Shown here one piece after another: positions 1 through 64,000 of a DNA stretch of 64,000 nt. Numbering within the stretch: position 1 is the stretch's first letter; every line of letters begins with the position of its first letter. The notes under the pieces are model-generated. The model was not told the DNA's origin, did not search any database, and saw nothing but the letters and a program-made list of their open reading frames with translations. The translations under genes and the position numbers were made by a program. The DNA comes from Nitrospinaceae bacterium (GTDB taxonomy: Bacteria > Nitrospinota > Nitrospinia > Nitrospinales > Nitrospinaceae), in the NCBI GenBank assembly GCA_029261395.1, contig JAJDBJ010000065.1, positions 1 through 64,000 of the forward strand, in the 5' to 3' direction.

Positions 1-996
1 GAAGGCTATGTTCGTGAATATTTCCGTGGCGAGAACGAATTTGCGGTTATGGGTGAATGTGCTGGTGCCGCTTTCGGTGGAGCACGGGTGTTCACCACCA
101 CTGCCGGACCGGGAACCCTGCGCGCGATGGAGAACTTTCCCATGTGGGCCGGGTCTCGATTGCCGATTCAAGTCTGCGTGACCTGTCGGGGTATCAACTC
201 TCCCCTGAGTATTCAGCCGGACACCATGGAAATGTACTACCTGTTGGAAACCGGCATGCTGGTTTGGCACGCGGAAACTGCACAGGATCTGTATGACTGG
301 ATTCTCGGCGGATTTATGGTTTCCGAGCAGCCGGACGTGCATCTGCCGCTGGCCTTGTGTTGCGACGGGTTCTTCGTGACTCACACCAAGGACACGGTTA
401 TGTTGCAATCCGACGAGTATTGTATACCGCGTTACGACCCGTACCGCTCACCGGTACCGTGTATGGATATGGAATGTCCTCCGATCCGCATGATGCGCGA
501 TCCTTTCATTATGAAATCCAATTACATCAGTTATATGACGCATGCGTCCTGGCAGCAGGAAATCCACGCGGCAGTTGAACGGTCGCGTAAGCACACGCTT
601 CCGATCATGAACGGCTCCCTGATCGAAACTGAGAATCTGGACCGGGACATTCTGATCGTTGCCTCGGGTACCGCAGTGTCCCAGGGACGCGAAGCGATTC
701 GTTTGCTGGAAGAGGAAGAAGGCATTAAAGTAGGCTTGGTGAAAATCAAGTCCATTCGCCCCTTCCCAACCGAAGAAGTGCGGGAAGCCACCGCCAATGC
801 CAAGACGATTTTCATCCCGGAGTTCAACATCAAGGGTTGGTTGGCACGTGAAGTTAAATCGATCCTGCCGAATAATGAGCGCGTGATTGCCGGACCGCAT
901 GTTGCGGGCGGCATGACTTTGCCTTCGGAAGTGATTGTGGACGAGATCAAAAAAGTGCTGGGAGTTGGCGGAACGAGTATGAAGGCCCGCAGTTAG
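1..996 (+). CDS. 2-oxoacid:ferredoxin oxidoreductase, alpha subunit (5'-partial)
   Basis: The frame is open from base 1, so the true start lies upstream of the window. The protein is the alpha subunit of a 2-oxoacid:ferredoxin oxidoreductase: conserved GECAGAAFGG and TTTAGPGTLRAMENFPMW blocks (pyrimidine-binding domain) are followed by a C-terminal domain II with DILIVASGT and KIKSIRPFP. It would bind 2-oxoacid, CoA and TPP together with the beta subunit encoded next. These enzymes interconvert pyruvate and acetyl-CoA, or 2-oxoglutarate and succinyl-CoA, with ferredoxin, and carry out CO2 fixation in the reductive TCA cycle. Which substrate applies cannot be told from sequence alone; the order alpha-beta-gamma-small ferredoxin resembles the ForDABGE type as I remember it. 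Confidence 0.9.
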   Translation, partial: EGYVREYFRGENEFAVMGECAGAAFGGARVFTTTAGPGTLRAMENFPMWAGSRLPIQVCVTCRGINSPLSIQPDTMEMYYLLETGMLVWHAETAQDLYDWILGGFMVSEQPDVHLPLALCCDGFFVTHTKDTVMLQSDEYCIPRYDPYRSPVPCMDMECPPIRMMRDPFIMKSNYISYMTHASWQQEIHAAVERSRKHTLPIMNGSLIETENLDRDILIVASGTAVSQGREAIRLLEEEEGIKVGLVKIKSIRPFPTEEVREATANAKTIFIPEFNIKGWLAREVKSILPNNERVIAGPHVAGGMTLPSEVIVDEIKKVLGVGGTSMKARS

Positions 997-1074
997 TCCG
1001 GCGGCAAGATCTCTTTTTAGATAGTATTAACTCAGTATTTGAAAATATAAAAATCTTTCGAGAGGAAGTTATAT

Positions 1075-1977
1075 ATGAGTAAAGAAAAAATTCAAATCAG
1101 CGAAGCGCTGGCGGATATCATGCCTCCGGAGTATCAGGAGATGGTGGCCACGGCAACCTTCGGCAATGAGGACCGGAGCTGGAAAGATATTGGGACCTCC
1201 AAAGAACTGATCGAGCAACATTCACTGTGCGCCGGTTGTCCGGAATCGATTGCGTTCCGGTTTATCCTGGCCAGTATTCCGGCACCGGAAGATTCCGTGT
1301 TTGTCGGGTCTACTGGCTGTACCAGTCTGGTATTTCCGCATGTTGGGGTACAGAATATTCACTCCCTGTTCGGTAACCAGAATGCGGTGGCATCCGGTCT
1401 TCAACGAGCTTTGAAACTCCGCTTTCCGAATGTGAATAAAGACGTGATTGTGCTGGCGGGTGACGGGGCGACCGTAGATATTGGTCTCGATATGACCATG
1501 CAGTCATGGTTCCGTCAGGAAAAATTTACCACCATTTGTTTCGACAACGAGTTGTACGCCAACACCGGCGGCCAGGAAAGCGGACTGATGCAAAAAGGGT
1601 TCGTTGCTAAAATGGCTCCGACTGGCAAAAAATTCGAAAAAGTGCGTTTGCCGGAAATCGCTTTTGAATCCGGTTGTCACTATGTCGCCTGTTTGACGGT
1701 GAGCAAACCCAACCGCGTGGAACAAGTTATCCGCAACGCTATTTATGTGGCGCGGGAATTCGGTCCGACTTACGTTCAGTTGTACACGCCCTGTATTCTG
1801 GAAATCGGGAAGCAGAGCATGGAAGGTCTGGACGAAATGAAAGATTCCGAAGCCATCGGTGGACGGTTTGTCATGAAAGAATTCATGACCGACGAAGTCA
1901 GGGAATTCTTGAAGGAAAAAAATGCCGAACAAAAAGCCCGAAAAAAAGCGGCTAAAGCAGCAGCCGTCACGGCCTAA
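1075..1977 (+). CDS. 2-oxoacid:ferredoxin oxidoreductase, beta subunit
   Basis: 300 residues, the TPP-binding subunit. A GDG-type thiamine diphosphate motif is visible (VLAGDGATVDIGLD, with the closing N about 25 residues later in CFDNELYANTGG). Cysteines Cys52 and Cys55 (CAGC), one near 82 (GCTS) and one near 241 (YTPC) are the expected ligands of the single 4Fe-4S cluster. A GAGAGGAAG ribosome site precedes the ATG at 1075. It is the third-last gene of the operon and its C-terminus is unusually Lys/Ala rich. It works as a complex with the alpha, gamma and ferredoxin-like subunits in the cytoplasm, passing electrons to ferredoxin. Confidence 0.93.
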   Translation: MSKEKIQISEALADIMPPEYQEMVATATFGNEDRSWKDIGTSKELIEQHSLCAGCPESIAFRFILASIPAPEDSVFVGSTGCTSLVFPHVGVQNIHSLFGNQNAVASGLQRALKLRFPNVNKDVIVLAGDGATVDIGLDMTMQSWFRQEKFTTICFDNELYANTGGQESGLMQKGFVAKMAPTGKKFEKVRLPEIAFESGCHYVACLTVSKPNRVEQVIRNAIYVAREFGPTYVQLYTPCILEIGKQSMEGLDEMKDSEAIGGRFVMKEFMTDEVREFLKEKNAEQKARKKAAKAAAVTA

Positions 1978-1998
1978 TCCATAAAGGAGATTTTTGAG

Positions 1999-2706
1999 AT
2001 GTCAGAACCTGTAATGAAACGGATGAATATCCGCATCTCCGGGCTGGGAGGCCAGGGCGCGGTTACAGCGGCTCACTTGTTGGCCATGGCGGCTAATAAA
2101 ATGGGCAAGTATTCTATTTCCAATCCATTTTTTGGTGCGGAAAAACGAATGGCTCCCGCTGAAAGTTATGCGCGTATCGGGCCGGAGAAAATTTTCGACC
2201 GCGGCGAATTGGTGTATCCGGATGTGATTATGGTATTCCATCCGCAGGTTATTACCCAGCAGAAAAGCTACACCGCTCCGTTCTATTCTGGAATTAAACC
2301 CGGTGGCCTGGTCATCATTAACACAGATCAGAATCTGTTGTCTGATGAAGATCAAGAACGATTGAAGGAAGACAATGTGGCGGTTTACAATTTCGACGCG
2401 ACGACATTGGCGCTGGAAATTGGCAAAACCGAGCTGTCGACTAACATGGCGATGATCGGTGCCTGTATGGGTGTGACCAAGGTGGTCGATCTGGTCGCTA
2501 TGGAAGCCGCTGTGCAGGATCGTTTTGGTAAGAGATACGTTGCTTCCGGCGGTACCGCGACTCTTGATGAAGCAATTAAAAAGAAATACGCGAAAAAAGA
2601 ACAATTGCTTCAGGCGAACAACGATACCATCAAAAAAGCCTATGCAATGAGCGAGGAATGGGCGAAAACTTCATCCTATTCTCCCGTTTACTATGAGACG
2701 GCGTAA
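1999..2706 (+). CDS. 2-oxoacid:ferredoxin oxidoreductase, gamma subunit
   Basis: 235 residues, domain III (gamma) of the oxidoreductase. The N-terminal RISGLGGQGAVTAAHLLA motif and the FFGAEKRMAPAESYARIG stretch are typical of PorG/OorG/ForG, which contribute to CoA and subunit binding. The gene follows the beta subunit by 21 nt with an AAAGGAG site before the ATG, so it is in the same operon. Length is normal for a stand-alone gamma subunit plus a Lys-rich helical tail. Confidence 0.92.
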   Translation: MSEPVMKRMNIRISGLGGQGAVTAAHLLAMAANKMGKYSISNPFFGAEKRMAPAESYARIGPEKIFDRGELVYPDVIMVFHPQVITQQKSYTAPFYSGIKPGGLVIINTDQNLLSDEDQERLKEDNVAVYNFDATTLALEIGKTELSTNMAMIGACMGVTKVVDLVAMEAAVQDRFGKRYVASGGTATLDEAIKKKYAKKEQLLQANNDTIKKAYAMSEEWAKTSSYSPVYYETA

Positions 2707-2771
2707 AGATTGATAGTTGGCTTTTAATCAGCCAAATGTAAATTTTTTAAAACTAGAAGGAGCTATCCAGA

Positions 2772-3053
2772 GTGTACAACGTAGCGTATGTCCATGACGA
2801 TAAGTGTGTTGCCGAAAAAGGGTGTCGGCTCTGTATCATGTATTGCCCTGAAGCGGATACCATTATGCTCAACACCGAAACAATGAAAGCGGAAGTTGTG
2901 ATCCCTCGTTGTAAAGGATGTGACCTCTGTAAAGTGGTCTGTAGTACCCACAACGCGATCTCCATGCACCCGGTTAATCCGGTTACGGGTGAGATGATTA
3001 TGGGTGCCAAAGAAACCGAATCCGCTGGATTGGGCCAGGCGTATTCCGGGTAA
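2772..3053 (+). CDS. 2-oxoacid:ferredoxin oxidoreductase, small ferredoxin-like subunit (delta/epsilon)
   Basis: 93 residues starting at a GTG that is preceded by an AGAAGGAG ribosome site about 9 nt upstream. Two four-cysteine sets are visible: Cys12, Cys18, Cys21, Cys25 and Cys47, Cys50, Cys53, Cys57, as in a 2[4Fe-4S] ferredoxin; the first set has a widened C-X5-C spacing. It is the last gene of the oxidoreductase operon and is followed at once by a strong terminator. The role is electron transfer between the beta-subunit cluster and free ferredoxin. Whether it corresponds to the delta or the epsilon subunit of five-subunit enzymes is not decided here. Confidence 0.85.
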   Translation: MYNVAYVHDDKCVAEKGCRLCIMYCPEADTIMLNTETMKAEVVIPRCKGCDLCKVVCSTHNAISMHPVNPVTGEMIMGAKETESAGLGQAYSG

Positions 3054-3072
3054 GCTCCTGCGTGAAGTCTTT

Positions 3073-3108
3073 AACCCATGGCTTTACGCCATGGGTTATT
3101 TTTTTTTT
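3073..3108 (+). terminator. Rho-independent terminator of the oxidoreductase operon
   Basis: A perfect 10-bp stem (AACCCATGGC at 3073-3082 with GCCATGGGTT at 3088-3097) closes a 5-nt loop and is followed by A and a run of ten T. It lies 20 nt after the stop of the ferredoxin-like subunit. Confidence 0.95.
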
Positions 3109-3172
3109 CACCTGAAACGAGTAAACTGGAAAAGTATCATCCGAGTTTTCCACGACTCAAAGGATAGGGAGT

Positions 3173-3934
3173 ATGGTCGATACCTTTGCTAAAGAAATAG
3201 AATGTGTCCTGTGTCAGGAACGTTTCAGCCCCGTTATTGAGCCGAATCCAGACATAGCGTATTACGATATCCATTGCACCTCCTGCGTCAAATGGGTCCG
3301 TATCGGAAAGTCCGACCCGGTACGAACCACCCTGGGCAGTCTCCTGAAGCTGAAAGGGGAGCCTCTGGCGCTGGCGGTTCAGAATTACCTCGCCGCGTGC
3401 CCTTGCGGTCAGGAATTCAGTCACGATGCCGGCAAACGATGCCTGGCTTGTATCCGTAAGATTAAAAAAGAAATCCATCCCAACCATGCCGCTGGGGCCA
3501 AAGAGTTCCATTGCATTTGGAATATTGGGAAACTCAAGGAAATCGAAGGCCGAATTTTCGAGGCTGTTCTCGACCGGTTGGATTCAGAGGAAGAAAACCT
3601 CAGCCAGCTGATCGCGCGGTTTGAGAGAGGGGAGATTGATCCCGGCCCCTACATGGAGGCTGTGGAAAATATCCAAATTCGCGAATCGGCTGAGGTGGCG
3701 TATATAAAGACTTGGAGCATGCTCGCCGGACCTGATATGGCTTTCCGCGCCGCGGAGGAACACGGATTGGCGTTGCATTACGGGTCACGCATACTGGTGA
3801 GCATTGCGACCGGTTTAGAGATGGGGTACGGCACCTCCATCCTGATCACTCTGTCGAATGAAGAAAAAAATATGGATGGCCCGGCACGAAAGGAAATTCA
3901 AGTCTTCCTCAAGAAAATTGCGGGCGGTTTCTAG
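3173..3934 (+). CDS. Cysteine-rich protein of unknown function (zinc-ribbon-like N-terminus)
   Basis: 253 residues; I do not recognise the family. The first 100 residues hold paired cysteines: Cys11/Cys14, Cys35/Cys38, Cys76/Cys78 and Cys90/Cys93, spaced like two zinc ribbons or knuckles. The remainder (about 115-253) is helical, Glu/Lys rich and has no membrane segment or signal peptide. An AGGGAG site precedes the ATG at 3173. It stands alone between the oxidoreductase operon terminator and its own terminator, so it is probably monocistronic. A metal-binding cytoplasmic protein is the most that can be said. Confidence 0.8.
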   Translation: MVDTFAKEIECVLCQERFSPVIEPNPDIAYYDIHCTSCVKWVRIGKSDPVRTTLGSLLKLKGEPLALAVQNYLAACPCGQEFSHDAGKRCLACIRKIKKEIHPNHAAGAKEFHCIWNIGKLKEIEGRIFEAVLDRLDSEEENLSQLIARFERGEIDPGPYMEAVENIQIRESAEVAYIKTWSMLAGPDMAFRAAEEHGLALHYGSRILVSIATGLEMGYGTSILITLSNEEKNMDGPARKEIQVFLKKIAGGF

Positions 3935-4018
3935 GAATTCTGTCACTTTTTCCGGAACCTTTTGTGATTAGGTGTATCTTAACTATGAACGTGTCATAGT
4001 TCTTTTCCTGTTTAGTTC

Positions 4019-4048
4019 AACGCCCCGGAAACGGGGCGTTTTTTTTTG
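4019..4048 (+). terminator. Rho-independent terminator, GAAA tetraloop
   Basis: Stem AACGCCCCG (4019-4027) and CGGGGCGTT (4032-4040) enclose a GAAA tetraloop and are followed by T's. It ends the 3173-3934 gene and separates it from the converging alpha-2-macroglobulin gene. Confidence 0.93.
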
Positions 4049-4055
4049 CCCTGTA

Positions 4056-7000
4056 TTATTTCTCTTCGCTATCCCTCACTTGGATTCGTATTTCCGCCCC
4101 GTTCGTCCGGATTTCCGGAATGTACATGGCGTGTCCCACAACCGGCAGGGCATGGAACCGGCCCGGCACTTCTGCACGCAGGGTGTACCGTATCTGCCAG
4201 ACTCCCTGCGGCAGTTTGTCGATGAACAGCGCCACGTTGCGGTCGCGCAGTTCCTGATACACCCACTGCCTGCGCCCCGTGTAATCCGAATTGGGAGTGG
4301 GGGGTACGGGAATGATCTGGGATATCATCCTCCTTTTTTTGGAAAGGGCCGCGTCGGGAAGAAGTGGATTCAGCGATTTTTTTAATTTCCGATCAACCGC
4401 CGACTGTTTCAGTTCCTGTGCGTAGAGTGTTTCGCCGCTTTTGATCTGCACCGCCTCCAGCCCCGCCGGTTTTAAATCTTCAAACAGCAGATACTCATAA
4501 TGGTTCTTGGCCTCAATCGTCAGCACCGTTTCAATGCGCGTGCCGCTGGTTACCGTATCCCCGTCATTGAGCGGCACCTTGTCGTACACGTAGCCCTTGA
4601 GCAAGGTCGGACGTCCCACCAGTTTGTAATACTGCCGCCGCACGAAAATCTCATTCCCTGCCGCGGTGACCGGTTCCTCCAGGCTGAAAAATTCAGCGTG
4701 CGCGGCGAAGTACAATGGACCCTCCCCGCGTTTCCGGACCAGGCGGATGGTGTTGGCACCGTCCACGACTCGTCCCAAGTCGATCTCGAAGCGGCTGGGC
4801 GCGGTCAGTACGTCTTTCACCTTCTGCCGGGTGATGGTATGACCGTTGACCTGTAATTCGTATTCGATGCCGCCTTTCAGTTCGCCGCTGGTTTTGAGAT
4901 ATTGGTTCATCGCCAGCACCACGATGGCCGTGTCGCGCGTATTGCTCCAGTTGGCGCCACGCCGGTTCTTGATGAGCCAGTTCATAACCGGTTCGACCAG
5001 TTTGTTTTTGGGATCAATGGTGAGCAGGGCGCTGAGGGCAAACGCCGTCGCTTCCACTCCGCCATTCGACCACCGGTAAAAGATACCGTCTTCCCCCCAG
5101 TGCGCGGTTGCCATCACCCCTTGTTGGGATTTCTTCAAGCCGCGCTGAACAATCGAGGTGTCCGGTGTTTTATCAACAATGACTCCGTTCTCCAGGTTTT
5201 CGATCAGCGTTCGGGCGCGTTGTTTGTCTCCGTAATGATGCGCCGCCAAAGCCAATAAAGAACGGGTGTAGGCATTCAGTTGGTTTTTATGTTTCCACAG
5301 GTTACCGAACGCCTTGCTCTGGAACTTGTCAATGTGTTTGGATTTAGCGGTAGCGTGATATACCGAAAGCGCATGGAGCATCCACGCCTGCAGATCGTAC
5401 TGCTCCTCCGCTTCCACCAGCTCCTTGTTGAGAAACCGATAGGCGCGTCGGAGAACATTGCGGTCGACTTCGATCCCCGACTGCCGCGCCAGGCTCAGTC
5501 CCCACAACACGTACGCCGACATGAAATGATCGCTCTCGCCTTTCTTCCACCAGCCCCAGCCACCGTCGCTGTGTTGAAAATCGTACAGACGGTCCAAACC
5601 GCTCCGGGTCATGGCATCCAGCTCGGCGATGTTTTTTTTGCCTTTGGGATGGGTTTTCCCGGTGTGCCGGGTTTCGATACCGCCAAACACCTTGTCCCGG
5701 ATGGACCCGGCGTTGAGTCCCTGATCCATCAGCGTTTTCGTGACGATCACCGCCGGCAGGAACCGGCTCAGCGTCTGTTCGGTACAGCCGTAGGGGTAGT
5801 CGATCAGATAGGGCAGGGCGTCGAGCATCGTCACTGCCAGACTGGGCGTCACCTGCACCGAAAGGCGGGTCGAATCTTTTTTACGTTCTTTCGGGATATT
5901 GAGATGGACTTCGACTTCATCTCCTCGCATTTTACCGGACGCGGCGAGGAATTTTTCGACGCCATGCTCGTGGATGATAAAACTCTTCTCCATGGCGTCA
6001 CCGTGTTTGGACGACTTCGCGGCAACGCGAATTTTGGCGTGACCCGCTTGCGCTACGTATACCAGCCAGTCGACGCGCCGCTCGCCATGAGACGGAACCT
6101 TGGTCGGGCCGATCTTTCCGTTGAGGGGTTTGCCGGAGCGGTCAATGTGTCCGAGAACCTTCAGTCCCTGCGCATCGAGAGAAGGACGCACCACCATCTC
6201 CTCGCCGGTGTTGTTGTTGATGAGGGCGGACAGCGTGAGCTGATCCCCGACCACGAAGAAGCGAGGTGCCTGCAATCGGACGATCAACGGGTTCTGCGTC
6301 CGGACCTTGGCGGTGTCGATACCGAACTGGTTGGTCCGGGAGACCGCCCTCGCGGTGGCGCGCCACTGAGTCAACGAATCGGCGAATTGGATCTTGACCG
6401 TTGCCTTGCCGTCTCTGCCGGTTTTGACATTCGGTTGCCACAGAAGGGTACTGCGGAAATCCGACCGCACCTGCACCGCCGGTTCCTCCTGACCCGGAGA
6501 TTGCGCCTTGTTTTCACGTTTGGAATATCCTTCTTTATCATCGGCAAAGGATTCTTCAGCCAGTATTTGTGAAGCGGGCATGGGTGCGTTGGCGCTCAGG
6601 GATTTTTGGGCGCGGGATTTATATTGAACAGCGCCTCCCAGAGAATCCAGCTCACTGTAATCGCCCTTGCCTCCCGAACGGCCGCCTCCCAGGATGCCAT
6701 CCTTTCTTTTTTCAAGGCGAGCAAGGCGTTTCATTTGGAAAGAGCTTTGCGTCTGGATGCGCGAGGCGCGTTTCTGTCCGTAGAAAAACTGTCGCGGGTC
6801 CGGGGCTAAATCTTTTTGGATGTAATAGACTGCTTCATCGACCAATCCCACACTCACTTCGGCGGATACCGGGGTGCCTTTGTGGTTATGTGTGGTGACG
6901 GTGAGGGTGCCTTTTTCACGGGGCTGATATTGGTCGCGGTCGAGCTTGGCCGAAACGGTGAGAAAATTTTTAACCGGCGGTACCACCACCTGCTTGCGGT

Positions 7001-10000
7001 CGCTGTATATCTGATGATCGCTCACCATCACCCCATTCAGGAAAACATTAGGAACGTGTTTTTCATTGATATCGAGTTGCAGAAGTTTAACAGTGCCCGT
7101 CAGGTGTACCAGTTGATAGCTGTACAGGTCATCCGCTTCCATGCTGAAGAGGACATAACGATCGCTGGTGGGGGTGACCAGCATGACCGGCGCTTTTTGC
7201 CCGGCGCGGAATGTGTCCTTGTCGACAATAATTTCAAGGCCACCGTGACGGTATCCCAGTTCCGTCGTAGCGTTGTCGGCGACCCAGACGGTGGTCTCGC
7301 CTTGGATGGGCAGAGATTTCTTATCCGTTTGCGAGGTCCAGGCGATGCGGTAGTAGCCATCGTTTCCCGGCGTGAAGGTCATCTCCGCCTCGCCTTTAGC
7401 ATCGGTTTTCACCGTACGGGTCAGTATGTCATCGTGCTGGTATCCTCTGAACTTGAGTTTCCATTCCCGACCGCCGGGTTGTACCGGCGGTGGAGGAAAG
7501 AGGGCTTTCTCCCGGCGCAATCGCTCGAGAGCCTTGCCCTGTACCTCCCGGCCATTGGGATCGATCCAGATTTCGTACCAGAGCTCGCGCGTGACGTGCA
7601 CGGTGCCCCCCGTCTGTACCGGCTGGCTGTTGGCGTCCAGCGCCTTGATGTTGACGCGCACCTTGTCCTGTGGCCGGTACAGGTTGTGTTCGTTGTGGAG
7701 GTAAACGTAATACGGCTGGCGCGTCACCTGTAGGGTTCCCCGCGATACCACCTCGCGGCGTGACAGGTCGGTTACCCGCGCCTCAATGGTATATTGAAAA
7801 TCCTGGTTCTGCCGCTGGCTCTGGAAGGTGAGGTGCGCGTTGCCCTCCGCATCGGTTTTGATCCTTTCACGTTTGATCTGCTGGCCCTGCCCCCAATAGC
7901 GTCCGGGGAGGGAGCGCATGTCTCTGTAATACCAGGGAAACTCCGGCTGGGGATGCCACTGATGATGAAACGGTCTTTGGTAAACGACGACTTCGACATT
8001 GGCGTTGGCCACCGGGCCACCGAAATAATATTCAGCTTTGATATCGACTTCCACCACATCGCCCAATTGAAAAGTTTTCTTTTTGCCGTCCTCCTCCGGA
8101 GTCTGAACCGACACCTTAAACTCCGGCAGTTTGTATTCCTCCAGCCGGAATAAAGCAGAGCCGCCAATATGCTTTTTGCGTCCTTTTGTCCAGAAGGTGA
8201 CACGATATTCGCCCAATGGAATGTTTTTGGAAAGTTGGAGAGAATCCCACCCACTGCCGAATTCGTTGAGTTTGAGCTTGCCTTTTTTGAGCTTGGAGCC
8301 GCGTGGGTCCGTGATTTCATATTCCAGCGTTGCGTTGGCAGGCGTATTGTATACCGAGCCGTCGTAGGTGCGGGCGGTCAGTTTCCACTCGGCGGTTTCG
8401 TTGGGACGATAGGCAGGCCGGTCGGTGGTCACATACAGTTTCCAGGAATCCTTGTTATTATTGTATCTCTGGTTGTATCCGCTGACGAAAGCCTGCTGGT
8501 CTTTGAGAGCCGCGCCGACAAACAATTCGGAATTGTTGCGCTCTCCTTCGAGATTGAATATCGCGAGGCCGTTTTTGTCGGTTTTAGCTGTTTGATCGTC
8601 CCACACCCATTTGCGCCCGGTGTAGTGGCGTTCGTGCAAGTGAACCCTCGCCTTGGCCAAAGGCGCTCCGTTACTGGAGTTGGCAAAATAAATCAACGCT
8701 TGCTTGCCGGAGGTTTTGAGGACCAGCGACGATTCGGTGACCAGAACGATCTCCCGTGTTTTCTCGCCACCGCCTGTGGCTTCCAGGAGGTAAGCTCCCA
8801 GTGGCAGTTTCTGGTCGAGTTCCAACACTTTCGATCCGGGATGAAATTCCTTTTCGCTTTTGAGTTCTTCATGCCAGGATCTCACTTTTTTGGATTTGGA
8901 TAGATTGACTTCATCCAGCCATGAGCGCACATTTTTTTTGTCAGAAAAATCGACATCCCTCGCAAGGTTGATCTTGTGTAAAGACAGACGCACCTTGCTG
9001 ATATTGCGCCAGTTCAGGTTGACCCGGATCAGCGAATCGGGCAGAAAAAAGCTGGAGGCGTTCAAGTTGAGCGTGGATTGAGTGATATTTTTAACTTTGC
9101 TTCTAGCGTTGTCGTAGTGCCGGGTTTCGCCTTTTTTGAAATCGTTGAGAATGCGCCGGTAGTACTTAAGGGCCTTTTTGAAATTCTGTTCCCGGCGTTG
9201 CTGTCCGTTTTCTAAAATAATAATCTCACCAGCCCCGGACAACCATTCGGCGTAATAGTAAAGCGCGTCGTCATACCATTCGGTGGATTTTTCCGCTGTG
9301 ATCACCGCTTCAAACGATTCCGGAACGCGTTGCTGTTGATAGAGGTTGCCTTGTTGCCGCAGTGCCATGGCGATCAGGTAATGCGCGTGAATGCGGTCGG
9401 ATTTCGTTTTTGAAATTTTAAGCGCGTTCTCCAGAAAATTGATCGGGATGTAATTGCCGTAGTACCCGTAATAAAAATAGCGTTCCCGGTTGGGCGGGGT
9501 GGCGGCGTTCCAGATGAGTTTAAGGTATCGCTGGCGAGCCAGGTCGATATCCGACGCACCGCCCCACCAGTCGAGCGCTTTCTGGTAATGAGCCCAAGCC
9601 GCGCTCCAGTTGCGGGAATGGCGCGGGAACCACCACGAGTCGCCCAACGATTCCTGTATCTCCACCCAGAGGCGGTCCTGTTGTTCGGTGCGTACCTGAT
9701 CGCGGATCATTTTCTGGAGTTTCCCCCGGGCCTGCTCCAGTTTGGAGCGGTCGGGATTGTTCGTGCCTGCCTGTGATCGCCATTGCGTATCGGCAACACG
9801 GAAATCGACCCACTGTTTGTCCGGCGGTGACAGCTCGAGTTCCTGCGCCTTCAGGTACACTTCATGAGCTTTGGCAAACGATCCTTTTTGAACGTACGAC
9901 TCCCCCTGTTCTTTGAGTAAAACGTAAGCCCCTTCCTTGACGGTGGCCGCCGGAACATCGGACAATCCTGCAACCGACAGAAACAGCGCAATGGATAGTA

Positions 10001-10031
10001 ATTTGAGAAGAGTGATCCGTCGGGAAGTCAT
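4056..10031 (-). CDS. Large bacterial alpha-2-macroglobulin with thioester motif
   Basis: 1991 residues with an N-terminal signal peptide (hydrophobic LLKLLSIALFLSVAGL, no lipobox cysteine), so secreted to the periplasm. Domains in order: a helical TPR-like region (about 25-310), an MG2-type domain containing TTDRPAYRPNETAEWKL (about 530-630), a bait-region domain beginning near 1015 (KLDRDQYQPREKGTLTV), the A2M core near 1190-1290 (STLLWQPNVKTGRDGKA), and the thioester CTEQ with Cys1416 and Gln1419, followed by an alpha/alpha toroid. The family traps foreign proteases covalently. It is clearly longer than E. coli YfhM, mainly through the N-terminal extension. A GGAG site precedes the ATG. 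It is last in a unit after the phosphatase and fructosamine-kinase-like genes; the frequent partner PbpC is not in this window. Confidence 0.93.
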   Translation of the reverse strand: MTSRRITLLKLLSIALFLSVAGLSDVPAATVKEGAYVLLKEQGESYVQKGSFAKAHEVYLKAQELELSPPDKQWVDFRVADTQWRSQAGTNNPDRSKLEQARGKLQKMIRDQVRTEQQDRLWVEIQESLGDSWWFPRHSRNWSAAWAHYQKALDWWGGASDIDLARQRYLKLIWNAATPPNRERYFYYGYYGNYIPINFLENALKISKTKSDRIHAHYLIAMALRQQGNLYQQQRVPESFEAVITAEKSTEWYDDALYYYAEWLSGAGEIIILENGQQRREQNFKKALKYYRRILNDFKKGETRHYDNARSKVKNITQSTLNLNASSFFLPDSLIRVNLNWRNISKVRLSLHKINLARDVDFSDKKNVRSWLDEVNLSKSKKVRSWHEELKSEKEFHPGSKVLELDQKLPLGAYLLEATGGGEKTREIVLVTESSLVLKTSGKQALIYFANSSNGAPLAKARVHLHERHYTGRKWVWDDQTAKTDKNGLAIFNLEGERNNSELFVGAALKDQQAFVSGYNQRYNNNKDSWKLYVTTDRPAYRPNETAEWKLTARTYDGSVYNTPANATLEYEITDPRGSKLKKGKLKLNEFGSGWDSLQLSKNIPLGEYRVTFWTKGRKKHIGGSALFRLEEYKLPEFKVSVQTPEEDGKKKTFQLGDVVEVDIKAEYYFGGPVANANVEVVVYQRPFHHQWHPQPEFPWYYRDMRSLPGRYWGQGQQIKRERIKTDAEGNAHLTFQSQRQNQDFQYTIEARVTDLSRREVVSRGTLQVTRQPYYVYLHNEHNLYRPQDKVRVNIKALDANSQPVQTGGTVHVTRELWYEIWIDPNGREVQGKALERLRREKALFPPPPVQPGGREWKLKFRGYQHDDILTRTVKTDAKGEAEMTFTPGNDGYYRIAWTSQTDKKSLPIQGETTVWVADNATTELGYRHGGLEIIVDKDTFRAGQKAPVMLVTPTSDRYVLFSMEADDLYSYQLVHLTGTVKLLQLDINEKHVPNVFLNGVMVSDHQIYSDRKQVVVPPVKNFLTVSAKLDRDQYQPREKGTLTVTTHNHKGTPVSAEVSVGLVDEAVYYIQKDLAPDPRQFFYGQKRASRIQTQSSFQMKRLARLEKRKDGILGGGRSGGKGDYSELDSLGGAVQYKSRAQKSLSANAPMPASQILAEESFADDKEGYSKRENKAQSPGQEEPAVQVRSDFRSTLLWQPNVKTGRDGKATVKIQFADSLTQWRATARAVSRTNQFGIDTAKVRTQNPLIVRLQAPRFFVVGDQLTLSALINNNTGEEMVVRPSLDAQGLKVLGHIDRSGKPLNGKIGPTKVPSHGERRVDWLVYVAQAGHAKIRVAAKSSKHGDAMEKSFIIHEHGVEKFLAASGKMRGDEVEVHLNIPKERKKDSTRLSVQVTPSLAVTMLDALPYLIDYPYGCTEQTLSRFLPAVIVTKTLMDQGLNAGSIRDKVFGGIETRHTGKTHPKGKKNIAELDAMTRSGLDRLYDFQHSDGGWGWWKKGESDHFMSAYVLWGLSLARQSGIEVDRNVLRRAYRFLNKELVEAEEQYDLQAWMLHALSVYHATAKSKHIDKFQSKAFGNLWKHKNQLNAYTRSLLALAAHHYGDKQRARTLIENLENGVIVDKTPDTSIVQRGLKKSQQGVMATAHWGEDGIFYRWSNGGVEATAFALSALLTIDPKNKLVEPVMNWLIKNRRGANWSNTRDTAIVVLAMNQYLKTSGELKGGIEYELQVNGHTITRQKVKDVLTAPSRFEIDLGRVVDGANTIRLVRKRGEGPLYFAAHAEFFSLEEPVTAAGNEIFVRRQYYKLVGRPTLLKGYVYDKVPLNDGDTVTSGTRIETVLTIEAKNHYEYLLFEDLKPAGLEAVQIKSGETLYAQELKQSAVDRKLKKSLNPLLPDAALSKKRRMISQIIPVPPTPNSDYTGRRQWVYQELRDRNVALFIDKLPQGVWQIRYTLRAEVPGRFHALPVVGHAMYIPEIRTNGAEIRIQVRDSEEK

Positions 10032-10052
10032 AAAAATCTCCAGTAAATCCGA

Positions 10053-10931
10053 TTAATGGACGAAATGATTGACCGTGGATTCCACGGATGCCAGGTACGA
10101 ACCTCCAAACAGGTTGAGATGGTTGAGCAGGTGGTAGAGGTTGTACAGTTGCTTTCTCTCCTTGTAACCGGGGTTTTGGGGAAACGCCTCCCGGTAGGCG
10201 TCATAGAAGGTTTGTGGGAGGCGGCCGAAGAGTTCGGTCATCGCCAGGTCGGTTTCGCGCAGACCGAAGTGTACCGCCGGGTCCACCAGACAGGGCCGCT
10301 GTGCGTTATCGGCGAAGGTATTGCCCGACCACAAGTCACCGTGGACCAGTGCTGGTTGTTCGCCGGTGAGGTCGAGTTGATGCTCCAATTGATCACGCAG
10401 TTGATCAATTTTTTTATCGGTGGTCATCGGGAGCAATCCTCGCTCCCTTGCCAGCTTCTGCTGGAAGCCCAGCCGGTGTTCACGAAAAAAAGTCAGGCCG
10501 TCTGTTTCCAGTGAATTGATTTGCTCGGTGGAGCCGATGAAATTGTCGTGGTCCAGTCCATAGTGATCCTGCGTGGTGCGGTGCATGGCCGCGAGTGCTT
10601 GCCCGAAGCGTTCGTAGTAACCGTTGTCCGGCGTTCCTGCTTTGATGTATTCGATGATGAGAAATTGTGGATTCGGATCGTCGGGCAGGGCGATCACTTT
10701 GGGGATGCGTGGACCATTTTCGGTTTGGCGCATCAGGTTCAATCCCTGCGCCTCTTTTGCGAACATGCCGTCCGGTGGGTGGTCATTGTGTTTCAAAAAA
10801 ACCGTTTCGCCATTGGAGAGAGTGAGTGCCAGTGTCTGATTGATGCATCCGCCGCCAATGGACCGGCTGGAATTGATGTCTACGGATTGTGCGTACACAG
10901 TCGCCAGCAGGTCACGGATTTGGTTTTTCAT
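10053..10931 (-). CDS. Fructosamine kinase family protein
   Basis: 292 residues of the fructosamine-3-kinase/ketosamine-3-kinase fold, related to aminoglycoside phosphotransferases. The catalytic loop VHGDLWSGNTF and the metal-binding LVDPAVHFGLRETDLAM are intact, as is the family's N-terminal GGGCINQTLAL glycine-rich loop. These kinases phosphorylate sugar adducts on protein lysines so that glycation can be reversed. It lies 3 nt after the LMW phosphatase stop and 21 nt before the alpha-2-macroglobulin, all on the minus strand. A phosphatase next to fructosamine kinase is a common bacterial pairing. Confidence 0.92.
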   Translation of the reverse strand: MKNQIRDLLATVYAQSVDINSSRSIGGGCINQTLALTLSNGETVFLKHNDHPPDGMFAKEAQGLNLMRQTENGPRIPKVIALPDDPNPQFLIIEYIKAGTPDNGYYERFGQALAAMHRTTQDHYGLDHDNFIGSTEQINSLETDGLTFFREHRLGFQQKLARERGLLPMTTDKKIDQLRDQLEHQLDLTGEQPALVHGDLWSGNTFADNAQRPCLVDPAVHFGLRETDLAMTELFGRLPQTFYDAYREAFPQNPGYKERKQLYNLYHLLNHLNLFGGSYLASVESTVNHFVH

Positions 10932-10934
10932 GGA

Positions 10935-11426
10935 TTATTCCATTTGTGATTTGACGTAATCGAGAATCGGCGGACAGGTCCGGTGCACGATCTGAAACAC
11001 GTGTTCGAATCCGTCATCCCTTCCGTAATAAGGATCAGGCACATCCAGGTCGCCGTCGGCCTCCGGATCGAACGATCGGAACAACCGTAGTTTTTTCGCG
11101 GCCATTTCCGGGGAACACAGGTACTCCATCGACTCCAGGTTTGACCGGTCCATGGCGAGAACGAGGTCGAATCGGCGGATATCCCCCGCCTCAATTTGCT
11201 GGGCACGGGAGGTCAATTGGACGCCTTTTTTGCGGGCGGTGGCCAGCATGCGAGCATCGGGAGAGGCGCCGACGTGCCAGCCTCCAGTGCCTGCGGAATG
11301 GATAATGATTTGATTTTCAAGGCCTTGCTTGTTTATTAAGGTCTGGAACACGCCCTCTGCCAAAGGTGAACGGCAGATATTACCGAGGCAAACGAAGCAG
11401 ACTTCAAATGGTTTGGAAAGTGTCAT
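10935..11426 (-). CDS. Low-molecular-weight protein-tyrosine phosphatase
   Basis: 163 residues. The P-loop CX5R is seen as CLGNICRS (nucleophile Cys13, Arg19) and the general-acid loop as VPDPYYGRDDGFEHVF. Normal length for a soluble LMW-PTP. It is the first gene of a three-gene minus-strand unit (phosphatase, fructosamine-kinase-like, alpha-2-macroglobulin). In this context it may act on small phosphate esters or sugar phosphates rather than tyrosine-phosphorylated proteins; that is inference. Confidence 0.93.
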   Translation of the reverse strand: MTLSKPFEVCFVCLGNICRSPLAEGVFQTLINKQGLENQIIIHSAGTGGWHVGASPDARMLATARKKGVQLTSRAQQIEAGDIRRFDLVLAMDRSNLESMEYLCSPEMAAKKLRLFRSFDPEADGDLDVPDPYYGRDDGFEHVFQIVHRTCPPILDYVKSQME

Positions 11427-11609
11427 GGTATGAATTGATTTAGATGAATTGATTTAGGAATGATTTCCGTTTAAGATTGCCCTCAGCATTTCAAGGAGAC
11501 CGGATTTGCGTCGCCGGAGTTGCACTGTATTTAATTATTCTATGATACCGTCCTGCCCAGTATCAACCAGCAAATTTGGGCCAAAATTCACTAAAATAGA
11601 GGTTAACCG

Positions 11610-12905
11610 TTGATCGAACGTTACACACTTCCCGAAATGGCGGCCATCTGGTCGCCGGAAAACAAGTTCCGCATCTGGCTGGAAATCGAAGTCGCGGCCT
11701 GTGAAGCGTTGGCCAAGCGCAAGGAAATCCCGCAGTCGGCAGTGAACACCATCAAGAAGAAAGCCGGATTCAATATCAAGCGCATCAACACCATTGAGAA
11801 AGAAGTGAAGCACGACGTGATCGCTTTTCTGACCTCGGTGGCAGAGCATGTGGGAGATGCCGCACGCTACATGCATCTGGGCATGACGTCTTCCGACGTG
11901 CTCGACACCGCGTTGGCAGTGCAGTTGCAGGAAGCGGCGGACTTGATCCTGGATCAGTTGAAAAAATTCCGCGCGGTGTTGAAGAAGCAGGCCCGGCGGT
12001 ACAAGAATACGCCGACCGTCGGACGCTCGCACGGGATTCATGCCGAGCCGACCAGCTTCGGCCTGAAACTGGCCAACTGGTACGAGGAGGTGGGTCGCAA
12101 CATCGAGCGCATGCAGAACGCGCGCACAAGTATCAGCGTCGGGCAAATTTCCGGCGCGGTGGGAGTGTTCGCCAGTATCGATCCGGCAGTCGAAGCTTAT
12201 GTATGCAAAAAACTTAAACTGAAACCGGCACCGGTGTCCAGTCAGGTCATTCAACGCGACCGGCACGCGGAATATTTTACGACCCTGGCGATCATCGCGG
12301 GCACGTTGGATAAATTCGCGGTGGAGATTCGGCATCTGCAACGCACCGAAGTTCTGGAAGCGGAGGAGTTTTTCTCGAAAGGCCAGAAGGGGTCGTCGGC
12401 CATGCCGCACAAACGCAACCCGATCGTTTCCGAACAGATGTCGGGATTGGCACGGCTGGTGCGGGGCAACGCGCTGGCGGCGATGGAGAACATGCCGTTG
12501 TGGCACGAACGCGACATCAGCCATTCGTCGGTCGAGCGGATTATTGGACCGGACAGCACCATCCTCGTTCATTACATGCTGACCAAGATGACGCGGCTGA
12601 TGGATCAACTGCTGGTCTATCCCAAAAATATGAAAAAGAACCTGGAGCAGACTGGCGGGCTTATTTTTTCCGAGCATGTTCTGCTGGCACTCACGCGCAA
12701 GGGCGTGGTGCGGGACCAGGCGTACCGCATGGTGCAACGCAACGCCATGCAGGTGTGGGAGCAGGGCGGAGATTTTTCGTCATTACTGAAGCAGGACGAG
12801 GACATCAAAAAGCATTTGACTGACAAGGAAATCGACAAGGCTTTCGACATGAAAAATCATCTGAAGAACGTCGATAAAATTTTTAACCGTGTTTTTAAAA
12901 AATAG
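11610..12905 (+). CDS. purB: Adenylosuccinate lyase
   Basis: 431 residues. The fumarase-superfamily signature KGSSAMPHKRNP is intact, with HLGMTSSDVLDT and GRSHGIHAEPTSFG upstream. It splits SAICAR to AICAR and adenylosuccinate to AMP, releasing fumarate. The start is TTG at 11610, supported by AGAGGT six bases before it and by the family's usual N-terminus (IERYTLPEMAAIWS). purC follows by 7 nt, so the two purine steps are made from one mRNA. Confidence 0.97.
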   Translation: MIERYTLPEMAAIWSPENKFRIWLEIEVAACEALAKRKEIPQSAVNTIKKKAGFNIKRINTIEKEVKHDVIAFLTSVAEHVGDAARYMHLGMTSSDVLDTALAVQLQEAADLILDQLKKFRAVLKKQARRYKNTPTVGRSHGIHAEPTSFGLKLANWYEEVGRNIERMQNARTSISVGQISGAVGVFASIDPAVEAYVCKKLKLKPAPVSSQVIQRDRHAEYFTTLAIIAGTLDKFAVEIRHLQRTEVLEAEEFFSKGQKGSSAMPHKRNPIVSEQMSGLARLVRGNALAAMENMPLWHERDISHSSVERIIGPDSTILVHYMLTKMTRLMDQLLVYPKNMKKNLEQTGGLIFSEHVLLALTRKGVVRDQAYRMVQRNAMQVWEQGGDFSSLLKQDEDIKKHLTDKEIDKAFDMKNHLKNVDKIFNRVFKK

Positions 12906-12912
12906 AGAGACC

Positions 12913-13629
12913 ATGAAACGACTCGAACAACTCTACGAAGGCAAATCGAAGATCATATATGCCACCGAAGACCCGGATCAGGTAATCCAGTATTTCAAGG
13001 ATGATGCTTCGGCGTTCAACGGCATCAAGAAAGGCACCATCGTCGACAAGGGTGTGGTCAATAATCACGTATCCAATGTCATTTTCCAGTATCTGGAAGA
13101 TAACGGCGTGCGTACCCACATGGTGAAGGAACTGAACGACCGCGAAACGGTGGTGAAGCACCTGGAGATTATCCCGGTGGAAGTGGTACTGCGCAACGTG
13201 GTGGCGGGAAGCCTGGCCAAACGCATGGGGCTGGAAGAAGGCACGACGATGAAGGCACCGATCCTGGAGTTTTATTACAAGGACGACGACCTGGGCGACC
13301 CGATGATCAACGAGTACCACATCAAGGAATTCGGTCTCGCCACGGCGGAGGAAATCGAAATCCTGCGGGAGCGGGGATTCAAAGTCAACGAGCTGTTGTT
13401 TGAGTTTTTCAAGCAGAGGAACATTCGGTTGGTGGACTTCAAGATCGAATTCGGCCGTCACAAGGGCGAGATTCTATTGGGCGACGAGATCAGTCCCGAC
13501 GGGTGCCGGTTCTGGCATTGGGAGACTGGCGAGAAGATGGACAAGGACCGCTTCCGGTTCAACCTGGGTCAGGTCGAGGAGAAGTATCAGGAAGTGTATC
13601 AGCTGATCTGCGGCCCAGCGTCACGCTGA
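12913..13629 (+). CDS. purC: Phosphoribosylaminoimidazole-succinocarboxamide (SAICAR) synthase
   Basis: 238 residues from the ATG at 12913 (MKRLEQLYEGKSKIIY, the usual N-terminus); a GTG eight codons upstream would fall inside purB and is not needed. Conserved VVNNHVSN, VEVVLRNVVAGS and LLGDEISPD blocks are present. It joins CAIR to aspartate with ATP and feeds PurB, encoded just upstream. The last codons (GPASR) and the stop overlap a short palindromic repeat that recurs at 23352-23365. Confidence 0.97.
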   Translation: MKRLEQLYEGKSKIIYATEDPDQVIQYFKDDASAFNGIKKGTIVDKGVVNNHVSNVIFQYLEDNGVRTHMVKELNDRETVVKHLEIIPVEVVLRNVVAGSLAKRMGLEEGTTMKAPILEFYYKDDDLGDPMINEYHIKEFGLATAEEIEILRERGFKVNELLFEFFKQRNIRLVDFKIEFGRHKGEILLGDEISPDGCRFWHWETGEKMDKDRFRFNLGQVEEKYQEVYQLICGPASR

Positions 13630-13822
13630 GCCCAATTTTGCTGTCACTGGGTTTCACGATCCTAACTTTATCTTCGCCATACTTATTTTATTTTCCTGTG
13701 GCGGTTCGCCACCTCTAACGAGGGAAGAAGTTTTCTGACCGTTGACGCGGCACCCGTTGGCCCCCCTGTGCATTAACCAACGTGACGCACGATCCTATGT
13801 TTCCCTCTCCATTGCCCTATGT

Positions 13823-13844
13823 GAACCTTCTCTAAGGAAGGTTC
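13823..13844 (+). promoter_or_regulatory. Hairpin in the pyk leader
   Basis: An 8-bp perfect stem (GAACCTTC / GAAGGTTC) closes a 6-nt loop 27 nt upstream of the pyk ATG. No T run follows, so it is not a terminator; it could be an mRNA-stabilising or regulatory structure. Confidence 0.35.
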
Positions 13845-13870
13845 CGCGAAAATTTGCCAAGAGAAATACG

Positions 13871-15298
13871 ATGGTCCCGCGACTCACTAAAATTATGGCT
13901 ACCCTTGGTCCCGCGACCGGGCAGCGTACCACCATCCGCCAACTGGTCGGCGCTGGCGTCAACTTGTTCCGCTTGAACCTGTCCCATGGCAGTCACGAGG
14001 TTGTGGGCTGCTGGATTAAATGGATACGTGAAGTGGAACGGGAGCAACAAACCTTTGTGGGCATCCTGCTGGATCTTCAGGGTCCCAAAATTCGCGTCGG
14101 GAAGTTCGAGCAGGGATCCATCCATCTGCGCACGGGACAACGGGTGGTGTTCACCACCGCCAAGGGTATTGGCAACGCCCATCGGGTGCCGGTGCAATAT
14201 TCCAAGTTCCACCAGGAAGTCTCCGTCGGCGATCATGTCTATCTGGATGACGGCAACCTGTGGGTCCAGGTCAAGAAGATCAAGGGCCGGGAGGTGGAGG
14301 TGGAGGTCAAGGTGGGCGGTAATCTATCGGACCATAAAGGAATCAATTTGCCGGATGCCGCCATTTCCGCGGCCCCGCTGACCGCCAAGGACAAGATCGA
14401 TCTGGTGTTCGGCCTTAACCAGGGGGTGGATTTTGTGGCGTTGTCCTTTGTTAAATCAGCGAAGGATATCGTCCAGCTTCGTCAGCGCATCCGCAAACTG
14501 GGAAGCCGGGCTGAGATCATCGCCAAAATCGAGCGCAAGCAGGCGGTGGAGTGCATTGCGGAAATTGTGGGTGCCGCCGATGGGGTGATGGTCGCGCGCG
14601 GCGATTTGGGAATCGAAATTCCACTGGCGGAAGTGCCGGTGGTACAGATTCAAATACTCCGGGAATGCGCTCAGCAATTCAAGCCGGTCATCGTTGCCAC
14701 GCAGATGCTGGAATCGATGATTCACAACAACCGCCCAACGCGAGCGGAGGTTTCGGATATTTCCCAAGCCGTGTGGTCTGGCGCCGATGCGGTCATGCTG
14801 TCGGCAGAAACGGCGGTGGGCCAGCATCCGATAAAGGCGGTGCAGGTGATGGTGGACACTGCCCTGAAAACCGAAGCGCATCAGAGGAAAACTCAGCGGA
14901 TTCTACCCTGGAGTTGGTTCTTCGACCGCAACCCGCCGGTCGGGTTGGGCATCGCCTATTCCGCCAATCGCCTGGTGGAACTGCTCAACGCGCAGGCCCT
15001 TATTGTGTTCACCGAAACGGGAGAAACAGCCCGGCAGATAGTCGGCCCGCGTCCTACGGCACCTCTGTTCGTGTTTGCCGGAGATAGAGAACGGGCTCGC
15101 AAGCTCACCCTGTTGCGCGGCGCGATACCCTTTCTCATCCCGGGCCGGGACGTCATCGGAAAGGACTTAACCGATCTGTTTCGAATGTTGAAACGCAAGC
15201 GCCTGGTCAAAAAAAATGACCGGGTGGTGATCACCGCCGGCATTGCGGTCGGCCAAGCTGGTGGCACTAATATTATCCGGGTGGAAGAGGTTCCGTGA
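13871..15298 (+). CDS. pyk: Pyruvate kinase
   Basis: 475 residues from the ATG at 13871 (MVPRLTKIMATLGPAT, the family's normal beginning). An open frame continues upstream to 13742 but that extension has no conserved sequence. Active-site blocks FRLNLSHG, IAKIERKQAVECI and MVARGDLGIEIP are visible, and ATQMLESMIHN. It makes pyruvate and ATP from phosphoenolpyruvate and ADP in the cytoplasm. A hairpin lies about 30 nt upstream of the start. The window separately encodes a 2-oxoacid:ferredoxin oxidoreductase that could use the pyruvate node. Confidence 0.95.
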   Translation: MVPRLTKIMATLGPATGQRTTIRQLVGAGVNLFRLNLSHGSHEVVGCWIKWIREVEREQQTFVGILLDLQGPKIRVGKFEQGSIHLRTGQRVVFTTAKGIGNAHRVPVQYSKFHQEVSVGDHVYLDDGNLWVQVKKIKGREVEVEVKVGGNLSDHKGINLPDAAISAAPLTAKDKIDLVFGLNQGVDFVALSFVKSAKDIVQLRQRIRKLGSRAEIIAKIERKQAVECIAEIVGAADGVMVARGDLGIEIPLAEVPVVQIQILRECAQQFKPVIVATQMLESMIHNNRPTRAEVSDISQAVWSGADAVMLSAETAVGQHPIKAVQVMVDTALKTEAHQRKTQRILPWSWFFDRNPPVGLGIAYSANRLVELLNAQALIVFTETGETARQIVGPRPTAPLFVFAGDRERARKLTLLRGAIPFLIPGRDVIGKDLTDLFRMLKRKRLVKKNDRVVITAGIAVGQAGGTNIIRVEEVP

Positions 15299-15377
15299 TG
15301 CTGGCCGGCGAAGCGCCGAATACTCAGCGCAGGGTGAATATAAAACTGTAAATTGCACACGAGGCTCATCGAAGGTC

Positions 15378-15413
15378 GTGAACGGTCAGCAAGGCGCCAC
15401 TCCTGCTAAAGAG
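15378..15413 (-). repeat. Dispersed 3'-end repeat, copy 1
   Basis: Plus-strand sequence begins GTGAACGGTCAGCAAG and ends TCCTGCTAAAGAG. It directly abuts the stop codon of the minus-strand gene 15414-15683. Related copies lie at 18355, 59782 and 61809. Confidence 0.6.
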
Positions 15414-15683
15414 CTATAATTCTTTGCAGGTCACTTTGGTGGGTTGCATCATGCCGCATTCCATGGATTCGGTTCGGCCACTGGCGGCGCCGGCGCAGGC
15501 GGTGCTGACGCCGTTTTGAATGACGTCGCTCTTATCCATTCCCTCGACGTCCTGGCACACTTCAATCCCGTTATAGGTGATGCACACGTTGCATTGGTGT
15601 GTGCTACCCGTCAAGATCATGGTAACGGACAGGTAACCGACCACCCCTAGAAAGACGATCGTCAAGACGGTTCCTTTTTTCAC
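15414..15683 (-). CDS. Small membrane-anchored cysteine-containing protein, unknown
   Basis: 89 residues beginning at GTG, preceded by a strong GGGGAGGAA site inside the end of orn. The GTG overlaps the orn stop by 4 nt, so it is translated with orn. Residues 5-25 form one hydrophobic segment (VLTIVFLGVVGYLSVTMIL), followed by a short outer part with five cysteines (CNVC, C, C, C). I do not recognise a family. It is probably an inner-membrane-anchored periplasmic protein with disulfides or bound metal. Confidence 0.7.
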   Translation of the reverse strand: MKKGTVLTIVFLGVVGYLSVTMILTGSTHQCNVCITYNGIEVCQDVEGMDKSDVIQNGVSTACAGAASGRTESMECGMMQPTKVTCKEL

Positions 15684-16276
15684 GATTCCTCCCCGACTCC
15701 AGGATTCATTTCGGAGACCAGTGAAGTGGGCTCGATGAAAAAATGATCCCGGTAAAAAATGAGTTCTTCGATGGATTCCTGAATGTCGATCAGGGCTTTG
15801 TGCTCGTCACTTTTTTTAGGCATTTTGCGTCCGGTGGGATACCAGCGCCGGACCACCTCCTTGATGGAGGTGACGTCGACGCTCCGATAATGCAGGTATT
15901 CGCTCAGCTTTGGCATGTACTTGTATAGAAAACGCCGATCCTGCCCGACCGAGTTGCCGCACAAAGGCGCCGCTTTGTAGGGAACGTATTTTTTGATGAA
16001 GTCGAGAGTCGTCTTCTCCGCATCTTCGATGGTTATTTTGGAATCTTTGACTTTCTGGATGAGGCCCGAGGCGCTGTGGGTCCGCTGGTTCCATTCATCC
16101 ATCCGGTCCAAATAGCCATCGTCCTGGTGAATGACGATAGAGGGTCCCTCTTCAATGATATTCAAATGGCTGTCGGTAATGATGGTGGCGATTTCAATAA
16201 TCACCTCGATATCCGGTTCCAGTCCGGTCATTTCGAGATCCATCCATACCATGTTGTAGGAATTCTGTTGACTCAT
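15680..16276 (-). CDS. orn: Oligoribonuclease
   Basis: 198 residues of the DEDDh 3'-5' exonuclease family: VWMDLEMTGLEPD (first acidic pair), LCGNSVGQDRRFL, and the final HKALIDIQESIEEL with the catalytic His. It degrades 2-5 nt RNA and pGpG in the cytoplasm. AGGA six bases before the ATG. Its stop overlaps the next small gene (15414-15683). Length is slightly above the E. coli enzyme because of a short C-terminal tail. Confidence 0.95.
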   Translation of the reverse strand: MSQQNSYNMVWMDLEMTGLEPDIEVIIEIATIITDSHLNIIEEGPSIVIHQDDGYLDRMDEWNQRTHSASGLIQKVKDSKITIEDAEKTTLDFIKKYVPYKAAPLCGNSVGQDRRFLYKYMPKLSEYLHYRSVDVTSIKEVVRRWYPTGRKMPKKSDEHKALIDIQESIEELIFYRDHFFIEPTSLVSEMNPGVGEES

Positions 16277-16320
16277 GTAATGTCCTATCTAGGGTCTTGC
16301 TCCGTTCAGGGAGAACCCGG

Positions 16321-17235
16321 TTATTGCATCAGCGAAACCATGACCGCTTTCTGCAGGTGAAGTCTGTTTTCTGCCTGATCGAATACGATAGAGGCCGGAC
16401 CGTCGATGACCGGCGCGCTGACTTCCTCGCCGCGGTGCGCGGGCAGACAATGCATGAATACGGCTTTCGGCCCGGCTCCTTTCATCATTTGCTCGTTGAC
16501 GGTATAGCCGACCAAATCGTTCAAGCGTTTCTGTTGTTCTTTTTCCTGCCCCATACTGGTCCACACGTCGGTGTAAACGATATCGGCATCGGCGACGCCT
16601 TCCTCAACATTGTCCGTTAAAACGACGTTCAGCTTCTTTGATGCGGCTTCTTCCCGACTCATATCGAGCGCTTCCTGAGTCAGAGTGTATCCCTTGGGGC
16701 TGACCAGCGATATGTGCAGGCCGAATTTGACGCAGGCGAACAAAAGGGAAACGGCGACGTTGTTGCTGTCTCCCACATACGCCAGCTTGAGGCCTGAGAG
16801 TTTGCCGAATTTTTCGCGGATCGTCATCATGTCCGCCAACGCCTGGCAGGGGTGGTTGAAATCCGTAAGCCCATTGATGACCGGCACCGAAGAGTATTGG
16901 GCGAGGTCGAGGACATCGTTGTGCGAAAAGGTGCGGATCATAATGCCATCCAGAAACCGGGAGAGCACCTTGCCGGTATCGCTGATGGTCTCACCCCGCG
17001 CCAACTGCATATCCTCCGGACCGAGAAACAAGCCGTTGCCGCCCAGTTGAAAAATGCCGACTTGGAACGAAATCCGGGTGCGGGTGGACTGTTTGTTGAA
17101 GATCATGCCCAGGGTTTTTCCCTTAAGCGTGTTTTCAAATTCCTGCGGGGATTGTTTGATCCGGTCCGCCAGGTCCAGCATGCCTGTCAACTCGTCGGAG
17201 GAGAAATCCGTTAATGCGATAAAATCTTTTTTCAT
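16321..17235 (-). CDS. argF: Ornithine carbamoyltransferase
   Basis: 304 residues. Signature motifs are intact: STRTR (carbamoyl phosphate loop), HPCQALAD, and FMHCLPAHRGEEV (ornithine-binding HCLP). It makes citrulline from ornithine and carbamoyl phosphate in arginine synthesis. The next gene upstream on the same strand is a DDAH/amidinotransferase-fold enzyme that may release citrulline or ornithine, so the two could share an arginine-related job. Confidence 0.96.
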   Translation of the reverse strand: MKKDFIALTDFSSDELTGMLDLADRIKQSPQEFENTLKGKTLGMIFNKQSTRTRISFQVGIFQLGGNGLFLGPEDMQLARGETISDTGKVLSRFLDGIMIRTFSHNDVLDLAQYSSVPVINGLTDFNHPCQALADMMTIREKFGKLSGLKLAYVGDSNNVAVSLLFACVKFGLHISLVSPKGYTLTQEALDMSREEAASKKLNVVLTDNVEEGVADADIVYTDVWTSMGQEKEQQKRLNDLVGYTVNEQMMKGAGPKAVFMHCLPAHRGEEVSAPVIDGPASIVFDQAENRLHLQKAVMVSLMQ

Positions 17236-17355
17236 AGGTAAATGAGGTTCTAAAGGCCGCTGAGGGGATCGGCAAAAAAAGTTATTTTACACGATAACCC
17301 CGTTCAGGACCATCCATGAGAAGGAAAAACTAAGGAAATTCAGGGGTTTTTGGCT

Positions 17356-18162
17356 TCAGGTGAGGGCCAGAGTGAGACATTTGTTGGCACCGCCGGCTTT
17401 CAGGAACTCGGAGACGGGTTGGATAATGGGCGTATATCCTTTTTGTTCAAGTAGTTGTATGAGTTTCGGCCCGGCGTGGTTCAGGAACAGCGTCCTATCT
17501 ATCAGCACTGCATTGCATGCAAAGTGGAGAGCGTCTTCTTCAGCAACGATGATCCGATTTTCCGGCCGGATATGGGCTTCGATGGATTTCAGGGATGCGG
17601 CATCGAAAGCGGCGGGGTAGTACATGGCCTGACCGTCCAGCAGGGGACAGAAGCAGGTGTCGAGATGATAGAAACTGGGATGGATCAGGTGCAGGGACAC
17701 CACTTCCAATCCCAGTTGATCCGCCAGGAATTGATGCGATTCCCAGTCCGTGCGGAAGCCGAAACCGGCCCACACCAGTTTCCGGCCGGGTTGCACAAGG
17801 GCATCGCCTGCGCCTTCAAAGTAAATATTCTTGGGAAGAGGAATAATTTGGTCGGCGCGGGTTTCAAACCATTCCCGGAAGAGTGGTTCCTCCCGTCGAC
17901 GCTCCTCATGTTTGAACCGGCTGGGAATGAACTGGCCGTCGAACATCAATCCGGCGTTGGCAGTGAATACCAGGTCGGGAACATGAGATTGCGTGTCGAT
18001 TAAGTGGACTTCGGCCTGACGTTGGAGGACGTTGTAAAACTCGGTCCATTGCCGTAGGGCGACGGCGGAATCGACCTGGCCGATTTTGCCTTCCATCCAT
18101 GGGTTGATCGCGTAACGGACTCCGAAATATTCTGGGGCACACATTAAAACACTGGGCTTCAT
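17356..18162 (-). CDS. Amidinotransferase-fold hydrolase (dimethylargininase-like)
   Basis: 268 residues from the ATG at 18162, which has GGAG six bases before it; a GTG seven codons upstream has no such site. The sequence fits the DDAH/arginine-deiminase fold: PDLVFTANAGL, FEGAGDAL, the HLDTCFCPL histidine block, and the C-terminal nucleophile in GGANKCLTL. Family members hydrolyse methylarginine or arginine derivatives to citrulline, or act as amidinotransferases. The neighbour argF suggests arginine/citrulline metabolism. The exact substrate cannot be assigned. Confidence 0.8.
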   Translation of the reverse strand: MKPSVLMCAPEYFGVRYAINPWMEGKIGQVDSAVALRQWTEFYNVLQRQAEVHLIDTQSHVPDLVFTANAGLMFDGQFIPSRFKHEERRREEPLFREWFETRADQIIPLPKNIYFEGAGDALVQPGRKLVWAGFGFRTDWESHQFLADQLGLEVVSLHLIHPSFYHLDTCFCPLLDGQAMYYPAAFDAASLKSIEAHIRPENRIIVAEEDALHFACNAVLIDRTLFLNHAGPKLIQLLEQKGYTPIIQPVSEFLKAGGANKCLTLALT

Positions 18163-18354
18163 ACCGAACTCCAAAAAATACACTTTGCCTGTTTAGATGA
18201 GAGAAGCAGGAATTCGGTTGCTTCTAAATGGTGAGAATCGATTAGATGGAAAGCGACTCTGGGAAATGAAAAGGTAAGTTTAATGGAGCGAACCAGACAA
18301 GGACCGGAGCAAACTCAAAACCCTGAAAATTGCGCCCAATGATTTTCATTTGCC

Positions 18355-18391
18355 GTTACCGGTTAGCCAGCTCCCCCTCCGGGCAGGAGGG
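18355..18391 (-). repeat. Dispersed 3'-end repeat, copy 2
   Basis: Begins GTTACCGGTTAGCCAG and contains the palindrome CCCTCCGGGCAGGAGGG. It lies 12 nt beyond the stop of the minus-strand TPR gene, where a terminator would be expected. Confidence 0.6.
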
Positions 18392-18403
18392 CGCTACGCC
18401 GGT

Positions 18404-19063
18404 TTACAGGTTCAACTGTTTTTCGTAGACGGTGAACACTGAATTTTCGTAGGTCTCACGCACTTTGGTGAGGTTGTTGGTCCGCCACAGGGTGGAAAAA
18501 TCCGGAGGGTACATCGCGAAACCCTTGATCTGGCCGATCATGATACGGACGTGCTGGTACCAGCCAATGTTCTTTTGTGTCTTGAACAGTTTTTTTACTT
18601 TACGCAACACCTGGACGGCCAGCACCGGTTTTTGGTCGCCGAACAGGCAGATTCCGTAGCCGACATAGGCCAGTCCCTCGTCGGGCCGCATCGTTGCCGC
18701 TTTCAGATACGCCTGGGCCGCTTCGGCATACTGATGCGTGGCGCTTAGCATGTTCCCGAGGTTGAACTGGACGTCGTAATGATCGGGATACGAGGTGGCC
18801 AGAGCTTTCGCAGAGGTTAAAGCTTCGCCGACATTGCCCGACCTGGAGTAAGCGATGATTATTTTGATCTGTGCGTAAATGGCGAGTTTCTTTTCGGGCC
18901 GGGTTTGCAGGAACTTGTTCCATTCCGGAATCGACTCGGCCATGAACCCCTGCCGGTCCAGCTTCAGCGCTTCTTTCAAGGCAGAGTTTTCGGCCCACAG
19001 GGTGTGCGGCCCGAGTCCGAAAACCCAAAGCCCAATAACAATATGAAGCATCAGTTTACGCAT
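18404..19063 (-). CDS. Periplasmic TPR-repeat protein
   Basis: 219 residues with a clear signal peptide (HIVIGLWVFGLGPHTLWA-E) followed by about four TPR-like helix pairs (for example YDVQFNLGNMLSATHQYAEAAQAYLKA). No catalytic domain. It starts 14 nt after the glnD stop and so probably is co-transcribed with glnD. Likely a periplasmic scaffold; no specific function can be named. Confidence 0.8.
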   Translation of the reverse strand: MRKLMLHIVIGLWVFGLGPHTLWAENSALKEALKLDRQGFMAESIPEWNKFLQTRPEKKLAIYAQIKIIIAYSRSGNVGEALTSAKALATSYPDHYDVQFNLGNMLSATHQYAEAAQAYLKAATMRPDEGLAYVGYGICLFGDQKPVLAVQVLRKVKKLFKTQKNIGWYQHVRIMIGQIKGFAMYPPDFSTLWRTNNLTKVRETYENSVFTVYEKQLNL

Positions 19064-19077
19064 GTATTCTTTCCGGC

Positions 19078-21801
19078 TCAGGCCACTTCCGCCGAATGTC
19101 CCGGAAACACGGGTTCGGAGCGGATGAGGGGCCTCAGCGCTTTCTCAAGCTGTTTTTTAAATTGGGCTTCCTGCTTGATGATCTGATGGACATCCTCCGG
19201 CCTCAAATAAAATACATTCGAAGATGTTCCATAGTTGGAATGCAGGACCGCTCGTTGGATTTTCATATTGAGTTCGGAGAAAACCTTGGTCTCCATCATG
19301 ATGGTTCCCAGGATATCGTGCGTTTCCACTTTGACGGCTCGCCCGATAATAGCAACCTTGAGTTTGATATCCTTGAATTTTTCCATTTCAATTTCGGTGG
19401 TGAGAGATCGTCCTTTGTAAAGGGTCGACAAGGGTATGCCGCTGACCAAAACCTGGCGTAGCTCCTGATTGATCTGCTTTTGCAGGTAAAATAAATTGGA
19501 AAACTCGATAGGATTTCCCGTGACGTCGCCAATTTTGAACACATCGAATACATTATCGTCCAGAGTATGAATGTTGGCTTCCATGATACTGAGATGATTG
19601 AAAGCCAGTACCGTGGCGACTTTGTAGAGCAGGCTGAGCTGGTCCTTGCAACAGACCACCAGTTCCGAAAATTGTTCTGCCGTATGAAGTATTTCTGATG
19701 CGAACTGGTCCGGCGATTTTCGGAATTCGCTGTAAATCTGCAATTGCGATTTCATGTCGCGCGGCAGGCGGATCATTTGGAAAAATTCTTTTTTTATCGG
19801 AACGGATACGTCTTCCTGCTTTTTGTGATGCAGGGTATTCTGGTAAAAATATTTGAGCTGATCGATCTGGCTCTTCGACATTTTCATTTTAGTGCCGGCG
19901 CGGTCGGCATAGGTGAGCAGGATCAACATTTTGAACCGATCGACATCTTTGTTGACGAGATCCCAGACCATATCAAACGTTTCGTCCTCGTCCGGGTCCA
20001 ACAGCATGAGGTCATACATCATCAAGTGCCGTTCCACCAGAAAAGCGATATCGCTGATCATCCGTTTGTTTTTTTCATAACCCAATGCGCTCAGAATCCG
20101 GGGCACCTCGCGCGCACCTACCAGTTCCTCATTTTCTCCCTCGGATTTGATTCCCTTGCCGATGTCATGCAGGAGGACCGCCATCTTCATGGTGGTCTGG
20201 TCCCTGAGGGAATGGTACAGCTCGACCAGAAAGGGGTCGGACTCCGGGTCGGTTTCGATATTGTTGAGTGCGTCGAGCGCGGCCAGAATATGGATATCCG
20301 TCGGAAACAGGTGGACGTAAATATCCTGCAGTAACCCGGCGAGGTTTTTGAATTCCGGAATGAAGAAGGAGTCCAGCAGGCCGAATTCGTGCAGATAACG
20401 AACAGCCTTGGCAAAATATTTACTCCGCATCATGCTTCGGAAATATTCGTCGGCTTTGCCGGGTTCCTCTCCGCTCTGAAAAATGGGAGTCAGCCGATTG
20501 ATGTTGGCCTCGATGGAGCGGATGACGGGATACGAGATGAAATAATTTTTACGCGCCACCAGGACGAACAGGTGAAAGATTTCAATCGGAGAGTTCCACT
20601 GAAAATCTTCATGTCCTTTGGCAAAGATGATCTGGTTTTCGGAGTTCAGGACAAAATTTTCGGATAATTTTTTGACCTTTTTATCCGTCGCGAAGGTGAC
20701 GCTCTCCCAGAACAGATTGCGGCAATTCCGTTTCATGGGAAGCACCGCGTTGAAAAAATATTCCTGAAAAAACTCGTTCACCTTGTTTTTGAATCCCATC
20801 GATTCGGCGATCTTGTCCCGGACTTCGAACCGCATGACATCTTTTTGGGACCCTTTTTGCAGGCAATGAAGAAACAGGCGCATGCGCGACAGGAAATTGA
20901 GAGCGCTCTGCATGTTCTTGAAAGCCGGAGTGCTCAATTTCTCTGAGGTGTGCAATTCGGAAAGCAGTTCAAACTGGTTGATTTTTTCAAACGATTCGCG
21001 GATGCGGACCAGGCTGGTCGCCCAGTACAGGCGGCGCAACTCTTCCTTGATGTTCGGTTCCTGCTGGAACACCGTGTTCTGAATTTCAAAATAAGTTTTG
21101 TGCTGGAAGCATTCCTTCAGTATTTGTTCTTTTTGGATCAGGCTGGCGGTTTTGATGGAGCTTTTGAATTCGTTGTACACCACCGGGTTGCCTGCGATGA
21201 ACCGGTGTTCCAGTAAAGAGTGGAATGAAGTCCGCAGGCGTTCATCGAAAGTCGGGTCTTCCGTTTCGATCTCAGAAAAACCGGCACTGCTGGAAGTGGG
21301 GAAAATATTTTGATGGACAAACAGGTATTCGAAATAATGGATGATCTTTCGCCCGATTTCCTTTTCGGCTTCGGTCGCCTCCGACCGCAGAACCATTTGG
21401 ATATCGACATCCGAGTTGAAGTACATTTCCTCCCGACCGTAACCGCCGCGCGCCACAATGGTGACAGGGACGTCATTTTCCTTCAAAGGAGTTTTGCGGT
21501 TGAGGTTGAACAAGGCCAATGCCGTTTGGTAACTGGCGATCACCACGGCATCCACCAAAGCGGTGCGTTTCAGGAGCAGAAGATGGCTGTTGTCCGATCT
21601 CTCCAGTTCCTTCTCTTGCCGTGCTGTTTCCTGTTCGACCCAGGGTGCGATTTTATTTTTAAATTCGAGATAAAACGCCTGCGGTTTTTTTTTATCAAAG
21701 GGAGGCAATGCTTCGATTTGGATGAGCGGGGCGAGGGTGGACTGAATCTGGTGGAGATATTTTTCCGCCTGCGTCCGGTTGGATTGGTATAGATCCGTCA
21801 T
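19078..21801 (-). CDS. glnD: GlnD-like [protein-PII] uridylyltransferase / HD / ACT protein
   Basis: 907 residues from the ATG at 21801; a TTG twelve codons upstream is an alternative and neither start has a good ribosome site. Domain order is that of GlnD: nucleotidyltransferase (about 118-135, GGYGREEMYFNSDVDI), a GlnE/GlnD helical region, an HD phosphohydrolase domain (LLHDIGKG near 544) and two C-terminal ACT domains. GlnD uridylylates and de-uridylylates PII proteins in response to glutamine. Length matches the family (about 890). The NT motif differs from the usual GGYGRGEL (Gly-Glu-Leu becomes Glu-Glu-Met), though the metal-binding SDxD is kept. Confidence 0.87.
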   Translation of the reverse strand: MTDLYQSNRTQAEKYLHQIQSTLAPLIQIEALPPFDKKKPQAFYLEFKNKIAPWVEQETARQEKELERSDNSHLLLLKRTALVDAVVIASYQTALALFNLNRKTPLKENDVPVTIVARGGYGREEMYFNSDVDIQMVLRSEATEAEKEIGRKIIHYFEYLFVHQNIFPTSSSAGFSEIETEDPTFDERLRTSFHSLLEHRFIAGNPVVYNEFKSSIKTASLIQKEQILKECFQHKTYFEIQNTVFQQEPNIKEELRRLYWATSLVRIRESFEKINQFELLSELHTSEKLSTPAFKNMQSALNFLSRMRLFLHCLQKGSQKDVMRFEVRDKIAESMGFKNKVNEFFQEYFFNAVLPMKRNCRNLFWESVTFATDKKVKKLSENFVLNSENQIIFAKGHEDFQWNSPIEIFHLFVLVARKNYFISYPVIRSIEANINRLTPIFQSGEEPGKADEYFRSMMRSKYFAKAVRYLHEFGLLDSFFIPEFKNLAGLLQDIYVHLFPTDIHILAALDALNNIETDPESDPFLVELYHSLRDQTTMKMAVLLHDIGKGIKSEGENEELVGAREVPRILSALGYEKNKRMISDIAFLVERHLMMYDLMLLDPDEDETFDMVWDLVNKDVDRFKMLILLTYADRAGTKMKMSKSQIDQLKYFYQNTLHHKKQEDVSVPIKKEFFQMIRLPRDMKSQLQIYSEFRKSPDQFASEILHTAEQFSELVVCCKDQLSLLYKVATVLAFNHLSIMEANIHTLDDNVFDVFKIGDVTGNPIEFSNLFYLQKQINQELRQVLVSGIPLSTLYKGRSLTTEIEMEKFKDIKLKVAIIGRAVKVETHDILGTIMMETKVFSELNMKIQRAVLHSNYGTSSNVFYLRPEDVHQIIKQEAQFKKQLEKALRPLIRSEPVFPGHSAEVA

Positions 21802-22225
21802 GGCACGTCGATACTCGCGTTGACGCCCTTTGCCCAAAGGGCGAAATAGAGTTTATTCGCTTGGAGTTACAGCCTTGCAATTCAAAGGATATATCAAATT
21901 CTGGAGGTTTACAACACCGCACCCTCCAAGGGGGGCCGGTTGCGAGTCAGGGAGTTGATCGGGTAGCGTGATGGGTGATGGAGACTACGAGACCTTTACC
22001 TAACGGATGTTATTAAATAGTCCTCCCCTTACCGAGGGGAGGATACAGGTGGGGTGGGGTTTTGGGTAAGGATGAAAATGAAATCAAGGAAAGGGGCTTC
22101 AAAACCTCCCCTGTATCCCCTCCTTCGTAAGGAGGGGAATCATGGCGAGATCATACTTTATAACTTACGCAAAGGTCCGGGGGAGGTTTATCGTATATCT
22201 GGAATTATGCAAAGCTCTCGTGAGC
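21802..22225. other. Intergenic region upstream of glnD and downstream of DAHP synthase
   Basis: About 420 bases without a convincing gene. Its main content is a pair of long, similar sequences in opposite orientation (22021-22063 and 22101-22140), described separately. The glnD promoter must lie in its left part but I cannot point to clear -35/-10 boxes. Confidence 0.6.
22021..22140. repeat. Inverted-repeat element (MITE-like)
   Basis: Arm 1 (22021-22063) carries the palindrome TCCTCCCCTT/AGGGGAGGA followed by ATACAGGTGGGGT. Arm 2 (22101-22140), read on the minus strand, is CCCCTCCTTACGAAGGAGGGG-like followed by ATACAGGGGAGGTTTT. The arms are near-identical in reverse orientation and flank about 37 bases. 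Size and form suit a non-coding palindromic mobile repeat. Confidence 0.55.
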
Positions 22226-23245
22226 CTACAGGGTGCGGTTCATTAATTTGATGAACGGACGGATGTTGTCCATCAGGTGGGCAAATTTTTCGGGCTTCAG
22301 CGATTGCGGGCCGTCCGAGTACGCGTTGATGGGGTCCGGGTGGACCTCGATCATCAGCCCGTCGGCTCCTGCGGCGATGGCGGCGCGGGCCATCGGTTCC
22401 ACCAGGTCCCAGTATCCCGTGCCGTGGCTGGGGTCGACAATGATCGGCAAATGGGTTTCCTTTTTCAGCACCGGGATGCAACTGAGGTCCAGCGTGTTGC
22501 GCGTGGCCGTCTCAAAAGTGCGGATACCCCGCTCGCAGAGGATCACGTCCTTGTTGCCTTCGGCGAGAATGTACTCCGCCGACATGAGAAACTCCTTGAT
22601 GGTGGTCATCATGCCGCGTTTGAGCAGAATCGGCTTGGGTATTTTACCCAGCTCCTTGAGCAGGGAAAAGTTCTGCACGTTGCGTGCGCCCACTTGCAAG
22701 ATGTCGGCATAGCGCGCCACCAGTTCCGCCTCCCGCGGGTTCATCACTTCGGTGACGATGGGCAGTCCCGTCAACTCCTTGGCCTCCTTTAGCATTTTGA
22801 GGCCTTCTTCTTCGAGTCCCTGGAAACTGTAGGGCGAAGTCCGGGGTTTGAAGGCACCGCCCCGCAAAATGTTGGCGCCGGATTTTTTGATAGCCTCGGC
22901 GGTGGAGCAGACCTGGTCGCGGCTTTCGACTGAGCAGGGTCCGGCCATGATGGCGATTTGCGGTCCGCCGACAATCACCCCGCCGCAATTCACTTCGGAG
23001 TTGGCAGATTTGATCTCGCGTCCCGCCAGCTTGTACGGCTTCAAAATGGGGATCACCGATTCCACACCGGGCATGGCTTCCAGCACCTGCATGAGATGCT
23101 CCTTGCCGTGGTCCTCGCCGACGGCGCCGATCACCTGGCGTTCCACGCCCTTGATTTCATGGGGAGTGTAATCCAGCTCTATAATTTTGTCGCGGACGGC
23201 CTGCTTTTGCTCTTCGGTGGCGTCCGGCCCGATAACGATGATCAT
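22226..23245 (-). CDS. aroF: 3-deoxy-7-phosphoheptulonate (DAHP) synthase
   Basis: 339 residues: an N-terminal ferredoxin-like/ACT-type regulatory domain (about 1-70) precedes the KDSA/DAHPS-1 barrel (from [19 protein letters not shown]). Motifs [29 protein letters not shown] and [12 protein letters not shown] are intact. It is the type-I-beta, Thermotoga-like form, condensing PEP and erythrose-4-phosphate as the first shikimate step; the N-terminal domain usually mediates feedback inhibition by aromatic amino acids. A GAGGGT site precedes the ATG. Confidence 0.95.
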
Positions 23246-23323
23246 GTGGTAACCCTCAAGTTTCTATGAATTTGTATCCAAATTATCACGCAGGATCGAA
23301 CAAAGTCAACCGCCAGGCGCGGG

Positions 23324-23365
23324 GCGGCGAATCGCCGCAGATAATTTGGGTCCAGCGTCACGCTG
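23324..23365. repeat. REP-like palindromes between DAHP synthase and dnaN
   Basis: Two palindromes lie side by side: GCGGCGAATCGCCGC (23324-23338) and CCAGCGTCACGCTGG (23352-23366). The first recurs in related form at 61750-61764, the core of the second at the purC 3' end (13615-13628). Confidence 0.5.
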
Positions 23366-23444
23366 GCCTCTGTGGTGAATCCGTCTTTATCTACCGCTGG
23401 ATATTGACTGTTTTCAGGGGTTTGGCGGGCCGGGGATTATTATT

Positions 23445-23472
23445 TTGACAGTTTGATGGAAACTATGATAAT
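23445..23472 (+). promoter_or_regulatory. Sigma-70-type promoter of dnaN
   Basis: TTGACA at 23445-23450, a 16-nt spacer, and GATAAT at 23467-23472, 47 nt upstream of the dnaN ATG. Both boxes are near consensus. Confidence 0.7.
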
Positions 23473-23519
23473 TAAAAGTCCCCGGTAAGTTTACCCGGCC
23501 CACCTTTTGCGGAGGAATC

Positions 23520-24629
23520 ATGGAAATCAAGATCGGCAGAGACGACTTTCTGAACGGCGTACAAAAAGTTCAGGGGGTTGTTGAAAGTAAAGGGGCCATG
23601 CCCATTCTCGCCCACGTCCTGATCAGTACTGAGAAGGATGGCATTGTTGTGCAGGCGACCGATCTCGAAATCGGCATCAAGGGTTTTTATCCTGCCAAGG
23701 TGGTTGCCGAAGGCTCCGTTACGGTCAACGCGCGTAAATTGTTCGATATTTTGCGTGCGCTTCCCGATCTGGAAGTTCACATGACCCGTGAGGAGAACGA
23801 CTGGGTGTCTCTGAAATGCGGAAAGTCCAAATTCAAGCTACCCGGTTTGCCGGCGGCAGATTTCCCGAAACTGCCGGAGTACAGTGAAACCGCTCTCATG
23901 GAATTCAGCGGACCGAAGCTGAAGGAAATGATTCGCAAAACTTATTTCGCCATTTCTCCTGACGAGAGCCGACAGGCGCTCAACGGCCTTCTGCTGGAGC
24001 AGGACAAGGATCACGTTAATCTGGTGGGTACTGACGGGCATCGCCTGTCGTTCATCCGGCGGCCTCTGCTGAAGTCCAACGTCAAGGAAGGTGAGACCAG
24101 TTTCCTCCTGCCCAAGAAAGTACTGACCGAGTTGTTGAAGCTGATGGAAAACGACGAGGGCGCGACCTACTCGTTCTCCGTGAAAGATAATCAACTGGCT
24201 TTCATTCACGATCGCGAAGTCATTGTGTCACGCAAGATCGACGGCAAGTTTCCCAATTACCAGCAGGTTATTCCATCGGATAACAAACTGCAGGTGGCGG
24301 TCAACACCCAGGCATTGGTGCAGGCGTTGACGCGTGTGGCTCTGCTGGCGGATGAAAAATCCAAGATGGTCCGCTTTGAAATCAGTGATGGGGTATTGAA
24401 GCTGGTATCCGATCATACCGAGTTGGGTGGCGCTCAGGAAGAAATTGAGATTTCCTACAAAGGGGAAGAGGTGCGTATCGGCCTCAATGCCAAATACATT
24501 CTCGATGTGTTGAACGTGATTGATCAGGATGAGGTGACCCTCAACCTCAAGGATCAGAATTATTCCTGCCTGTTGACCACTGACAAGGACAAGGATTATC
24601 GAAGTATCGTGATGCCGATGCGGTTATAG
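23520..24629 (+). CDS. dnaN: DNA polymerase III, beta sliding clamp
   Basis: 369 residues, the normal clamp length, with three repeated clamp domains (about 1-120, 130-245, 248-369) and the conserved C-terminal end YRSIVMPMRL. As a ring dimer it holds the replicative polymerase on DNA. GGAGG lies 5 nt before the ATG and a near-consensus promoter precedes it. dnaA, recF and gyrB are not beside it, so no replication-origin arrangement is seen here. The last 6 bp overlap the end of the convergent radical SAM gene. Confidence 0.97.
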   Translation: MEIKIGRDDFLNGVQKVQGVVESKGAMPILAHVLISTEKDGIVVQATDLEIGIKGFYPAKVVAEGSVTVNARKLFDILRALPDLEVHMTREENDWVSLKCGKSKFKLPGLPAADFPKLPEYSETALMEFSGPKLKEMIRKTYFAISPDESRQALNGLLLEQDKDHVNLVGTDGHRLSFIRRPLLKSNVKEGETSFLLPKKVLTELLKLMENDEGATYSFSVKDNQLAFIHDREVIVSRKIDGKFPNYQQVIPSDNKLQVAVNTQALVQALTRVALLADEKSKMVRFEISDGVLKLVSDHTELGGAQEEIEISYKGEEVRIGLNAKYILDVLNVIDQDEVTLNLKDQNYSCLLTTDKDKDYRSIVMPMRL

Positions 24630-25715
24630 ATCGAAGAACTGGTCCAGCTTTTTGTCACTGCGCGGCATTTTGCCGGTGACGCCTTCCCATATTTCTTTCG
24701 TTTCCATACACAGATACACATTCACATCTTTAAAGCGGTCTTTCACCATCCGGCGCAGGGTTTCGAACGCCTGGTTGCGGAGCGGTCGGAGGTATCGGAA
24801 TTTACCGTCTTCGCCCGGTAGTTGTTCCTGCGTGAATAACTGGGTGCCCGCGTGGCGCTCCTGGATAACCTTTTTCAGGTTGGGACGGTAACGGAATCCG
24901 CCGAGGCTGATCCATTCGATCTGTTTTGCTGGAACGTTTTGGAACATGAGGTCGATCAGGTCGGCATACGCCGCTTCCCAGCCGGGGAACAGGATGACGG
25001 GATCGAAATGGAATCCGATGCGGTAGCCTTTGTCCGCACACAAGCGGGCGGCGTTCAGCCGTTGGACAGTGCCGGGGGTGCCTTTTTCTTCACGTTCGGC
25101 GATTTCCGGCGGGTTGAGGGACCAGGAGATGATGACATTCGATGCGTCGTTCTGCTTCAGCAGATTTTCAACCCGGTCGGATTTGGTTTTCAACTCGAGC
25201 ACCGCATTGCTCTGCCGGTTGAAAAAGGGGATCAGCGTTTCCGAATAAGGGAGGAAATCATCGAGCGCGAGGCTGTCGGTCAATTCTCCCGTACCCACCC
25301 GAAAAGTATTGCTGGGATTTGTCGAGAACACTTCCTCCAACTCCCCGAGAAGGTCTTCGTGGTTGACGAAGGCGGTCAGGAGCGGATTGTTCTGCAGGAA
25401 ATCCTGGAGGAAGCAATAGGAGCAATCGTAAACGCAATTTTTGATGAGATTGACCACATAATAATTGCAACACACCATACCGGGGCTGATTCCGGGGCAT
25501 TTTTTGAGAAACGACCCCTTGAACCGCGAAAGTAAAAGGCGATTTTTCCCCGCGCCGAACACATCGACCGAGGATTGCTGAAGTTCATCCATCACCTCCG
25601 GCAAGTTTGGTTGGTGGCGGACGGGCACATCCGGGAAGGTTTCCAGCACCCGGCGGGTCAAATCGTAGTCACCCGCGCCCTCTTCGATATAGATGATTTC
25701 CGGCTGGTAAGTCAT
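24624..25715 (-). CDS. Spore photoproduct lyase-like radical SAM protein
   Basis: 363 residues. The radical SAM cluster motif CX3CX2C is seen as CVYDCSYC, and the overall pattern (MVCCNYYVVNLIKNCVYDCSYCFLQ region, GTGELTDSLALD, LELKTKSDRVENLL, SWSLNPPEIAEREEKGT) matches the SplB/spore photoproduct lyase family. SplB repairs the thymine dimer 5-thyminyl-5,6-dihydrothymine in spores; in a non-sporulating Gram-negative the homologue may repair another DNA lesion, but this is unproven. It converges on dnaN with a 6-bp overlap. Confidence 0.85.
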   Translation of the reverse strand: MTYQPEIIYIEEGAGDYDLTRRVLETFPDVPVRHQPNLPEVMDELQQSSVDVFGAGKNRLLLSRFKGSFLKKCPGISPGMVCCNYYVVNLIKNCVYDCSYCFLQDFLQNNPLLTAFVNHEDLLGELEEVFSTNPSNTFRVGTGELTDSLALDDFLPYSETLIPFFNRQSNAVLELKTKSDRVENLLKQNDASNVIISWSLNPPEIAEREEKGTPGTVQRLNAARLCADKGYRIGFHFDPVILFPGWEAAYADLIDLMFQNVPAKQIEWISLGGFRYRPNLKKVIQERHAGTQLFTQEQLPGEDGKFRYLRPLRNQAFETLRRMVKDRFKDVNVYLCMETKEIWEGVTGKMPRSDKKLDQFFDL

Positions 25716-25753
25716 ATTTGGTTGAAAAAATTGAGGTTATTTGATTTAAGGCT

Positions 25754-25782
25754 ATTGTCAAAAGCGGGCGGTTCTGCAATAA
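25754..25782 (+). promoter_or_regulatory. Putative promoter of the M23 peptidase operon
   Basis: TTGTCA (25754-25759), 17-nt spacer, AATAAT (25777-25782), about 137 nt upstream of the M23 peptidase start. Confidence 0.5.
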
Positions 25783-25918
25783 TATACAGGCTTTTAAGGG
25801 GGTCTGGAAAACATTTCCGCCCCGGCTCTCCATAATTGATGAAGAGTGTATCCGCCGCGGCACCGCTGGGCGGGTAAGAGTTCCAACCTTCAAATTCTTA
25901 AAGGGTCGGTTAGCCTGC

Positions 25919-27046
25919 ATGCATCGTCCTACTGTTCTCGACAAACAAAACTGGCCAGACAAAAAACCGAGCCGCAAAGGCCGCATGGGAGTGGGCTTGT
26001 TTTTATTGCTCATGATCTTCAATGCCGCTTTTATCGCCTTCAATGTTGCCCCCCGCCAGACCGAGGCCAACAGTGATCTCAGTTCTCCTGAGCCGGGTGA
26101 AGGGCCGACGTTTGCGCCTTTGCAATCGGCCCGAAAAGTTGAGGGCGCCCGCAGTCCGGTTGCCGCTTCCAATGTTTCTCTTGCACCGTCCGGCGACAAG
26201 TTTCAATTGTCGGGCGGATACTTGAAGGGGAAAGAAGTGCGAACCCTCCGCTTGACGGTTCAAAGCTCGCTGACTTTTTCCGTGTGCCGCATCGTTGCGG
26301 AGGACCAATGCGAGGCGCTGGCCGCTCGCATCGCCCGCAAGTTGTCCTGGTTTATGGATGTGAACAAGGACATCCGTAAGGGCGATAAGGTGGTTTTGAT
26401 TTATAAAAACCTGCCGGACCCGCAGGATATGAAAATTTTGAAGATGGAATATTCCAGCCAGTATCTCGATAAAAACCTGGTGATGAATTTTTTCAAAACC
26501 CCGGACATGAATTACGGCAGTTATTTCGACCGCCAGGGCAATGAAATGATTTCCCGCCTGGATTCCAAAACCACCCCGATCCGCAATTATTCCGAGATCA
26601 CCGCCCTGCCGGGAGAAATGCGCAATGGGCATTTGAACGGGCATGCCGGAACCGATTTCAAGGCGGAGGTGGGAACCCCCATCTTTTCGAGTTTCCCCGG
26701 TCGGGTGACGCGCACCAACTGGAATACCGGAAAGAACGGATACTGTGTCGAAGTTGACCATCCGGATAAAGGGGTCAAGACCCTCTACCTGCATCTGAAC
26801 AAAGTACTGGTGCGACCCGGTCAATGGGTCGGGCAGGGTATCAAAATCGCACATTCCGGCAATACCGGCCGAAGTTATGCCCCCCACCTGCATTATGAGA
26901 TCAAGAGCCGGGATCGAAAGAAAACGGTGTATAATCCCTTCATCTTCAAATATCATAAGAAATACAGCCGAACCATATCCAATCAACATCGTAAGGATTT
27001 TGAAAAGGCGATCCGCCTTTACGACTCGCTTCTGCAAGCCAGTTGA
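25919..27046 (+). CDS. M23-family metallopeptidase (LytM-type), membrane anchored
   Basis: 375 residues. A basic N-terminus is followed by one membrane segment (VGLFLLLMIFNAAFIAFNVA, about 25-45), a linker, an OapA/LysM-like middle domain (about 115-200) and a C-terminal peptidase M23 domain. Zinc ligands His242 and Asp246 (HAGTD) and the HLH pair His323/His325 are present, so it should be an active endopeptidase on peptidoglycan cross-links. mtgA follows 75 nt downstream, so a lytic and a synthetic wall enzyme are made together. The ATG at 25919 is the first in frame, with a weak ribosome site. Confidence 0.88.
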   Translation: MHRPTVLDKQNWPDKKPSRKGRMGVGLFLLLMIFNAAFIAFNVAPRQTEANSDLSSPEPGEGPTFAPLQSARKVEGARSPVAASNVSLAPSGDKFQLSGGYLKGKEVRTLRLTVQSSLTFSVCRIVAEDQCEALAARIARKLSWFMDVNKDIRKGDKVVLIYKNLPDPQDMKILKMEYSSQYLDKNLVMNFFKTPDMNYGSYFDRQGNEMISRLDSKTTPIRNYSEITALPGEMRNGHLNGHAGTDFKAEVGTPIFSSFPGRVTRTNWNTGKNGYCVEVDHPDKGVKTLYLHLNKVLVRPGQWVGQGIKIAHSGNTGRSYAPHLHYEIKSRDRKKTVYNPFIFKYHKKYSRTISNQHRKDFEKAIRLYDSLLQAS

Positions 27047-27121
27047 GTCCAGTCCTGGATTCATGGCAGGTGCCGGGCGGGCGTGGAAAATCCTTCTGAC
27101 AGGGAAAGTGCGCTTTATTTC

Positions 27122-27841
27122 ATGTGGTGGCCAAAAAAAAACAGACTGAAGACGCCCCTATTCAAAAGGTGGTGGTTTAAATGGAGCCTGTGGTTCGCCG
27201 TGTTGTTTTTGGCAATCACGATCCTGCCGGTACTGTTGTACACCGTGGTCGACCCGCCGACCACTCCCCTGATGTGGATTCGCTGGATGGAGAGCGACTC
27301 AGGAAAAAAGCATCCACTGTTCGTCAAAGAGTGGCGTCCGCTGAGTGAAGTTTCACCACGCCTGGTGCGTGCGGTGATTTCATCCGAAGACCAGAAGTTT
27401 TTCACGCACAATGGTTTCGATTGGGAAGCGGCCGTCAACGCTTTGGAAGTCAACTTAACGACGAAACGAAAAATCGGCGCCAGCACCATATCCATGCAGA
27501 CGGCGCGTAACGTCTTTCTATGGCAGAAACGCAATTGGCTTCGGAAAGGGTTGGAAGCCTACTTTACCTTTCTTATCGAAGCGTTCTGGAGCAAGGAACG
27601 TATTCTGGAAGTGTATCTGAATGTGATCGAATGGGGCGACGGCGTATTTGGTTGTGAGAATGCCTCGCGAAAATATTTTCAGCAGTCCGCGCAGTGGGTG
27701 ACCAGGAAAGATGCGGCGTGGATGGCCGCCATTCTGCCCAACCCCAGATCCTGGTCCAAGGCCGGTTACCAACGCCATGTTGAAAAGCGTCAGGCCCGGA
27801 TTCTCCTGAGCATGAGGAAAATCAAGTTACCTGCCATATGA
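27122..27841 (+). CDS. mtgA: Monofunctional peptidoglycan glycosyltransferase
   Basis: 239 residues from the ATG at 27122; the frame continues to a GTG at 27083 with no better ribosome site. One N-terminal membrane segment (SLWFAVLFLAITILPVLLYTV) precedes a GT51 domain with AVISSEDQKFFTHNGFDWEA (catalytic Glu), GASTISMQTARNVFLW and KERILEVYLNVIEWG. It polymerises lipid II into glycan strands at the periplasmic face, without a transpeptidase domain. Lies between the M23 peptidase and an rRNA methyltransferase gene on the same strand. Confidence 0.94.
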   Translation: MWWPKKNRLKTPLFKRWWFKWSLWFAVLFLAITILPVLLYTVVDPPTTPLMWIRWMESDSGKKHPLFVKEWRPLSEVSPRLVRAVISSEDQKFFTHNGFDWEAAVNALEVNLTTKRKIGASTISMQTARNVFLWQKRNWLRKGLEAYFTFLIEAFWSKERILEVYLNVIEWGDGVFGCENASRKYFQQSAQWVTRKDAAWMAAILPNPRSWSKAGYQRHVEKRQARILLSMRKIKLPAI

Positions 27842-27867
27842 TGGCAATGTATTAAAGGGGAGAACCG

Positions 27868-29070
27868 TTGAATCAAGACCGGATCAAAATCAAAATATCG
27901 AAGAGCCTTCAGGGTAAAATCCGTAAAGGGTTTCCCTGGATCCATTATTATCAGTTGAACAACCGGAAAATTTCCGGGAAAGCCGGTGATTTGGGTGTCG
28001 TTTACGATTCCGACAACCGCTTTCTGGCGATCGGATTGTACGATCCTTTTTCAGATATTCGTTTGAGAATTTTGCAAACCAAAGATCCCAGGGAGATTGA
28101 CGAAACCTTTTTTCGGGAACGGTTGCAACAAGCCCTCAACCTGCGCAATTTTTTCGATCCGAATAAAACCAATGCCTATCGGATGGTCAATGGCGAGAAT
28201 GATGGGTTCCCCGGAATGGTGGTGGACCGTTATAACGACATCCTGGTACTCAAAGTCTACACGTCCGCCTGGTTCCCTTATCTCAAGATGCTGGTGGGTC
28301 TTCTGGAGGAAATGGCGGGGCCGAGGCGAATCCTCCTGCAACTGAGCCGTCATGTGCAACGCATCAGCGAAAACGGTTACCAGGACAACCAAATGTTGTT
28401 AGGACCTCATCTGGAGAAGCCGGTGCGGTTCCGGGAAAACGGTTTGTCATTTGAAGCGGATTTGCTACACGGTCAAAAAACAGGATTCTTTTTGGATCAG
28501 AGAGACAATCGGCAGAAGGTGCGCGAAATGGCAGAAGGGCGGTCGGTACTGAATGTGTTCAGTTACACCGGAGCCTTTTCAGTTTACGCGGTGGCAGGCG
28601 GAGCCCAATCCGTTTTGGAAATTGATGTCAATGCCCAGGCTCAAGCGGCGTCACTGAAAAACTGGGAGCTGAATTTCGGTTCCGATGAAAATCTAAAAGG
28701 CCGATTGCGCCAAATCAAGGGAGATGCGTTTGAGCAACTGGCTACATTGAAGCGGGAGGGAAAGCAGTTTGATCTGGTGATTCTGGACCCGCCGGCTTTC
28801 GCCAGCCGCAAACAAAACAAGCAAAATGCCTTGCAGGCGTACCTACGCCTCGCCAAAGTCGGAGCGCAATGTACCCGGGACGGTGGTCTTCTGGTAGCGG
28901 CTTCCTGTTCTGCCCAAGTGCGAGCGGACGAATTTTACCGGGCAGTGGATTTGGGAATACGGGCGACCGGTCGGTCCTATCAAAAACTACTGAAAACAGG
29001 ACATCCTCTAGACCATCCGGTGACCTTCAAAGAAGGGGCCTACCTGAAAGCCATTTATTGTCAGTTTTAG
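27868..29070 (+). CDS. Class I SAM-dependent rRNA methyltransferase (RlmI-like)
   Basis: 400 residues from a TTG with GGGGAG six bases before it. An N-terminal PUA-like domain (about 1-75, KGFPWIHYYQL), a middle domain, and a Rossmann methyltransferase with VLNVFSYTGAFSVYA (SAM site) and ILDPPAFASRKQN (m5C-type catalytic region) match the RlmI/YccW family, which makes 5-methylcytosine in 23S rRNA. Two cysteines near the end (ASCSAQV) include the expected catalytic one. It is third in the M23-mtgA unit. Confidence 0.9.
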   Translation: MNQDRIKIKISKSLQGKIRKGFPWIHYYQLNNRKISGKAGDLGVVYDSDNRFLAIGLYDPFSDIRLRILQTKDPREIDETFFRERLQQALNLRNFFDPNKTNAYRMVNGENDGFPGMVVDRYNDILVLKVYTSAWFPYLKMLVGLLEEMAGPRRILLQLSRHVQRISENGYQDNQMLLGPHLEKPVRFRENGLSFEADLLHGQKTGFFLDQRDNRQKVREMAEGRSVLNVFSYTGAFSVYAVAGGAQSVLEIDVNAQAQAASLKNWELNFGSDENLKGRLRQIKGDAFEQLATLKREGKQFDLVILDPPAFASRKQNKQNALQAYLRLAKVGAQCTRDGGLLVAASCSAQVRADEFYRAVDLGIRATGRSYQKLLKTGHPLDHPVTFKEGAYLKAIYCQF

Positions 29071-29201
29071 GGATTGGGAGTGCTTTTTTGTAGAGAAGGG
29101 GCTTTTTAGAAGGGCAATTCAGAGTCGCTGGTGGGAAAGGGTATTGTGGGCGCTGAAACCGATACCATTAAATCCCAATAGAGTGTGCAAAAACTCGAGC
29201 C

Positions 29202-29237
29202 AAAAAAGTTTCGGTAATTAATCTACCGTTATTTTTT
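29202..29237. terminator. Probable bidirectional terminator between converging genes
   Basis: Short stem CGGTA (29212-29216)/TACCG (29224-29228). On the plus strand it is followed by TTATTTTTT, on the minus strand by AAACTTTTTT, suiting both the methyltransferase gene and the histone-like gene, whose stop codon forms part of it. The stem is only 5 bp. Confidence 0.5.
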
Positions 29238-29477
29238 CTTGGCTTTTCTTTTTGCTTTACGTTTTGGTGCTTTCTTCTTTGCTGCTTTACGTTTTGGTGC
29301 TTTCTTCTTTGCTGCTTTACGCTTCGGTGCTTTCTTCTTTGCTGCTTTACGTTTTGGTGCTTTCTTCTTAACTTTTTTCTTTACCGCTTTCTTCTTTACT
29401 GCTTTTCTCTTGGTTGTTTTCTTTGCTGCTTTACGCTTCGGTGCTTTTTTCTTTGTTGCTTTTTTCTTGGTTGCCAT
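29229..29477 (-). CDS. Histone H1-like Lys/Ala-rich repeat protein
   Basis: 82 residues from the ATG at 29477, preceded by AAAGGAG. Almost entirely Lys, Ala, Arg and Pro, built of a ten-residue repeat KKKAPKRKAA (about four exact to near-exact copies, then degenerate KKAVKKK units). Such tails bind DNA without sequence specificity and condense the nucleoid, like bacterial H1 homologues (AlgP, Hc2 type). No globular domain. The encoding DNA is a 30-bp tandem repeat, so length variation between strains is likely. A good promoter lies 60-85 nt upstream. Confidence 0.85.
   Translation of the reverse strand: MATKKKATKKKAPKRKAAKKTTKRKAVKKKAVKKKVKKKAPKRKAAKKKAPKRKAAKKKAPKRKAAKKKAPKRKAKRKAKKK
29251..29370 (-). 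repeat. 30-bp coding tandem repeat
   Basis: Four consecutive 30-base units, each containing GCTTTACG and GGTGCTTTCTTCTT, with one to three mismatches between units; a fifth partial copy lies at 29420-29450. They encode the KKKAPKRKAA repeats of the histone-like protein. Confidence 0.9.
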
Positions 29478-29789
29478 CAAGAACTCCTTTCGTTGAAAAT
29501 ATTTGGTAAGTTTCAGCGCCCAAATATTTAAAGATATTTTATTCTATACACCATTAATGTCAAGAGTAGATTGATTCAAAAAGGGTTTCGGCGATTTGAT
29601 GCCGGCTTGGGTGATTTGTGTTCTACCCGCGTATTTGTTAATCTAAAAAACAGAGACGGCGGGAAACCCTTGCCAACACTGGCTGATTGCGGACACCTTA
29701 ATTTTTTTTAAGAAAAATTTGTATCAAATTTTGCTTGATTGGAGATTTTCTTCGGTCGAAATTTTTTTTCATTTTTTTTGAGATATTTT
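29478..29789. other. Divergent intergenic region, histone-like gene / YfiH-like gene
   Basis: About 310 bases. Its left part carries the promoter of the minus-strand histone-like gene (29536-29563). The right part is very AT rich with T runs just before the YfiH-like start; no clear promoter for that gene is seen, and nothing else coding is evident. Confidence 0.5.
29536..29563 (-). promoter_or_regulatory. Sigma-70-type promoter of the histone-like gene
   Basis: On the minus strand TTGACA (29563-29558), a 16-nt spacer, and TAAAAT (29541-29536). The 14-mer core GACATTAATGGTGT inside it recurs with one change at 53652-53639, upstream of the poly-Asp peptide gene. Confidence 0.65.
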
Positions 29790-30584
29790 ATGGATTATTC
29801 TCTCAAAACCCATGCGATTGACAGTTTCTCATTTTTTCCTCACCTCGTTCATGCCTTCAGTCCGAGAAGTTTTGAGAGCGTGAAGGACGTTCATGAGGAA
29901 TTATTGTTGGGTCGAAAGACCGATCCAAAGTCGTCTTCACAACATCGTCAGTTGTTACTTGAAAGTTTAAACATCGACTCAAAAGAAATTTTTTTTGTGA
30001 AACAGGTTCATGGCGATCGCGTTTTTGTTTTGGATGATCCCCATAAATCAGTCGATCAAGTGGAGCAGGAAGAGGCGGATGCCTTGATCACCGACTTGAC
30101 TGAGAAGCCGATTGCAGTGTTGACCGCCGATTGCGTTCCGGTGATTTTGTATGATCCTGAAAAGCATGTGGTCGGGGTGATTCATGCTGGACGAAAAGGC
30201 ACCCAGGTGAGTATCGTTTCGAAAACAATATCAATGTTATCGAGAGTTTACGGGTCCCGCCCCCAGGATTTAAAGATGGCTTTGGGGCCGGCAATTGGGG
30301 GCTGTTGTTATGAGGTGGAAGCCCACTGTATCGCGCCGTTTCGGGAAAGCTATCGGGAGTGGAAAGATTTCGTAACCACTCACTCTCAAAGCCGGTTTAT
30401 GTTGGATCTTTTGAAAGCGAATGTGATTGATGGAACGCGGGCCGGAATCTCAAAGGAAAATATCCATCGCTCGGGTGAGTGTACCTCTTGCAACAATGAC
30501 CGATGGTTTTCTTACCGCAGGGAAGGGACCACTGGAAGAATCGTCAGCCTGGTGATGCTCCGTGAGAAACCTGCCAAGGTTTAA
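29790..30584 (+). CDS. YfiH/PgeF-family protein (peptidoglycan editing / polyphenol oxidase fold)
   Basis: 264 residues from the ATG at 29790; an upstream TTG at 29739 would add residues with no family resemblance. The metal/active-site elements VKQVHGDRV, TADCVPV and VIHAGRKGT (His, Cys, His) and GPAIGGCCYEV are present. YfiH/PgeF proteins edit misincorporated peptidoglycan precursors and have also been reported as purine nucleoside phosphorylase/adenosine deaminase-type and laccase-like enzymes. No strong ribosome site is visible before the ATG. It ends 20 nt from the converging response regulator. Confidence 0.88.
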   Translation: MDYSLKTHAIDSFSFFPHLVHAFSPRSFESVKDVHEELLLGRKTDPKSSSQHRQLLLESLNIDSKEIFFVKQVHGDRVFVLDDPHKSVDQVEQEEADALITDLTEKPIAVLTADCVPVILYDPEKHVVGVIHAGRKGTQVSIVSKTISMLSRVYGSRPQDLKMALGPAIGGCCYEVEAHCIAPFRESYREWKDFVTTHSQSRFMLDLLKANVIDGTRAGISKENIHRSGECTSCNNDRWFSYRREGTTGRIVSLVMLREKPAKV

Positions 30585-30604
30585 AACGGAGGAGTTCTAT
30601 TATC

Positions 30605-30970
30605 TCAAGCATCGGCCTTGGCAAGAATGGCGTCCACTCGCTTTTCGAAATCTTCTCCAATGGGTTTCACCATGAAGTCCGCACCTCCCTCGGCAATGAA
30701 TTGCTTGCTCAATCCGGAATGGGCATAGGCGGTAATCATGGCACATGGGGTTTCGGGCTTCACTTCCCTCATACGCTCGAAGGTCTGCATGCCGGTCATG
30801 TTTTTCATCATAAAATCTATGAGGACAAGGTCCACCGGGTTAGATTGCAACATTTCAATTCCCGCGTTGCCGTTCACGGCCTCCAGGACGGTATGCCCCG
30901 CCTTGGAAAGGCGCCGGTTCAAGGTTTTTCGGGTCAGTTCGTGATCTTCAACGATTAGTATGGTACTCAT
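30605..30970 (-). CDS. Single-domain response regulator (CheY-like receiver)
   Basis: 121 residues, a stand-alone receiver. Acidic pocket Glu8/Asp9, phospho-acceptor Asp52 (VLIDFMMKN), Thr in MITAYAHSG and the Lys in FMVKPIGED are all present; there is no output domain. A GGAG site precedes the ATG, and the start lies 23 nt inside the end of the upstream sensor kinase gene, so kinase and receiver are translated as a pair. With no DNA-binding domain it likely passes phosphate on or acts by protein contact. Confidence 0.93.
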
Positions 30971-33506
30971 TGTTGGCTCCTGATTGTGGTTCTAGGGGGA
31001 TAGAAAAAGTGAAAGTGCTTCCTTTCCCAAGGGTGCTTTGGACGGAAATCTGTCCGCCGTGCATTTCCACCAGTTTTTTAGCGATGGCCAGTCCCAGACC
31101 GGTGCCGGATGCGGCCCGTGTCGGGGATTCGTCCGCCTGACGAAACAAATCAAAGATCACCGTAATGTCATCCTGGGACAATCCCATACCGGTATCCTGA
31201 ACACGAAATACAGCCAGAGATCCCTCCCGGGTCACCTTGATTTCGATTCGGCCTTCATCCGTAAATTTGACGGCATTGCTGAGTAGATTGAATATAATTT
31301 GTTTGATTCGAATCTTGTCAGCGCAGATTTCAATATTATCCATTTCCAGCACAATGGGAAGTCCTTTTTGCCGGGCAATGACCTGGTAGCTGGAGACTAC
31401 ATCTTCCATCAGGTTTTTGACGGAAAACCACTCTGGGTATAGTTCCATTTTGTCGGCCTCGATTTTTGAAAAATCGAGGAGATCATCAATCAAGGTCAAC
31501 AGATGTTTGCCGGAATTTTCAATATCCAGAGCAATGGATACGATTTCGTTTTGTTCCGGGAGTTCGTGTCCCTGAGTTAAAAGAGGCGTATTGCCCAGCA
31601 TGACCGTCAGCGGGGTACGCAATTCGTGGGAAATGACACTTAAAAAATCCGATTTCAACCGGTTGGATTCTTCGGCTTTTTTGGCCGCCAGCTTCAGGTC
31701 CTGCTCCACTTGTTTCTGCTCGGTGATATCGGTGCCAAACCCGATGGTTTCCACCAATTGTCCGCTTTCGTTGAACCGGTGAATATTGTTCCAGGCCACC
31801 ACCCGGGTTTCTCCGGAACGGGTGAACAGCTCCAGCTCTACATTCCGGGCGGGGCTTTTGGATTTGAGCTGGCGTAATTGTTCGACCTGCGTATCGGATT
31901 TTTCCGGAAACAGTGTGCTCCACCAATTTTTCCCGATCAGTTCGCTGGAAGAGTAACCGGTAGTTTTTTCCACCGCGGGGTTGGTGAAACGGGTGATTCC
32001 ATCCGGAGACAATCCCACCACTAAAGCGGGTGTGCGTTCGATGATGCGGGCGGTATAGTCCCTTTCGTTCCGTAGTGCCTCCTCAAAGCGTTTGCGCTCG
32101 GTAATATCCCGCACCATACCCAGGTACAGAGTGGGCCGGGGACTTTGGTCGGAGCGGGGGGTTCTCCGCCGCTCGGGCATTTGGATTTCGCTGACGGAAA
32201 GGGCAATGGGGAACAGCGCTCCATTTTTATGCTCTCCAGTCATTTCAGTGATTTTTCCGATCAGATTGCGTTGACTGGTCAGGAAGTTGCCCTTGCGCAG
32301 GTCGCTCTCCCGGCACAAGTTTGGAATCAATAATCGGATATTTTTGCCGACCGCTATCTTGGATTGATAACCGAAAATAGACTCTGCCGCCGGATTGACA
32401 GACTTGACGGATCCAAACTTGTCAAACGTGATGATCCCTTCCAGGGCGTTGTTCAAAATGGATCGGATGCGTTCTTCACTGTATTGCAGGGCCTCAAAGT
32501 TTCGGGCCCGGTCGATACCCAGGGATATTTCACCCGCCGCCTTGGAAAGGCCGTATTGCATCGTTTCGGTCAGGGGGTTGTGGGAAAACAACTCAAACGC
32601 CCCTAACAGTTGATTGTTGATAATTAACGGGTGAGCGTAATAAGAACATACACTTGTCTGTTGCATCCACTGCTTTTCATCGATCAGCGCGGGGTCCTCG
32701 CAAGGCGTGTGAGTGGTATGGGCTTTGCGTTTTTGCGCGAGCTTTCCGATCATTCCTTCTCCCAGGGGCACAGGATCTACCGGGAGGTTCGTCAAATCCT
32801 TTCTACCGGCGCAAGCGCGGACTTCCAGCATTTCATCATGGGGATAGAAAATCCAGATCCGGACCAGTGTGGCATCGAAAAACTTTTTAAAAGATTCCGC
32901 ACATTGATCCAGCACCTCGTGTAAAGAGGTGCTCCCGGCCAGCGCTACACCGATTTCGGCACCGAATTCCCCCAGGAACATTCGTTCGGCCAAAGCTTCC
33001 TCGGCTTTTTTGCGCTCGGTGATATTTTCACCGACGCCCAAAATCCCGATCACTTTTCCTGCTTCATCGAAACGGGGAGATAATGTCAGCTGGACCCAAA
33101 GTTTCTTCCCACCCTTGGTGAATTCTTCCACTTCGCAGGTCATTCCCTTTTGTTCCTTGAGAATGTGCTGATGGACATCCTGGATGGTTGCCCGGCTGTC
33201 TCCGCCTTCGGGATACAGTTTGAATATTTTTTCCTTGCCGATCATTTCTTCGGCAGTATAGCCCAGCATTTTTTCAGCGCCCTTATTCCAGAAAGTAATG
33301 TTGCCCTCAAAATCTGTTCCGAGAATGGAAACAGCGGACGGACTCTCTAAAATATTTTGGAGAGCGGCTTTTTTCTGGCATAATTCTTCTTCCCTCAGCT
33401 TCCAATCTACCGCTTCCAATTTCCACTGGGAAAGTTCACGGCGGAGAGACTCAATTTCTTCAAGGAGTTCGCCTTTATTTTTGCTTTGGAGTTTGGTATC
33501 GGTCAT
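30948..33506 (-). CDS. Multi-PAS/GAF sensor histidine kinase
   Basis: 852 residues, soluble (no membrane segment). Order: N-terminal coiled coil (1-50), PAS/PAC (about 50-170), GAF (about 180-340), PAS (about 350-480), PAS/PAC (about 485-610), HisKA with phospho-acceptor His627 ([14 protein letters not shown]), and HATPase_c (about 735-845; [40 protein letters not shown]). Cytoplasmic sensing of small ligands, redox or gas is likely given PAS and GAF domains, but no heme- or flavin-specific residues are recognised. It is coupled to the receiver encoded downstream. A perfect 16-bp palindrome lies 54 nt upstream of its start. Confidence 0.93.
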
Positions 33507-33559
33507 TACTTTAATAATGTAGATATTAAAAGTCGTTTGGATTGGGGGAGATTTACCTC

Positions 33560-33575
33560 AAATACTATAGTATTT
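33560..33575. promoter_or_regulatory. 16-bp palindrome upstream of the sensor kinase gene
   Basis: AAATACTATAGTATTT is a perfect inverted repeat 54 nt before the kinase start on the minus strand. A possible promoter overlaps it (minus strand TTGAGT, 16 nt, TAGTAT), so it could be an operator. Confidence 0.4.
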
Positions 33576-33731
33576 TAAAGTATACTCAAATCAAAATCTA
33601 AGTGAAGTGGCCTAACATATTAAAAAATAGCGTATTACAGGTTTAGAGAGGCTGATAAAGCACCTTGAGAGAGGTGATTTTCAATTTTTTGCGCCGATTT
33701 TATTGCCCCATAGGGATGAGACAGGATCAGG

Positions 33732-35531
33732 ATGACCGGAAAAAAAGATATTAATTCGCCATTGGAACAGTTTCCTTTTCCGCTGAAGTGGATCAAATCC
33801 GATCCGCAAAAGGTGGAGGAAGCGTTGTCCCGGATGTCAATACCGGAGCAGGTGCGGTGTGTTCAGTTGCTACGGGGAAAAGAGCAGATGGATTTGCTGA
33901 CATTATCCAACCATGCGGTGGCGGTGGCGCGTCTGCTTCCTGAAGAAGATATCTATTTTATGGTTAAGGAAGTTGGCGAGGAGGATGCTCTTCCGGTGCT
34001 GGCGATTATTTCCGAAAAGCAGTTGCAGTATCTGTTTGATATGGAATGGTGGCGGGGTGACAAGTTTCTGCCGCAAAAAGCCCTGGATTGGTTGCTGTTG
34101 ATGGAGAAGGCCAACGACCAACAACTGCTTCACTGGATTTTGACGGAGGATTTCGATCAAAAGGTGATGCTTCTGCAAGCCCTCATCAAGGTCTTCAAGA
34201 AGGATGAAATGACCGATCAGTACGACGGCGTTGAGGAATTGGAGCATTTCACCCTTGATGGGGTGATCGACATTTTTCTTAAAGTGGCGGAGGCCGCGCC
34301 CTTATTGAAAAACCTGTTCAAGCTTCTTTATGTCGAGGATCAGAAAGTATTTTATGCACTGATGGAAGCGGTGATCTGGTATCCCGTCACACCGACAGTG
34401 GAAGAGTCCTATCGCTGGTGGCGTTCCCGCGTTGAGGAGAAAGGGATCCTCTCTTATGACGAGGCGATTGAAGTGTACAGCTTGCTGGATGTGGGTTCGC
34501 TGAAGCTGGAGGCGCCTTCGCATGAAGTGTTTGTCGATCCGGAAGCGCCGTATGCGGTGGCTCCGGTTCATCCTCTGACGGATACCGACTCCTCGACCTT
34601 TTTCGGGCAGTGTCTGGCCATGATGAAGAATCATGGGCGGGTGAACGCTATCTGCGGAGAGTTGATGTACCTCGCCAACAAGGTGATGGTGGCCGATCAG
34701 CAGGAATTCGGTAACATGGATTCCCACCACGAGACCATGCGCAAGGTACTGGGCTACGTCAATATCGGGCTGGAACTGGGTGCCGGCGGCGACATCGCCA
34801 AAGGCGAGGCGCTGTTGAATCAGACCTGGATGCAGTCGCTGTTTCAGGTGGGTTACGCGGGAATCATGCGCCTCAAGTGGGAAGGCGAAAAGCTGATCAA
34901 GGAAAACGGAATTCTCCTGGAATATTTACTCACACCGGGCTATATGGATCATCTGGCGGCTTCTGTCGCACGGTTTCCAAAAATCGGGGTACTGCGGACG
35001 GAAGAGGCGGAGGAAGTCGAAACCAACGTTGAATGGAGAAATCTGGAGTCCCTGCAGGATATTCAGGTACTGGAAAACTTTTTGATCCTGGCCCGGTTCC
35101 ATGTCCGGTTCGCCCGGCAAAGCCTGGACCTGTCACTGGAAACGATCCAGCAATTCCTGGAAGAGGCGCGCTTCCCGGCCAACAAGGAGGACCTGGATAT
35201 CATAGCGCTGACACTCACTGCATTGGCACGGTTCACCCTGTTCAAGCAGATTGAATGCCAGCCTCTGTTGCCGGAGGGAGGACGTTCGTTTTTGCAGGCA
35301 ATTTTTCACGTCGGGATTTATCAGGACGAGGCGAAAGTCGTCAATGACGATATTTTGCAGGCATTCCGGGAGCGCCTGCTCGAAACGTCCCTCGCCTGGA
35401 CCTCTGAGGATAAAGAGCGGCTCGACCACCTACTACAGACATGCGTTGCAACTCTTCAAAGCCAGTTCGGTCGAGTGGACCCTTCCGGGAAAATCGAGTG
35501 GCAGTTTACCCGGGGTTTACTCCTGAAATAA
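33732..35531 (+). CDS. DUF6178 family protein
   Basis: 599 residues, mostly helical, no membrane segment or signal. The stretch EEDALPVLAIISEKQLQYLF and the following DMEWWRGDKFLPQKALDWL match what I remember as DUF6178, found in deltaproteobacteria-like lineages and without a known role. An AGGATCAGG site precedes the ATG. The next gene on the strand, 150 nt on, is a small protein before purH; I see no functional link. Confidence 0.75.
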   Translation: MTGKKDINSPLEQFPFPLKWIKSDPQKVEEALSRMSIPEQVRCVQLLRGKEQMDLLTLSNHAVAVARLLPEEDIYFMVKEVGEEDALPVLAIISEKQLQYLFDMEWWRGDKFLPQKALDWLLLMEKANDQQLLHWILTEDFDQKVMLLQALIKVFKKDEMTDQYDGVEELEHFTLDGVIDIFLKVAEAAPLLKNLFKLLYVEDQKVFYALMEAVIWYPVTPTVEESYRWWRSRVEEKGILSYDEAIEVYSLLDVGSLKLEAPSHEVFVDPEAPYAVAPVHPLTDTDSSTFFGQCLAMMKNHGRVNAICGELMYLANKVMVADQQEFGNMDSHHETMRKVLGYVNIGLELGAGGDIAKGEALLNQTWMQSLFQVGYAGIMRLKWEGEKLIKENGILLEYLLTPGYMDHLAASVARFPKIGVLRTEEAEEVETNVEWRNLESLQDIQVLENFLILARFHVRFARQSLDLSLETIQQFLEEARFPANKEDLDIIALTLTALARFTLFKQIECQPLLPEGGRSFLQAIFHVGIYQDEAKVVNDDILQAFRERLLETSLAWTSEDKERLDHLLQTCVATLQSQFGRVDPSGKIEWQFTRGLLLK

Positions 35532-35682
35532 AAGGAGTTTTGGCGCTGTCGGTGTGCTTCTGAGGTGATTCTCGATGCCTTGTGGAAAATTATTTTCATA
35601 TCATTTCAAAAGGGTGATATAGTTCCACTCCATCCAGGCGCGGCATCCTTTTGAAGCAATTTAAACGGTGTTTGAGGTAAAC

Positions 35683-35865
35683 ATGACTGAGAGTCCTGAA
35701 ACCAGAAAAGTTCCCAATAAGACCCCGGAGTCGGAAGGCACAGAGCCCGGTATTCTGGAAAGCTACGGCTCTTTCCCCGTATGGATGTTGCGATTGATTC
35801 AACTGATTACTCCGAGTTTTCTGATCAGCAAAACCCCACCCAAAAAGAAAGACTACCGGATCTAA
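35683..35865 (+). CDS. Small protein of unknown function upstream of purH
   Basis: 60 residues from the ATG at 35683, which has GAGG seven bases before it. The N-terminal half is polar (Glu, Pro, Thr); residues 34-50 form an amphipathic or short hydrophobic helix (WMLRLIQLITPSFLI); the end is basic. It stops 9 nt before purH and so may be co-transcribed. No family recognised; a real gene is likely but not certain. Confidence 0.5.
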   Translation: MTESPETRKVPNKTPESEGTEPGILESYGSFPVWMLRLIQLITPSFLISKTPPKKKDYRI

Positions 35866-35874
35866 AACAATTCC

Positions 35875-37431
35875 ATGAGTCCAATCAAACGGGCACTCGT
35901 CAGCGTGTCGGATAAAACAAATATTGCAGAGTTTGCCAAACAGCTTCACCAGCGTGGCGTGGAAATCCTGTCCACAGGAGGCACGGCGGAGCTGATGAAA
36001 CAAAACGGCGTGCCGGTGACGCTCATCTCCGACTATACCGGTTTCCCGGAGATGATGGACGGGCGCATCAAGACCCTTCATCCCAAAGTACACGGCGGCA
36101 TTCTCGGGCGGCGCGACGTGCCGGCTCACATGGATGCCATGAAACAGCACGCGATCCAGCCCATCGACATGGTGGTGATCAATCTGTATCCGTTCGAGGC
36201 GACCATTGCCAAGGAAGGATGCACACTCGCCGACGCCATCGAAAATATCGATATCGGCGGACCCGCCATGGTGCGGTCGGCCTCCAAAAATTATAATGAT
36301 GTGGCCATTGTGGTGAACCCGTTGGACTATGAATTGGTTCTCACGGAAATGGATGCCCACGACGGGGCGGTGACTCTCAAAACCCGCCAGCGTCTCAGCC
36401 GCGATGCGTTTGCCATGACCGCCCGCTACGATTCGATGATTGCTGGATACCTGTCCGGCCAGGTCGGTGAGGATTCCAAGTTTCCGCCCAGTTATCAAAC
36501 CCGGCTGAACAAGGTGCAGGATTTGCGTTATGGCGAGAACCCGCACCAGGCGGCGGCCCTCTACAAAGAAGCGCAACCGCTGACAACAGACGCCGTGCAG
36601 GCCGAGCAGTTGCAGGGCAAAGAACTCTCGTTCAATAATTACATCGATATGAACGCGGCCTGGGAATGCGCACTCGAATTTGAAGATCCCGCCGCAGTGG
36701 TCATCAAGCATACCAATCCCAGTGGTACAGCCAGTGGCAAAGATCAAACGGCCGTATTCATCCAGGCGCGGGAGACCGATCCGGTGTCTGCGTTCGGCGG
36801 GGTGTTGGGATTCAACCAGACAGTTACCCTGGCCACTGCTGAAGAAATCGTGAAGAATTTTTGCGAGGTGATCATCGCCCCCGGTTATGAGAAGGCGGCG
36901 CTGGAATTGTTCGCCAAAAAGAAGAACGTGCGCGTCATGCAGATGCCCGCCATCAAGGGTTTGGCGGAGCGGAGCCGGATGGATATGAAACGGATCGGAG
37001 GCGGTCTTTTACTTCAAGATGCGGACGAGATGACTCTGGACCTCGAAAAACTGAAAATCGTCAGCAAAATTCAGCCGGACGACGCCACGCTGGAAGAACT
37101 CAAGTTTGCCTGGAAGGTGGCCAAGCATGTTAAATCCAATGCCATCGTCTATGCGCGGGGCACCGAAACAGTAGGCATCGGTGCCGGGCAGATGAGCCGG
37201 GTCGATTCGGCACGGCTGGCCATTGAGAAAGCCAACAAGGAAGTGAAGGGATGCGTGATGGCCTCCGACGCGTTCTTTCCGTTTCGCGATTCCATCGATG
37301 CCGCCGCTGAACAGGGCATCCGCGCCATTATCCAGCCCGGTGGGTCCATCCGCGACGAAGAGGTCATTCAAGCGGCGGATGAGCACAAGATCGCCATGGT
37401 GTTCACCGGCATCCGCCACTTCAAGCACTAA
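35875..37431 (+). CDS. purH: Bifunctional AICAR transformylase / IMP cyclohydrolase
   Basis: 518 residues. The N-terminal IMP cyclohydrolase (MGS-like) domain has [15 protein letters not shown] and [16 protein letters not shown]; the C-terminal transformylase domain has [21 protein letters not shown] and [12 protein letters not shown]. It carries out the last two steps to IMP. Separate from purB-purC at 11.6-13.6 kb in this window. Confidence 0.97.
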
Positions 37432-37574
37432 GCCTGTTCTATCCCCCTCCCGGTCAACTTTTCCGCACAATCATCCGACAAGCAGTAGAGGGCTGATCCC
37501 CTCGGCCACGCATGGATATTTGATGCGGCGGTGGTACACTGGATTGAACTCTATTAACGGTTAGGAAACGGTTC

Positions 37575-38363
37575 ATGGAACGCTGGCTCATTTTATTGCA
37601 GAGACTCGGGAAAGTGGTGCCGCTGGCGCTGGCCATTCTTTTTGTTGTGGCCGCGGCCGGGTTTGGGGTCTACCAATGGCAGAAACCTGCCTTGCTGGAA
37701 TTGCAGGCAAAAGACTCTTACCGTTATGAACGGATGGTTGATGAGGCGTCGCATCTGCATTGGATCAATGCCTGGAACCAGTATGTTGAGTTGAAGGAAA
37801 TCGGTCTCGCCGAATTGCATCAGGAGCGGTACCGGCGCTGGCAAGAGCAGTGGGCCACCAGCGAAGTATTTCGGCAAAACGCGTTGCGCCAAAAAGCGGA
37901 AGCGCACGAGCAAATTAAAAAATCGCATAAAAAAGAATACGATCAACAGAAGCAGGAGTTGGCGCAATACCGCCGGAAACAGGACCCGGCTCTTCTGCGT
38001 GTGCATTGGGAACAGGCGACACCCTGGCAGAAATCGTTGATCCTGCGCGACCGATGCGTCCGCTATCTCAATCAGGAATTGGATGACTACCGCCAGCGCC
38101 GCCACGTCAAAGGGTCCCTGCACGGTGCCGCCCTTTTAGTGCAATCGCGCATCGCGAATACCAGTCCCGGAAGCTTGTGCCGGGAAATGGTGCCCCTCAG
38201 TCACGACACCCCCTCCGTCCACCGCGCTCTGGGCAAGTTGAAGAAGGGGATGAATTATTATTATTTTGTCCGCCTGCTGGAGGACATCGGTATCCCCGAT
38301 TCCGAGTTGTTCACCGTGACCGGAAAACTGGAAGGCATGACACGTGATTTTAACGGATTTTAA
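37575..38363 (+). CDS. Membrane-anchored coiled-coil protein, unknown
   Basis: 262 residues: one N-terminal membrane segment (VVPLALAILFVVAAAGFGVYQW, about 13-35), then a long charged region rich in Arg, Gln, Glu and Trp (about 50-140) predicted to be coiled coil, then a mixed C-terminal part. No signal peptide cleavage site and no known domain recognised. It stands alone downstream of purH. Probably an inner-membrane protein with a periplasmic or cytoplasmic coiled coil. Confidence 0.75.
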   Translation: MERWLILLQRLGKVVPLALAILFVVAAAGFGVYQWQKPALLELQAKDSYRYERMVDEASHLHWINAWNQYVELKEIGLAELHQERYRRWQEQWATSEVFRQNALRQKAEAHEQIKKSHKKEYDQQKQELAQYRRKQDPALLRVHWEQATPWQKSLILRDRCVRYLNQELDDYRQRRHVKGSLHGAALLVQSRIANTSPGSLCREMVPLSHDTPSVHRALGKLKKGMNYYYFVRLLEDIGIPDSELFTVTGKLEGMTRDFNGF

Positions 38364-38467
38364 TCCTCACCGAATACTCCTGGATTTTTTCATTACAGAA
38401 GATGCGGGTTCGAATACCGCTGGAGATGCCGGATACCTTCCGTCATCTCGAAATCTATTTCACCGGC

Positions 38468-39742
38468 TCAGAAAATGATTTCCGCCCTCAGACCGAGGTA
38501 CAAGGTATCATCCGCCGTTGGACTCAAACCGGGGTGGATGAACCACTGGATGTCCGGTTGCAGGTTCAGCCAGGGCCGGGGAGTGATGACATAGGTGAGT
38601 TCAAGAACAACTTCCTCATCTTCGATGGGTGTACCGTTGGAGCGGTTCGAATTACGAAGGGAATCCCCCGCCCAGCCGCTGGACACGGCGAACCCTAAAA
38701 CGTCGCTTTCCCGATCCGGGAACAACCCGGTATAAGCCAAGCCAAAAGAAATATTACGCTTAAATCGACCCGCCTCTTTGTCCGCCACGCCAACACGAAA
38801 AAATGCGTCTAGCCCTTGGGGGTTTCCCGGCGATTCAGAAAACAATCGCAGGTCGATAAATCCATAGATGCTGTGGCGACCGCGTTTGGTCCGGGAGGGA
38901 TTCGCAATATCCGACAGTTCCGTGGTGTACACCCAGGCCCCGACTCCCAGGTGTAAACGGGGATGGTCGGGTGCTTCGATCTTGTAACCGATTTCGTTGG
39001 CGATCAGAAACCCGTCGTCGTCATTCAAGACGACTTGCGTGCCATGGGGATTGTTCGGGTCGCCGGGGACCCCGTCCACGACAGCCGTTAGCAGATACAG
39101 TCCCTTCCACTCCTCTTTCAAGCGAACGCCCAGGGCGCTGAGCGGGTAGATGGCGGGACCACGGGGACCCATTTCTGTCAGGTCGATACCGGTGCCGAAC
39201 GCGCCGTTAATGAACACATTGGCGGTATCCTTGAAATCGAATTCCGTATCCAGCGAGTACAATCCCGCCTTGATGGAAAAATGATCGTTGAACAAAGACT
39301 GTTGCCACCATGCCTCAAACAACTTTATGGTATCGGTTGCCTCAATACTGCTGATGGTCTGGCGTGTATTGATCTGAACCGAGGGATCCGTACTGGCCAA
39401 TCCGTATGCCAGGAAAAAGAACCGGGCGCCGGTCCACCCGATCCAGCGTTCGGCATCGATCAAAATTTCCGCTTCCAGATAGTTAGTAGCGTGCGCTTTT
39501 TTGACGCCGCCGCCCACTACATTGCCAAAGAAATCACCAAAATATTCCAACTCCAGGTCGAACCCACGGTCATGCAAAGAAGACCGCACTCCATTCCAGT
39601 CTCCCATCAGGGTTTTCTGTCGGTAATAGTCATGGGAATAGGTCTCCTCACGATCCAAACGGTGGGCAAAAACTATGCTGACTTCTATTAGACTATAGAT
39701 AACGCACATCAACAGAATGAATAGTTGAATTCGAGACTTCAT
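38468..39742 (-). CDS. OprB-family carbohydrate-selective porin
   Basis: 424 residues from the ATG at 39742, which gives a classical signal peptide (MKSRIQLFILLMCVIYSLIEVSIVFA); ATGs at 39757 and 39787 would only add an odd N-terminal tail. The start of the mature part, GDWNGVRSSLHDRGFDLELE, is the OprB signature, and the protein alternates beta strands to a C-terminal aromatic end (LGLRAEIIF) typical of outer-membrane barrels. OprB porins admit sugars and other small solutes. No transporter genes adjoin it. Confidence 0.9.
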   Translation of the reverse strand: MKSRIQLFILLMCVIYSLIEVSIVFAHRLDREETYSHDYYRQKTLMGDWNGVRSSLHDRGFDLELEYFGDFFGNVVGGGVKKAHATNYLEAEILIDAERWIGWTGARFFFLAYGLASTDPSVQINTRQTISSIEATDTIKLFEAWWQQSLFNDHFSIKAGLYSLDTEFDFKDTANVFINGAFGTGIDLTEMGPRGPAIYPLSALGVRLKEEWKGLYLLTAVVDGVPGDPNNPHGTQVVLNDDDGFLIANEIGYKIEAPDHPRLHLGVGAWVYTTELSDIANPSRTKRGRHSIYGFIDLRLFSESPGNPQGLDAFFRVGVADKEAGRFKRNISFGLAYTGLFPDRESDVLGFAVSSGWAGDSLRNSNRSNGTPIEDEEVVLELTYVITPRPWLNLQPDIQWFIHPGLSPTADDTLYLGLRAEIIF

Positions 39743-40016
39743 CAAATTATGGGGCATATGTGTTGTTGAAAATAAGAAAAAAAACATACCTTTTAATCAT
39801 TATTTGAAAGGCTTAAATGTGATAAAATTTTTTTGCTTATTTTGTTCGAGTATTAAGTTAATTATGTTTGACCACAAGGATTCAAGTAGCTTTACATGCT
39901 CTATTGTAGCTCGTGTTCATTAGTCTGATTTGTGTAATTGTAGTTACTAACTTAAATAGAATTGACAGAGATCAGGAATTTCGCGCTGATCCAGCCACAG
40001 CAGAAAGAAATCGATT

Positions 40017-40571
40017 TTGAACTTTTCTAATTGCATTAGAGTAATTACGGTGTTGATTATTTTGGGAGGAGGACTGAATACAACTCCTGCAAACGCAACT
40101 CCTCTCTCCGAATTTAAACTAAACGGTCTCACTTGGACCCACTATTCGTCAGGGATCCGTTCCTACAACTTCGTGGACGTGTATCGATGCACGCTTTATT
40201 TTTCCAGCCAGGATAAACCCAAAAAGGATCAACTGACCGCAGTTATTAATGAAATAGAATATCCCATTGCCATACGAATTAAAATTTTAACCTCGATGCT
40301 TCCTGATAAAATGCCAGAATCCTGGAGAGAGACCATTGAAGGGGAAGTCACCGGTAAAGCTTTTAGCCGTTTTCAAAAAGGGTTTTCCAATTTAAATGAA
40401 GATGATATTTTAGTATTTACATATTTATCTGGGCAAGGAACTCATCTGTACCTAAACGACAAGCTTTTATTCAAAGATCCAGGCCCAGGATTAATGCAGA
40501 GCCTGCTCGAACAGTGGATTGGATCTCAATCCATCTCTGAAGATTTAAAACAAGCCCTGATTGTAAAGTGA
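40017..40571 (+). CDS. Chalcone isomerase-like periplasmic protein
   Basis: 184 residues from a TTG; an N-terminal signal peptide (VITVLIILGGGLNTTPANA) is followed by a chalcone-isomerase-like domain (LNGLTWTHYSSGIRSYNFVDVYRCTLYF, split by family usage). Bacterial members are secreted and are not thought to act on flavonoids; some bind fatty acids. The start codon is the only usable one near a signal peptide, but its ribosome site is weak. A short stem with a T run follows at 40574-40599. Confidence 0.75.
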   Translation: MNFSNCIRVITVLIILGGGLNTTPANATPLSEFKLNGLTWTHYSSGIRSYNFVDVYRCTLYFSSQDKPKKDQLTAVINEIEYPIAIRIKILTSMLPDKMPESWRETIEGEVTGKAFSRFQKGFSNLNEDDILVFTYLSGQGTHLYLNDKLLFKDPGPGLMQSLLEQWIGSQSISEDLKQALIVK

Positions 40572-40577
40572 ATTATT

Positions 40578-40599
40578 TCTTTTTCAGAAATTTTTATTT
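40578..40599 (+). terminator. Weak terminator-like stem after the chalcone-isomerase-like gene
   Basis: TTTCT, a short loop and AGAAA are followed by TTTTTATTTA. The stem is only about 5 bp. A second hairpin (GCGAAGCCCATAAGGGGCT...TCGC, 40602-40625) lies just beyond it. Confidence 0.35.
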
Positions 40600-40691
40600 A
40601 GGCGAAGCCCATAAGGGGCTATCGCAGAGTCGATACTGATACCGAACAAGTCGTTTTTGAAATCTCTTTTATTTAAAAGGATGTGATTTTC

Positions 40692-41615
40692 TCAATCTTT
40701 ATTTTGAGACATCCAGTTTTGGGCTTCGATAAATACCCGCTTGATCTCTGGAAATTTGTTTTTTATACCAAGCTCCATCTTGGAAATGGTTGCCTCAACA
40801 TTGCCCGATGACAATTCATCTTTGAAATCCAGACTGAGATTCAGCAAAATATCACGGGGTCCCAGGTGCATTGTTAAAATCTCATTGATATGCAGGACCT
40901 GAGATTCCTCTTTAATAATATCTTTTATTCCCGTGAGTACTGCTTCGCTGGCGGATTCGCCCATTAATAGTCCTTTACATTCAAACGCCAGGCAGGAGGC
41001 GGTGACCGCCAAAATCACACCAATGATTATCGATGCGATACCATCCAACACAGGCATATTCAATATATCCCCCAGGTATATCGCGACTCCAGCAACGATC
41101 AAGCCAATCAGAGCGGCAAAATCTTCAAACAGTACTGTAAATATAGCGGGATCTTTACTCGCCCGGACCGCCTTGATCCAGTTCTGAGATCCCTTGGATT
41201 TGTAAAACTCTTTAAAGGCAAAAGAAAATGCCGCCGCTTCGAAAATAACAGAAAAACCGATCACAATATAATTTACAATTGGGTCGTTGACCGGGTGAGG
41301 GTTTTTAACTTTTGCGATTCCCTCGTTGATGGAAATTCCAGCACCCAATCCAAAAATTAAAATGGCGACCACGAAACTCCAGAAATAGACCTCCATTCCA
41401 TAGCCAAAAGGATGGGTCTTGTCTGCTGGACGTTTAGCACGCTTCAGGCCATACAACAGTAGGCACTGATTCCCTGTGTCCACAACCGAATGGATGGCTT
41501 CGCTGAACATGGCGGCACTGCCGGTATATGCGGCAGCCCAAAACTTTGAAATAGCGATCAGGCCATTCCCGGCAAGGGCTGCGTAAATGACTTTTTTGGA
41601 TGAATGTGATGCCAT
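40692..41615 (-). CDS. Cation diffusion facilitator (CDF) family transporter
   Basis: 307 residues with about six membrane segments and a C-terminal cytoplasmic metal-binding domain. The membrane metal site is seen in SEAIHSVVDTGNQ (TM2) and LDGIASIIIG (TM5). CDF proteins export divalent metals such as zinc, manganese or iron in exchange for protons. The region before TM1 is short and the C-terminal domain follows the SLC30A9-like branch as I judge it. It starts 11 nt after the AstE-like gene and is the last of the ten-gene minus-strand unit. Confidence 0.9.
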   Translation of the reverse strand: MASHSSKKVIYAALAGNGLIAISKFWAAAYTGSAAMFSEAIHSVVDTGNQCLLLYGLKRAKRPADKTHPFGYGMEVYFWSFVVAILIFGLGAGISINEGIAKVKNPHPVNDPIVNYIVIGFSVIFEAAAFSFAFKEFYKSKGSQNWIKAVRASKDPAIFTVLFEDFAALIGLIVAGVAIYLGDILNMPVLDGIASIIIGVILAVTASCLAFECKGLLMGESASEAVLTGIKDIIKEESQVLHINEILTMHLGPRDILLNLSLDFKDELSSGNVEATISKMELGIKNKFPEIKRVFIEAQNWMSQNKD

Positions 41616-41626
41616 GTGGTTTCAGG

Positions 41627-42643
41627 TCAATCATAAAATGATTGAAATATATCCTCTTCTATTAGTTTGATTGATTTTTGAACTTTTCGGGTATTGTGAA
41701 AACTGGCAACGTGATACAAAGCATCTCCTCCATTTACCAGGGGAAGTTGTAATTGCCCTATAATAATACCCTCAAAAGGAGCTTTAATCTCCCCTTGAGA
41801 CTTCCCGAATTGGTCTGTAACAACCCCCAGCAAGTCACCTTCTTTAATATGTGTGCCAATAGCCTTTAAGTTATGGATAAGGCCACTCGCAGGCGCGCGT
41901 AACCACTGGGTTCCCCAGGAAATAAATACTTCCCGTCGCGCGGAGTGCTTTTTCTTAGGCAACATTCCAATGGATCGCATAACAGAGAGACAACCCTGCA
42001 TTCCAATTTGGATGATTTTTTCGTCAAACCGCAAGGCCTCTCCTCCTTCAAAAAGGAGCATCGGGATATCTTTTCTTCGTGCCGCCTCCCTTAACGAACC
42101 ATCGCGAATGTTGGAATTCAGAATTACGGGCACCCCAAACTCAATGGCCAACTCCTTAGTTTCGACATTATCCAGGTAAGCACGAATTTGAGGAAGGTTG
42201 GTTCTATGGATGGCCCCGGTATGCAAATCAATTCCATGAGTAGATTTTTTAACGATTTCCCTCATAAATATATCGGCCAATCGTGCAGCCAGGGAACCAC
42301 TTTTAGAGCCAGGAAAGGATCGATTCAAATCCCTGCGATCAGGCAAATACCGCGACAGCATATTGAAGCCAAAAATATTGACTACAGGAATGGCGATTAA
42401 AGTCCCTTTCAATTTTTTAAGGGATTTATTTTTTAGTATCCGGCTAACTATTTCAGTTCCATTGATTTCATCGCCATGAATAGCCGCTGAAATAAACAAA
42501 ACAGGTCCGTCTTCCTTACCACGGATCACCTCAACGGGAATTGAAAGATCCGTGCCGTCATAAAGACTGGAGACTGCGAGTTCAATTTTTCTGCGTTCCC
42601 CTTTTTTGATCGAAATGCCGCCTATTTTGAAATCAGCAGCCAT
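41627..42643 (-). CDS. Succinylglutamate desuccinylase/aspartoacylase family deacylase
   Basis: 338 residues of the M14-like AstE/AspA zinc deacylase family: zinc ligands His56 and Glu59 in AAIHGDEING, the DRRDLNRSFPG substrate block, and the third ligand in GIDLHTGA. A C-terminal beta (barrel-sandwich-like) domain (about 250-325) includes GDLLGVVTDQFG. The enzyme removes an acyl group from an N-acyl amino acid. The TAATG overlap with the RimK stop shows translational coupling, and the RimB-RimK-deacylase set suggests trimming or removal of glutamate chains; the actual substrate is unknown. Confidence 0.9.
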   Translation of the reverse strand: MAADFKIGGISIKKGERRKIELAVSSLYDGTDLSIPVEVIRGKEDGPVLFISAAIHGDEINGTEIVSRILKNKSLKKLKGTLIAIPVVNIFGFNMLSRYLPDRRDLNRSFPGSKSGSLAARLADIFMREIVKKSTHGIDLHTGAIHRTNLPQIRAYLDNVETKELAIEFGVPVILNSNIRDGSLREAARRKDIPMLLFEGGEALRFDEKIIQIGMQGCLSVMRSIGMLPKKKHSARREVFISWGTQWLRAPASGLIHNLKAIGTHIKEGDLLGVVTDQFGKSQGEIKAPFEGIIIGQLQLPLVNGGDALYHVASFHNTRKVQKSIKLIEEDIFQSFYD

Positions 42644-43548
42644 TAACCTCTCCCGGCCGTTTTGGTATTCCCAGGCTTCGCGTCCTTTTCCATAAAGTGA
42701 ATGATTTTATCGGCAATATCGATTCCAGTGGCTGTTTCTATACCTTCAAGGCCGGGGGAGGAGTTGACTTCCATCACCAACGGGCCGTGGTTGGACCGTA
42801 ACAGATCCACTCCGGCCAGATTTAATCCCATGGCCTTGGCTGAGCGGACAGCGGTACTCCTCTCCTCGGGAGTTATCTTAATCGGCACAGAACTCCCTCC
42901 GCGATGCAGGTTGGATCGAAATTCGCCCTCCTTACCCTGTCTTTTCATAGCGGCCACGACCTTATCATCGATAACAAAACACCTGATGTCCGCACCGCCC
43001 GCTTCCTTAATAAATTCCTGGACCATGAAATGAGCATCCAGTTCCATAAATGCACCGATAACACTTTCTGCCGCTTTATTCGTTTCAGCCAGCACAACCC
43101 CTTTACCCTGTGTTCCCTCCAGTAGTTTAACCACCAGCGGCGCACTGCCGACCAGGGCAATAATATTTTCCGTATGCTTGGTTGAATGGGCGAACCCTGA
43201 CACAGGCAAACCGATGCCTTTTTTTGCTAGAATTTGAAGAGAGCGGAGCTTGTCGCGTGAACGCGAAATGGCCACCGATTCATTCAATGGATAAACTCCC
43301 ATCATCTCAAATTGCCGCAAAATAGCAGTTCCGTAAAAGGTGTTGGAAGCCCCGATACGCGGAATGACAGCGTTAAACTCATTAAGCACCCGGTCTTTAT
43401 AATGAACCGAAGGTTTGTGTGAAGTGATATTCACATAGCATTTTAAATAATCGATGACTTCGGCCTCGTGCCCTCTTTTCTTAGCCGCCTCAACCAACCT
43501 CTTTGTAGAATAAAGTTTTGGCCCTAAGGATAATATCCCAATATTCAT
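42643..43548 (-). CDS. rimK: RimK-type alpha-L-glutamate ligase
   Basis: 301 residues, the same size as E. coli RimK. The ATP-grasp core has [44 protein letters not shown] and [29 protein letters not shown] (shown in parts), with conserved Mg2+ and ATP residues. RimK adds glutamates to the C-terminus of ribosomal protein S6 and can make poly-alpha-glutamate. The retropepsin-like protein upstream overlaps it by 4 nt, the usual RimB partner that controls or reverses RimK action. Confidence 0.93.
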
Positions 43549-44006
43549 TTTTTGCCTTTCTGGGTTTTCGCCTTTTTCAATAACAAAAAAGATTTCCCTG
43601 AATCCACGGTATAGCGGTTCTTCAACGCGCTTCTCCCTAACAGCAATCGAAATCCCATAAGATCCCTGTTAACGAGAGATAATTCTACAGGGTAAACATC
43701 TTCACCGATTTTTATTTCTGTTTTAATGACAGGCCGAACGGATAATTCCCCATTAGAGCTTTTTATCTCACGCAGACTGATCATTTTAGCTGACGCATCA
43801 ATTACAGGACGCCATTTTCTTTGAACGGGATGGATTGTAAATTTAACAATACCAGTTCTTTTTGATACTCTGATATTAGAAACGTGAAGAGCAGAAGTCC
43901 TGGCACCTGTATCCATTTTCGCTTTAATCGTTTTTATTCCTAATTCGGGAAACGAAACCCACTCTCTCCAGCCAATGATGTCGAGAGCCTTTTTTTTCTT
44001 TTTCAT
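43545..44006 (-). CDS. RimB-like retropepsin-type protein (ATP-dependent zinc protease family)
   Basis: 153 residues. The family core [15 protein letters not shown] (an Asp-Thr-Gly retropepsin-like site), the following [14 protein letters not shown], and [15 protein letters not shown] match the RimK-associated 'ATP-dependent zinc protease' family, known as RimB in pseudomonads. No signal peptide. The start lies 45 nt after MgtE and its stop overlaps rimK. It is expected to act with RimK on glutamylated ribosomal protein S6. Confidence 0.88.
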
Positions 44007-44051
44007 AATTGATGAGAAATACGGGTTAATAATTATTTTGAATTACAAAGT

Positions 44052-45362
44052 CTATAAAAAATTAGAAAGTAAAGTCGCGATTCCCAGAAAAGAGAGGAAT
44101 CCCGCTATGTCCGTCACGGTCGTAAGGATAATGGATGAAGCAGTGGCAGGGTCCTGCCCGAGACGAGTCAACACGATTGGCACGGAGGCTCCGGCGATAC
44201 CCGCGGCAACCATGGAAAGAACCATGGATACGCCAATAACGAAGGACAAGCCCAAAGAGTGACTCCAAAAATAGACTCCTATTGAAGTGGTCAAGGCGAC
44301 AGCGACACCATTGACAAATCCTACTGTAGCTTCCTTCAGGACAACGGCGGTCCATTGGCGGACACTGATTTCCTTCAGGGCCAGTCCCCGCATGGTAACA
44401 GCCAGGGCCTGCGCACCTGCATTTCCGGATTGCCCGGCCACCACCGGCAATAAAATAGCCAAAGCAGTAAACTTGGCAATAGTACCCTCAAAAATACCGA
44501 CCACTCCAGCCGCCAGAAAAGCGGTCACAAGATTGATGTGCAGCCAGGGCAACCGTTTTCTGATGGAAAAACCGGGTTTGGAAAGCGCGCGCTCGTCCTT
44601 GCTGACACCAAACATGGTTTGAATATCTACAGTCGCTTCTTCTTCCGCCGCCTTGACAAGAGCGTCATATCCCACTACGCCAATCAGGCGTCCCGAAAGA
44701 TCGACAACAGGTAAATTTGACAATAAAAACTCTTCCAACTTCGCAACTACTTCTTCCCGGGAATCTGTTGGGTTAACAACCGTTCGTATAGGAAATGAAA
44801 GTTCGCTTAAGAGCTGCATCGGTTCAGCCAATGCCAGATCCTGCATATCTACTCGTGAATTCAGTTGATTTTCTGAGTTTACGAGGAATAGGGTCCTCCG
44901 GGTGGATTTATATTTTAAAGTTCGAAGTCTTCTCAAGCATTGCCTGACTTCCATGTTTTCGCGGAAAACATGGAAGCGAGTGTCCATTAGACGGCCCGCC
45001 GAATTGTCGGGATAGGCCGCCATGACTTCGAAATCTTTTTTGACTGATGGGTCCACCAGAGATAAGCATCGCTCTCTTTCACCTTCATTCATTTGTCCGA
45101 GCAGGGTCACCATCTCATTTGGATTCGATTCAATCATTAAATTTTGAATGACTGGGTCTGGCAAATGACTAAAAACAGAAGAAGCAATATTAGGAGTAAG
45201 ACGTTTCAGGGTAGATAAAATCAAAGGGATGGATTGGTCGGCCAAATACGACCCTGCCACGGCAGGCTCCAATTCCTCGATTTGTTCAACCGCTTCAGTA
45301 GGATAATCCAATAGAAACTGGCGGTTTAATACGTCGATAGCTGTGGTAGCGTTACCGGTCAT
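44052..45362 (-). CDS. mgtE: MgtE-type magnesium transporter
   Basis: 436 residues with the full MgtE plan: N-domain of helical repeats (about 1-125), a pair of CBS domains (about 130-255) and five membrane segments (about 275-436) with the ion-path signature ILLPVVAGQSGNAGAQALAV. CBS domains normally sense cytosolic Mg2+ and close the channel. Its ATG overlaps the stop of the upstream soluble MgtE-N/CBS protein (TAATG). Ion specificity could also be for other divalents. Confidence 0.95.
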   Translation of the reverse strand: MTGNATTAIDVLNRQFLLDYPTEAVEQIEELEPAVAGSYLADQSIPLILSTLKRLTPNIASSVFSHLPDPVIQNLMIESNPNEMVTLLGQMNEGERERCLSLVDPSVKKDFEVMAAYPDNSAGRLMDTRFHVFRENMEVRQCLRRLRTLKYKSTRRTLFLVNSENQLNSRVDMQDLALAEPMQLLSELSFPIRTVVNPTDSREEVVAKLEEFLLSNLPVVDLSGRLIGVVGYDALVKAAEEEATVDIQTMFGVSKDERALSKPGFSIRKRLPWLHINLVTAFLAAGVVGIFEGTIAKFTALAILLPVVAGQSGNAGAQALAVTMRGLALKEISVRQWTAVVLKEATVGFVNGVAVALTTSIGVYFWSHSLGLSFVIGVSMVLSMVAAGIAGASVPIVLTRLGQDPATASSIILTTVTDIAGFLSFLGIATLLSNFL

Positions 45363-46213
45363 TAGCGGCTTTCTTGGTTGTCATGAGATCGATGATCTAT
45401 AGAGGACGATAGGACTGCCTGAACAAGCCATGACAATGTTGAAGTGTAGGCGCTCACACAATCTTCCAATATTGCGTCGGTTTGGTTTGATGATTCATCA
45501 CCCGTGGATAAAGATAATCCCCTGGTTAGATTTTTTTGAGTCAACATTCCAATGAACTTTCCCTTTCGATTGATTACGGGAAGGGCATCAAAACGATCCC
45601 AATCGGCCAAAGATGCCGCTGACTGAAGAGAGCTACGGTCAAGAATCGAATTAAAATCAGTTGCCATTATTTTTGAAACCATACTGCCATCTTTGGCGGT
45701 GGCCAATTTCAACAAACTCAACAAACCCGCAATTGTTCCATCGGCTTTAATCACACAAGGTGCATAATCAATGACATCCTTGGAGTTTCGAAGTGATCTT
45801 CTAATAGCACCTATCAGAAGAGTCTCTGAAACCGGTGGAATGTCAGAATTCATCCAGGCGCCTACCGAACTTTCTGGAAAGGACAGCCGTTTTTCTAAAA
45901 AAACTTTTTTGTCGGCTGATAAAAGTCCCAGCAGCGAGTTTATGGTTGCACGTGGAGCCAGACGGAGCATGGAGAGGGCGGAAGTGGACCTCATGCCCTG
46001 CATCAGGTCAGCCGACGACTTGGGATCAATGGTTAAAAAGCATTGCCCCGCATATTGAGGCGCCAGTAGGCCTAGCAGTCGCGACCCTGTTTCTGGAGGG
46101 ATCTGCTCTATAAAGGCTACTGTGTCCTCCACCGCTAGTTGCTCCAGTGCTTTGGCCGCATCACGAGGGTGGTTTGTTGCAAAGTTTAAAGTTAATTGAG
46201 GAATTTCACTCAT
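45362..46213 (-). CDS. Soluble MgtE N-domain/CBS protein without membrane segments
   Basis: 283 residues resembling the cytoplasmic half of MgtE: helical MgtE-N-like repeats (about 10-125; FIEQIPPETGSRLLGLL) and a CBS pair (about 125-245; SKIMATDFNSILDRSS, ALPVINRKGKFIGMLTQKN). It has no pore segment. Its start overlaps the upstream MscS-like gene by 8 nt and its stop overlaps MgtE. It could act as a regulatory partner that pairs with the full MgtE or senses Mg2+/nucleotide alone; this is inference. Confidence 0.83.
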   Translation of the reverse strand: MSEIPQLTLNFATNHPRDAAKALEQLAVEDTVAFIEQIPPETGSRLLGLLAPQYAGQCFLTIDPKSSADLMQGMRSTSALSMLRLAPRATINSLLGLLSADKKVFLEKRLSFPESSVGAWMNSDIPPVSETLLIGAIRRSLRNSKDVIDYAPCVIKADGTIAGLLSLLKLATAKDGSMVSKIMATDFNSILDRSSLQSAASLADWDRFDALPVINRKGKFIGMLTQKNLTRGLSLSTGDESSNQTDAILEDCVSAYTSTLSWLVQAVLSSSIDHRSHDNQESR

Positions 46214-47045
46214 CAGTCATATCCGGAATGATCAATAAAGAAGGTTCCGCATGAAACGCTTTTGCAGGAACCGTCATTCTTCCTTCATTGGTAGACAAAA
46301 TAATCGAAACCGGGGTCAACTCGAGAATAACGCCCTCCGTATTGCCAAGCCTGATTTTTTGACCCGGTTTGTAAATTTTTTGAACATGATGCCCGCTGAT
46401 CAGATTACTGGCCAAATCCCTGGTACCCAGCCCCAGAGCAAGCGCTAAACTGCCAAGAATGGCTCCCATGATTATCGCAAGGAGGGTAATCAGAAAACCG
46501 ACTTCAATACCGATCTGGTCCAAGCCGATGATCACTGCCGTAAACAGGATTACGCCCTGAACAATTCCCCCCAGAATTTTGCTGTGGGAAATATGGGCGG
46601 AAGCAGCAGCGGATACTGTGAGGTCCCGTCCCAGAGAACTGAACAAAACACCCGCCAAAATAATGATGCCACCGGCTACCAGACTCGGGAAATAGGCAAC
46701 CAGCCGGTTGAGCCAGATGGAAAAAGCGGTCAAACCCAGAATTTGCGTGGAAATTATTGCGAAAACAAGAATTGTTCCCCAAAAAATAATTCTACTGAAA
46801 AGGACAACTAAAGGCTCAGACAATCGAAATTTGGCTAGATTACCTTTTGAAAATAATCGGGATAATATGCGATTGAGTATTCCGGTCATTCGGATACTCA
46901 TAGACCTTAGAAAACTGGCAACTCCCCAACCAAAAAGCATTAACAAGGCTGAACCTAAAAGGTTGGGCAAATAAGAATTGAACTGGTCAAGCCATTGCCC
47001 GGGGATTTTTTGCAGATCTTTTAAAAAGTCTATTAATTTATCCAT
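46206..47045 (-). CDS. MscS-like mechanosensitive channel protein (1)
   Basis: 279 residues with about five hydrophobic segments (near 29-48, 82-103, 115-136, 156-174, 182-205) followed by the MscS beta domain start (GLGTRDLASNLISGHHVQKIYKPGQKI). The conserved TM-helix repeat type (CmpX-like) is suggested by the paired LPNLLGSALLMLFGWGVAS and FPSLVAGGIIILAGVL. The C-terminal domain is short: it ends shortly after the beta domain. Likely a small-conductance or regulatory channel of the inner membrane. Second of the pair with 47083-47946. Confidence 0.85.
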   Translation of the reverse strand: MDKLIDFLKDLQKIPGQWLDQFNSYLPNLLGSALLMLFGWGVASFLRSMSIRMTGILNRILSRLFSKGNLAKFRLSEPLVVLFSRIIFWGTILVFAIISTQILGLTAFSIWLNRLVAYFPSLVAGGIIILAGVLFSSLGRDLTVSAAASAHISHSKILGGIVQGVILFTAVIIGLDQIGIEVGFLITLLAIIMGAILGSLALALGLGTRDLASNLISGHHVQKIYKPGQKIRLGNTEGVILELTPVSIILSTNEGRMTVPAKAFHAEPSLLIIPDMTDE

Positions 47046-47082
47046 ATTTTGATTTCCTTCACGCCCAGCCCATTGCTAATTC

Positions 47083-47946
47083 TTATAAACTGAAAAACCC
47101 CGTTCCCTCTTTTACGCCCCGCACTTTTGATTCAATGAGAGTTGAATTGGGGATATAAACAAGATCTCCATTTTTGTGACGAACCCGAGACGTAACAGTT
47201 CCTATTTCTTCCAAGGTTCCGGTATCGTCATCAATCTTGACAGAGGCACCGTTTTTAAAAGTGTCCCGCGCATAAACCCCTGAAATAATATTTTTGGAGA
47301 CTTCCTTGGTACCCAGTCCCAGTGAAAGGGCCAATGCAACACCTGAAGCCATTAATGTTATTTCAACCAGACTATTCAAAAGGGAAGTTTCAATCTCCAG
47401 TTGCTCAAGAACAATCACACCGATCACAATAACGAGTACGCCGTAAGCAAAATTGGATAAGGGCTTACCATATTCAACTCCAAATCCCTGGACTCCGCTT
47501 CGAATCAGATTTCGCACAAAATGAGCTAACAGAAGGCCAATCACTGCTATCAAGCTGGCGCCAATCACTTTAGGTAAATATAGAACCAGGGATTCGATGG
47601 TTTGTGAAACTTTCTCTAATCCTAAAGTTTCTGAGGCCGAAATGATGAACGTCAGCATTATAATCCAAAAAGCAATTTTGCCGACTATTTCAGAAGGTTC
47701 AATTGTCATTCCGGCTTTATTCAAAACATCTTTAATTCCCACTTTCTCACTGGCACTATCAACCCGAACCTTTTTCAAGAAACCCGAGACAACGAATTTT
47801 ATAAATTTTGAGAAAAAGTAGCCAAGCAACACAATGACCAACGCGCCTACCAGATTGGGTGTGAACAGGGCTACTTCAGTCCAAAGGTCTTTCAATATAG
47901 CGAGAATGGTGTCTCTCCACATTTCAGCTTCTATTTTTAAATCCAT
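47083..47946 (-). CDS. MscS-like mechanosensitive channel protein (2)
   Basis: 287 residues, a paralogue-like relative of the neighbour: repeated TM-helix units (TPNLVGALVIVLLGYFFSK, LPKVIGASLIAVIGLLLAH), a pore-like helix (SGVALALSLGLGTKEVSKNIISG), and a beta domain with DTFKNGASVKIDDDTGTLEEIG and VYIPNSTLIES. AAGGAG seven bases before the ATG. Inner-membrane channel for release of solutes under turgor change, by family. Confidence 0.88.
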   Translation of the reverse strand: MDLKIEAEMWRDTILAILKDLWTEVALFTPNLVGALVIVLLGYFFSKFIKFVVSGFLKKVRVDSASEKVGIKDVLNKAGMTIEPSEIVGKIAFWIIMLTFIISASETLGLEKVSQTIESLVLYLPKVIGASLIAVIGLLLAHFVRNLIRSGVQGFGVEYGKPLSNFAYGVLVIVIGVIVLEQLEIETSLLNSLVEITLMASGVALALSLGLGTKEVSKNIISGVYARDTFKNGASVKIDDDTGTLEEIGTVTSRVRHKNGDLVYIPNSTLIESKVRGVKEGTGFFSL

Positions 47947-48017
47947 AACTCAGCTCCTTAAGATTTAAATCCTGGGATTTAAATCGTTATAAATAGATTT
48001 GACCTTTTGGATGGAAT

Positions 48018-48257
48018 CTAAGGTTTTTTCAAGGATGAATGTTTTGAGGAGTTAGCGAATAGCTTGCAAGTGATTTCAGCCAATACCATCCAGAAACGAA
48101 CAAAAACTAAAAGTATGATATCCCTGGTATTGGTTTTCCCTTGCGCCTTGGAAATGGTTCGAGCGATTCGTTCTTCAGCATTGGTGGCGGTTGTCGGCTG
48201 AGACTCTTTAAAAACTTTTTCAACAAACTCTTCAGCATTATTGTCAGATTCTTGCAT
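48018..48257 (-). CDS. Small membrane protein downstream of an ECF sigma factor, unknown
   Basis: 79 residues: an acidic polar N-terminus, then a basic patch and a single hydrophobic helix (RDIILLVFVRFWMVLAEITCKLFA trimmed, about 45-66), then a basic tail. GAGGA lies about 7 nt before the ATG. It is the second gene of the unit starting with the ECF sigma factor at 48898. There is no zinc-finger anti-sigma motif, yet position and size would suit an anti-sigma or a membrane regulator; no family is recognised. Confidence 0.6.
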   Translation of the reverse strand: MQESDNNAEEFVEKVFKESQPTTATNAEERIARTISKAQGKTNTRDIILLVFVRFWMVLAEITCKLFANSSKHSSLKKP

Positions 48258-48325
48258 TTTATTTCCTCGATACAGGTCTTCTCACTAGTTAGACTTCCTC
48301 CGGGGTTCAAAAAGTCACACTTTGA

Positions 48326-48898
48326 CTAATTTTTTTTCAGTTTTTTTTCATACTGCGTCTTAAATCTCTCCAAAGCCCTGTAAAGTCTCATTTTTACCGT
48401 ACTCAGTTTCAGCTTGTTCGCTTCGGCAATTTCCTGAATCGTTAATCCAGAGATGAACTTCAAAGTGATTACTTCCCGATCCAGGCTGGACAACTCATAT
48501 AAAACCTCATGGATTTCGGGTATATCGGGCTTAGACGAAGGGGATACTGCAGAATGGGAGGATTCTTTTATGATATCGGAGGTTAATTTTTGGTGGGTAT
48601 TCGAGCGTTTTATATTTTGCTTTCTTTTGGTAAGACAATAATTGTGAGCTATTCGGTATAGCCAGGTTCGAAATGATGCCTTTTGTTGGAAGGCATGAAT
48701 CTTATGAAAGACCCTTAGAAAAATATCCTGGCAGGCTTCTTCAGCGTCAGAAGGGTCACCTAATAAATAGTGGCAGGTTTTGAATACGGAGGGTTCATGC
48801 TTTTTTAAAAGTTCCTCAAAGGATTGAGTTACATAGGGAAGCTCCTCTTTGCATTTTTGTATTAATAACTTATCCTCATCGTTTGAAGGGCCATCCAT
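48326..48898 (-). CDS. ECF RNA polymerase sigma factor (1)
   Basis: 190 residues: sigma region 2 (about 30-98; YLLGDPSDAEEACQDIFLRVF, FRTWLYRIAHNYCL) and region 4 (about 130-182; LDREVITLKFISGLTIQEIA, STVKMRLYRALERFK). It is the first gene of a minus-strand set including two MscS-like channels, MgtE, RimK and CDF genes, which it may control. No zinc-finger anti-sigma gene is adjacent. The first ATG in frame is used; other ATGs are close by. Confidence 0.93.
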   Translation of the reverse strand: MDGPSNDEDKLLIQKCKEELPYVTQSFEELLKKHEPSVFKTCHYLLGDPSDAEEACQDIFLRVFHKIHAFQQKASFRTWLYRIAHNYCLTKRKQNIKRSNTHQKLTSDIIKESSHSAVSPSSKPDIPEIHEVLYELSSLDREVITLKFISGLTIQEIAEANKLKLSTVKMRLYRALERFKTQYEKKLKKN

Positions 48899-49118
48899 AA
48901 AAACTCATTTTATGTATAAGTTCTATTGTAAGAAAATAGGTGGGTAATTTTATTCCATATTGAATTTTATCGAGCTTCAATGAAAAATTAAAACTATTGT
49001 TATCTATAAAGAAGCACGGTCGCTGTATTTTAATAGATAAAGACTTTTGTTTAACATACAATGAATTCAAAAAATTCCCAAAATTAATATAACAATTCCT
49101 CTAGGGGAGATGTGTGAT

Positions 49119-51320
49119 ATGAAAGTTGCCGTCATATACAACAAACAGCAGGATGCGGAAGGCGTGATCAATGTCTTCGGGATGCAAAATCAGGAGACCT
49201 ATAATCCCAACACGGTCGAGAAGGTCGCTTCCTCTTTGGAGAAGGGCGGGCACAATGTTCGTATTATCGATGGCAATATAAAAGTTATCGAACAGTTGGA
49301 GGCTTTCATGCCGCGCGTGGTTCAAGGTGAACAGCCGGGAATGGTGTTCAACATGGCTTATGGCATTCAGGGCGTCAGTCGCTACACACATATGCCATCG
49401 CTGTTGGAAATGGTGGGGATTCCTTACGTCGGTTCCAGTCCCGCCGGGCATGGCGTCGCTCTCGATAAAGTGACCACCAAGGTGATGGTCCATGCGTCTG
49501 GTTTGCCCACCGCTCCCTATTGGGTGTTTTTCTCTCCAGATCAGATTCCCGACGACCTGCCGTATCCCGTCATCACCAAGCCCAAGATGGAGGCGGTTTC
49601 TCTCGGAATTGAAGTGGTTCACAACAAAGTCGATCTGCAGGAAACCATCGCCCGGTTAGTGGAAGAATTCCGCCAACCCGTACTGGTTGAACAATTCATT
49701 CCGGGAAGAGAGTTTGCGGTGGGACTACTCGGTAATCAGGACGCGGAAATATTACCGGTGGTGGAGATTGATCTGGAAGGAGATCCCAATGCAATCCAAA
49801 CGCTGGGTGACAAGCTCAAGACACCGCGCGGCAAAGTCTGCCCGGCCAAGATTGACGACAAGCTTCAGGCTGAACTGGCCCGCCTGACCCGCGAAACGTT
49901 TCGTGCTTTGGGTGTTTACGATTTTTCTCGCGTTGATTTTCGCATGGACGATAAGGGGAATTTGTATATCCTGGAACTCAACTCCATGGCCAGCTTGGGA
50001 GCGACCGGTTCCTACGTGACTGCTGCCAAGGCCGCTGGGTACTCTTTTGAAAGTCTGATCAACCGCATGCTGGACGTGGCGGTAGAACGCTACTTCGGAA
50101 AGCAACAACTTGAAAACCTCGGCGAGCAGGAATCGCTGATGCCCAGCTTTCTCAAAAAGACCACGACCTCCCTTCATACCCGGCTTCGCAGTTATCTACG
50201 GGGCAATTTGTCGACCATGGAAGCCAGCCTGCAAAAGATGGTTGAGATTAATTCCTATGTCCGCAATATCGATGGGATCAATGCCCTGGGGCAGTGGATT
50301 GGAAGTGTGTTAAGTCGCATGGGTTTTCAACGTGAAGTCATCACCCGCGCGGAATTCGGAAATATGTTGTACTTCACAAATCACACCAGCGAAACCAACG
50401 ATATACTTGTGGTCGGGCAACTAGACAACCCTTCTCATTTTCAAGACTTCGTTCCCTACGCGGTAGACCGTGGAAAAATTTATGGAACGGGGGTTTCCTG
50501 TGGGAAAGGCGGGCTGGCCATTCTGCTGGCGGCTTTGCAGTCGCTTCGTTATACCCGGTCGCTGAAAAAAGTGAAGTGCGGCATTTTGCTCGTGTCGGAC
50601 GAATCTTCCGGCGGGCGGTCCTCCAAATCGTTGGTGGAGGATTGTGCATCCAGATCACGAGCGGTAGTGGGCCTCCAGGGAGCCGGGCTTTCCGGAGAAT
50701 TAATTGTATCCACTTCAGGACAAATCAAATTCAACATTGAAATTAACAGGGTCACCCGCAAGGGAAAGGCGGACTTCAAGGATAAATATGATCTGGTGAG
50801 CTTTATTTCCCAAAAAATCATCAGCCTTAGAAAACTGAATGATGAAGTGGAAAGTCAAAGCGTTACCATCACCAGTATCGATACCCATGGAGTGGGTGAC
50901 CAGCCCCCGGACCATGCGTCGCTGGTGCTCCATATCCGTTACCGCAACCCGAGTCAAAAAGAAGCGTTGGAAGCCCAGGTATTCAAGCTGTTTGAAGTTC
51001 CGGCCACCAGTCCTCTTAAAATCCACATCACCCGGGGATCTTCCCGCAAGCCTCTGCTTGAAACTCCCGTTAATTCTCGGTTCTTTGAAAAAATCGGAAG
51101 CCTGGCGAAGGCAGTGGAAGTGCGGGTTCAGAAAACCCACACCGATGTCCCTTCTGTCCTTTCATCCATATCTTCTGAGATTCCCCACATCGAAGGTTTG
51201 GGCCCGGTAACCGGCGGGCAGGGAACCAAGAGTGAATATGTGGTTCGCGACAGCCTGATCGACCGGTCTCTCCTGCTGGCGTATACCATTTCCCAATCCT
51301 CGAAAGATTTCTCTATATGA
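49119..51320 (+). CDS. D-Ala-D-Ala ligase-like ATP-grasp fused to a degenerate M20-like domain
   Basis: 733 residues from the ATG at 49119, nine bases after GGGGAG (an ATG three codons earlier lies on top of that site). Residues 1-320 resemble Ddl ligases: SPAGHGVALDKVTTK, VEQFIPGREFAVGLLG, RVDFRMDDKGNLYILELN. Residues about 370-733 resemble an M20 peptidase (ILVVGQLDNP, KIYGTGVSCGKGGLAILLAA, LLVSDESSGG), but metal ligands are changed: the usual His is Gln434, the Asp is Cys461 and the second Glu is Ser496; Asp436 and Glu495 remain. So it may ligate amides while the second domain binds but does not cleave. Its ATGA overlap couples it to the GGT gene. Confidence 0.85.
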   Translation: MKVAVIYNKQQDAEGVINVFGMQNQETYNPNTVEKVASSLEKGGHNVRIIDGNIKVIEQLEAFMPRVVQGEQPGMVFNMAYGIQGVSRYTHMPSLLEMVGIPYVGSSPAGHGVALDKVTTKVMVHASGLPTAPYWVFFSPDQIPDDLPYPVITKPKMEAVSLGIEVVHNKVDLQETIARLVEEFRQPVLVEQFIPGREFAVGLLGNQDAEILPVVEIDLEGDPNAIQTLGDKLKTPRGKVCPAKIDDKLQAELARLTRETFRALGVYDFSRVDFRMDDKGNLYILELNSMASLGATGSYVTAAKAAGYSFESLINRMLDVAVERYFGKQQLENLGEQESLMPSFLKKTTTSLHTRLRSYLRGNLSTMEASLQKMVEINSYVRNIDGINALGQWIGSVLSRMGFQREVITRAEFGNMLYFTNHTSETNDILVVGQLDNPSHFQDFVPYAVDRGKIYGTGVSCGKGGLAILLAALQSLRYTRSLKKVKCGILLVSDESSGGRSSKSLVEDCASRSRAVVGLQGAGLSGELIVSTSGQIKFNIEINRVTRKGKADFKDKYDLVSFISQKIISLRKLNDEVESQSVTITSIDTHGVGDQPPDHASLVLHIRYRNPSQKEALEAQVFKLFEVPATSPLKIHITRGSSRKPLLETPVNSRFFEKIGSLAKAVEVRVQKTHTDVPSVLSSISSEIPHIEGLGPVTGGQGTKSEYVVRDSLIDRSLLLAYTISQSSKDFSI

Positions 51321-52948
51321 GCCTGAAAAATATCGAAGGCCGTTTTCAACCGACCGAAGACGGCAAATGCGCATGGTCGGCGAACGGCATGGTGTCCACC
51401 GCTTTCCCGGAAGCCACCCAGGCCGGCGTGGAAATTCTGGAAGCCGGCGGCAACGCCATTGATGCCGCCTGCGCGGCGGCGTTTGCGCTTTCCGTCTGCG
51501 AACCCCAGGCCAGCGGCCTTGGGGGACAGAGCATGGCTCTGCTTCATACCCAAGATAAAACTTTGGCGTTGGACGGATCCAGCCGTGTTCCCTCATTCGC
51601 GCATCTCAGTCGGATGGAATCAGCACAGATGTTGACGGGTTACCGCGCCACTACCGTTCCCAGTACCCCGGCGCTTCTCGGATACATGCATTATACCTAT
51701 GGCCGTGCCAGCTGGAGGACGGTTCTGGAACCTGCCATTCGGATTGCCAAAGAAGGTTACCGCATCACCGAGTTGCAGAGCCGTTTGCAAACACGTGAGC
51801 AAGAGTCTTTTCTCAATGTACCCAGCCAATCCGGTGCAGGATATTTTCTGAAAGAAGGAAAAGAACCCTATGCGGTGGGCGATAAGTTTGTACAACACGA
51901 TTTGGCTCAAATGCTTGAATTAATCACTCAAAAAGGAGTCAAAGAATTTTATACGGGTGAGCCGGCCTGGCAAATTGATCAGGACATGAAGGACAACGAA
52001 GGGTTCCTGCGTTACGAAGACATGGCTTTGATTCCCTGGCCGGTGTTGCGGAATCCGATCCATCGCAGATATCGTGGGCTGTCCGTTTATACCATGCCAC
52101 CGCCTGCCGCAGGCCGCACCCTGTTGTTGATTCTTCTCATGTTGGGTAATCTCCCCTCCAAATTTTTGAAGGAGCGTTCGCCGGAGTCCTATCACTTTGT
52201 TGCCGAGACCTTTCGCAAGGCGCTCTTGAATCGAAAAGAAAGGCCCTTCGATCCTAATATTTATCCGCAACTGCCCCAGGATAAACGCATCCTCAGTCTC
52301 GACTTTGCAAAAATGCTGGCGAGATCCATTCACGATGAAATGGACCCCACTCTGCCCATGGTGGATCTGTTTCCCGCCGTCAACGATACCACCCACTTGT
52401 CCGTAATGGACAAGCAGAATAATACGGTGGGGATCACGCAATCGATTGAACGAGTCTATGGCTCGCACACCGCCGCAAGGGGTTTGGGTTTTCTATACAA
52501 TAATTATATGAGTTCGCTGGAGACGAAAGACCCTTCCCATCCGTATTACCTGCGCCCCAACGCGATTCCCTGGAGTATGTCGGCACCCATTATCGTATTT
52601 CGCAAGAAACAGCCCTGGCTGGTGGCGGGCAGTCCCGGAAGCGAGCGCATTTTTTCAGCTGTGGCCCAGTTTCTTTCCCATATCCTCGACGGCAATCTCC
52701 CCATATCGGATGCGATGGTGGCACCGCGGATTCATTGCTCGATTGGCGGTAAACTGAGTTATGAAGAAGGGCGTCTGGAGGATAAGGTCGTGGAGTATCT
52801 TAAAAAGGTAGGCTATAAAATGGATGCACGCGAACCCTATGCTTTTTATATGGGAGCCATACACGCCGTCATGAAAACGCAAACCAAGGATGGATTCCAG
52901 GGAGTTGCGGAAATCCGGCGCGACGGAACAGCGGCTGGACCGAATTAA
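51317..52948 (+). CDS. Gamma-glutamyltransferase family protein
   Basis: 543 residues. The autoprocessing site and nucleophile are seen as Thr358 in NDTTHLSVMD, with GLGGQSMALL and YGSHTAARGLGFLYNNYMSS around the active site. No signal peptide, so probably cytoplasmic, unlike E. coli Ggt. Family enzymes cut or transfer gamma-glutamyl groups, for example from glutathione or polyglutamate. It begins in the stop of the ATP-grasp/M20 fusion gene (ATGA), which argues that the two act on one product. Confidence 0.92.
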   Translation: MSLKNIEGRFQPTEDGKCAWSANGMVSTAFPEATQAGVEILEAGGNAIDAACAAAFALSVCEPQASGLGGQSMALLHTQDKTLALDGSSRVPSFAHLSRMESAQMLTGYRATTVPSTPALLGYMHYTYGRASWRTVLEPAIRIAKEGYRITELQSRLQTREQESFLNVPSQSGAGYFLKEGKEPYAVGDKFVQHDLAQMLELITQKGVKEFYTGEPAWQIDQDMKDNEGFLRYEDMALIPWPVLRNPIHRRYRGLSVYTMPPPAAGRTLLLILLMLGNLPSKFLKERSPESYHFVAETFRKALLNRKERPFDPNIYPQLPQDKRILSLDFAKMLARSIHDEMDPTLPMVDLFPAVNDTTHLSVMDKQNNTVGITQSIERVYGSHTAARGLGFLYNNYMSSLETKDPSHPYYLRPNAIPWSMSAPIIVFRKKQPWLVAGSPGSERIFSAVAQFLSHILDGNLPISDAMVAPRIHCSIGGKLSYEEGRLEDKVVEYLKKVGYKMDAREPYAFYMGAIHAVMKTQTKDGFQGVAEIRRDGTAAGPN

Positions 52949-52949
52949 A

Positions 52950-53132
52950 TTAGGAGCCGAGATTGTTTTTCTTTTCTTGGATTTCTGCCCGGCGAGTTTT
53001 TGCCAGTTTTCCCAGTTCACCCAGCGCTTTTCTGGCGCGAGCGGCGGCGGCCTTTACACTCTTTTGCTCAAAATTTTCACTTTCGGCGACGTAGGTATCG
53101 AATGCGGAAATTATTTGCTCATGTGTTGTCAT
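52950..53132 (-). CDS. Small Hc1-like histone-like DNA-binding protein
   Basis: 60 residues, alpha-helical and basic. The core KSVKAAAARARKALGELGKL followed by AKTRRAEIQEKKN matches the N-terminal domain of chlamydial Hc1-type histone-like proteins as I recall it. No Lys/Ala tail, unlike the protein at 29229-29477. GGGAG about ten bases before the ATG. Ends 1 nt from the converging GGT gene. A role in nucleoid structure is inferred. Confidence 0.72.
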   Translation of the reverse strand: MTTHEQIISAFDTYVAESENFEQKSVKAAAARARKALGELGKLAKTRRAEIQEKKNNLGS

Positions 53133-53172
53133 AATGCTTTGTCTCCCTCAATAAAACTTATATTTATAAAAA

Positions 53173-53205
53173 GATATCCGGGGAGCAAATTGCTCCCCGG
53201 ATATC
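53173..53205 (-). terminator. Long perfect-palindrome terminator
   Basis: A 14-bp stem (GATATCCGGGGAGC 53173-53186 / GCTCCCCGGATATC 53192-53205) is followed on the minus strand by TTTTTATAAATA. It ends transcription of the poly-Asp peptide gene and separates it from the Hc1-like gene. Confidence 0.93.
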
Positions 53206-53248
53206 AATAGGTACTGATTTTAACAAAACCATGAGTTATTGACAGGTT

Positions 53249-53440
53249 TTATTTGTGCTTGTCATCATCGTCGTCGTCATCGTCGTCATCATCTTTATCT
53301 TTGTCGTCATCATTCATCAAGATGACGGCATTATCATCTCCCAATACCAGGGTACTGGATGACGCAAAACCGAGAGTGGCCGATAACAGAAAAGCGATTA
53401 ATGTGAGAATGAACAAAGAGGTTTTGATTTTGTTAATCAT
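53249..53440 (-). CDS. Secreted poly-aspartate peptide
   Basis: 63 residues: signal peptide (FILTLIAFLLSATLGFASS), a short hydrophobic middle (TLVLGDDNAVILMN), then an almost pure acidic tail with eleven Asp in a row ending KHK. GGAG seven bases before the ATG and its own strong terminator make it a real, monocistronic gene. The tail should bind calcium or other cations. No family recognised. Confidence 0.75.
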   Translation of the reverse strand: MINKIKTSLFILTLIAFLLSATLGFASSSTLVLGDDNAVILMNDDDKDKDDDDDDDDDDDKHK

Positions 53441-54008
53441 GATAGATCTCCAGTTAATAAATCATTTGAGTTGATAAATAACTAATCTATTTGTTCTGCC
53501 CAGGCCCCATTCAGGCAGAGCCGTTCTCCTTGTATGATTATTTGGAATTAGAAACTCTTTTGACAGCCGTCTTAGTGTAAAGTCATGAAGGCTATTGATA
53601 GAGTCAACGCGATTACAAACAAAAAATATTTTTACCTCACACCATTAACGTCCGGTGTAGAGATAGGCTTGTGGTAAATTTTTTGGTGATTTTGAAAGAA
53701 GAAAGAGGAAGGAACCTACATGAAGCCTGTGGAAAAATACGACTGTTCCAGCTTGTCGATAACGGAGGAATTGTTTTGGAAAACTTTAGGTGCCGATTGA
53801 GAACCTAAAATTTTCAGGACACTTAATTTAAGTTTGTGTGATTCCATAATTCTGGAATTCCTTAAAGAGGTTGGGCGCTAAGTGCTCGCCAAATATCCGT
53901 CTTTTTGGATCTAAAATCAACAGAAATTGAATGGCCGGATGCGTTTTTATTTAAAAAGGGTAAAATCAATAGAAATCAGTCAGGTTCACCATAAGGGATT
54001 TATACTCC
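53441..54008. other. 568-base region before the N-formylglutamate amidohydrolase gene
   Basis: AT-rich and mostly non-coding. It holds a copy of the 14-mer core (53639-53652) also found in the histone-like promoter, a short hairpin ATTCCA/TGGAAT (53841-53858), and a 26-codon frame at 53720-53800 with a good ribosome site. No clear promoter for the downstream gene was found. Confidence 0.5.
53720..53800 (+). CDS. Possible 26-residue leader or small peptide
   Basis: ATG at 53720 is preceded by AGAGGAAGGAAC, a strong ribosome site, and the frame runs 26 codons to TGA. The peptide is polar with an acidic middle and no hydrophobic segment. Nothing else supports it, so treat it as a candidate only. 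Confidence 0.25.
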   Translation: MKPVEKYDCSSLSITEELFWKTLGAD

Positions 54009-54776
54009 ATGTCTTGTTTCCCCGTACTATTATCCATTCCCCACGGTGGTACCGAAGTGCCTGCGGAAATCCGCGACCGGGTGACGATTTCCGCCAAGGA
54101 TCAATTTGAAGACAGCGACGCTTTCACCCAGGGAATTTACGGCCTCGGAAACGAAGTGATGGTGCAGGTGCAATCGCCGGTGGCGCGGGCGTTTGTCGAT
54201 ATGAACCGGGCGGAAGAGGACCGGCCTCCGCAGAATCCCGACGGCATCGTTAAAACCCAAACCTGCCACGGCAAAGCCGTTTACCTGCCTGGTCAGGAGC
54301 TGGATGACGCATGGACCCAGCGGCTACTCGACTCCTACTACTTTCCCTATCACCGATCCATCACCACCGCCCTGACCCAAAATCCTGACCTTCAACTGGC
54401 GTTGGACTGCCATTCCATGGAGAAGGTGGCACCGGTCATTTCGCCCGACCCCGGTCAACCGCGCCCTCTGATTTGCTTGGGAAACAACCACGGCAAAAGT
54501 TGCCCGCAGGAAATGGCGGACCGATTGGCAGAATGTTTTCGTGAGGGGTTTGGCCTGGAGGAAAAGGATGTGGCGATGAACAAACCGTTCGCCGGGGGCT
54601 ATATCACCCGGACTTATGGAGAGGCGGCTTTGCCCTGGGTCCAGGTGGAGATGAATCGAAGCCTGTACCTGTCCGAACCCTGGTTCGATGCCGAAACTTT
54701 AACCGTCCAACCCGAACGCCTTCAATATCTCAACCAATGTTTCCGCAAAACCCTTTCGCTATTTTTTAAGAAATGA
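54009..54776 (+). CDS. N-formylglutamate amidohydrolase family protein
   Basis: 255 residues of the FGase family, a zinc-dependent aminopeptidase-like fold. LLSIPHGGTEVP near the start, RAFVDMNRAEEDRPP, LALDCHSMEKVAP and YITRTYGEAALPWVQVEMNR are the family blocks with the expected metal-binding His/Glu/Asp. HutG-type enzymes split N-formylglutamate into formate and glutamate. Here no histidine-degradation genes adjoin it; instead it stands 136 nt before the Anbu/ATP-grasp set, so it may cleave an N-acyl-glutamate made there. Confidence 0.85.
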   Translation: MSCFPVLLSIPHGGTEVPAEIRDRVTISAKDQFEDSDAFTQGIYGLGNEVMVQVQSPVARAFVDMNRAEEDRPPQNPDGIVKTQTCHGKAVYLPGQELDDAWTQRLLDSYYFPYHRSITTALTQNPDLQLALDCHSMEKVAPVISPDPGQPRPLICLGNNHGKSCPQEMADRLAECFREGFGLEEKDVAMNKPFAGGYITRTYGEAALPWVQVEMNRSLYLSEPWFDAETLTVQPERLQYLNQCFRKTLSLFFKK

Positions 54777-54912
54777 AAACTTATTACCAGTAGTTCAGGT
54801 TTTTGATGCCAGCCTTCATTGCAGACGCCACAAGTTCCAATGTACGGCAAAGCATCTGAGTAAAATGTGTTACAATTCACCATCAAGTTGTTAACTTTAA
54901 AAAAGAACGCAC

Positions 54913-56379
54913 ATGAATTTCGATTCTTACAATCCTGAAAATTTTTATGATGAGTTTTTCTTGGAATCCGGGAAACCCAGACCGGAAGTTGAGAAACTGG
55001 TCAACAGGATTAATTCCTTTGGAAAATCCGATTTGTCCACACGGCGTAGGTCCGCCAACTCTGCATTCAAGCAGATGGGAATCACGTTCGGAGTTTACGG
55101 CGACAATAAAGGTCTGGAAAAGATTTTTCCATTCGACATTATTCCCCGGATTGTCAATGCCCACGATTGGGATTTAATCGAGCGCGGTGTCAAACAACGG
55201 GTTCATGCCCTGAACCTGTTCATTCAGGATATTTATAACGATAAGAAAATTGTAAAAGATGGAATTCTGCGGAATGAGTTCATTCTCTCCTCGGTTGCTT
55301 ATCGCAAGGAATGTGAAGGTTTAACACCTCCCAAAAACATTTGGTGTCATGTCAGTGGTATCGATCTGGTTCGTGATCACGACGGGCAATTTTACGTTCT
55401 GGAGGATAACCTCCGCTGTCCCTCCGGAGTTTCTTATGTTTTGGGAAACCGACGTGTCATGAAGCAGACCTGGCCCGCCGTGTTTGAAGCACTTCCAATT
55501 CGTCCGGTAGAGGATTATGCCGGCAGGCTGGCGGAAACCCTGAGGTATTTAATACCGGAATCCATCTTGAAACCTAATATCGGTATCCTCACCCCCGGTA
55601 TTTACAACTCCGCTTATTTTGAGCACTCGTTTCTCGCCCAGCAAATGGGTGAGGAGTTGGTCGAAGGCCAGGACCTGGTGGTTATGGACGACGTTGTCTA
55701 TATGAGAACCACCAAGGGGTTTGAACGGATACACGCCATCTACCGGCGGATTGACGATGAGTTTCTGGACCCCACAGTCTTCAATCCGGATTCTCTTTTG
55801 GGCGTCCCCGGAATCATGAAATCCTATCGTAAAGGCAAGGTGGCGATGGCCAATGCCCCCGGTGCGGGAATTGCCGATGACAAAGCCATTTATGCTTTTG
55901 TTCCAGAAATCATCAAGTATTACACGGGAGAAGACGCAATCCTTCCGAATGTGCCAACCTATGTTTGTGAAGATGAAAAACAGCGACAACATGTCATTGA
56001 TAATATAGAAAATTTTGTTGTCAAAACAGCGCATGGGTCTGGCGGGTATGGCATGCTGATTGGTCCTTTTTCAACCAAAAAGGAGCAAAAAGATATGATC
56101 GATAACATTTTACGCGAACCGAGAAATTACATTGGCCAACCGGTCATCCAGCTTTCAAGGGTTCCTGTTATGGTCAAGGACCACTTCGAGGGTCGACATG
56201 TGGATTTACGGCCCTATGTGCTCTACGGAAAAGACATTTATGTTCTTCCCGGCGGATTGACGCGTGTGGCCCTTAAAAAAGATTCTCTTGTCGTCAATTC
56301 CTCGCAGGGTGGAGGCAGTAAAGATACCTGGGTTCTAGAGGAAGAAATTATTAAAACCGATAGGCCGTCTGATGTCTGA
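54913..56379 (+). CDS. Circularly permuted ATP-grasp ligase (COG2308-type)
   Basis: 488 residues. The DUF404/DUF407 pattern is clear: FPFDIIPRIVNAHDWDLIERG, VLEDNLRCPSGVSYVLGNR, HAIYRRIDDEFLDP, KTAHGSGGYGMLIGP and LRPYVLYGKDIYVLPGGLTRVAL. It is a permuted ATP-grasp amidoligase that should make an amide or peptide bond. It leads the conserved set ligase-alpha-E-Anbu-transglutaminase with gaps of 33 nt or less, so one transcript. The substrate of this system is not known. Confidence 0.92.
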   Translation: MNFDSYNPENFYDEFFLESGKPRPEVEKLVNRINSFGKSDLSTRRRSANSAFKQMGITFGVYGDNKGLEKIFPFDIIPRIVNAHDWDLIERGVKQRVHALNLFIQDIYNDKKIVKDGILRNEFILSSVAYRKECEGLTPPKNIWCHVSGIDLVRDHDGQFYVLEDNLRCPSGVSYVLGNRRVMKQTWPAVFEALPIRPVEDYAGRLAETLRYLIPESILKPNIGILTPGIYNSAYFEHSFLAQQMGEELVEGQDLVVMDDVVYMRTTKGFERIHAIYRRIDDEFLDPTVFNPDSLLGVPGIMKSYRKGKVAMANAPGAGIADDKAIYAFVPEIIKYYTGEDAILPNVPTYVCEDEKQRQHVIDNIENFVVKTAHGSGGYGMLIGPFSTKKEQKDMIDNILREPRNYIGQPVIQLSRVPVMVKDHFEGRHVDLRPYVLYGKDIYVLPGGLTRVALKKDSLVVNSSQGGGSKDTWVLEEEIIKTDRPSDV

Positions 56380-56412
56380 GTTGACCAAGAGCGCCTATCA
56401 CTGGACCATATC

Positions 56413-57402
56413 ATGTTAAGTCGAGTTGCAAATTCCTTGTACTGGATGAACCGATATCTTGAGCGGGTGGAAAATACTGCGCGTTTGATCGAATCACAGC
56501 TCCACATGTTGCTCGATTTACCCTCCATGAGACAAGATCCAAACGCCTGGAAGCCGCTGGTGGACATCACCGGTGACTATAAATATTTTTCTGAAAAATT
56601 TGAAAGTTACGATCGAGAGAATGTCATATACTTTCATACATTCGATAAAAATTATCCCCACTCCATCACTTCCTGTATTACCGCCGCACGCGAAAATGCA
56701 CGATCGGTAAGGGAAATTATCCCTTCCGAAATGTGGGAAAACATTAACAACCTTTATCTGGATATTCTAGAGCCAGGATCAAGTCTTAGGGCTTCAAGTG
56801 CCCCCCATAAATTTTACTTCAATATCAAAATGTCATGCCACCTGATTCAAGGCATTGCCTACTCCACTATGGCGCATGGGGAGGCTTGGAACTTTTCTGA
56901 GTTGGGCCGGCTTTTGGAGCGAGCAGATAAAACCTCGCGTATTCTGGATGTTAAATACTTCATCATCCTTCCAAGAAGCGATTTTGTGGGCTCTTCGCTG
57001 GACAGCGTTCAGTGGACAGCGCTTTTAAAATCAACGAGTTCTCTGGAAATGTACCGGAAGCGGTTCAATCTGATCAGCTCCAAAAATATTGTCGACTTTC
57101 TCATTTTTGATCGTGAGTTTCCCCGTTCAATACGATATTGTATCCATCATGCAGAGCGGGCTTTTTTTAATATTAGCGGAACCCCTTTCGGGGTCTACGA
57201 TACCGATCTGGCCAGACAGTTTGGAAAACTGATGGGGAAATTAAATTATTCCTACGTTGATGAAGTGATGGGCATAGGCTTGCATCAATTTCTGGATGAA
57301 ATTCAGTCGGACTTGAATAATGTGAGTTCCGTCATTCACGACAATTTTTTTGCCGTCAAACCAGTATCTGAATTAGATCAATCAGGAGTACAGACTCAAT
57401 GA
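56413..57402 (+). CDS. Alpha-E domain protein (COG2307-type)
   Basis: 329 residues, mostly helical. The family start LSRVANSLYWMNRYLERVENTARL is distinctive, and GEAWNFSELGRLLERADKTSRILD holds the conserved charged residues. Alpha-E proteins nearly always accompany the permuted ATP-grasp and are thought to modify or assist it, but no activity is proven. Overlaps the next gene by 4 nt (ATGA). Confidence 0.9.
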   Translation: MLSRVANSLYWMNRYLERVENTARLIESQLHMLLDLPSMRQDPNAWKPLVDITGDYKYFSEKFESYDRENVIYFHTFDKNYPHSITSCITAARENARSVREIIPSEMWENINNLYLDILEPGSSLRASSAPHKFYFNIKMSCHLIQGIAYSTMAHGEAWNFSELGRLLERADKTSRILDVKYFIILPRSDFVGSSLDSVQWTALLKSTSSLEMYRKRFNLISSKNIVDFLIFDREFPRSIRYCIHHAERAFFNISGTPFGVYDTDLARQFGKLMGKLNYSYVDEVMGIGLHQFLDEIQSDLNNVSSVIHDNFFAVKPVSELDQSGVQTQ

Positions 57403-58139
57403 CTTTTTGTGTAGGGATTAAAATTAACGATGGAATCATCGCTTTGGCAGACTCCAGAATTACCAGTGGAGGCGTACAAACGGTTGCCCGAAAGGTTACC
57501 CTGCATCAAAAACCAAACCAAAGCCTGTTTCTGATGACCTCCGGCCTGCGTTCGGTCCGGGATAAGTCCCTTACCTATTTTGAAGAAACGTTTAACGAAG
57601 CCGGCCAGCACTTTGACAAAATGTACAAAGCCGTCAATCATTTTGCTGAGCAAATCAGGAAAGTGGCGGATGAAGACAAGTCGTCCCTCGAAGAGAGCGG
57701 TCTCTCTTTCAACTTACATTCTCTTATTGGCGGACAACTTGAGAAGGATGAAGAGCATAAACTGTTTCTGATTTATCCTCAGGGGAACTGGGTCGAAATC
57801 ACAAACGAAACCCCCTACCAGATCATTGGTGAAGGAGGCTACGGCAAGCCCATTTTGGATCTGGGATTGAATCATAATTCCAGTCCGATCACCGCACTCA
57901 AGGTCGGGTTTCTCGCCTTTGACGCCACGCGCAGAAGCGCCACCGGAGTGGGATTTCCGATTGACGTTGTTTATTACAAAAAAAATTCTTTTAAATTCAG
58001 CGAATACCAGTACGACAAAGAGGAAATGCAGGAAGTGTGCGCTTGGTGGAGGGAACACCTGACGCGATCTCTCGAGGAATTACCCGCTAATTGGACCAAC
58101 AAGGTGTTGCCTTCCTTCAACACCGTATCTGGGGTCTGA
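57399..58139 (+). CDS. Anbu proteasome-like peptidase
   Basis: 246 residues of the Ntn-hydrolase proteasome/HslV superfamily, Anbu group: MTFCVGIKINDGIIALADSRI at the N-terminus (Thr2 becomes the nucleophile after Met removal), GEGGYGKPILD and LAFDATRRSATGVGFPIDV. Anbu self-assembles into rings; a peptidase role on gamma- or alpha-glutamyl-like peptides has been suggested but is unproven. It sits between alpha-E and transglutaminase as in other bacteria. Confidence 0.93.
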   Translation: MTFCVGIKINDGIIALADSRITSGGVQTVARKVTLHQKPNQSLFLMTSGLRSVRDKSLTYFEETFNEAGQHFDKMYKAVNHFAEQIRKVADEDKSSLEESGLSFNLHSLIGGQLEKDEEHKLFLIYPQGNWVEITNETPYQIIGEGGYGKPILDLGLNHNSSPITALKVGFLAFDATRRSATGVGFPIDVVYYKKNSFKFSEYQYDKEEMQEVCAWWREHLTRSLEELPANWTNKVLPSFNTVSGV

Positions 58140-58142
58140 AGT

Positions 58143-59033
58143 TTGTTTTTGCGCATCCAGCACCTGACAAAGTTTTCCTATTCCAAACCTGTGTTTATGG
58201 AACCGATGACGGTTCGCCTGCGGCCCCGCTCGGACTGCTGGCAAAAGCTTCACCAGTTTAAAATGGAGCTTGATCCTTCTCCGGAAGGAAAAACCGAATT
58301 GGTGGATCTTGATGGCACCTCCTCCACTTTCCTGTGGTTCAGTAATACTCACCCCAATTTGAATATCACCACCACTTCCTGGGTGGAAACTCTGAGAGAG
58401 AATCCGTTTGATTATATTCTGAGGGACCCGGAATTTATTGAATTACCCGTGCGGCTTTCGAATGATTACCAGTTTCCTCTCGAACCGTATCTCCATCGAA
58501 ATGCTCCGTCGGCGACGGTCGATGATTTTGCCAAGAAAATATCTCAGGAGGTCAACCACAATACGGTTTCATTTTTGAGCACCCTGTGTTCTCAAATTCA
58601 TGAAATAATGGATATCATCCTACGTCTCACCGGCGATCCCATGTCTCCCGAGGAGTTGCTCATAACTAAAAAAGGTGCCTGCCGGGATTTGACCGTTCTT
58701 TTTATAGATGCCTGCCGGTCCCTGGGGCTTCCCGCACGGTATACCAGTGGTTACTACTATGGGGATGAAGAATTTTCAAACCGTGAGCTACACGCATGGG
58801 CGGAAGTTTATCTGCCGGGTGGGGGTTGGCGGGGATATGATCCCAGTATTGGCCTTGTGGTTTCAAACCAACATGTGGCCGTCGCTTCCGCTCCTACCTG
58901 GATTTTAACCACGCCGACCACCGGGAATTACCGCGGAACGGGTGCCGATTCCTCCCTGGATTTCGAAATTCAGATGGAAACGGCCGATACCCTGGACAAA
59001 CTGGTCCACCCCCACCACCAACCTCAAAAGTAA
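58143..59033 (+). CDS. Transglutaminase-like protein with N-terminal beta domain
   Basis: 296 residues from a TTG 3 nt after the Anbu stop. An N-terminal Bact_transglu_N domain (RIQHLTKFSYSKPVFMEPMT) precedes a papain-like transglutaminase core with Cys in KKGACRDLTVLFIDACR, His in LHAWAEVYLPGGGW and Asp in GYDPS. No signal peptide. It may cleave or make isopeptide bonds on the product of the neighbouring ligase. Last gene of the Anbu unit. Confidence 0.92.
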   Translation: MFLRIQHLTKFSYSKPVFMEPMTVRLRPRSDCWQKLHQFKMELDPSPEGKTELVDLDGTSSTFLWFSNTHPNLNITTTSWVETLRENPFDYILRDPEFIELPVRLSNDYQFPLEPYLHRNAPSATVDDFAKKISQEVNHNTVSFLSTLCSQIHEIMDIILRLTGDPMSPEELLITKKGACRDLTVLFIDACRSLGLPARYTSGYYYGDEEFSNRELHAWAEVYLPGGGWRGYDPSIGLVVSNQHVAVASAPTWILTTPTTGNYRGTGADSSLDFEIQMETADTLDKLVHPHHQPQK

Positions 59034-59072
59034 CGGGCGGTTTTCCTCTGCGCTCTCTGCGGTGAGAAGATT

Positions 59073-59534
59073 TTAGGAGTTACCAGTGTCTTGCTTTTCG
59101 GGTGATGAGGTGGGGCCTTCTGTGATGGCGGTCATCAATTGTTTGATCTCGTTGTTGACTTTGATCTCCGGTAACTCACCTTCCCCCGTTTCCGCGTAGG
59201 TCACCAGTTTCCGCAGGGGGCGGATGACCAGATTGTAAGTGTAGATCCCTCCGATAACCGAAAACAGACCTCCCAGAATAGCAATCCACTTGGACTCATT
59301 ACTCAGCCGGTGGGTGGTCATGGTCAAACGTGCCTTGATCACATTGATCTCGTCCACTGTCATCGAGGCCGGTTGCATTTGATTGATGACCCGGTCGATC
59401 TGTCCCATTTGGATGGACAGGTAAAACGCCATGTACCCGAGAATGGAAACCACCACCAGGTACCCGGTCAACAGCAAGTTGACAATACTTTTGCGCTCGC
59501 CGGGGAGCTCGTCTCTGAAAATGCCTGTCTTCAT
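59073..59534 (-). CDS. HAMP-like membrane sensor fragment, unknown
   Basis: 153 residues from the ATG at 59534 (AGGA nine bases before it; an earlier start at 59609 adds a non-conserved tail). Two membrane segments (about 20-42, 90-110) flank a periplasmic helical bundle, followed by a HAMP-like linker (RPLRKLVTYAETGEGELPE). No kinase, receptor or cyclase output domain follows, so it looks like the sensor part of a chemoreceptor or kinase by itself. Confidence 0.65.
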   Translation of the reverse strand: MKTGIFRDELPGERKSIVNLLLTGYLVVVSILGYMAFYLSIQMGQIDRVINQMQPASMTVDEINVIKARLTMTTHRLSNESKWIAILGGLFSVIGGIYTYNLVIRPLRKLVTYAETGEGELPEIKVNNEIKQLMTAITEGPTSSPEKQDTGNS

Positions 59535-59617
59535 TGCAAAGATTCCTATTTCGATTTGAGTGTGTCCCCAAACTACCGTCAAACCGGGGATCGGGTCAAC
59601 ACCTTTCACTATTTTTT

Positions 59618-59673
59618 GTAGTTGCTCGATTTATCGAGCGGTTTTGAATACGCCCCATAAATGGGGCAACTAC
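59618..59673. repeat. Cloverleaf-like palindromic repeat
   Basis: Outer arms GTAGTTGC (59618-59625) and GCAACTAC (59666-59673) enclose two hairpins: GCTCGATTTATCGAGC (59624-59639) and GCCCCATAAATGGGGC (59652-59667). Looks like a REP/BIME-type unit in an intergenic region. Confidence 0.65.
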
Positions 59674-59781
59674 ATCTATATAAAATTCTTTTTGGAAAGA
59701 TAAAAGTCAGGATTTCCGGGCCAGAGTACGCCAAAGGTAAATTGACAACTGTAATTTGCGCTCCAGGGTTCCCATTTTGTC

Positions 59782-59816
59782 GTTAGTGGTCAGCCCTTCG
59801 CCCCTCCTGCTAAGGA
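59782..59816 (-). repeat. Dispersed 3'-end repeat, copy 3
   Basis: Contains GGTCAGCCC and CCCCTCCTGCTAAGGAG. Here the repeat overlaps the end of the amidase gene and encodes its last residues (LRRSLAGGAKG). Confidence 0.55.
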
Positions 59817-60770
59817 GCGGCGGAGGCGGCCCCAGTTGAAGGCCGAACCGGGGTCGTATTTTTTTTTGACGCCGTCGCCGGTTCCGCCCTGAACGTGGGC
59901 GTGTCCGAGGATTCCCTTGAATGTAGAGAAGTTTTTGATTTTACCGAGGGGGGTGCGCTGTTTTTCTTTATCAAAAGGTACCTTGAGGGATATTTTTGGT
60001 AGCAGTTGGTTGATCCCGATACACAACCGGATGAGGGCCTGATACTGCTCCTCGGTGAAATCCCACATGCGCACCCTGCGCCCGTTGATGTTCCGGCTGA
60101 AGTAACCGCGTTCGCCGTAGGCACGTGAAGCGAAGGCTTTGAAGTCGGGCATCCGCAGTTTCTTCTGATATTTTTCCGGAAGGTCAAACCGCCAGCGTTC
60201 GTTAACTTTGCGATAAAGATCTTTGGGAGCGTGGTACAGATCCGATTCTTCCGCCAGGGATTGCCAGGAAAGGTTGGCCATTTCGATGTGCACGGCGCGT
60301 TCGTTGCCCTGCCGGTCATCCGCCGGGGCGGTGTTGGTTTTCCAGTACAGGTCGCAGGTTTGGTAAATGGTGCCGTCAAGGTCCAGATAAAAATGACTGC
60401 CTTTGAACGTGCTGTCTTTCAGGATCTGGTGGCAGTGGTGGGAGCTGTAACAGACATCGTAATGCAGGACGAACTGGTACACGGATTGCTGGAGTTCCTC
60501 GTAAGCCGTAGCCAGATCCTTGATTTTGTATTTGGAGTAATCGCGTGTGGGTGCACCGTTCAGTTTGGGGTCGTGTTGCGAACAGTGGTGCCGTCCTCTG
60601 GGATGAGGGCAGGCGTAACCATCCGCATGGTGCCAGAGTACCACTGGCGTTTCGATATCCACGATTTGCCCGCATGCCACAATAGATTGGTTCGTTGTCA
60701 TAGGTAATGGGGAGGGAAGGGTGGTTGCGAGAGCGTTGTCATGCCGCTCATGATTCTGATTTCGGGTCAT
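59790..60770 (-). CDS. N-acetylmuramoyl-L-alanine amidase-like protein (amidase_2/PGRP fold)
   Basis: 326 residues; zinc ligands are suggested by FVLHYDVCYSSHHCHQIL and HIEMANLS in an amidase_2-type domain (about 85-250), with HFYLDLDGTIYQTCDL as the strand common to PGRP folds. No signal peptide. The start is uncertain: the ATG at 60770 overlaps nadK by 23 nt, and an ATG at 60701 has no ribosome site either. The C-terminal residues are written by a dispersed repeat. It may cleave muropeptides; a cytosolic location would be unusual. Confidence 0.72.
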   Translation of the reverse strand: MTRNQNHERHDNALATTLPSPLPMTTNQSIVACGQIVDIETPVVLWHHADGYACPHPRGRHHCSQHDPKLNGAPTRDYSKYKIKDLATAYEELQQSVYQFVLHYDVCYSSHHCHQILKDSTFKGSHFYLDLDGTIYQTCDLYWKTNTAPADDRQGNERAVHIEMANLSWQSLAEESDLYHAPKDLYRKVNERWRFDLPEKYQKKLRMPDFKAFASRAYGERGYFSRNINGRRVRMWDFTEEQYQALIRLCIGINQLLPKISLKVPFDKEKQRTPLGKIKNFSTFKGILGHAHVQGGTGDGVKKKYDPGSAFNWGRLRRSLAGGAKG

Positions 60771-61629
60771 CCGCCGGTCGGCCCCAGTGCAGTTTCTGGC
60801 GGAGTACCTGGTAATAGTTTTTGCCTTTGGCCTGGATCAAGCTGACCGGCGTAGGTCCCTGTTTGACCTCCAGCACGTCATCGGGGAACATGGGGTACCC
60901 GGTTTGCCCATCCAGGGTCACCTGCACTTCTTCTTCGGTGATCAGTTTCACCTGCAGGGTGGACTGGTTGGGAATCACAATGGGCCGGTTGGTCAGCGTA
61001 AACGGGCAGATGGGACTCAGTAACAGCGCGTTCATGCTGGGGTGGATGATCGGTCCCCCGGCGGACAGAGAATACGCAGTCGATCCCGTTGGTGTGGCGA
61101 TGATCAATCCATCGGCCCGGTACGAGGTCATGTACTGGCCGTTGACGTGCACCTCGAGGTTGACGATGCGTGCGGAGTTTTTATTGATCGCCACGTCGTT
61201 CAGCGCGAAATCGTTCTGTATCGTGCTTCCCTTTCTTTGGAGGCTGGCATTTAACAGCATGCGCCGCTCACTGACGGACTCCCCCTTTAGCACCTGTTTA
61301 AGAGTGCCGTACATATCGGGCAGAGACACCTCAGTCAGGAATCCCAGACTTCCCAGATTGACGGCGAGGATAGGTACGTCGAACGGATGCGTCAGCCTTG
61401 CCACACTCAGCAAAGTGCCGTCTCCTCCCAGCACGATGATCAGGTCGGCTTTGGAGGGGATTTCTTCTTTGTTGAGACTGGAGGTTTCACCAATGATCCC
61501 GGCGGTTTCCGGCGCCATCAGAATATCGTAGTTTCTTTCCCTCAACCACGAGGAGAGCTCCAGAAGAACTTTCCGGCTGATGTCGGGTTTTTGTTTGCTG
61601 AAAATACCGATTTTTTGGATGGTGTCCAC
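60748..61629 (-). CDS. nadK: NAD kinase
   Basis: 293 residues from a GTG. Conserved blocks IVLGGDGTLLSVAR, VNLGSLGFLTEV, DGLIIATPTGSTAYSLSAGGP and LDGQTGYP mark the NAD kinase family; it phosphorylates NAD to NADP with ATP or polyphosphate in the cytoplasm. The start has no strong ribosome site, so an alternative start is possible. It shares the minus strand with the BFN-domain gene upstream. Confidence 0.95.
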   Translation of the reverse strand: MDTIQKIGIFSKQKPDISRKVLLELSSWLRERNYDILMAPETAGIIGETSSLNKEEIPSKADLIIVLGGDGTLLSVARLTHPFDVPILAVNLGSLGFLTEVSLPDMYGTLKQVLKGESVSERRMLLNASLQRKGSTIQNDFALNDVAINKNSARIVNLEVHVNGQYMTSYRADGLIIATPTGSTAYSLSAGGPIIHPSMNALLLSPICPFTLTNRPIVIPNQSTLQVKLITEEEVQVTLDGQTGYPMFPDDVLEVKQGPTPVSLIQAKGKNYYQVLRQKLHWGRPADDPKSES

Positions 61630-61749
61630 GGTGGTATCCGGGTGGTTGAAAGGTCACGGGTTCCTATAGGAATAATAAAGAAAAAGAAGGGTGGTGCCAA
61701 GGGCAAGTTGAATAAAGGGGACTTTAAGAAGCGATCCACTGACGGAGGA

Positions 61750-61764
61750 GCGGCGGGCCGCCGC
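61750..61764. repeat. REP-like palindrome GCGGCGGGCCGCCGC
   Basis: A 15-bp palindrome followed by AGATATTTTACC; the same arrangement (palindrome then AGATAATTT) occurs at 23324. Confidence 0.45.
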
Positions 61765-61808
61765 AGATATTTTACCTTCCGAAGTGCGCCTAAAGGTCAT
61801 CGTTAGCC

Positions 61809-61845
61809 GTCAACGGTTAGCAAGTTCCCCTTCCCGTCAGGGGAG
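61809..61845 (-). repeat. Dispersed 3'-end repeat, copy 4
   Basis: Begins GTCAACGGTTAGCAAG and contains CCCCTTCCCGTCAGGGGAG. Ends 7 nt from the stop codon of the minus-strand BFN gene. Confidence 0.6.
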
Positions 61846-61852
61846 CAGAGGG

Positions 61853-62341
61853 CTAGAGATTACCGAAGTCCTGCGGTTTGATGTTGTCCAGCCACCGTTT
61901 CCATTGATCCTTGTCCTCCGTGTTGGTCTTGGAGGTATCGGGCATGTCCAGGCTTTTGGCCGCTTCGATGACGGTCTCATTGACATAAATCGGAGCCTTG
62001 GCGCGCAGGGCCAGGGCGATGGCGTCGCTCGGGCGGGAATCAATTTTCAGGGTGTCTCCGCCGGACATCATGGAAATAACAGCGTAAAAGGTGTTGTCCT
62101 TCAGCTCACTGACCAGGATATGATTGATTTTCCCTTTCATGTCGCCAATGAGATTTTTCATCAAATCATGGGTCATGGGGCGTGGCGTGGCGATTTTTTC
62201 GATTTCCAAAGCGATGGCGTTGGCTTCAAAAAAACCGACCCAGATCGGCAGTGCCCGGTTCCCTTCCAGATCCTTCAGGATAATAATGGGCATATTGGTC
62301 AGGGGGTCCAGCGTCAGACCTTCCACTTTCATTTCAACCAT
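61853..62341 (-). CDS. Bifunctional nuclease-domain (BFN, DUF151) protein
   Basis: 162 residues with the BFN domain: EVEGLTLDPLTNMPIIILKD-like beginning (starting MVEMKVEGLT), LPIWVGFFEANAIALEIE, ISMMSGGDTLKIDSRPSDAIALALR. Plant and bacterial members have DNase/RNase activity. A short acidic tail follows. Alone between nadK and the anti-sigma gene. Confidence 0.92.
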   Translation of the reverse strand: MVEMKVEGLTLDPLTNMPIIILKDLEGNRALPIWVGFFEANAIALEIEKIATPRPMTHDLMKNLIGDMKGKINHILVSELKDNTFYAVISMMSGGDTLKIDSRPSDAIALALRAKAPIYVNETVIEAAKSLDMPDTSKTNTEDKDQWKRWLDNIKPQDFGNL

Positions 62342-62504
62342 GAATTGTTCCTTTGACAGGTTTAGGCGTTTTGGGGTTACTCAGACCCACGATACGGGAA
62401 AACAGTTGGGTTTTCTATAGTTAATCAATAAAAAAAATATTTGTCAATGTTGCAATTGGAAGCCATTGTGAGGGGATTTAGGGAAGTTTTTAGCAGGTCT
62501 GATT

Positions 62505-62744
62505 TCAAGGGCTTTGGATATGATTTTTTACGAACTCCCGAAGTTTAATTTGTACCGGTTCAGGGATCTCAACAGCAGAGAGGGTTTTTCTGCAAATATC
62601 CGAGGTTTGACGATAGGTTTCCAAAAAGGAGACGCAGGGAGGGCAATCCTTAAAATGATCCTCCAGAGAGGCCGCCGTGTCCGGACTCAGGGTTCCTTCA
62701 AAATAATCACACAATAGATCGATACATTCTTTACAGCAAATCAT
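62505..62744 (-). CDS. Zinc-finger anti-sigma factor
   Basis: 79 residues. The ZAS motif His-X3-Cys-X2-Cys is seen in DHFKDCPPC together with the earlier Cys pair, the redox- and zinc-sensitive site of this family. It overlaps the sigma factor stop by 4 nt, so both are made together. No membrane segment, so a cytoplasmic regulator. Confidence 0.88.
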   Translation of the reverse strand: MICCKECIDLLCDYFEGTLSPDTAASLEDHFKDCPPCVSFLETYRQTSDICRKTLSAVEIPEPVQIKLREFVKNHIQSP

Positions 62745-63361
62745 TTCTTCGAGCTCCGGGTTTTATATTCATCAAAATAGTTGGACAGCCTTTTCCTGAG
62801 AAAAAGCCGGGCCCGATGCAACCGGGATTTGACGGCAGGGATAGTCAAATCCAGAATATCCCCAACTTTTTCTGTTGATAAGCCCTCGACATCTCTCAAC
62901 ATAAAGACCACTTTTTCCTTCTCGGGGAGCAGTGCAACGGCTTTTTCAATCACTCCCTTGGTTTCGTTCGAAAACAGCAGCGAATCCGTGCTTTTCGACC
63001 AATCGGAAACTTTTTCATTTTGGAATCCGGCATGGTTGAAATTGGGCAGGCCTTCGTCCAACGATACGTACTGTTCCTTTTTTTTAGTTCTCAGCTTCAT
63101 GTAGGTCGCATTCAAAGTAATGCGGTAGACCCAACTGGAGAAAGCCGACTTACCCTGAAACGTGTCGATTTTTCGATAGATGGTCAGAAGTACTTCCTGA
63201 GTCACATCTTGCGCATCCATTTGGTTGCGTGTCATGTTGAACGACAGGGCGTAAATCTTCCGCTGGTAGAGTTCGAAAATTTTATCGAACGCCTCCATGC
63301 GTCCGGCTTTCATTTCCCGGACAAGTATCTCGTCCTGCTCTTTTTCTTCCTGAGTCGGCAT
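62741..63361 (-). CDS. ECF RNA polymerase sigma factor (2)
   Basis: 206 residues with sigma regions 2 (about 25-95; MTRNQMDAQDVTQEVLLTIY, FSSWVYRITLNATYMKL) and 4 (about 140-195; LLPEKEKVVFMLRDVEGLST, AVKSRLHRARLFLRKRL). Its partner anti-sigma factor follows directly (4-nt overlap). The target genes are not visible; a common use for such pairs is envelope, redox or metal stress. Confidence 0.94.
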   Translation of the reverse strand: MPTQEEKEQDEILVREMKAGRMEAFDKIFELYQRKIYALSFNMTRNQMDAQDVTQEVLLTIYRKIDTFQGKSAFSSWVYRITLNATYMKLRTKKKEQYVSLDEGLPNFNHAGFQNEKVSDWSKSTDSLLFSNETKGVIEKAVALLPEKEKVVFMLRDVEGLSTEKVGDILDLTIPAVKSRLHRARLFLRKRLSNYFDEYKTRSSKK

Positions 63362-63488
63362 GGTCCGCCAGATTTCCTTGAATGGTGTTCTGTGTCCAGT
63401 GCCTGGCCGACCCGTGAAGTAAGTTCAGGGTTTAAATTCGGTCAAGTTTTAGATGCACTGGAATCAGGAACGGTTCCGGTTTTTAGAA

Positions 63489-63512
63489 TTTTCAAGTCTC
63501 GGGACTTGAAAA
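63489..63512. promoter_or_regulatory. Palindromic hairpin upstream of the sigma factor
   Basis: TTTTCAAGTC and GACTTGAAAA form a perfect 10-bp stem around TCGG, 128 nt upstream of the ECF sigma start. It could be an operator or an mRNA hairpin; no T run follows on either strand that would make it a good terminator. Confidence 0.4.
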
Positions 63513-63726
63513 ATATTATGGGAAAGCCACTATGAATTCTAACATCCCAACCGGGAGAGTACAAATGGAGTGATTTTTGGGATGGACTGAGACCCAGAGA
63601 TAAGGCTTTAGATTTAATCAGTTGTGGGTGGATTGTGGGTTGGGGCGGGTTGTGCGGTGCCTTGGGAATGTTGAATCCCAGTTTTCCGGGCCCGTTCGCC
63701 CCCTCGAAAAATCTTAGAAAGGTTTA

Positions 63727-63735
63727 TGCTATAAT
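63727..63735 (+). promoter_or_regulatory. Extended -10 promoter element
   Basis: TGCTATAAT (TGnTATAAT) lies 50 nt upstream of the ATG at 63785. The -35 box is poor, as is usual for extended -10 promoters. Confidence 0.5.
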
Positions 63736-63784
63736 CCCGACTCCTTCATGATGGAAAGTTAATAACCTTGATAATGAATGGATA

Positions 63785-64000
63785 ATGATAAAGTCATACT
63801 GGGCGTTTTTTATTGTTTTGGTGCTGATCCCGCTGGGTTCAGAAAGGGCATTCGCCCAATTATTTTCTTCCAAAATCGCAGGGGATACGAGGTCGTGGGC
63901 CTTGTCCTCGGTCGATGAAATTAAGGTGGCGCAGGCGTACCCGGAATCCGAGAGCTCAACGACCGAGCACGTCACTTCATCATCTCCTGATTTTGAAAGT
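63785..64000 (+). CDS. Secreted protein (3'-partial), unknown
   Basis: The frame is open from ATG 63785 to the window end (72 codons). It begins with a clear signal peptide (YWAFFIVLVLIPLGSERAFA-Q) followed by a Ser/Thr/Glu-rich region. Nothing past the window is visible, so the family cannot be named. Confidence 0.65.
   Translation, partial: MIKSYWAFFIVLVLIPLGSERAFAQLFSSKIAGDTRSWALSSVDEIKVAQAYPESESSTTEHVTSSSPDFES

Follow-up and report, generated by a model that had tools for sequence, protein, structure and literature searches.

A Ddl-like ATP-grasp ligase fused to an M20-type domain without a metal site, and its operon in nitrifiers and archaea

Results and discussion

The FUS locus

The window, a stretch of 64,000 nucleotides of contig JAJDBJ010000065.1 from a Nitrospinaceae bacterium, encodes on its forward strand a gene (FUS; 49119–51320) whose 733 amino acid product carries a Ddl-like ATP-grasp ligase and an M20-type domain in one chain. 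A Shine-Dalgarno-like AGGGGAG (49103–49109, forward strand) precedes by 9 nt the start codon at 49119, the position at which the homologues begin; another in-frame ATG occurs at 49110. The ATP-grasp part (residues 1–330; 49119–50108) includes a Dala_Dala_lig_C domain at residues 126–318 (Pfam; 6.8e-32), and the M20 part (residues 351–733; 50169–51317) a Peptidase_M20 domain at residues 446–724 (3.2e-10), with carboxypeptidase G2 (CPG2) as the best PDB match of the second half of the protein. Both the Ddl and M20 folds are present in the AlphaFold model (pLDDT 84), and the fusion noted in the first-pass annotation of this DNA is thus borne out. Colinear proteins could be distinguished in 24/61 genomes (that of the window plus 60 others related to it at genus to order level), and two-domain proteins of this type in at least 80 loci distributed across many phyla, so the fusion is not a product of chance. 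The observation of a ligase fused to an M20 domain devoid of its metal site is therefore confirmed as real.

The stop codon of FUS overlaps the start of a gene coding for a GGT-like Ntn-hydrolase of 543 amino acids (GGT; 51317–52948, forward strand) by 4 bp (ATGA; 51317–51320), as the first-pass annotation had described. This pair also occurs in other genomes, with GGT directly downstream of FUS in 53 loci, 34 of which share the 4-bp overlap. In most relatives the third gene of the operon codes for a protein of the N-formylglutamate amidohydrolase family (FGase; 54009–54776, forward strand in the window), which directly follows GGT in 37 loci. An ECF-type sigma factor (48326–48898, reverse strand) is encoded divergently from FUS and is a candidate regulator. 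Beyond it, and likewise on the reverse strand, are genes for an MscS-type channel (47083–47946), a second MscS-like membrane protein with the MS_channel_1st_1 domain only (46206–47045) and two MgtE-type proteins (44052–46213), one with a channel domain and the other with only MgtE_N and CBS domains. No RNA families were found close to the operon. An anti-phage defence system was considered and set aside, with a single weak match (E 0.0043) among the PADLOC defence models, as was a phage origin of FUS, for which there was no match among phages at 1e-30.

The ATP-grasp domain is not a D-alanine–D-alanine ligase

The predicted structure of FUS matches the Ddl fold with TMt values of 0.82–0.84, and the ten Ddl positions K97, K144, E148, S151, E180, E187, R255, D257, E270 and N272, tested for ATP and Mg binding, are invariant in all 69 relatives compared. 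The three residues covered in the comparison of the D-Ala pocket, S150, Y216 and S281 (the reference segment did not extend to E15), are by contrast replaced in 69/69. The FUS ligase is thus not a Ddl, and the D-amino-acid product suggested in the first-pass annotation is unlikely. That FUS is an ordinary cell-wall D-Ala-D-Ala ligase with decoration is highly improbable: it matches Ddl families in Pfam (PF07478) and NCBIfam, but scores far below the Ddl cut-offs (TIGR01205, 137 vs 245.65 bits; PRK01372, 155 vs 243 bits), lacks the pocket residues, carries a fused M20 domain, is also found in archaea without peptidoglycan, and occurs in a genome with a separate canonical Ddl adjoining murB. The ATP-grasp part is instead predicted, from its retained residues, to be a working carboxylate-amine ligase of its own subfamily, as part of an overall explanation to which we give somewhat less than an even chance.

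The M20 domain has lost its metal site

The M20 part of the FUS family aligned to CPG2 (a glutamate carboxypeptidase of MEROPS family M20; PDB 1cg2) with an hhalign probability of 99.9 %, and CPG2 was likewise the nearest match of this part by predicted structure (Foldseek E 2.4e-27; TMt 0.77). While the fold is kept, none of the five CPG2 metal ligands remains in the window protein. On the forward strand, His112 is replaced by Gln434 (50418–50420), the bridging ligand Asp141 by Cys461 (50499–50501), Glu176 by Ser496 (codons of Glu495-Ser496 at 50601–50606), Glu200 by Gln520 (50676–50678) and His385 by Gln701 (51219–51221). The first-pass annotation had placed the first three of these changes, and the retention of Asp436 and Glu495, at exactly these residues; the last two are additional. 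The 69 relatives keep between none and three of the five ligands, with D and E scored as equal, and an intact two-metal site is ruled out by the alignment. Two other positions are retained: Asp436 (50424–50426), equivalent to CPG2 Asp114, in 68/69 relatives, and Arg643 (51045–51047), equivalent to the carboxylate-binding Arg324, in 61/69. Glu495, the counterpart of the general base Glu175, is kept in the window protein but not family-wide, while the ligand Glu176 is lost throughout the family.

Judged from these alignments, the M20 domain of FUS is probably catalytically dead, in support of the earlier proposal of a ligase joined to a non-catalytic binding domain. A domain that remains an enzyme with other chemistry or another metal is improbable. 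Asp436 is nearly invariant, a His occupies position 434 in 40/69 relatives, and in the branch of the window protein a new site could be built from Cys461, Gln434 and Asp436. However, the Glu176 position is occupied by Ser, Thr or Ala in 66/69, position 461 varies among Glu, Arg, Asp, Cys, His and Lys, and no new ligand set is constant across the family. FUS would offer a clear example of how a peptidase domain can become the likely substrate-binding part of a ligase.

GGT, its replacement and the neighbouring genes

The GGT-like protein belongs to the gamma-glutamyltranspeptidase family (PF01019; 2.2e-111) and shares with Escherichia coli GGT the fold family, the Gly-rich loop and the Ntn Thr nucleophile (Thr358), which is present in 56/56 operon GGTs. 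It differs in having no apparent signal peptide, in forming a clade of its own, and in its altered gamma-Glu pocket: among the 56 operon GGTs, the contacts R114, Q430 and D433 are lost in 55, 55 and 50, respectively, the replacements being R114 to Ser, Q430 to Tyr and D433 to Ala or Ser. Considering the loss of R114 and, in most, of D433, these enzymes probably lack affinity for free glutamine and for ordinary gamma-Glu peptides. An apparent FUS-GGT gene fusion in the Polyangiaceae (1259-aa frame) was discarded, as it reflects a GC-rich open frame upstream, with the start MKIAVVYN lying inside it.

In the Bacteroidota, Bacillota and Fusobacteriota, GGT is replaced by a stand-alone class-I glutamine amidotransferase (GATase) with an intact Cys/His/Glu triad, which adjoins FUS or lies within approximately 1 kb of it in these phyla and in the Latescibacterota. 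Operon-type GGT was absent from all four GATase-type genomes tested. The GATase is nearest to GMP synthase subunit A, not to the gamma-glutamyl hydrolases. The FGase-like protein matches PF05013 and has the conserved His/Asp/Glu positions of HutG (N-formylglutamate amidohydrolase), but scores less than half the cut-off of the HutG model (TIGR02017; 102 vs 278.75 bits) and is tied to FUS rather than to histidine breakdown genes. In enrichment figures that treat the genomes, which are related, as independent, FGase is located within 3 kb of FUS in 18/27 FUS genomes (expected 0.08), MscS within 10 kb in 11/27 (expected 0.7) and CorA in 8/27 (expected 0.23), while the FGase family was found in only 1/14 control genomes. 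The neighbourhood of FUS is thus rich in channels, which could also be neighbours for other reasons. The FGase-like gene, the GATase alternative and this neighbourhood did not feature in the first-pass annotation.

Distribution and horizontal spread

The three-gene operon FUS-GGT-FGase spans from the Nitrospinota to the ammonia-oxidising archaea (Nitrosopumilus) and the ANME-2 archaea. Its occurrence is patchy, with FUS in 11/31 good Nitrospinota genomes and 13/85 Nitrosomonas genomes. Marine Nitrosomonas branches, with habitats assigned from record names only, nest inside the Nitrospinota clade at three places and include the isolates N. marina Nm71 and N. aestuarii Nm36; the operon has thus been acquired by marine Nitrosomonas at least three times through horizontal spread. 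Rhizobial plasmids encode the same ligase without the M20 domain, and in one case its neighbours include an RloB-like 7TM gene as well as a GGT (41 % to P0002); the RloB operon has been tied to hypo-osmotic tolerance (PMC12239564). A role of FUS as an ectoine substitute was rejected. EctC occurs in 6/85 Nitrosomonas genomes, none of which are among the thirteen with FUS, but with an expected overlap of only 0.9 this is not significant, and 2/5 EctC genomes of the Nitrospinota also carry FUS. As 2/11 FUS-bearing Nitrospinota genomes also make ectoine, the FUS system is not a simple replacement of a known osmolyte.

Proposed function

We tentatively propose, at slightly below an even chance, that the FUS operon makes and remodels a small glutamate-type amide- or peptide-linked compound, most likely for salt or osmotic change. 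The ATP-grasp half would join a carboxylate and an amine, other than D-Ala and D-Ala, while the dead M20 domain would hold a glutamate-type carboxylate substrate or product, probably through Arg643, and either present it to the ligase or regulate the latter. The putatively cytoplasmic GGT-like Ntn-amidase, or in some phyla the class-I GATase, and the FGase-like amidohydrolase would act together with FUS to make and remodel the compound, in a manner analogous to the ngg-asnO-peptidase operon that makes the osmolyte NAGGN. The resemblance to the NAGGN operon (asnO-ngg-peptidase, PA3459–PA3461; PMC8070244) is functional only: a peptide ligase, a glutamine amidotransferase and a peptidase are combined there in one operon with an osmotic role, and comparable activities and a comparable role are proposed for the FUS operon. 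However, the FUS ligase belongs to another subfamily, asnO and ngg were not found among the conserved FUS neighbours examined with Pfam and NCBIfam, and a GNAT occurs near FUS only once (L082). The RloABC and RimBK systems (PMC12239564) likewise pair an ATP-grasp with a peptidase, and an RloB-like gene adjoins the M20-less rhizobial relative, but the FUS operon includes no retropepsin and its ATP-grasp is Ddl-like, not RimK-like.

A special form of this explanation, which we consider unlikely, is an ammonia-dependent amide synthetase, where the GGT-like enzyme or GATase would free ammonia from glutamine and the ligase would make a primary amide, with the nitrogen of glutamine put to use as in carbamoyl-phosphate synthetase and AsnO. 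The alternation of two unrelated glutamine-type amidases at the same place is consistent with this, and carbamoyl-phosphate synthetase provides a precedent for a class-I GATase acting with an ATP-grasp, but the glutamine pocket of the operon GGT is altered. Slightly less likely is a tagging system, in which a protein or an RNA-made peptide would receive amino acids from the ligase, with its C-terminus bound by the dead M20 domain and the tag taken off again by the amidases, comparable to the action of RimK and RimB on ribosomal protein S6. Dead peptidase domains can act as peptide readers, RimK, RimB-like and AstE-like genes occur near FUS in some Nitrospinota loci, and an Anbu-type operon is also present in the window. 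However, the RimK/RimB and Anbu genes adjoin few loci rather than occurring family-wide, a search beside the operon revealed no conserved substrate protein, and small molecules are the usual substrates of the GGT and FGase families. A little further behind is the proposal closest to the first-pass annotation, the synthesis of a gamma-glutamyl or D-amino-acid peptide, with the ligase building a dipeptide out of D- or gamma-linked residues and GGT transferring or trimming its gamma-glutamyl moiety. Both GGT and the GATase that replaces it derive from families acting on gamma-glutamyl amides, and CPG2 is a glutamate carboxypeptidase, but the D-Ala pocket is missing, the affinity of the GATase lies elsewhere, and the alpha-amino and alpha-carboxylate contacts are mostly replaced in the operon GGTs. 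The coupling of FUS with GGT stands, while a plain gamma-glutamyl product is weakened by the loss of most gamma-Glu contacts.

A literature search retrieved no paper joining the FUS, GGT and FGase genes, with a likely earlier survey (Iyer 2009) outside its scope, and papers on the salt adaptation of marine nitrifiers list only known osmolytes (PMC8026999, PMC8115632). Taken as a whole, the more specific proposal of an undescribed operon of marine nitrifiers (archaeal and bacterial ammonia oxidisers and nitrite-oxidising bacteria) and ANME archaea, which would make a glutamate-type amide solute with the ligase substrate held by a fused dead carboxypeptidase domain, is doubtful. Marine nitrifiers drive the ocean nitrogen cycle. 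With the operon kept from the Nitrospinota to Nitrosopumilus and ANME-2, and repeatedly gained by marine Nitrosomonas, the compound that it may produce is worth finding.

The fused gene and its operon

The fused gene (FUS; 49119-51320, + strand) encodes a single 733-residue chain in which a D-Ala-D-Ala ligase (Ddl)-like ATP-grasp domain precedes an M20 domain. As the first-pass annotation had indicated, its stop overlaps the start of a γ-glutamyltransferase (GGT) homologue (51317-52948, + strand; 543 residues), the two sharing ATGA. Among solved structures, the first half is closest to D-Ala-D-Ala ligases and the second to carboxypeptidase G2 (CPG2; 1cg2), and an AlphaFold model built on a 42-sequence alignment (pLDDT 84.4) matched these with TMt values of 0.82-0.84 and 0.77, respectively, while its low pTM (0.55) leaves the relative placing of the halves unfixed.

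The fusion is present in 24/61 genomes, the set being the window's genome plus 60 others related to it at order level or closer. A wider scan, in which a single genome stood for each species, recovered 94 FUS relatives, of which 80 were retained; they occur in Nitrospinota, Nitrosomonas, Nitrosopumilaceae, Binatota, Latescibacterota, Gemmatimonadota, Chloroflexota, ANME-2, Bacteroidota, Fusobacteriota and others. Nitrosomonas sequences, including those of the isolates N. marina Nm71 and N. aestuarii Nm36, are nested at three places within the Nitrospinota clade. The proposed FUS-GGT pairing recurs, with GGT directly after FUS in 53 loci, 34 of which share the identical 4-bp overlap, and an N-formylglutamate amidohydrolase family (FGase-like) gene following GGT in 37. 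This order persists in a distant Polyangiaceae locus (L110, 1398-9495; 33 % identity), which also encodes a second GGT and an MscS-like protein. In the window, FGase lies 1,060 bp beyond GGT, after two small opposite-strand ORFs: a 60-aa histone-H1-like Hc1 protein (52950-53132, - strand; PF07432, 3.2e-10) and a 63-aa ORF (53249-53440, - strand) whose start is signal-like and whose tail is poly-Asp, with a same-site copy in one close relative only (G007; 75 % identity). A terminator-like inverted repeat (53173-53205; perfect 16 bp, 1-nt loop) adjoins them.

Genomic neighbourhood and M20-less relatives

Among 27 FUS genomes, FGase occurs within 3 kb of FUS in 18 (0.08 expected), MscS within 10 kb in 11 (0.7 expected) and CorA, over the same distance, in eight (0.23 expected), the significance being overstated since the tests assume independent genomes. 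The MscS and CorA cases are spread over several phyla, and MgtE-type genes are also frequent. Elsewhere in the window, AstE/AspA-like, RimK and RimB-like genes lie in a row (41627-44006, - strand), a trio shared with loci L023, L037 and L039, while circularly permuted ATP-grasp, Alpha-E, Anbu-like proteasome and transglutaminase genes (54913-59033, + strand) correspond to the known Anbu operon (PMC6376114).

M20-less forms of the ligase (41-44 % identity) were found on 13 rhizobial plasmids. On Bradyrhizobium plasmid NZ_CP088281.1 (L109, 4282-9047), one forms a tight operon with a KamA-type aminomutase, a GGT (41 % identity to protein P0002) and an RloB-like 7TM gene (7TM_transglut). The ligase-GGT pairing thus also occurs where M20 is missing, and this domain has the appearance of an added module. 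Separately, locus L069 (1087-12181) encodes an ABC transporter pair, a GGT, three tandem FUS-like proteins and an aminomutase nearest to glutamate 2,3-aminomutase (score below cut-off); its product may be a beta-amino-acid peptide. In Propionigenium maris (L082, 7568-8863, - strand), an ORF divergent from FUS joins an FGase-like N-terminal half to a GNAT acetyltransferase C-terminal half.

Catalytic sites

Ten Ddl ATP/Mg positions are invariant in 69/69 relatives, while three D-Ala-pocket residues (S150, Y216, S281) are replaced. FUS scores far under the NCBIfam Ddl cut-offs, and a canonical Ddl adjoins MurB elsewhere in the genome. Together these features point to an active-looking ligase with substrates other than those of Ddl.

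At the CPG2 metal ligands H112, D141, E176, E200 and H385, FUS carries Q434, C461, S496, Q520 and Q701, the first three as originally annotated. Among the 69 relatives these columns read H40/N22/Q3, E39/R16/D5, S46/T13/A7 and K33/S18/H5, with no constant residue at H385. With D and E treated as equivalent, 23 relatives keep no ligand, eight one, 36 two and two three. The metal site is thus lost throughout the family, and most completely in the branch to which the window protein belongs. Of two acidic residues earlier described as kept, Asp436 holds in 68/69 relatives, while Glu495 does not (D41/E13/N8). Arg643, kept in 61/69, aligns with CPG2 Arg324, the residue binding the substrate's carboxylate.

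The Thr nucleophile is kept in 56/56 neighbouring GGTs, R114 is replaced by Ser and Q430 by Tyr in 55/56 each, and D433 is kept in just 6/56, so that the operon enzyme is no ordinary GGT. A class-I glutamine amidotransferase (GATase) with an intact triad replaces it, adjoining FUS or no more than ~1 kb away, in Bacteroidota, Fusobacteriota, Bacillota and Latescibacterota, at two separate positions in the tree; the four GATase-type genomes tested yielded only generic GGTs (28-33 % identity), none operon-type.

Proposed function

None of the papers searched describes this gene set, regarded here as an uncharacterised amidoligase operon of the ATP-grasp kind in which the ligase is fused to a pseudo-peptidase. 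In the most likely scheme, the ligase would activate a carboxylate with ATP and couple it to ammonia or an amine, while a glutamate-type carboxylate would be held by the dead CPG2-like domain. The GGT-like Ntn-amidase or GATase, with the FGase-like enzyme, would provide, trim or recycle glutamate in amide linkage. Sequence, fold, operon, GGT/GATase alternation and spread are shown by the analysis, whereas the chemistry, the product and an osmotic role are inferred from it. The osmolyte-producing NAGGN operon (PMC8070244) is analogous, not homologous. Given the neighbouring channel genes and the operon's distribution across marine nitrifiers, our best guess is that the product is a solute, which may have an osmotic role.
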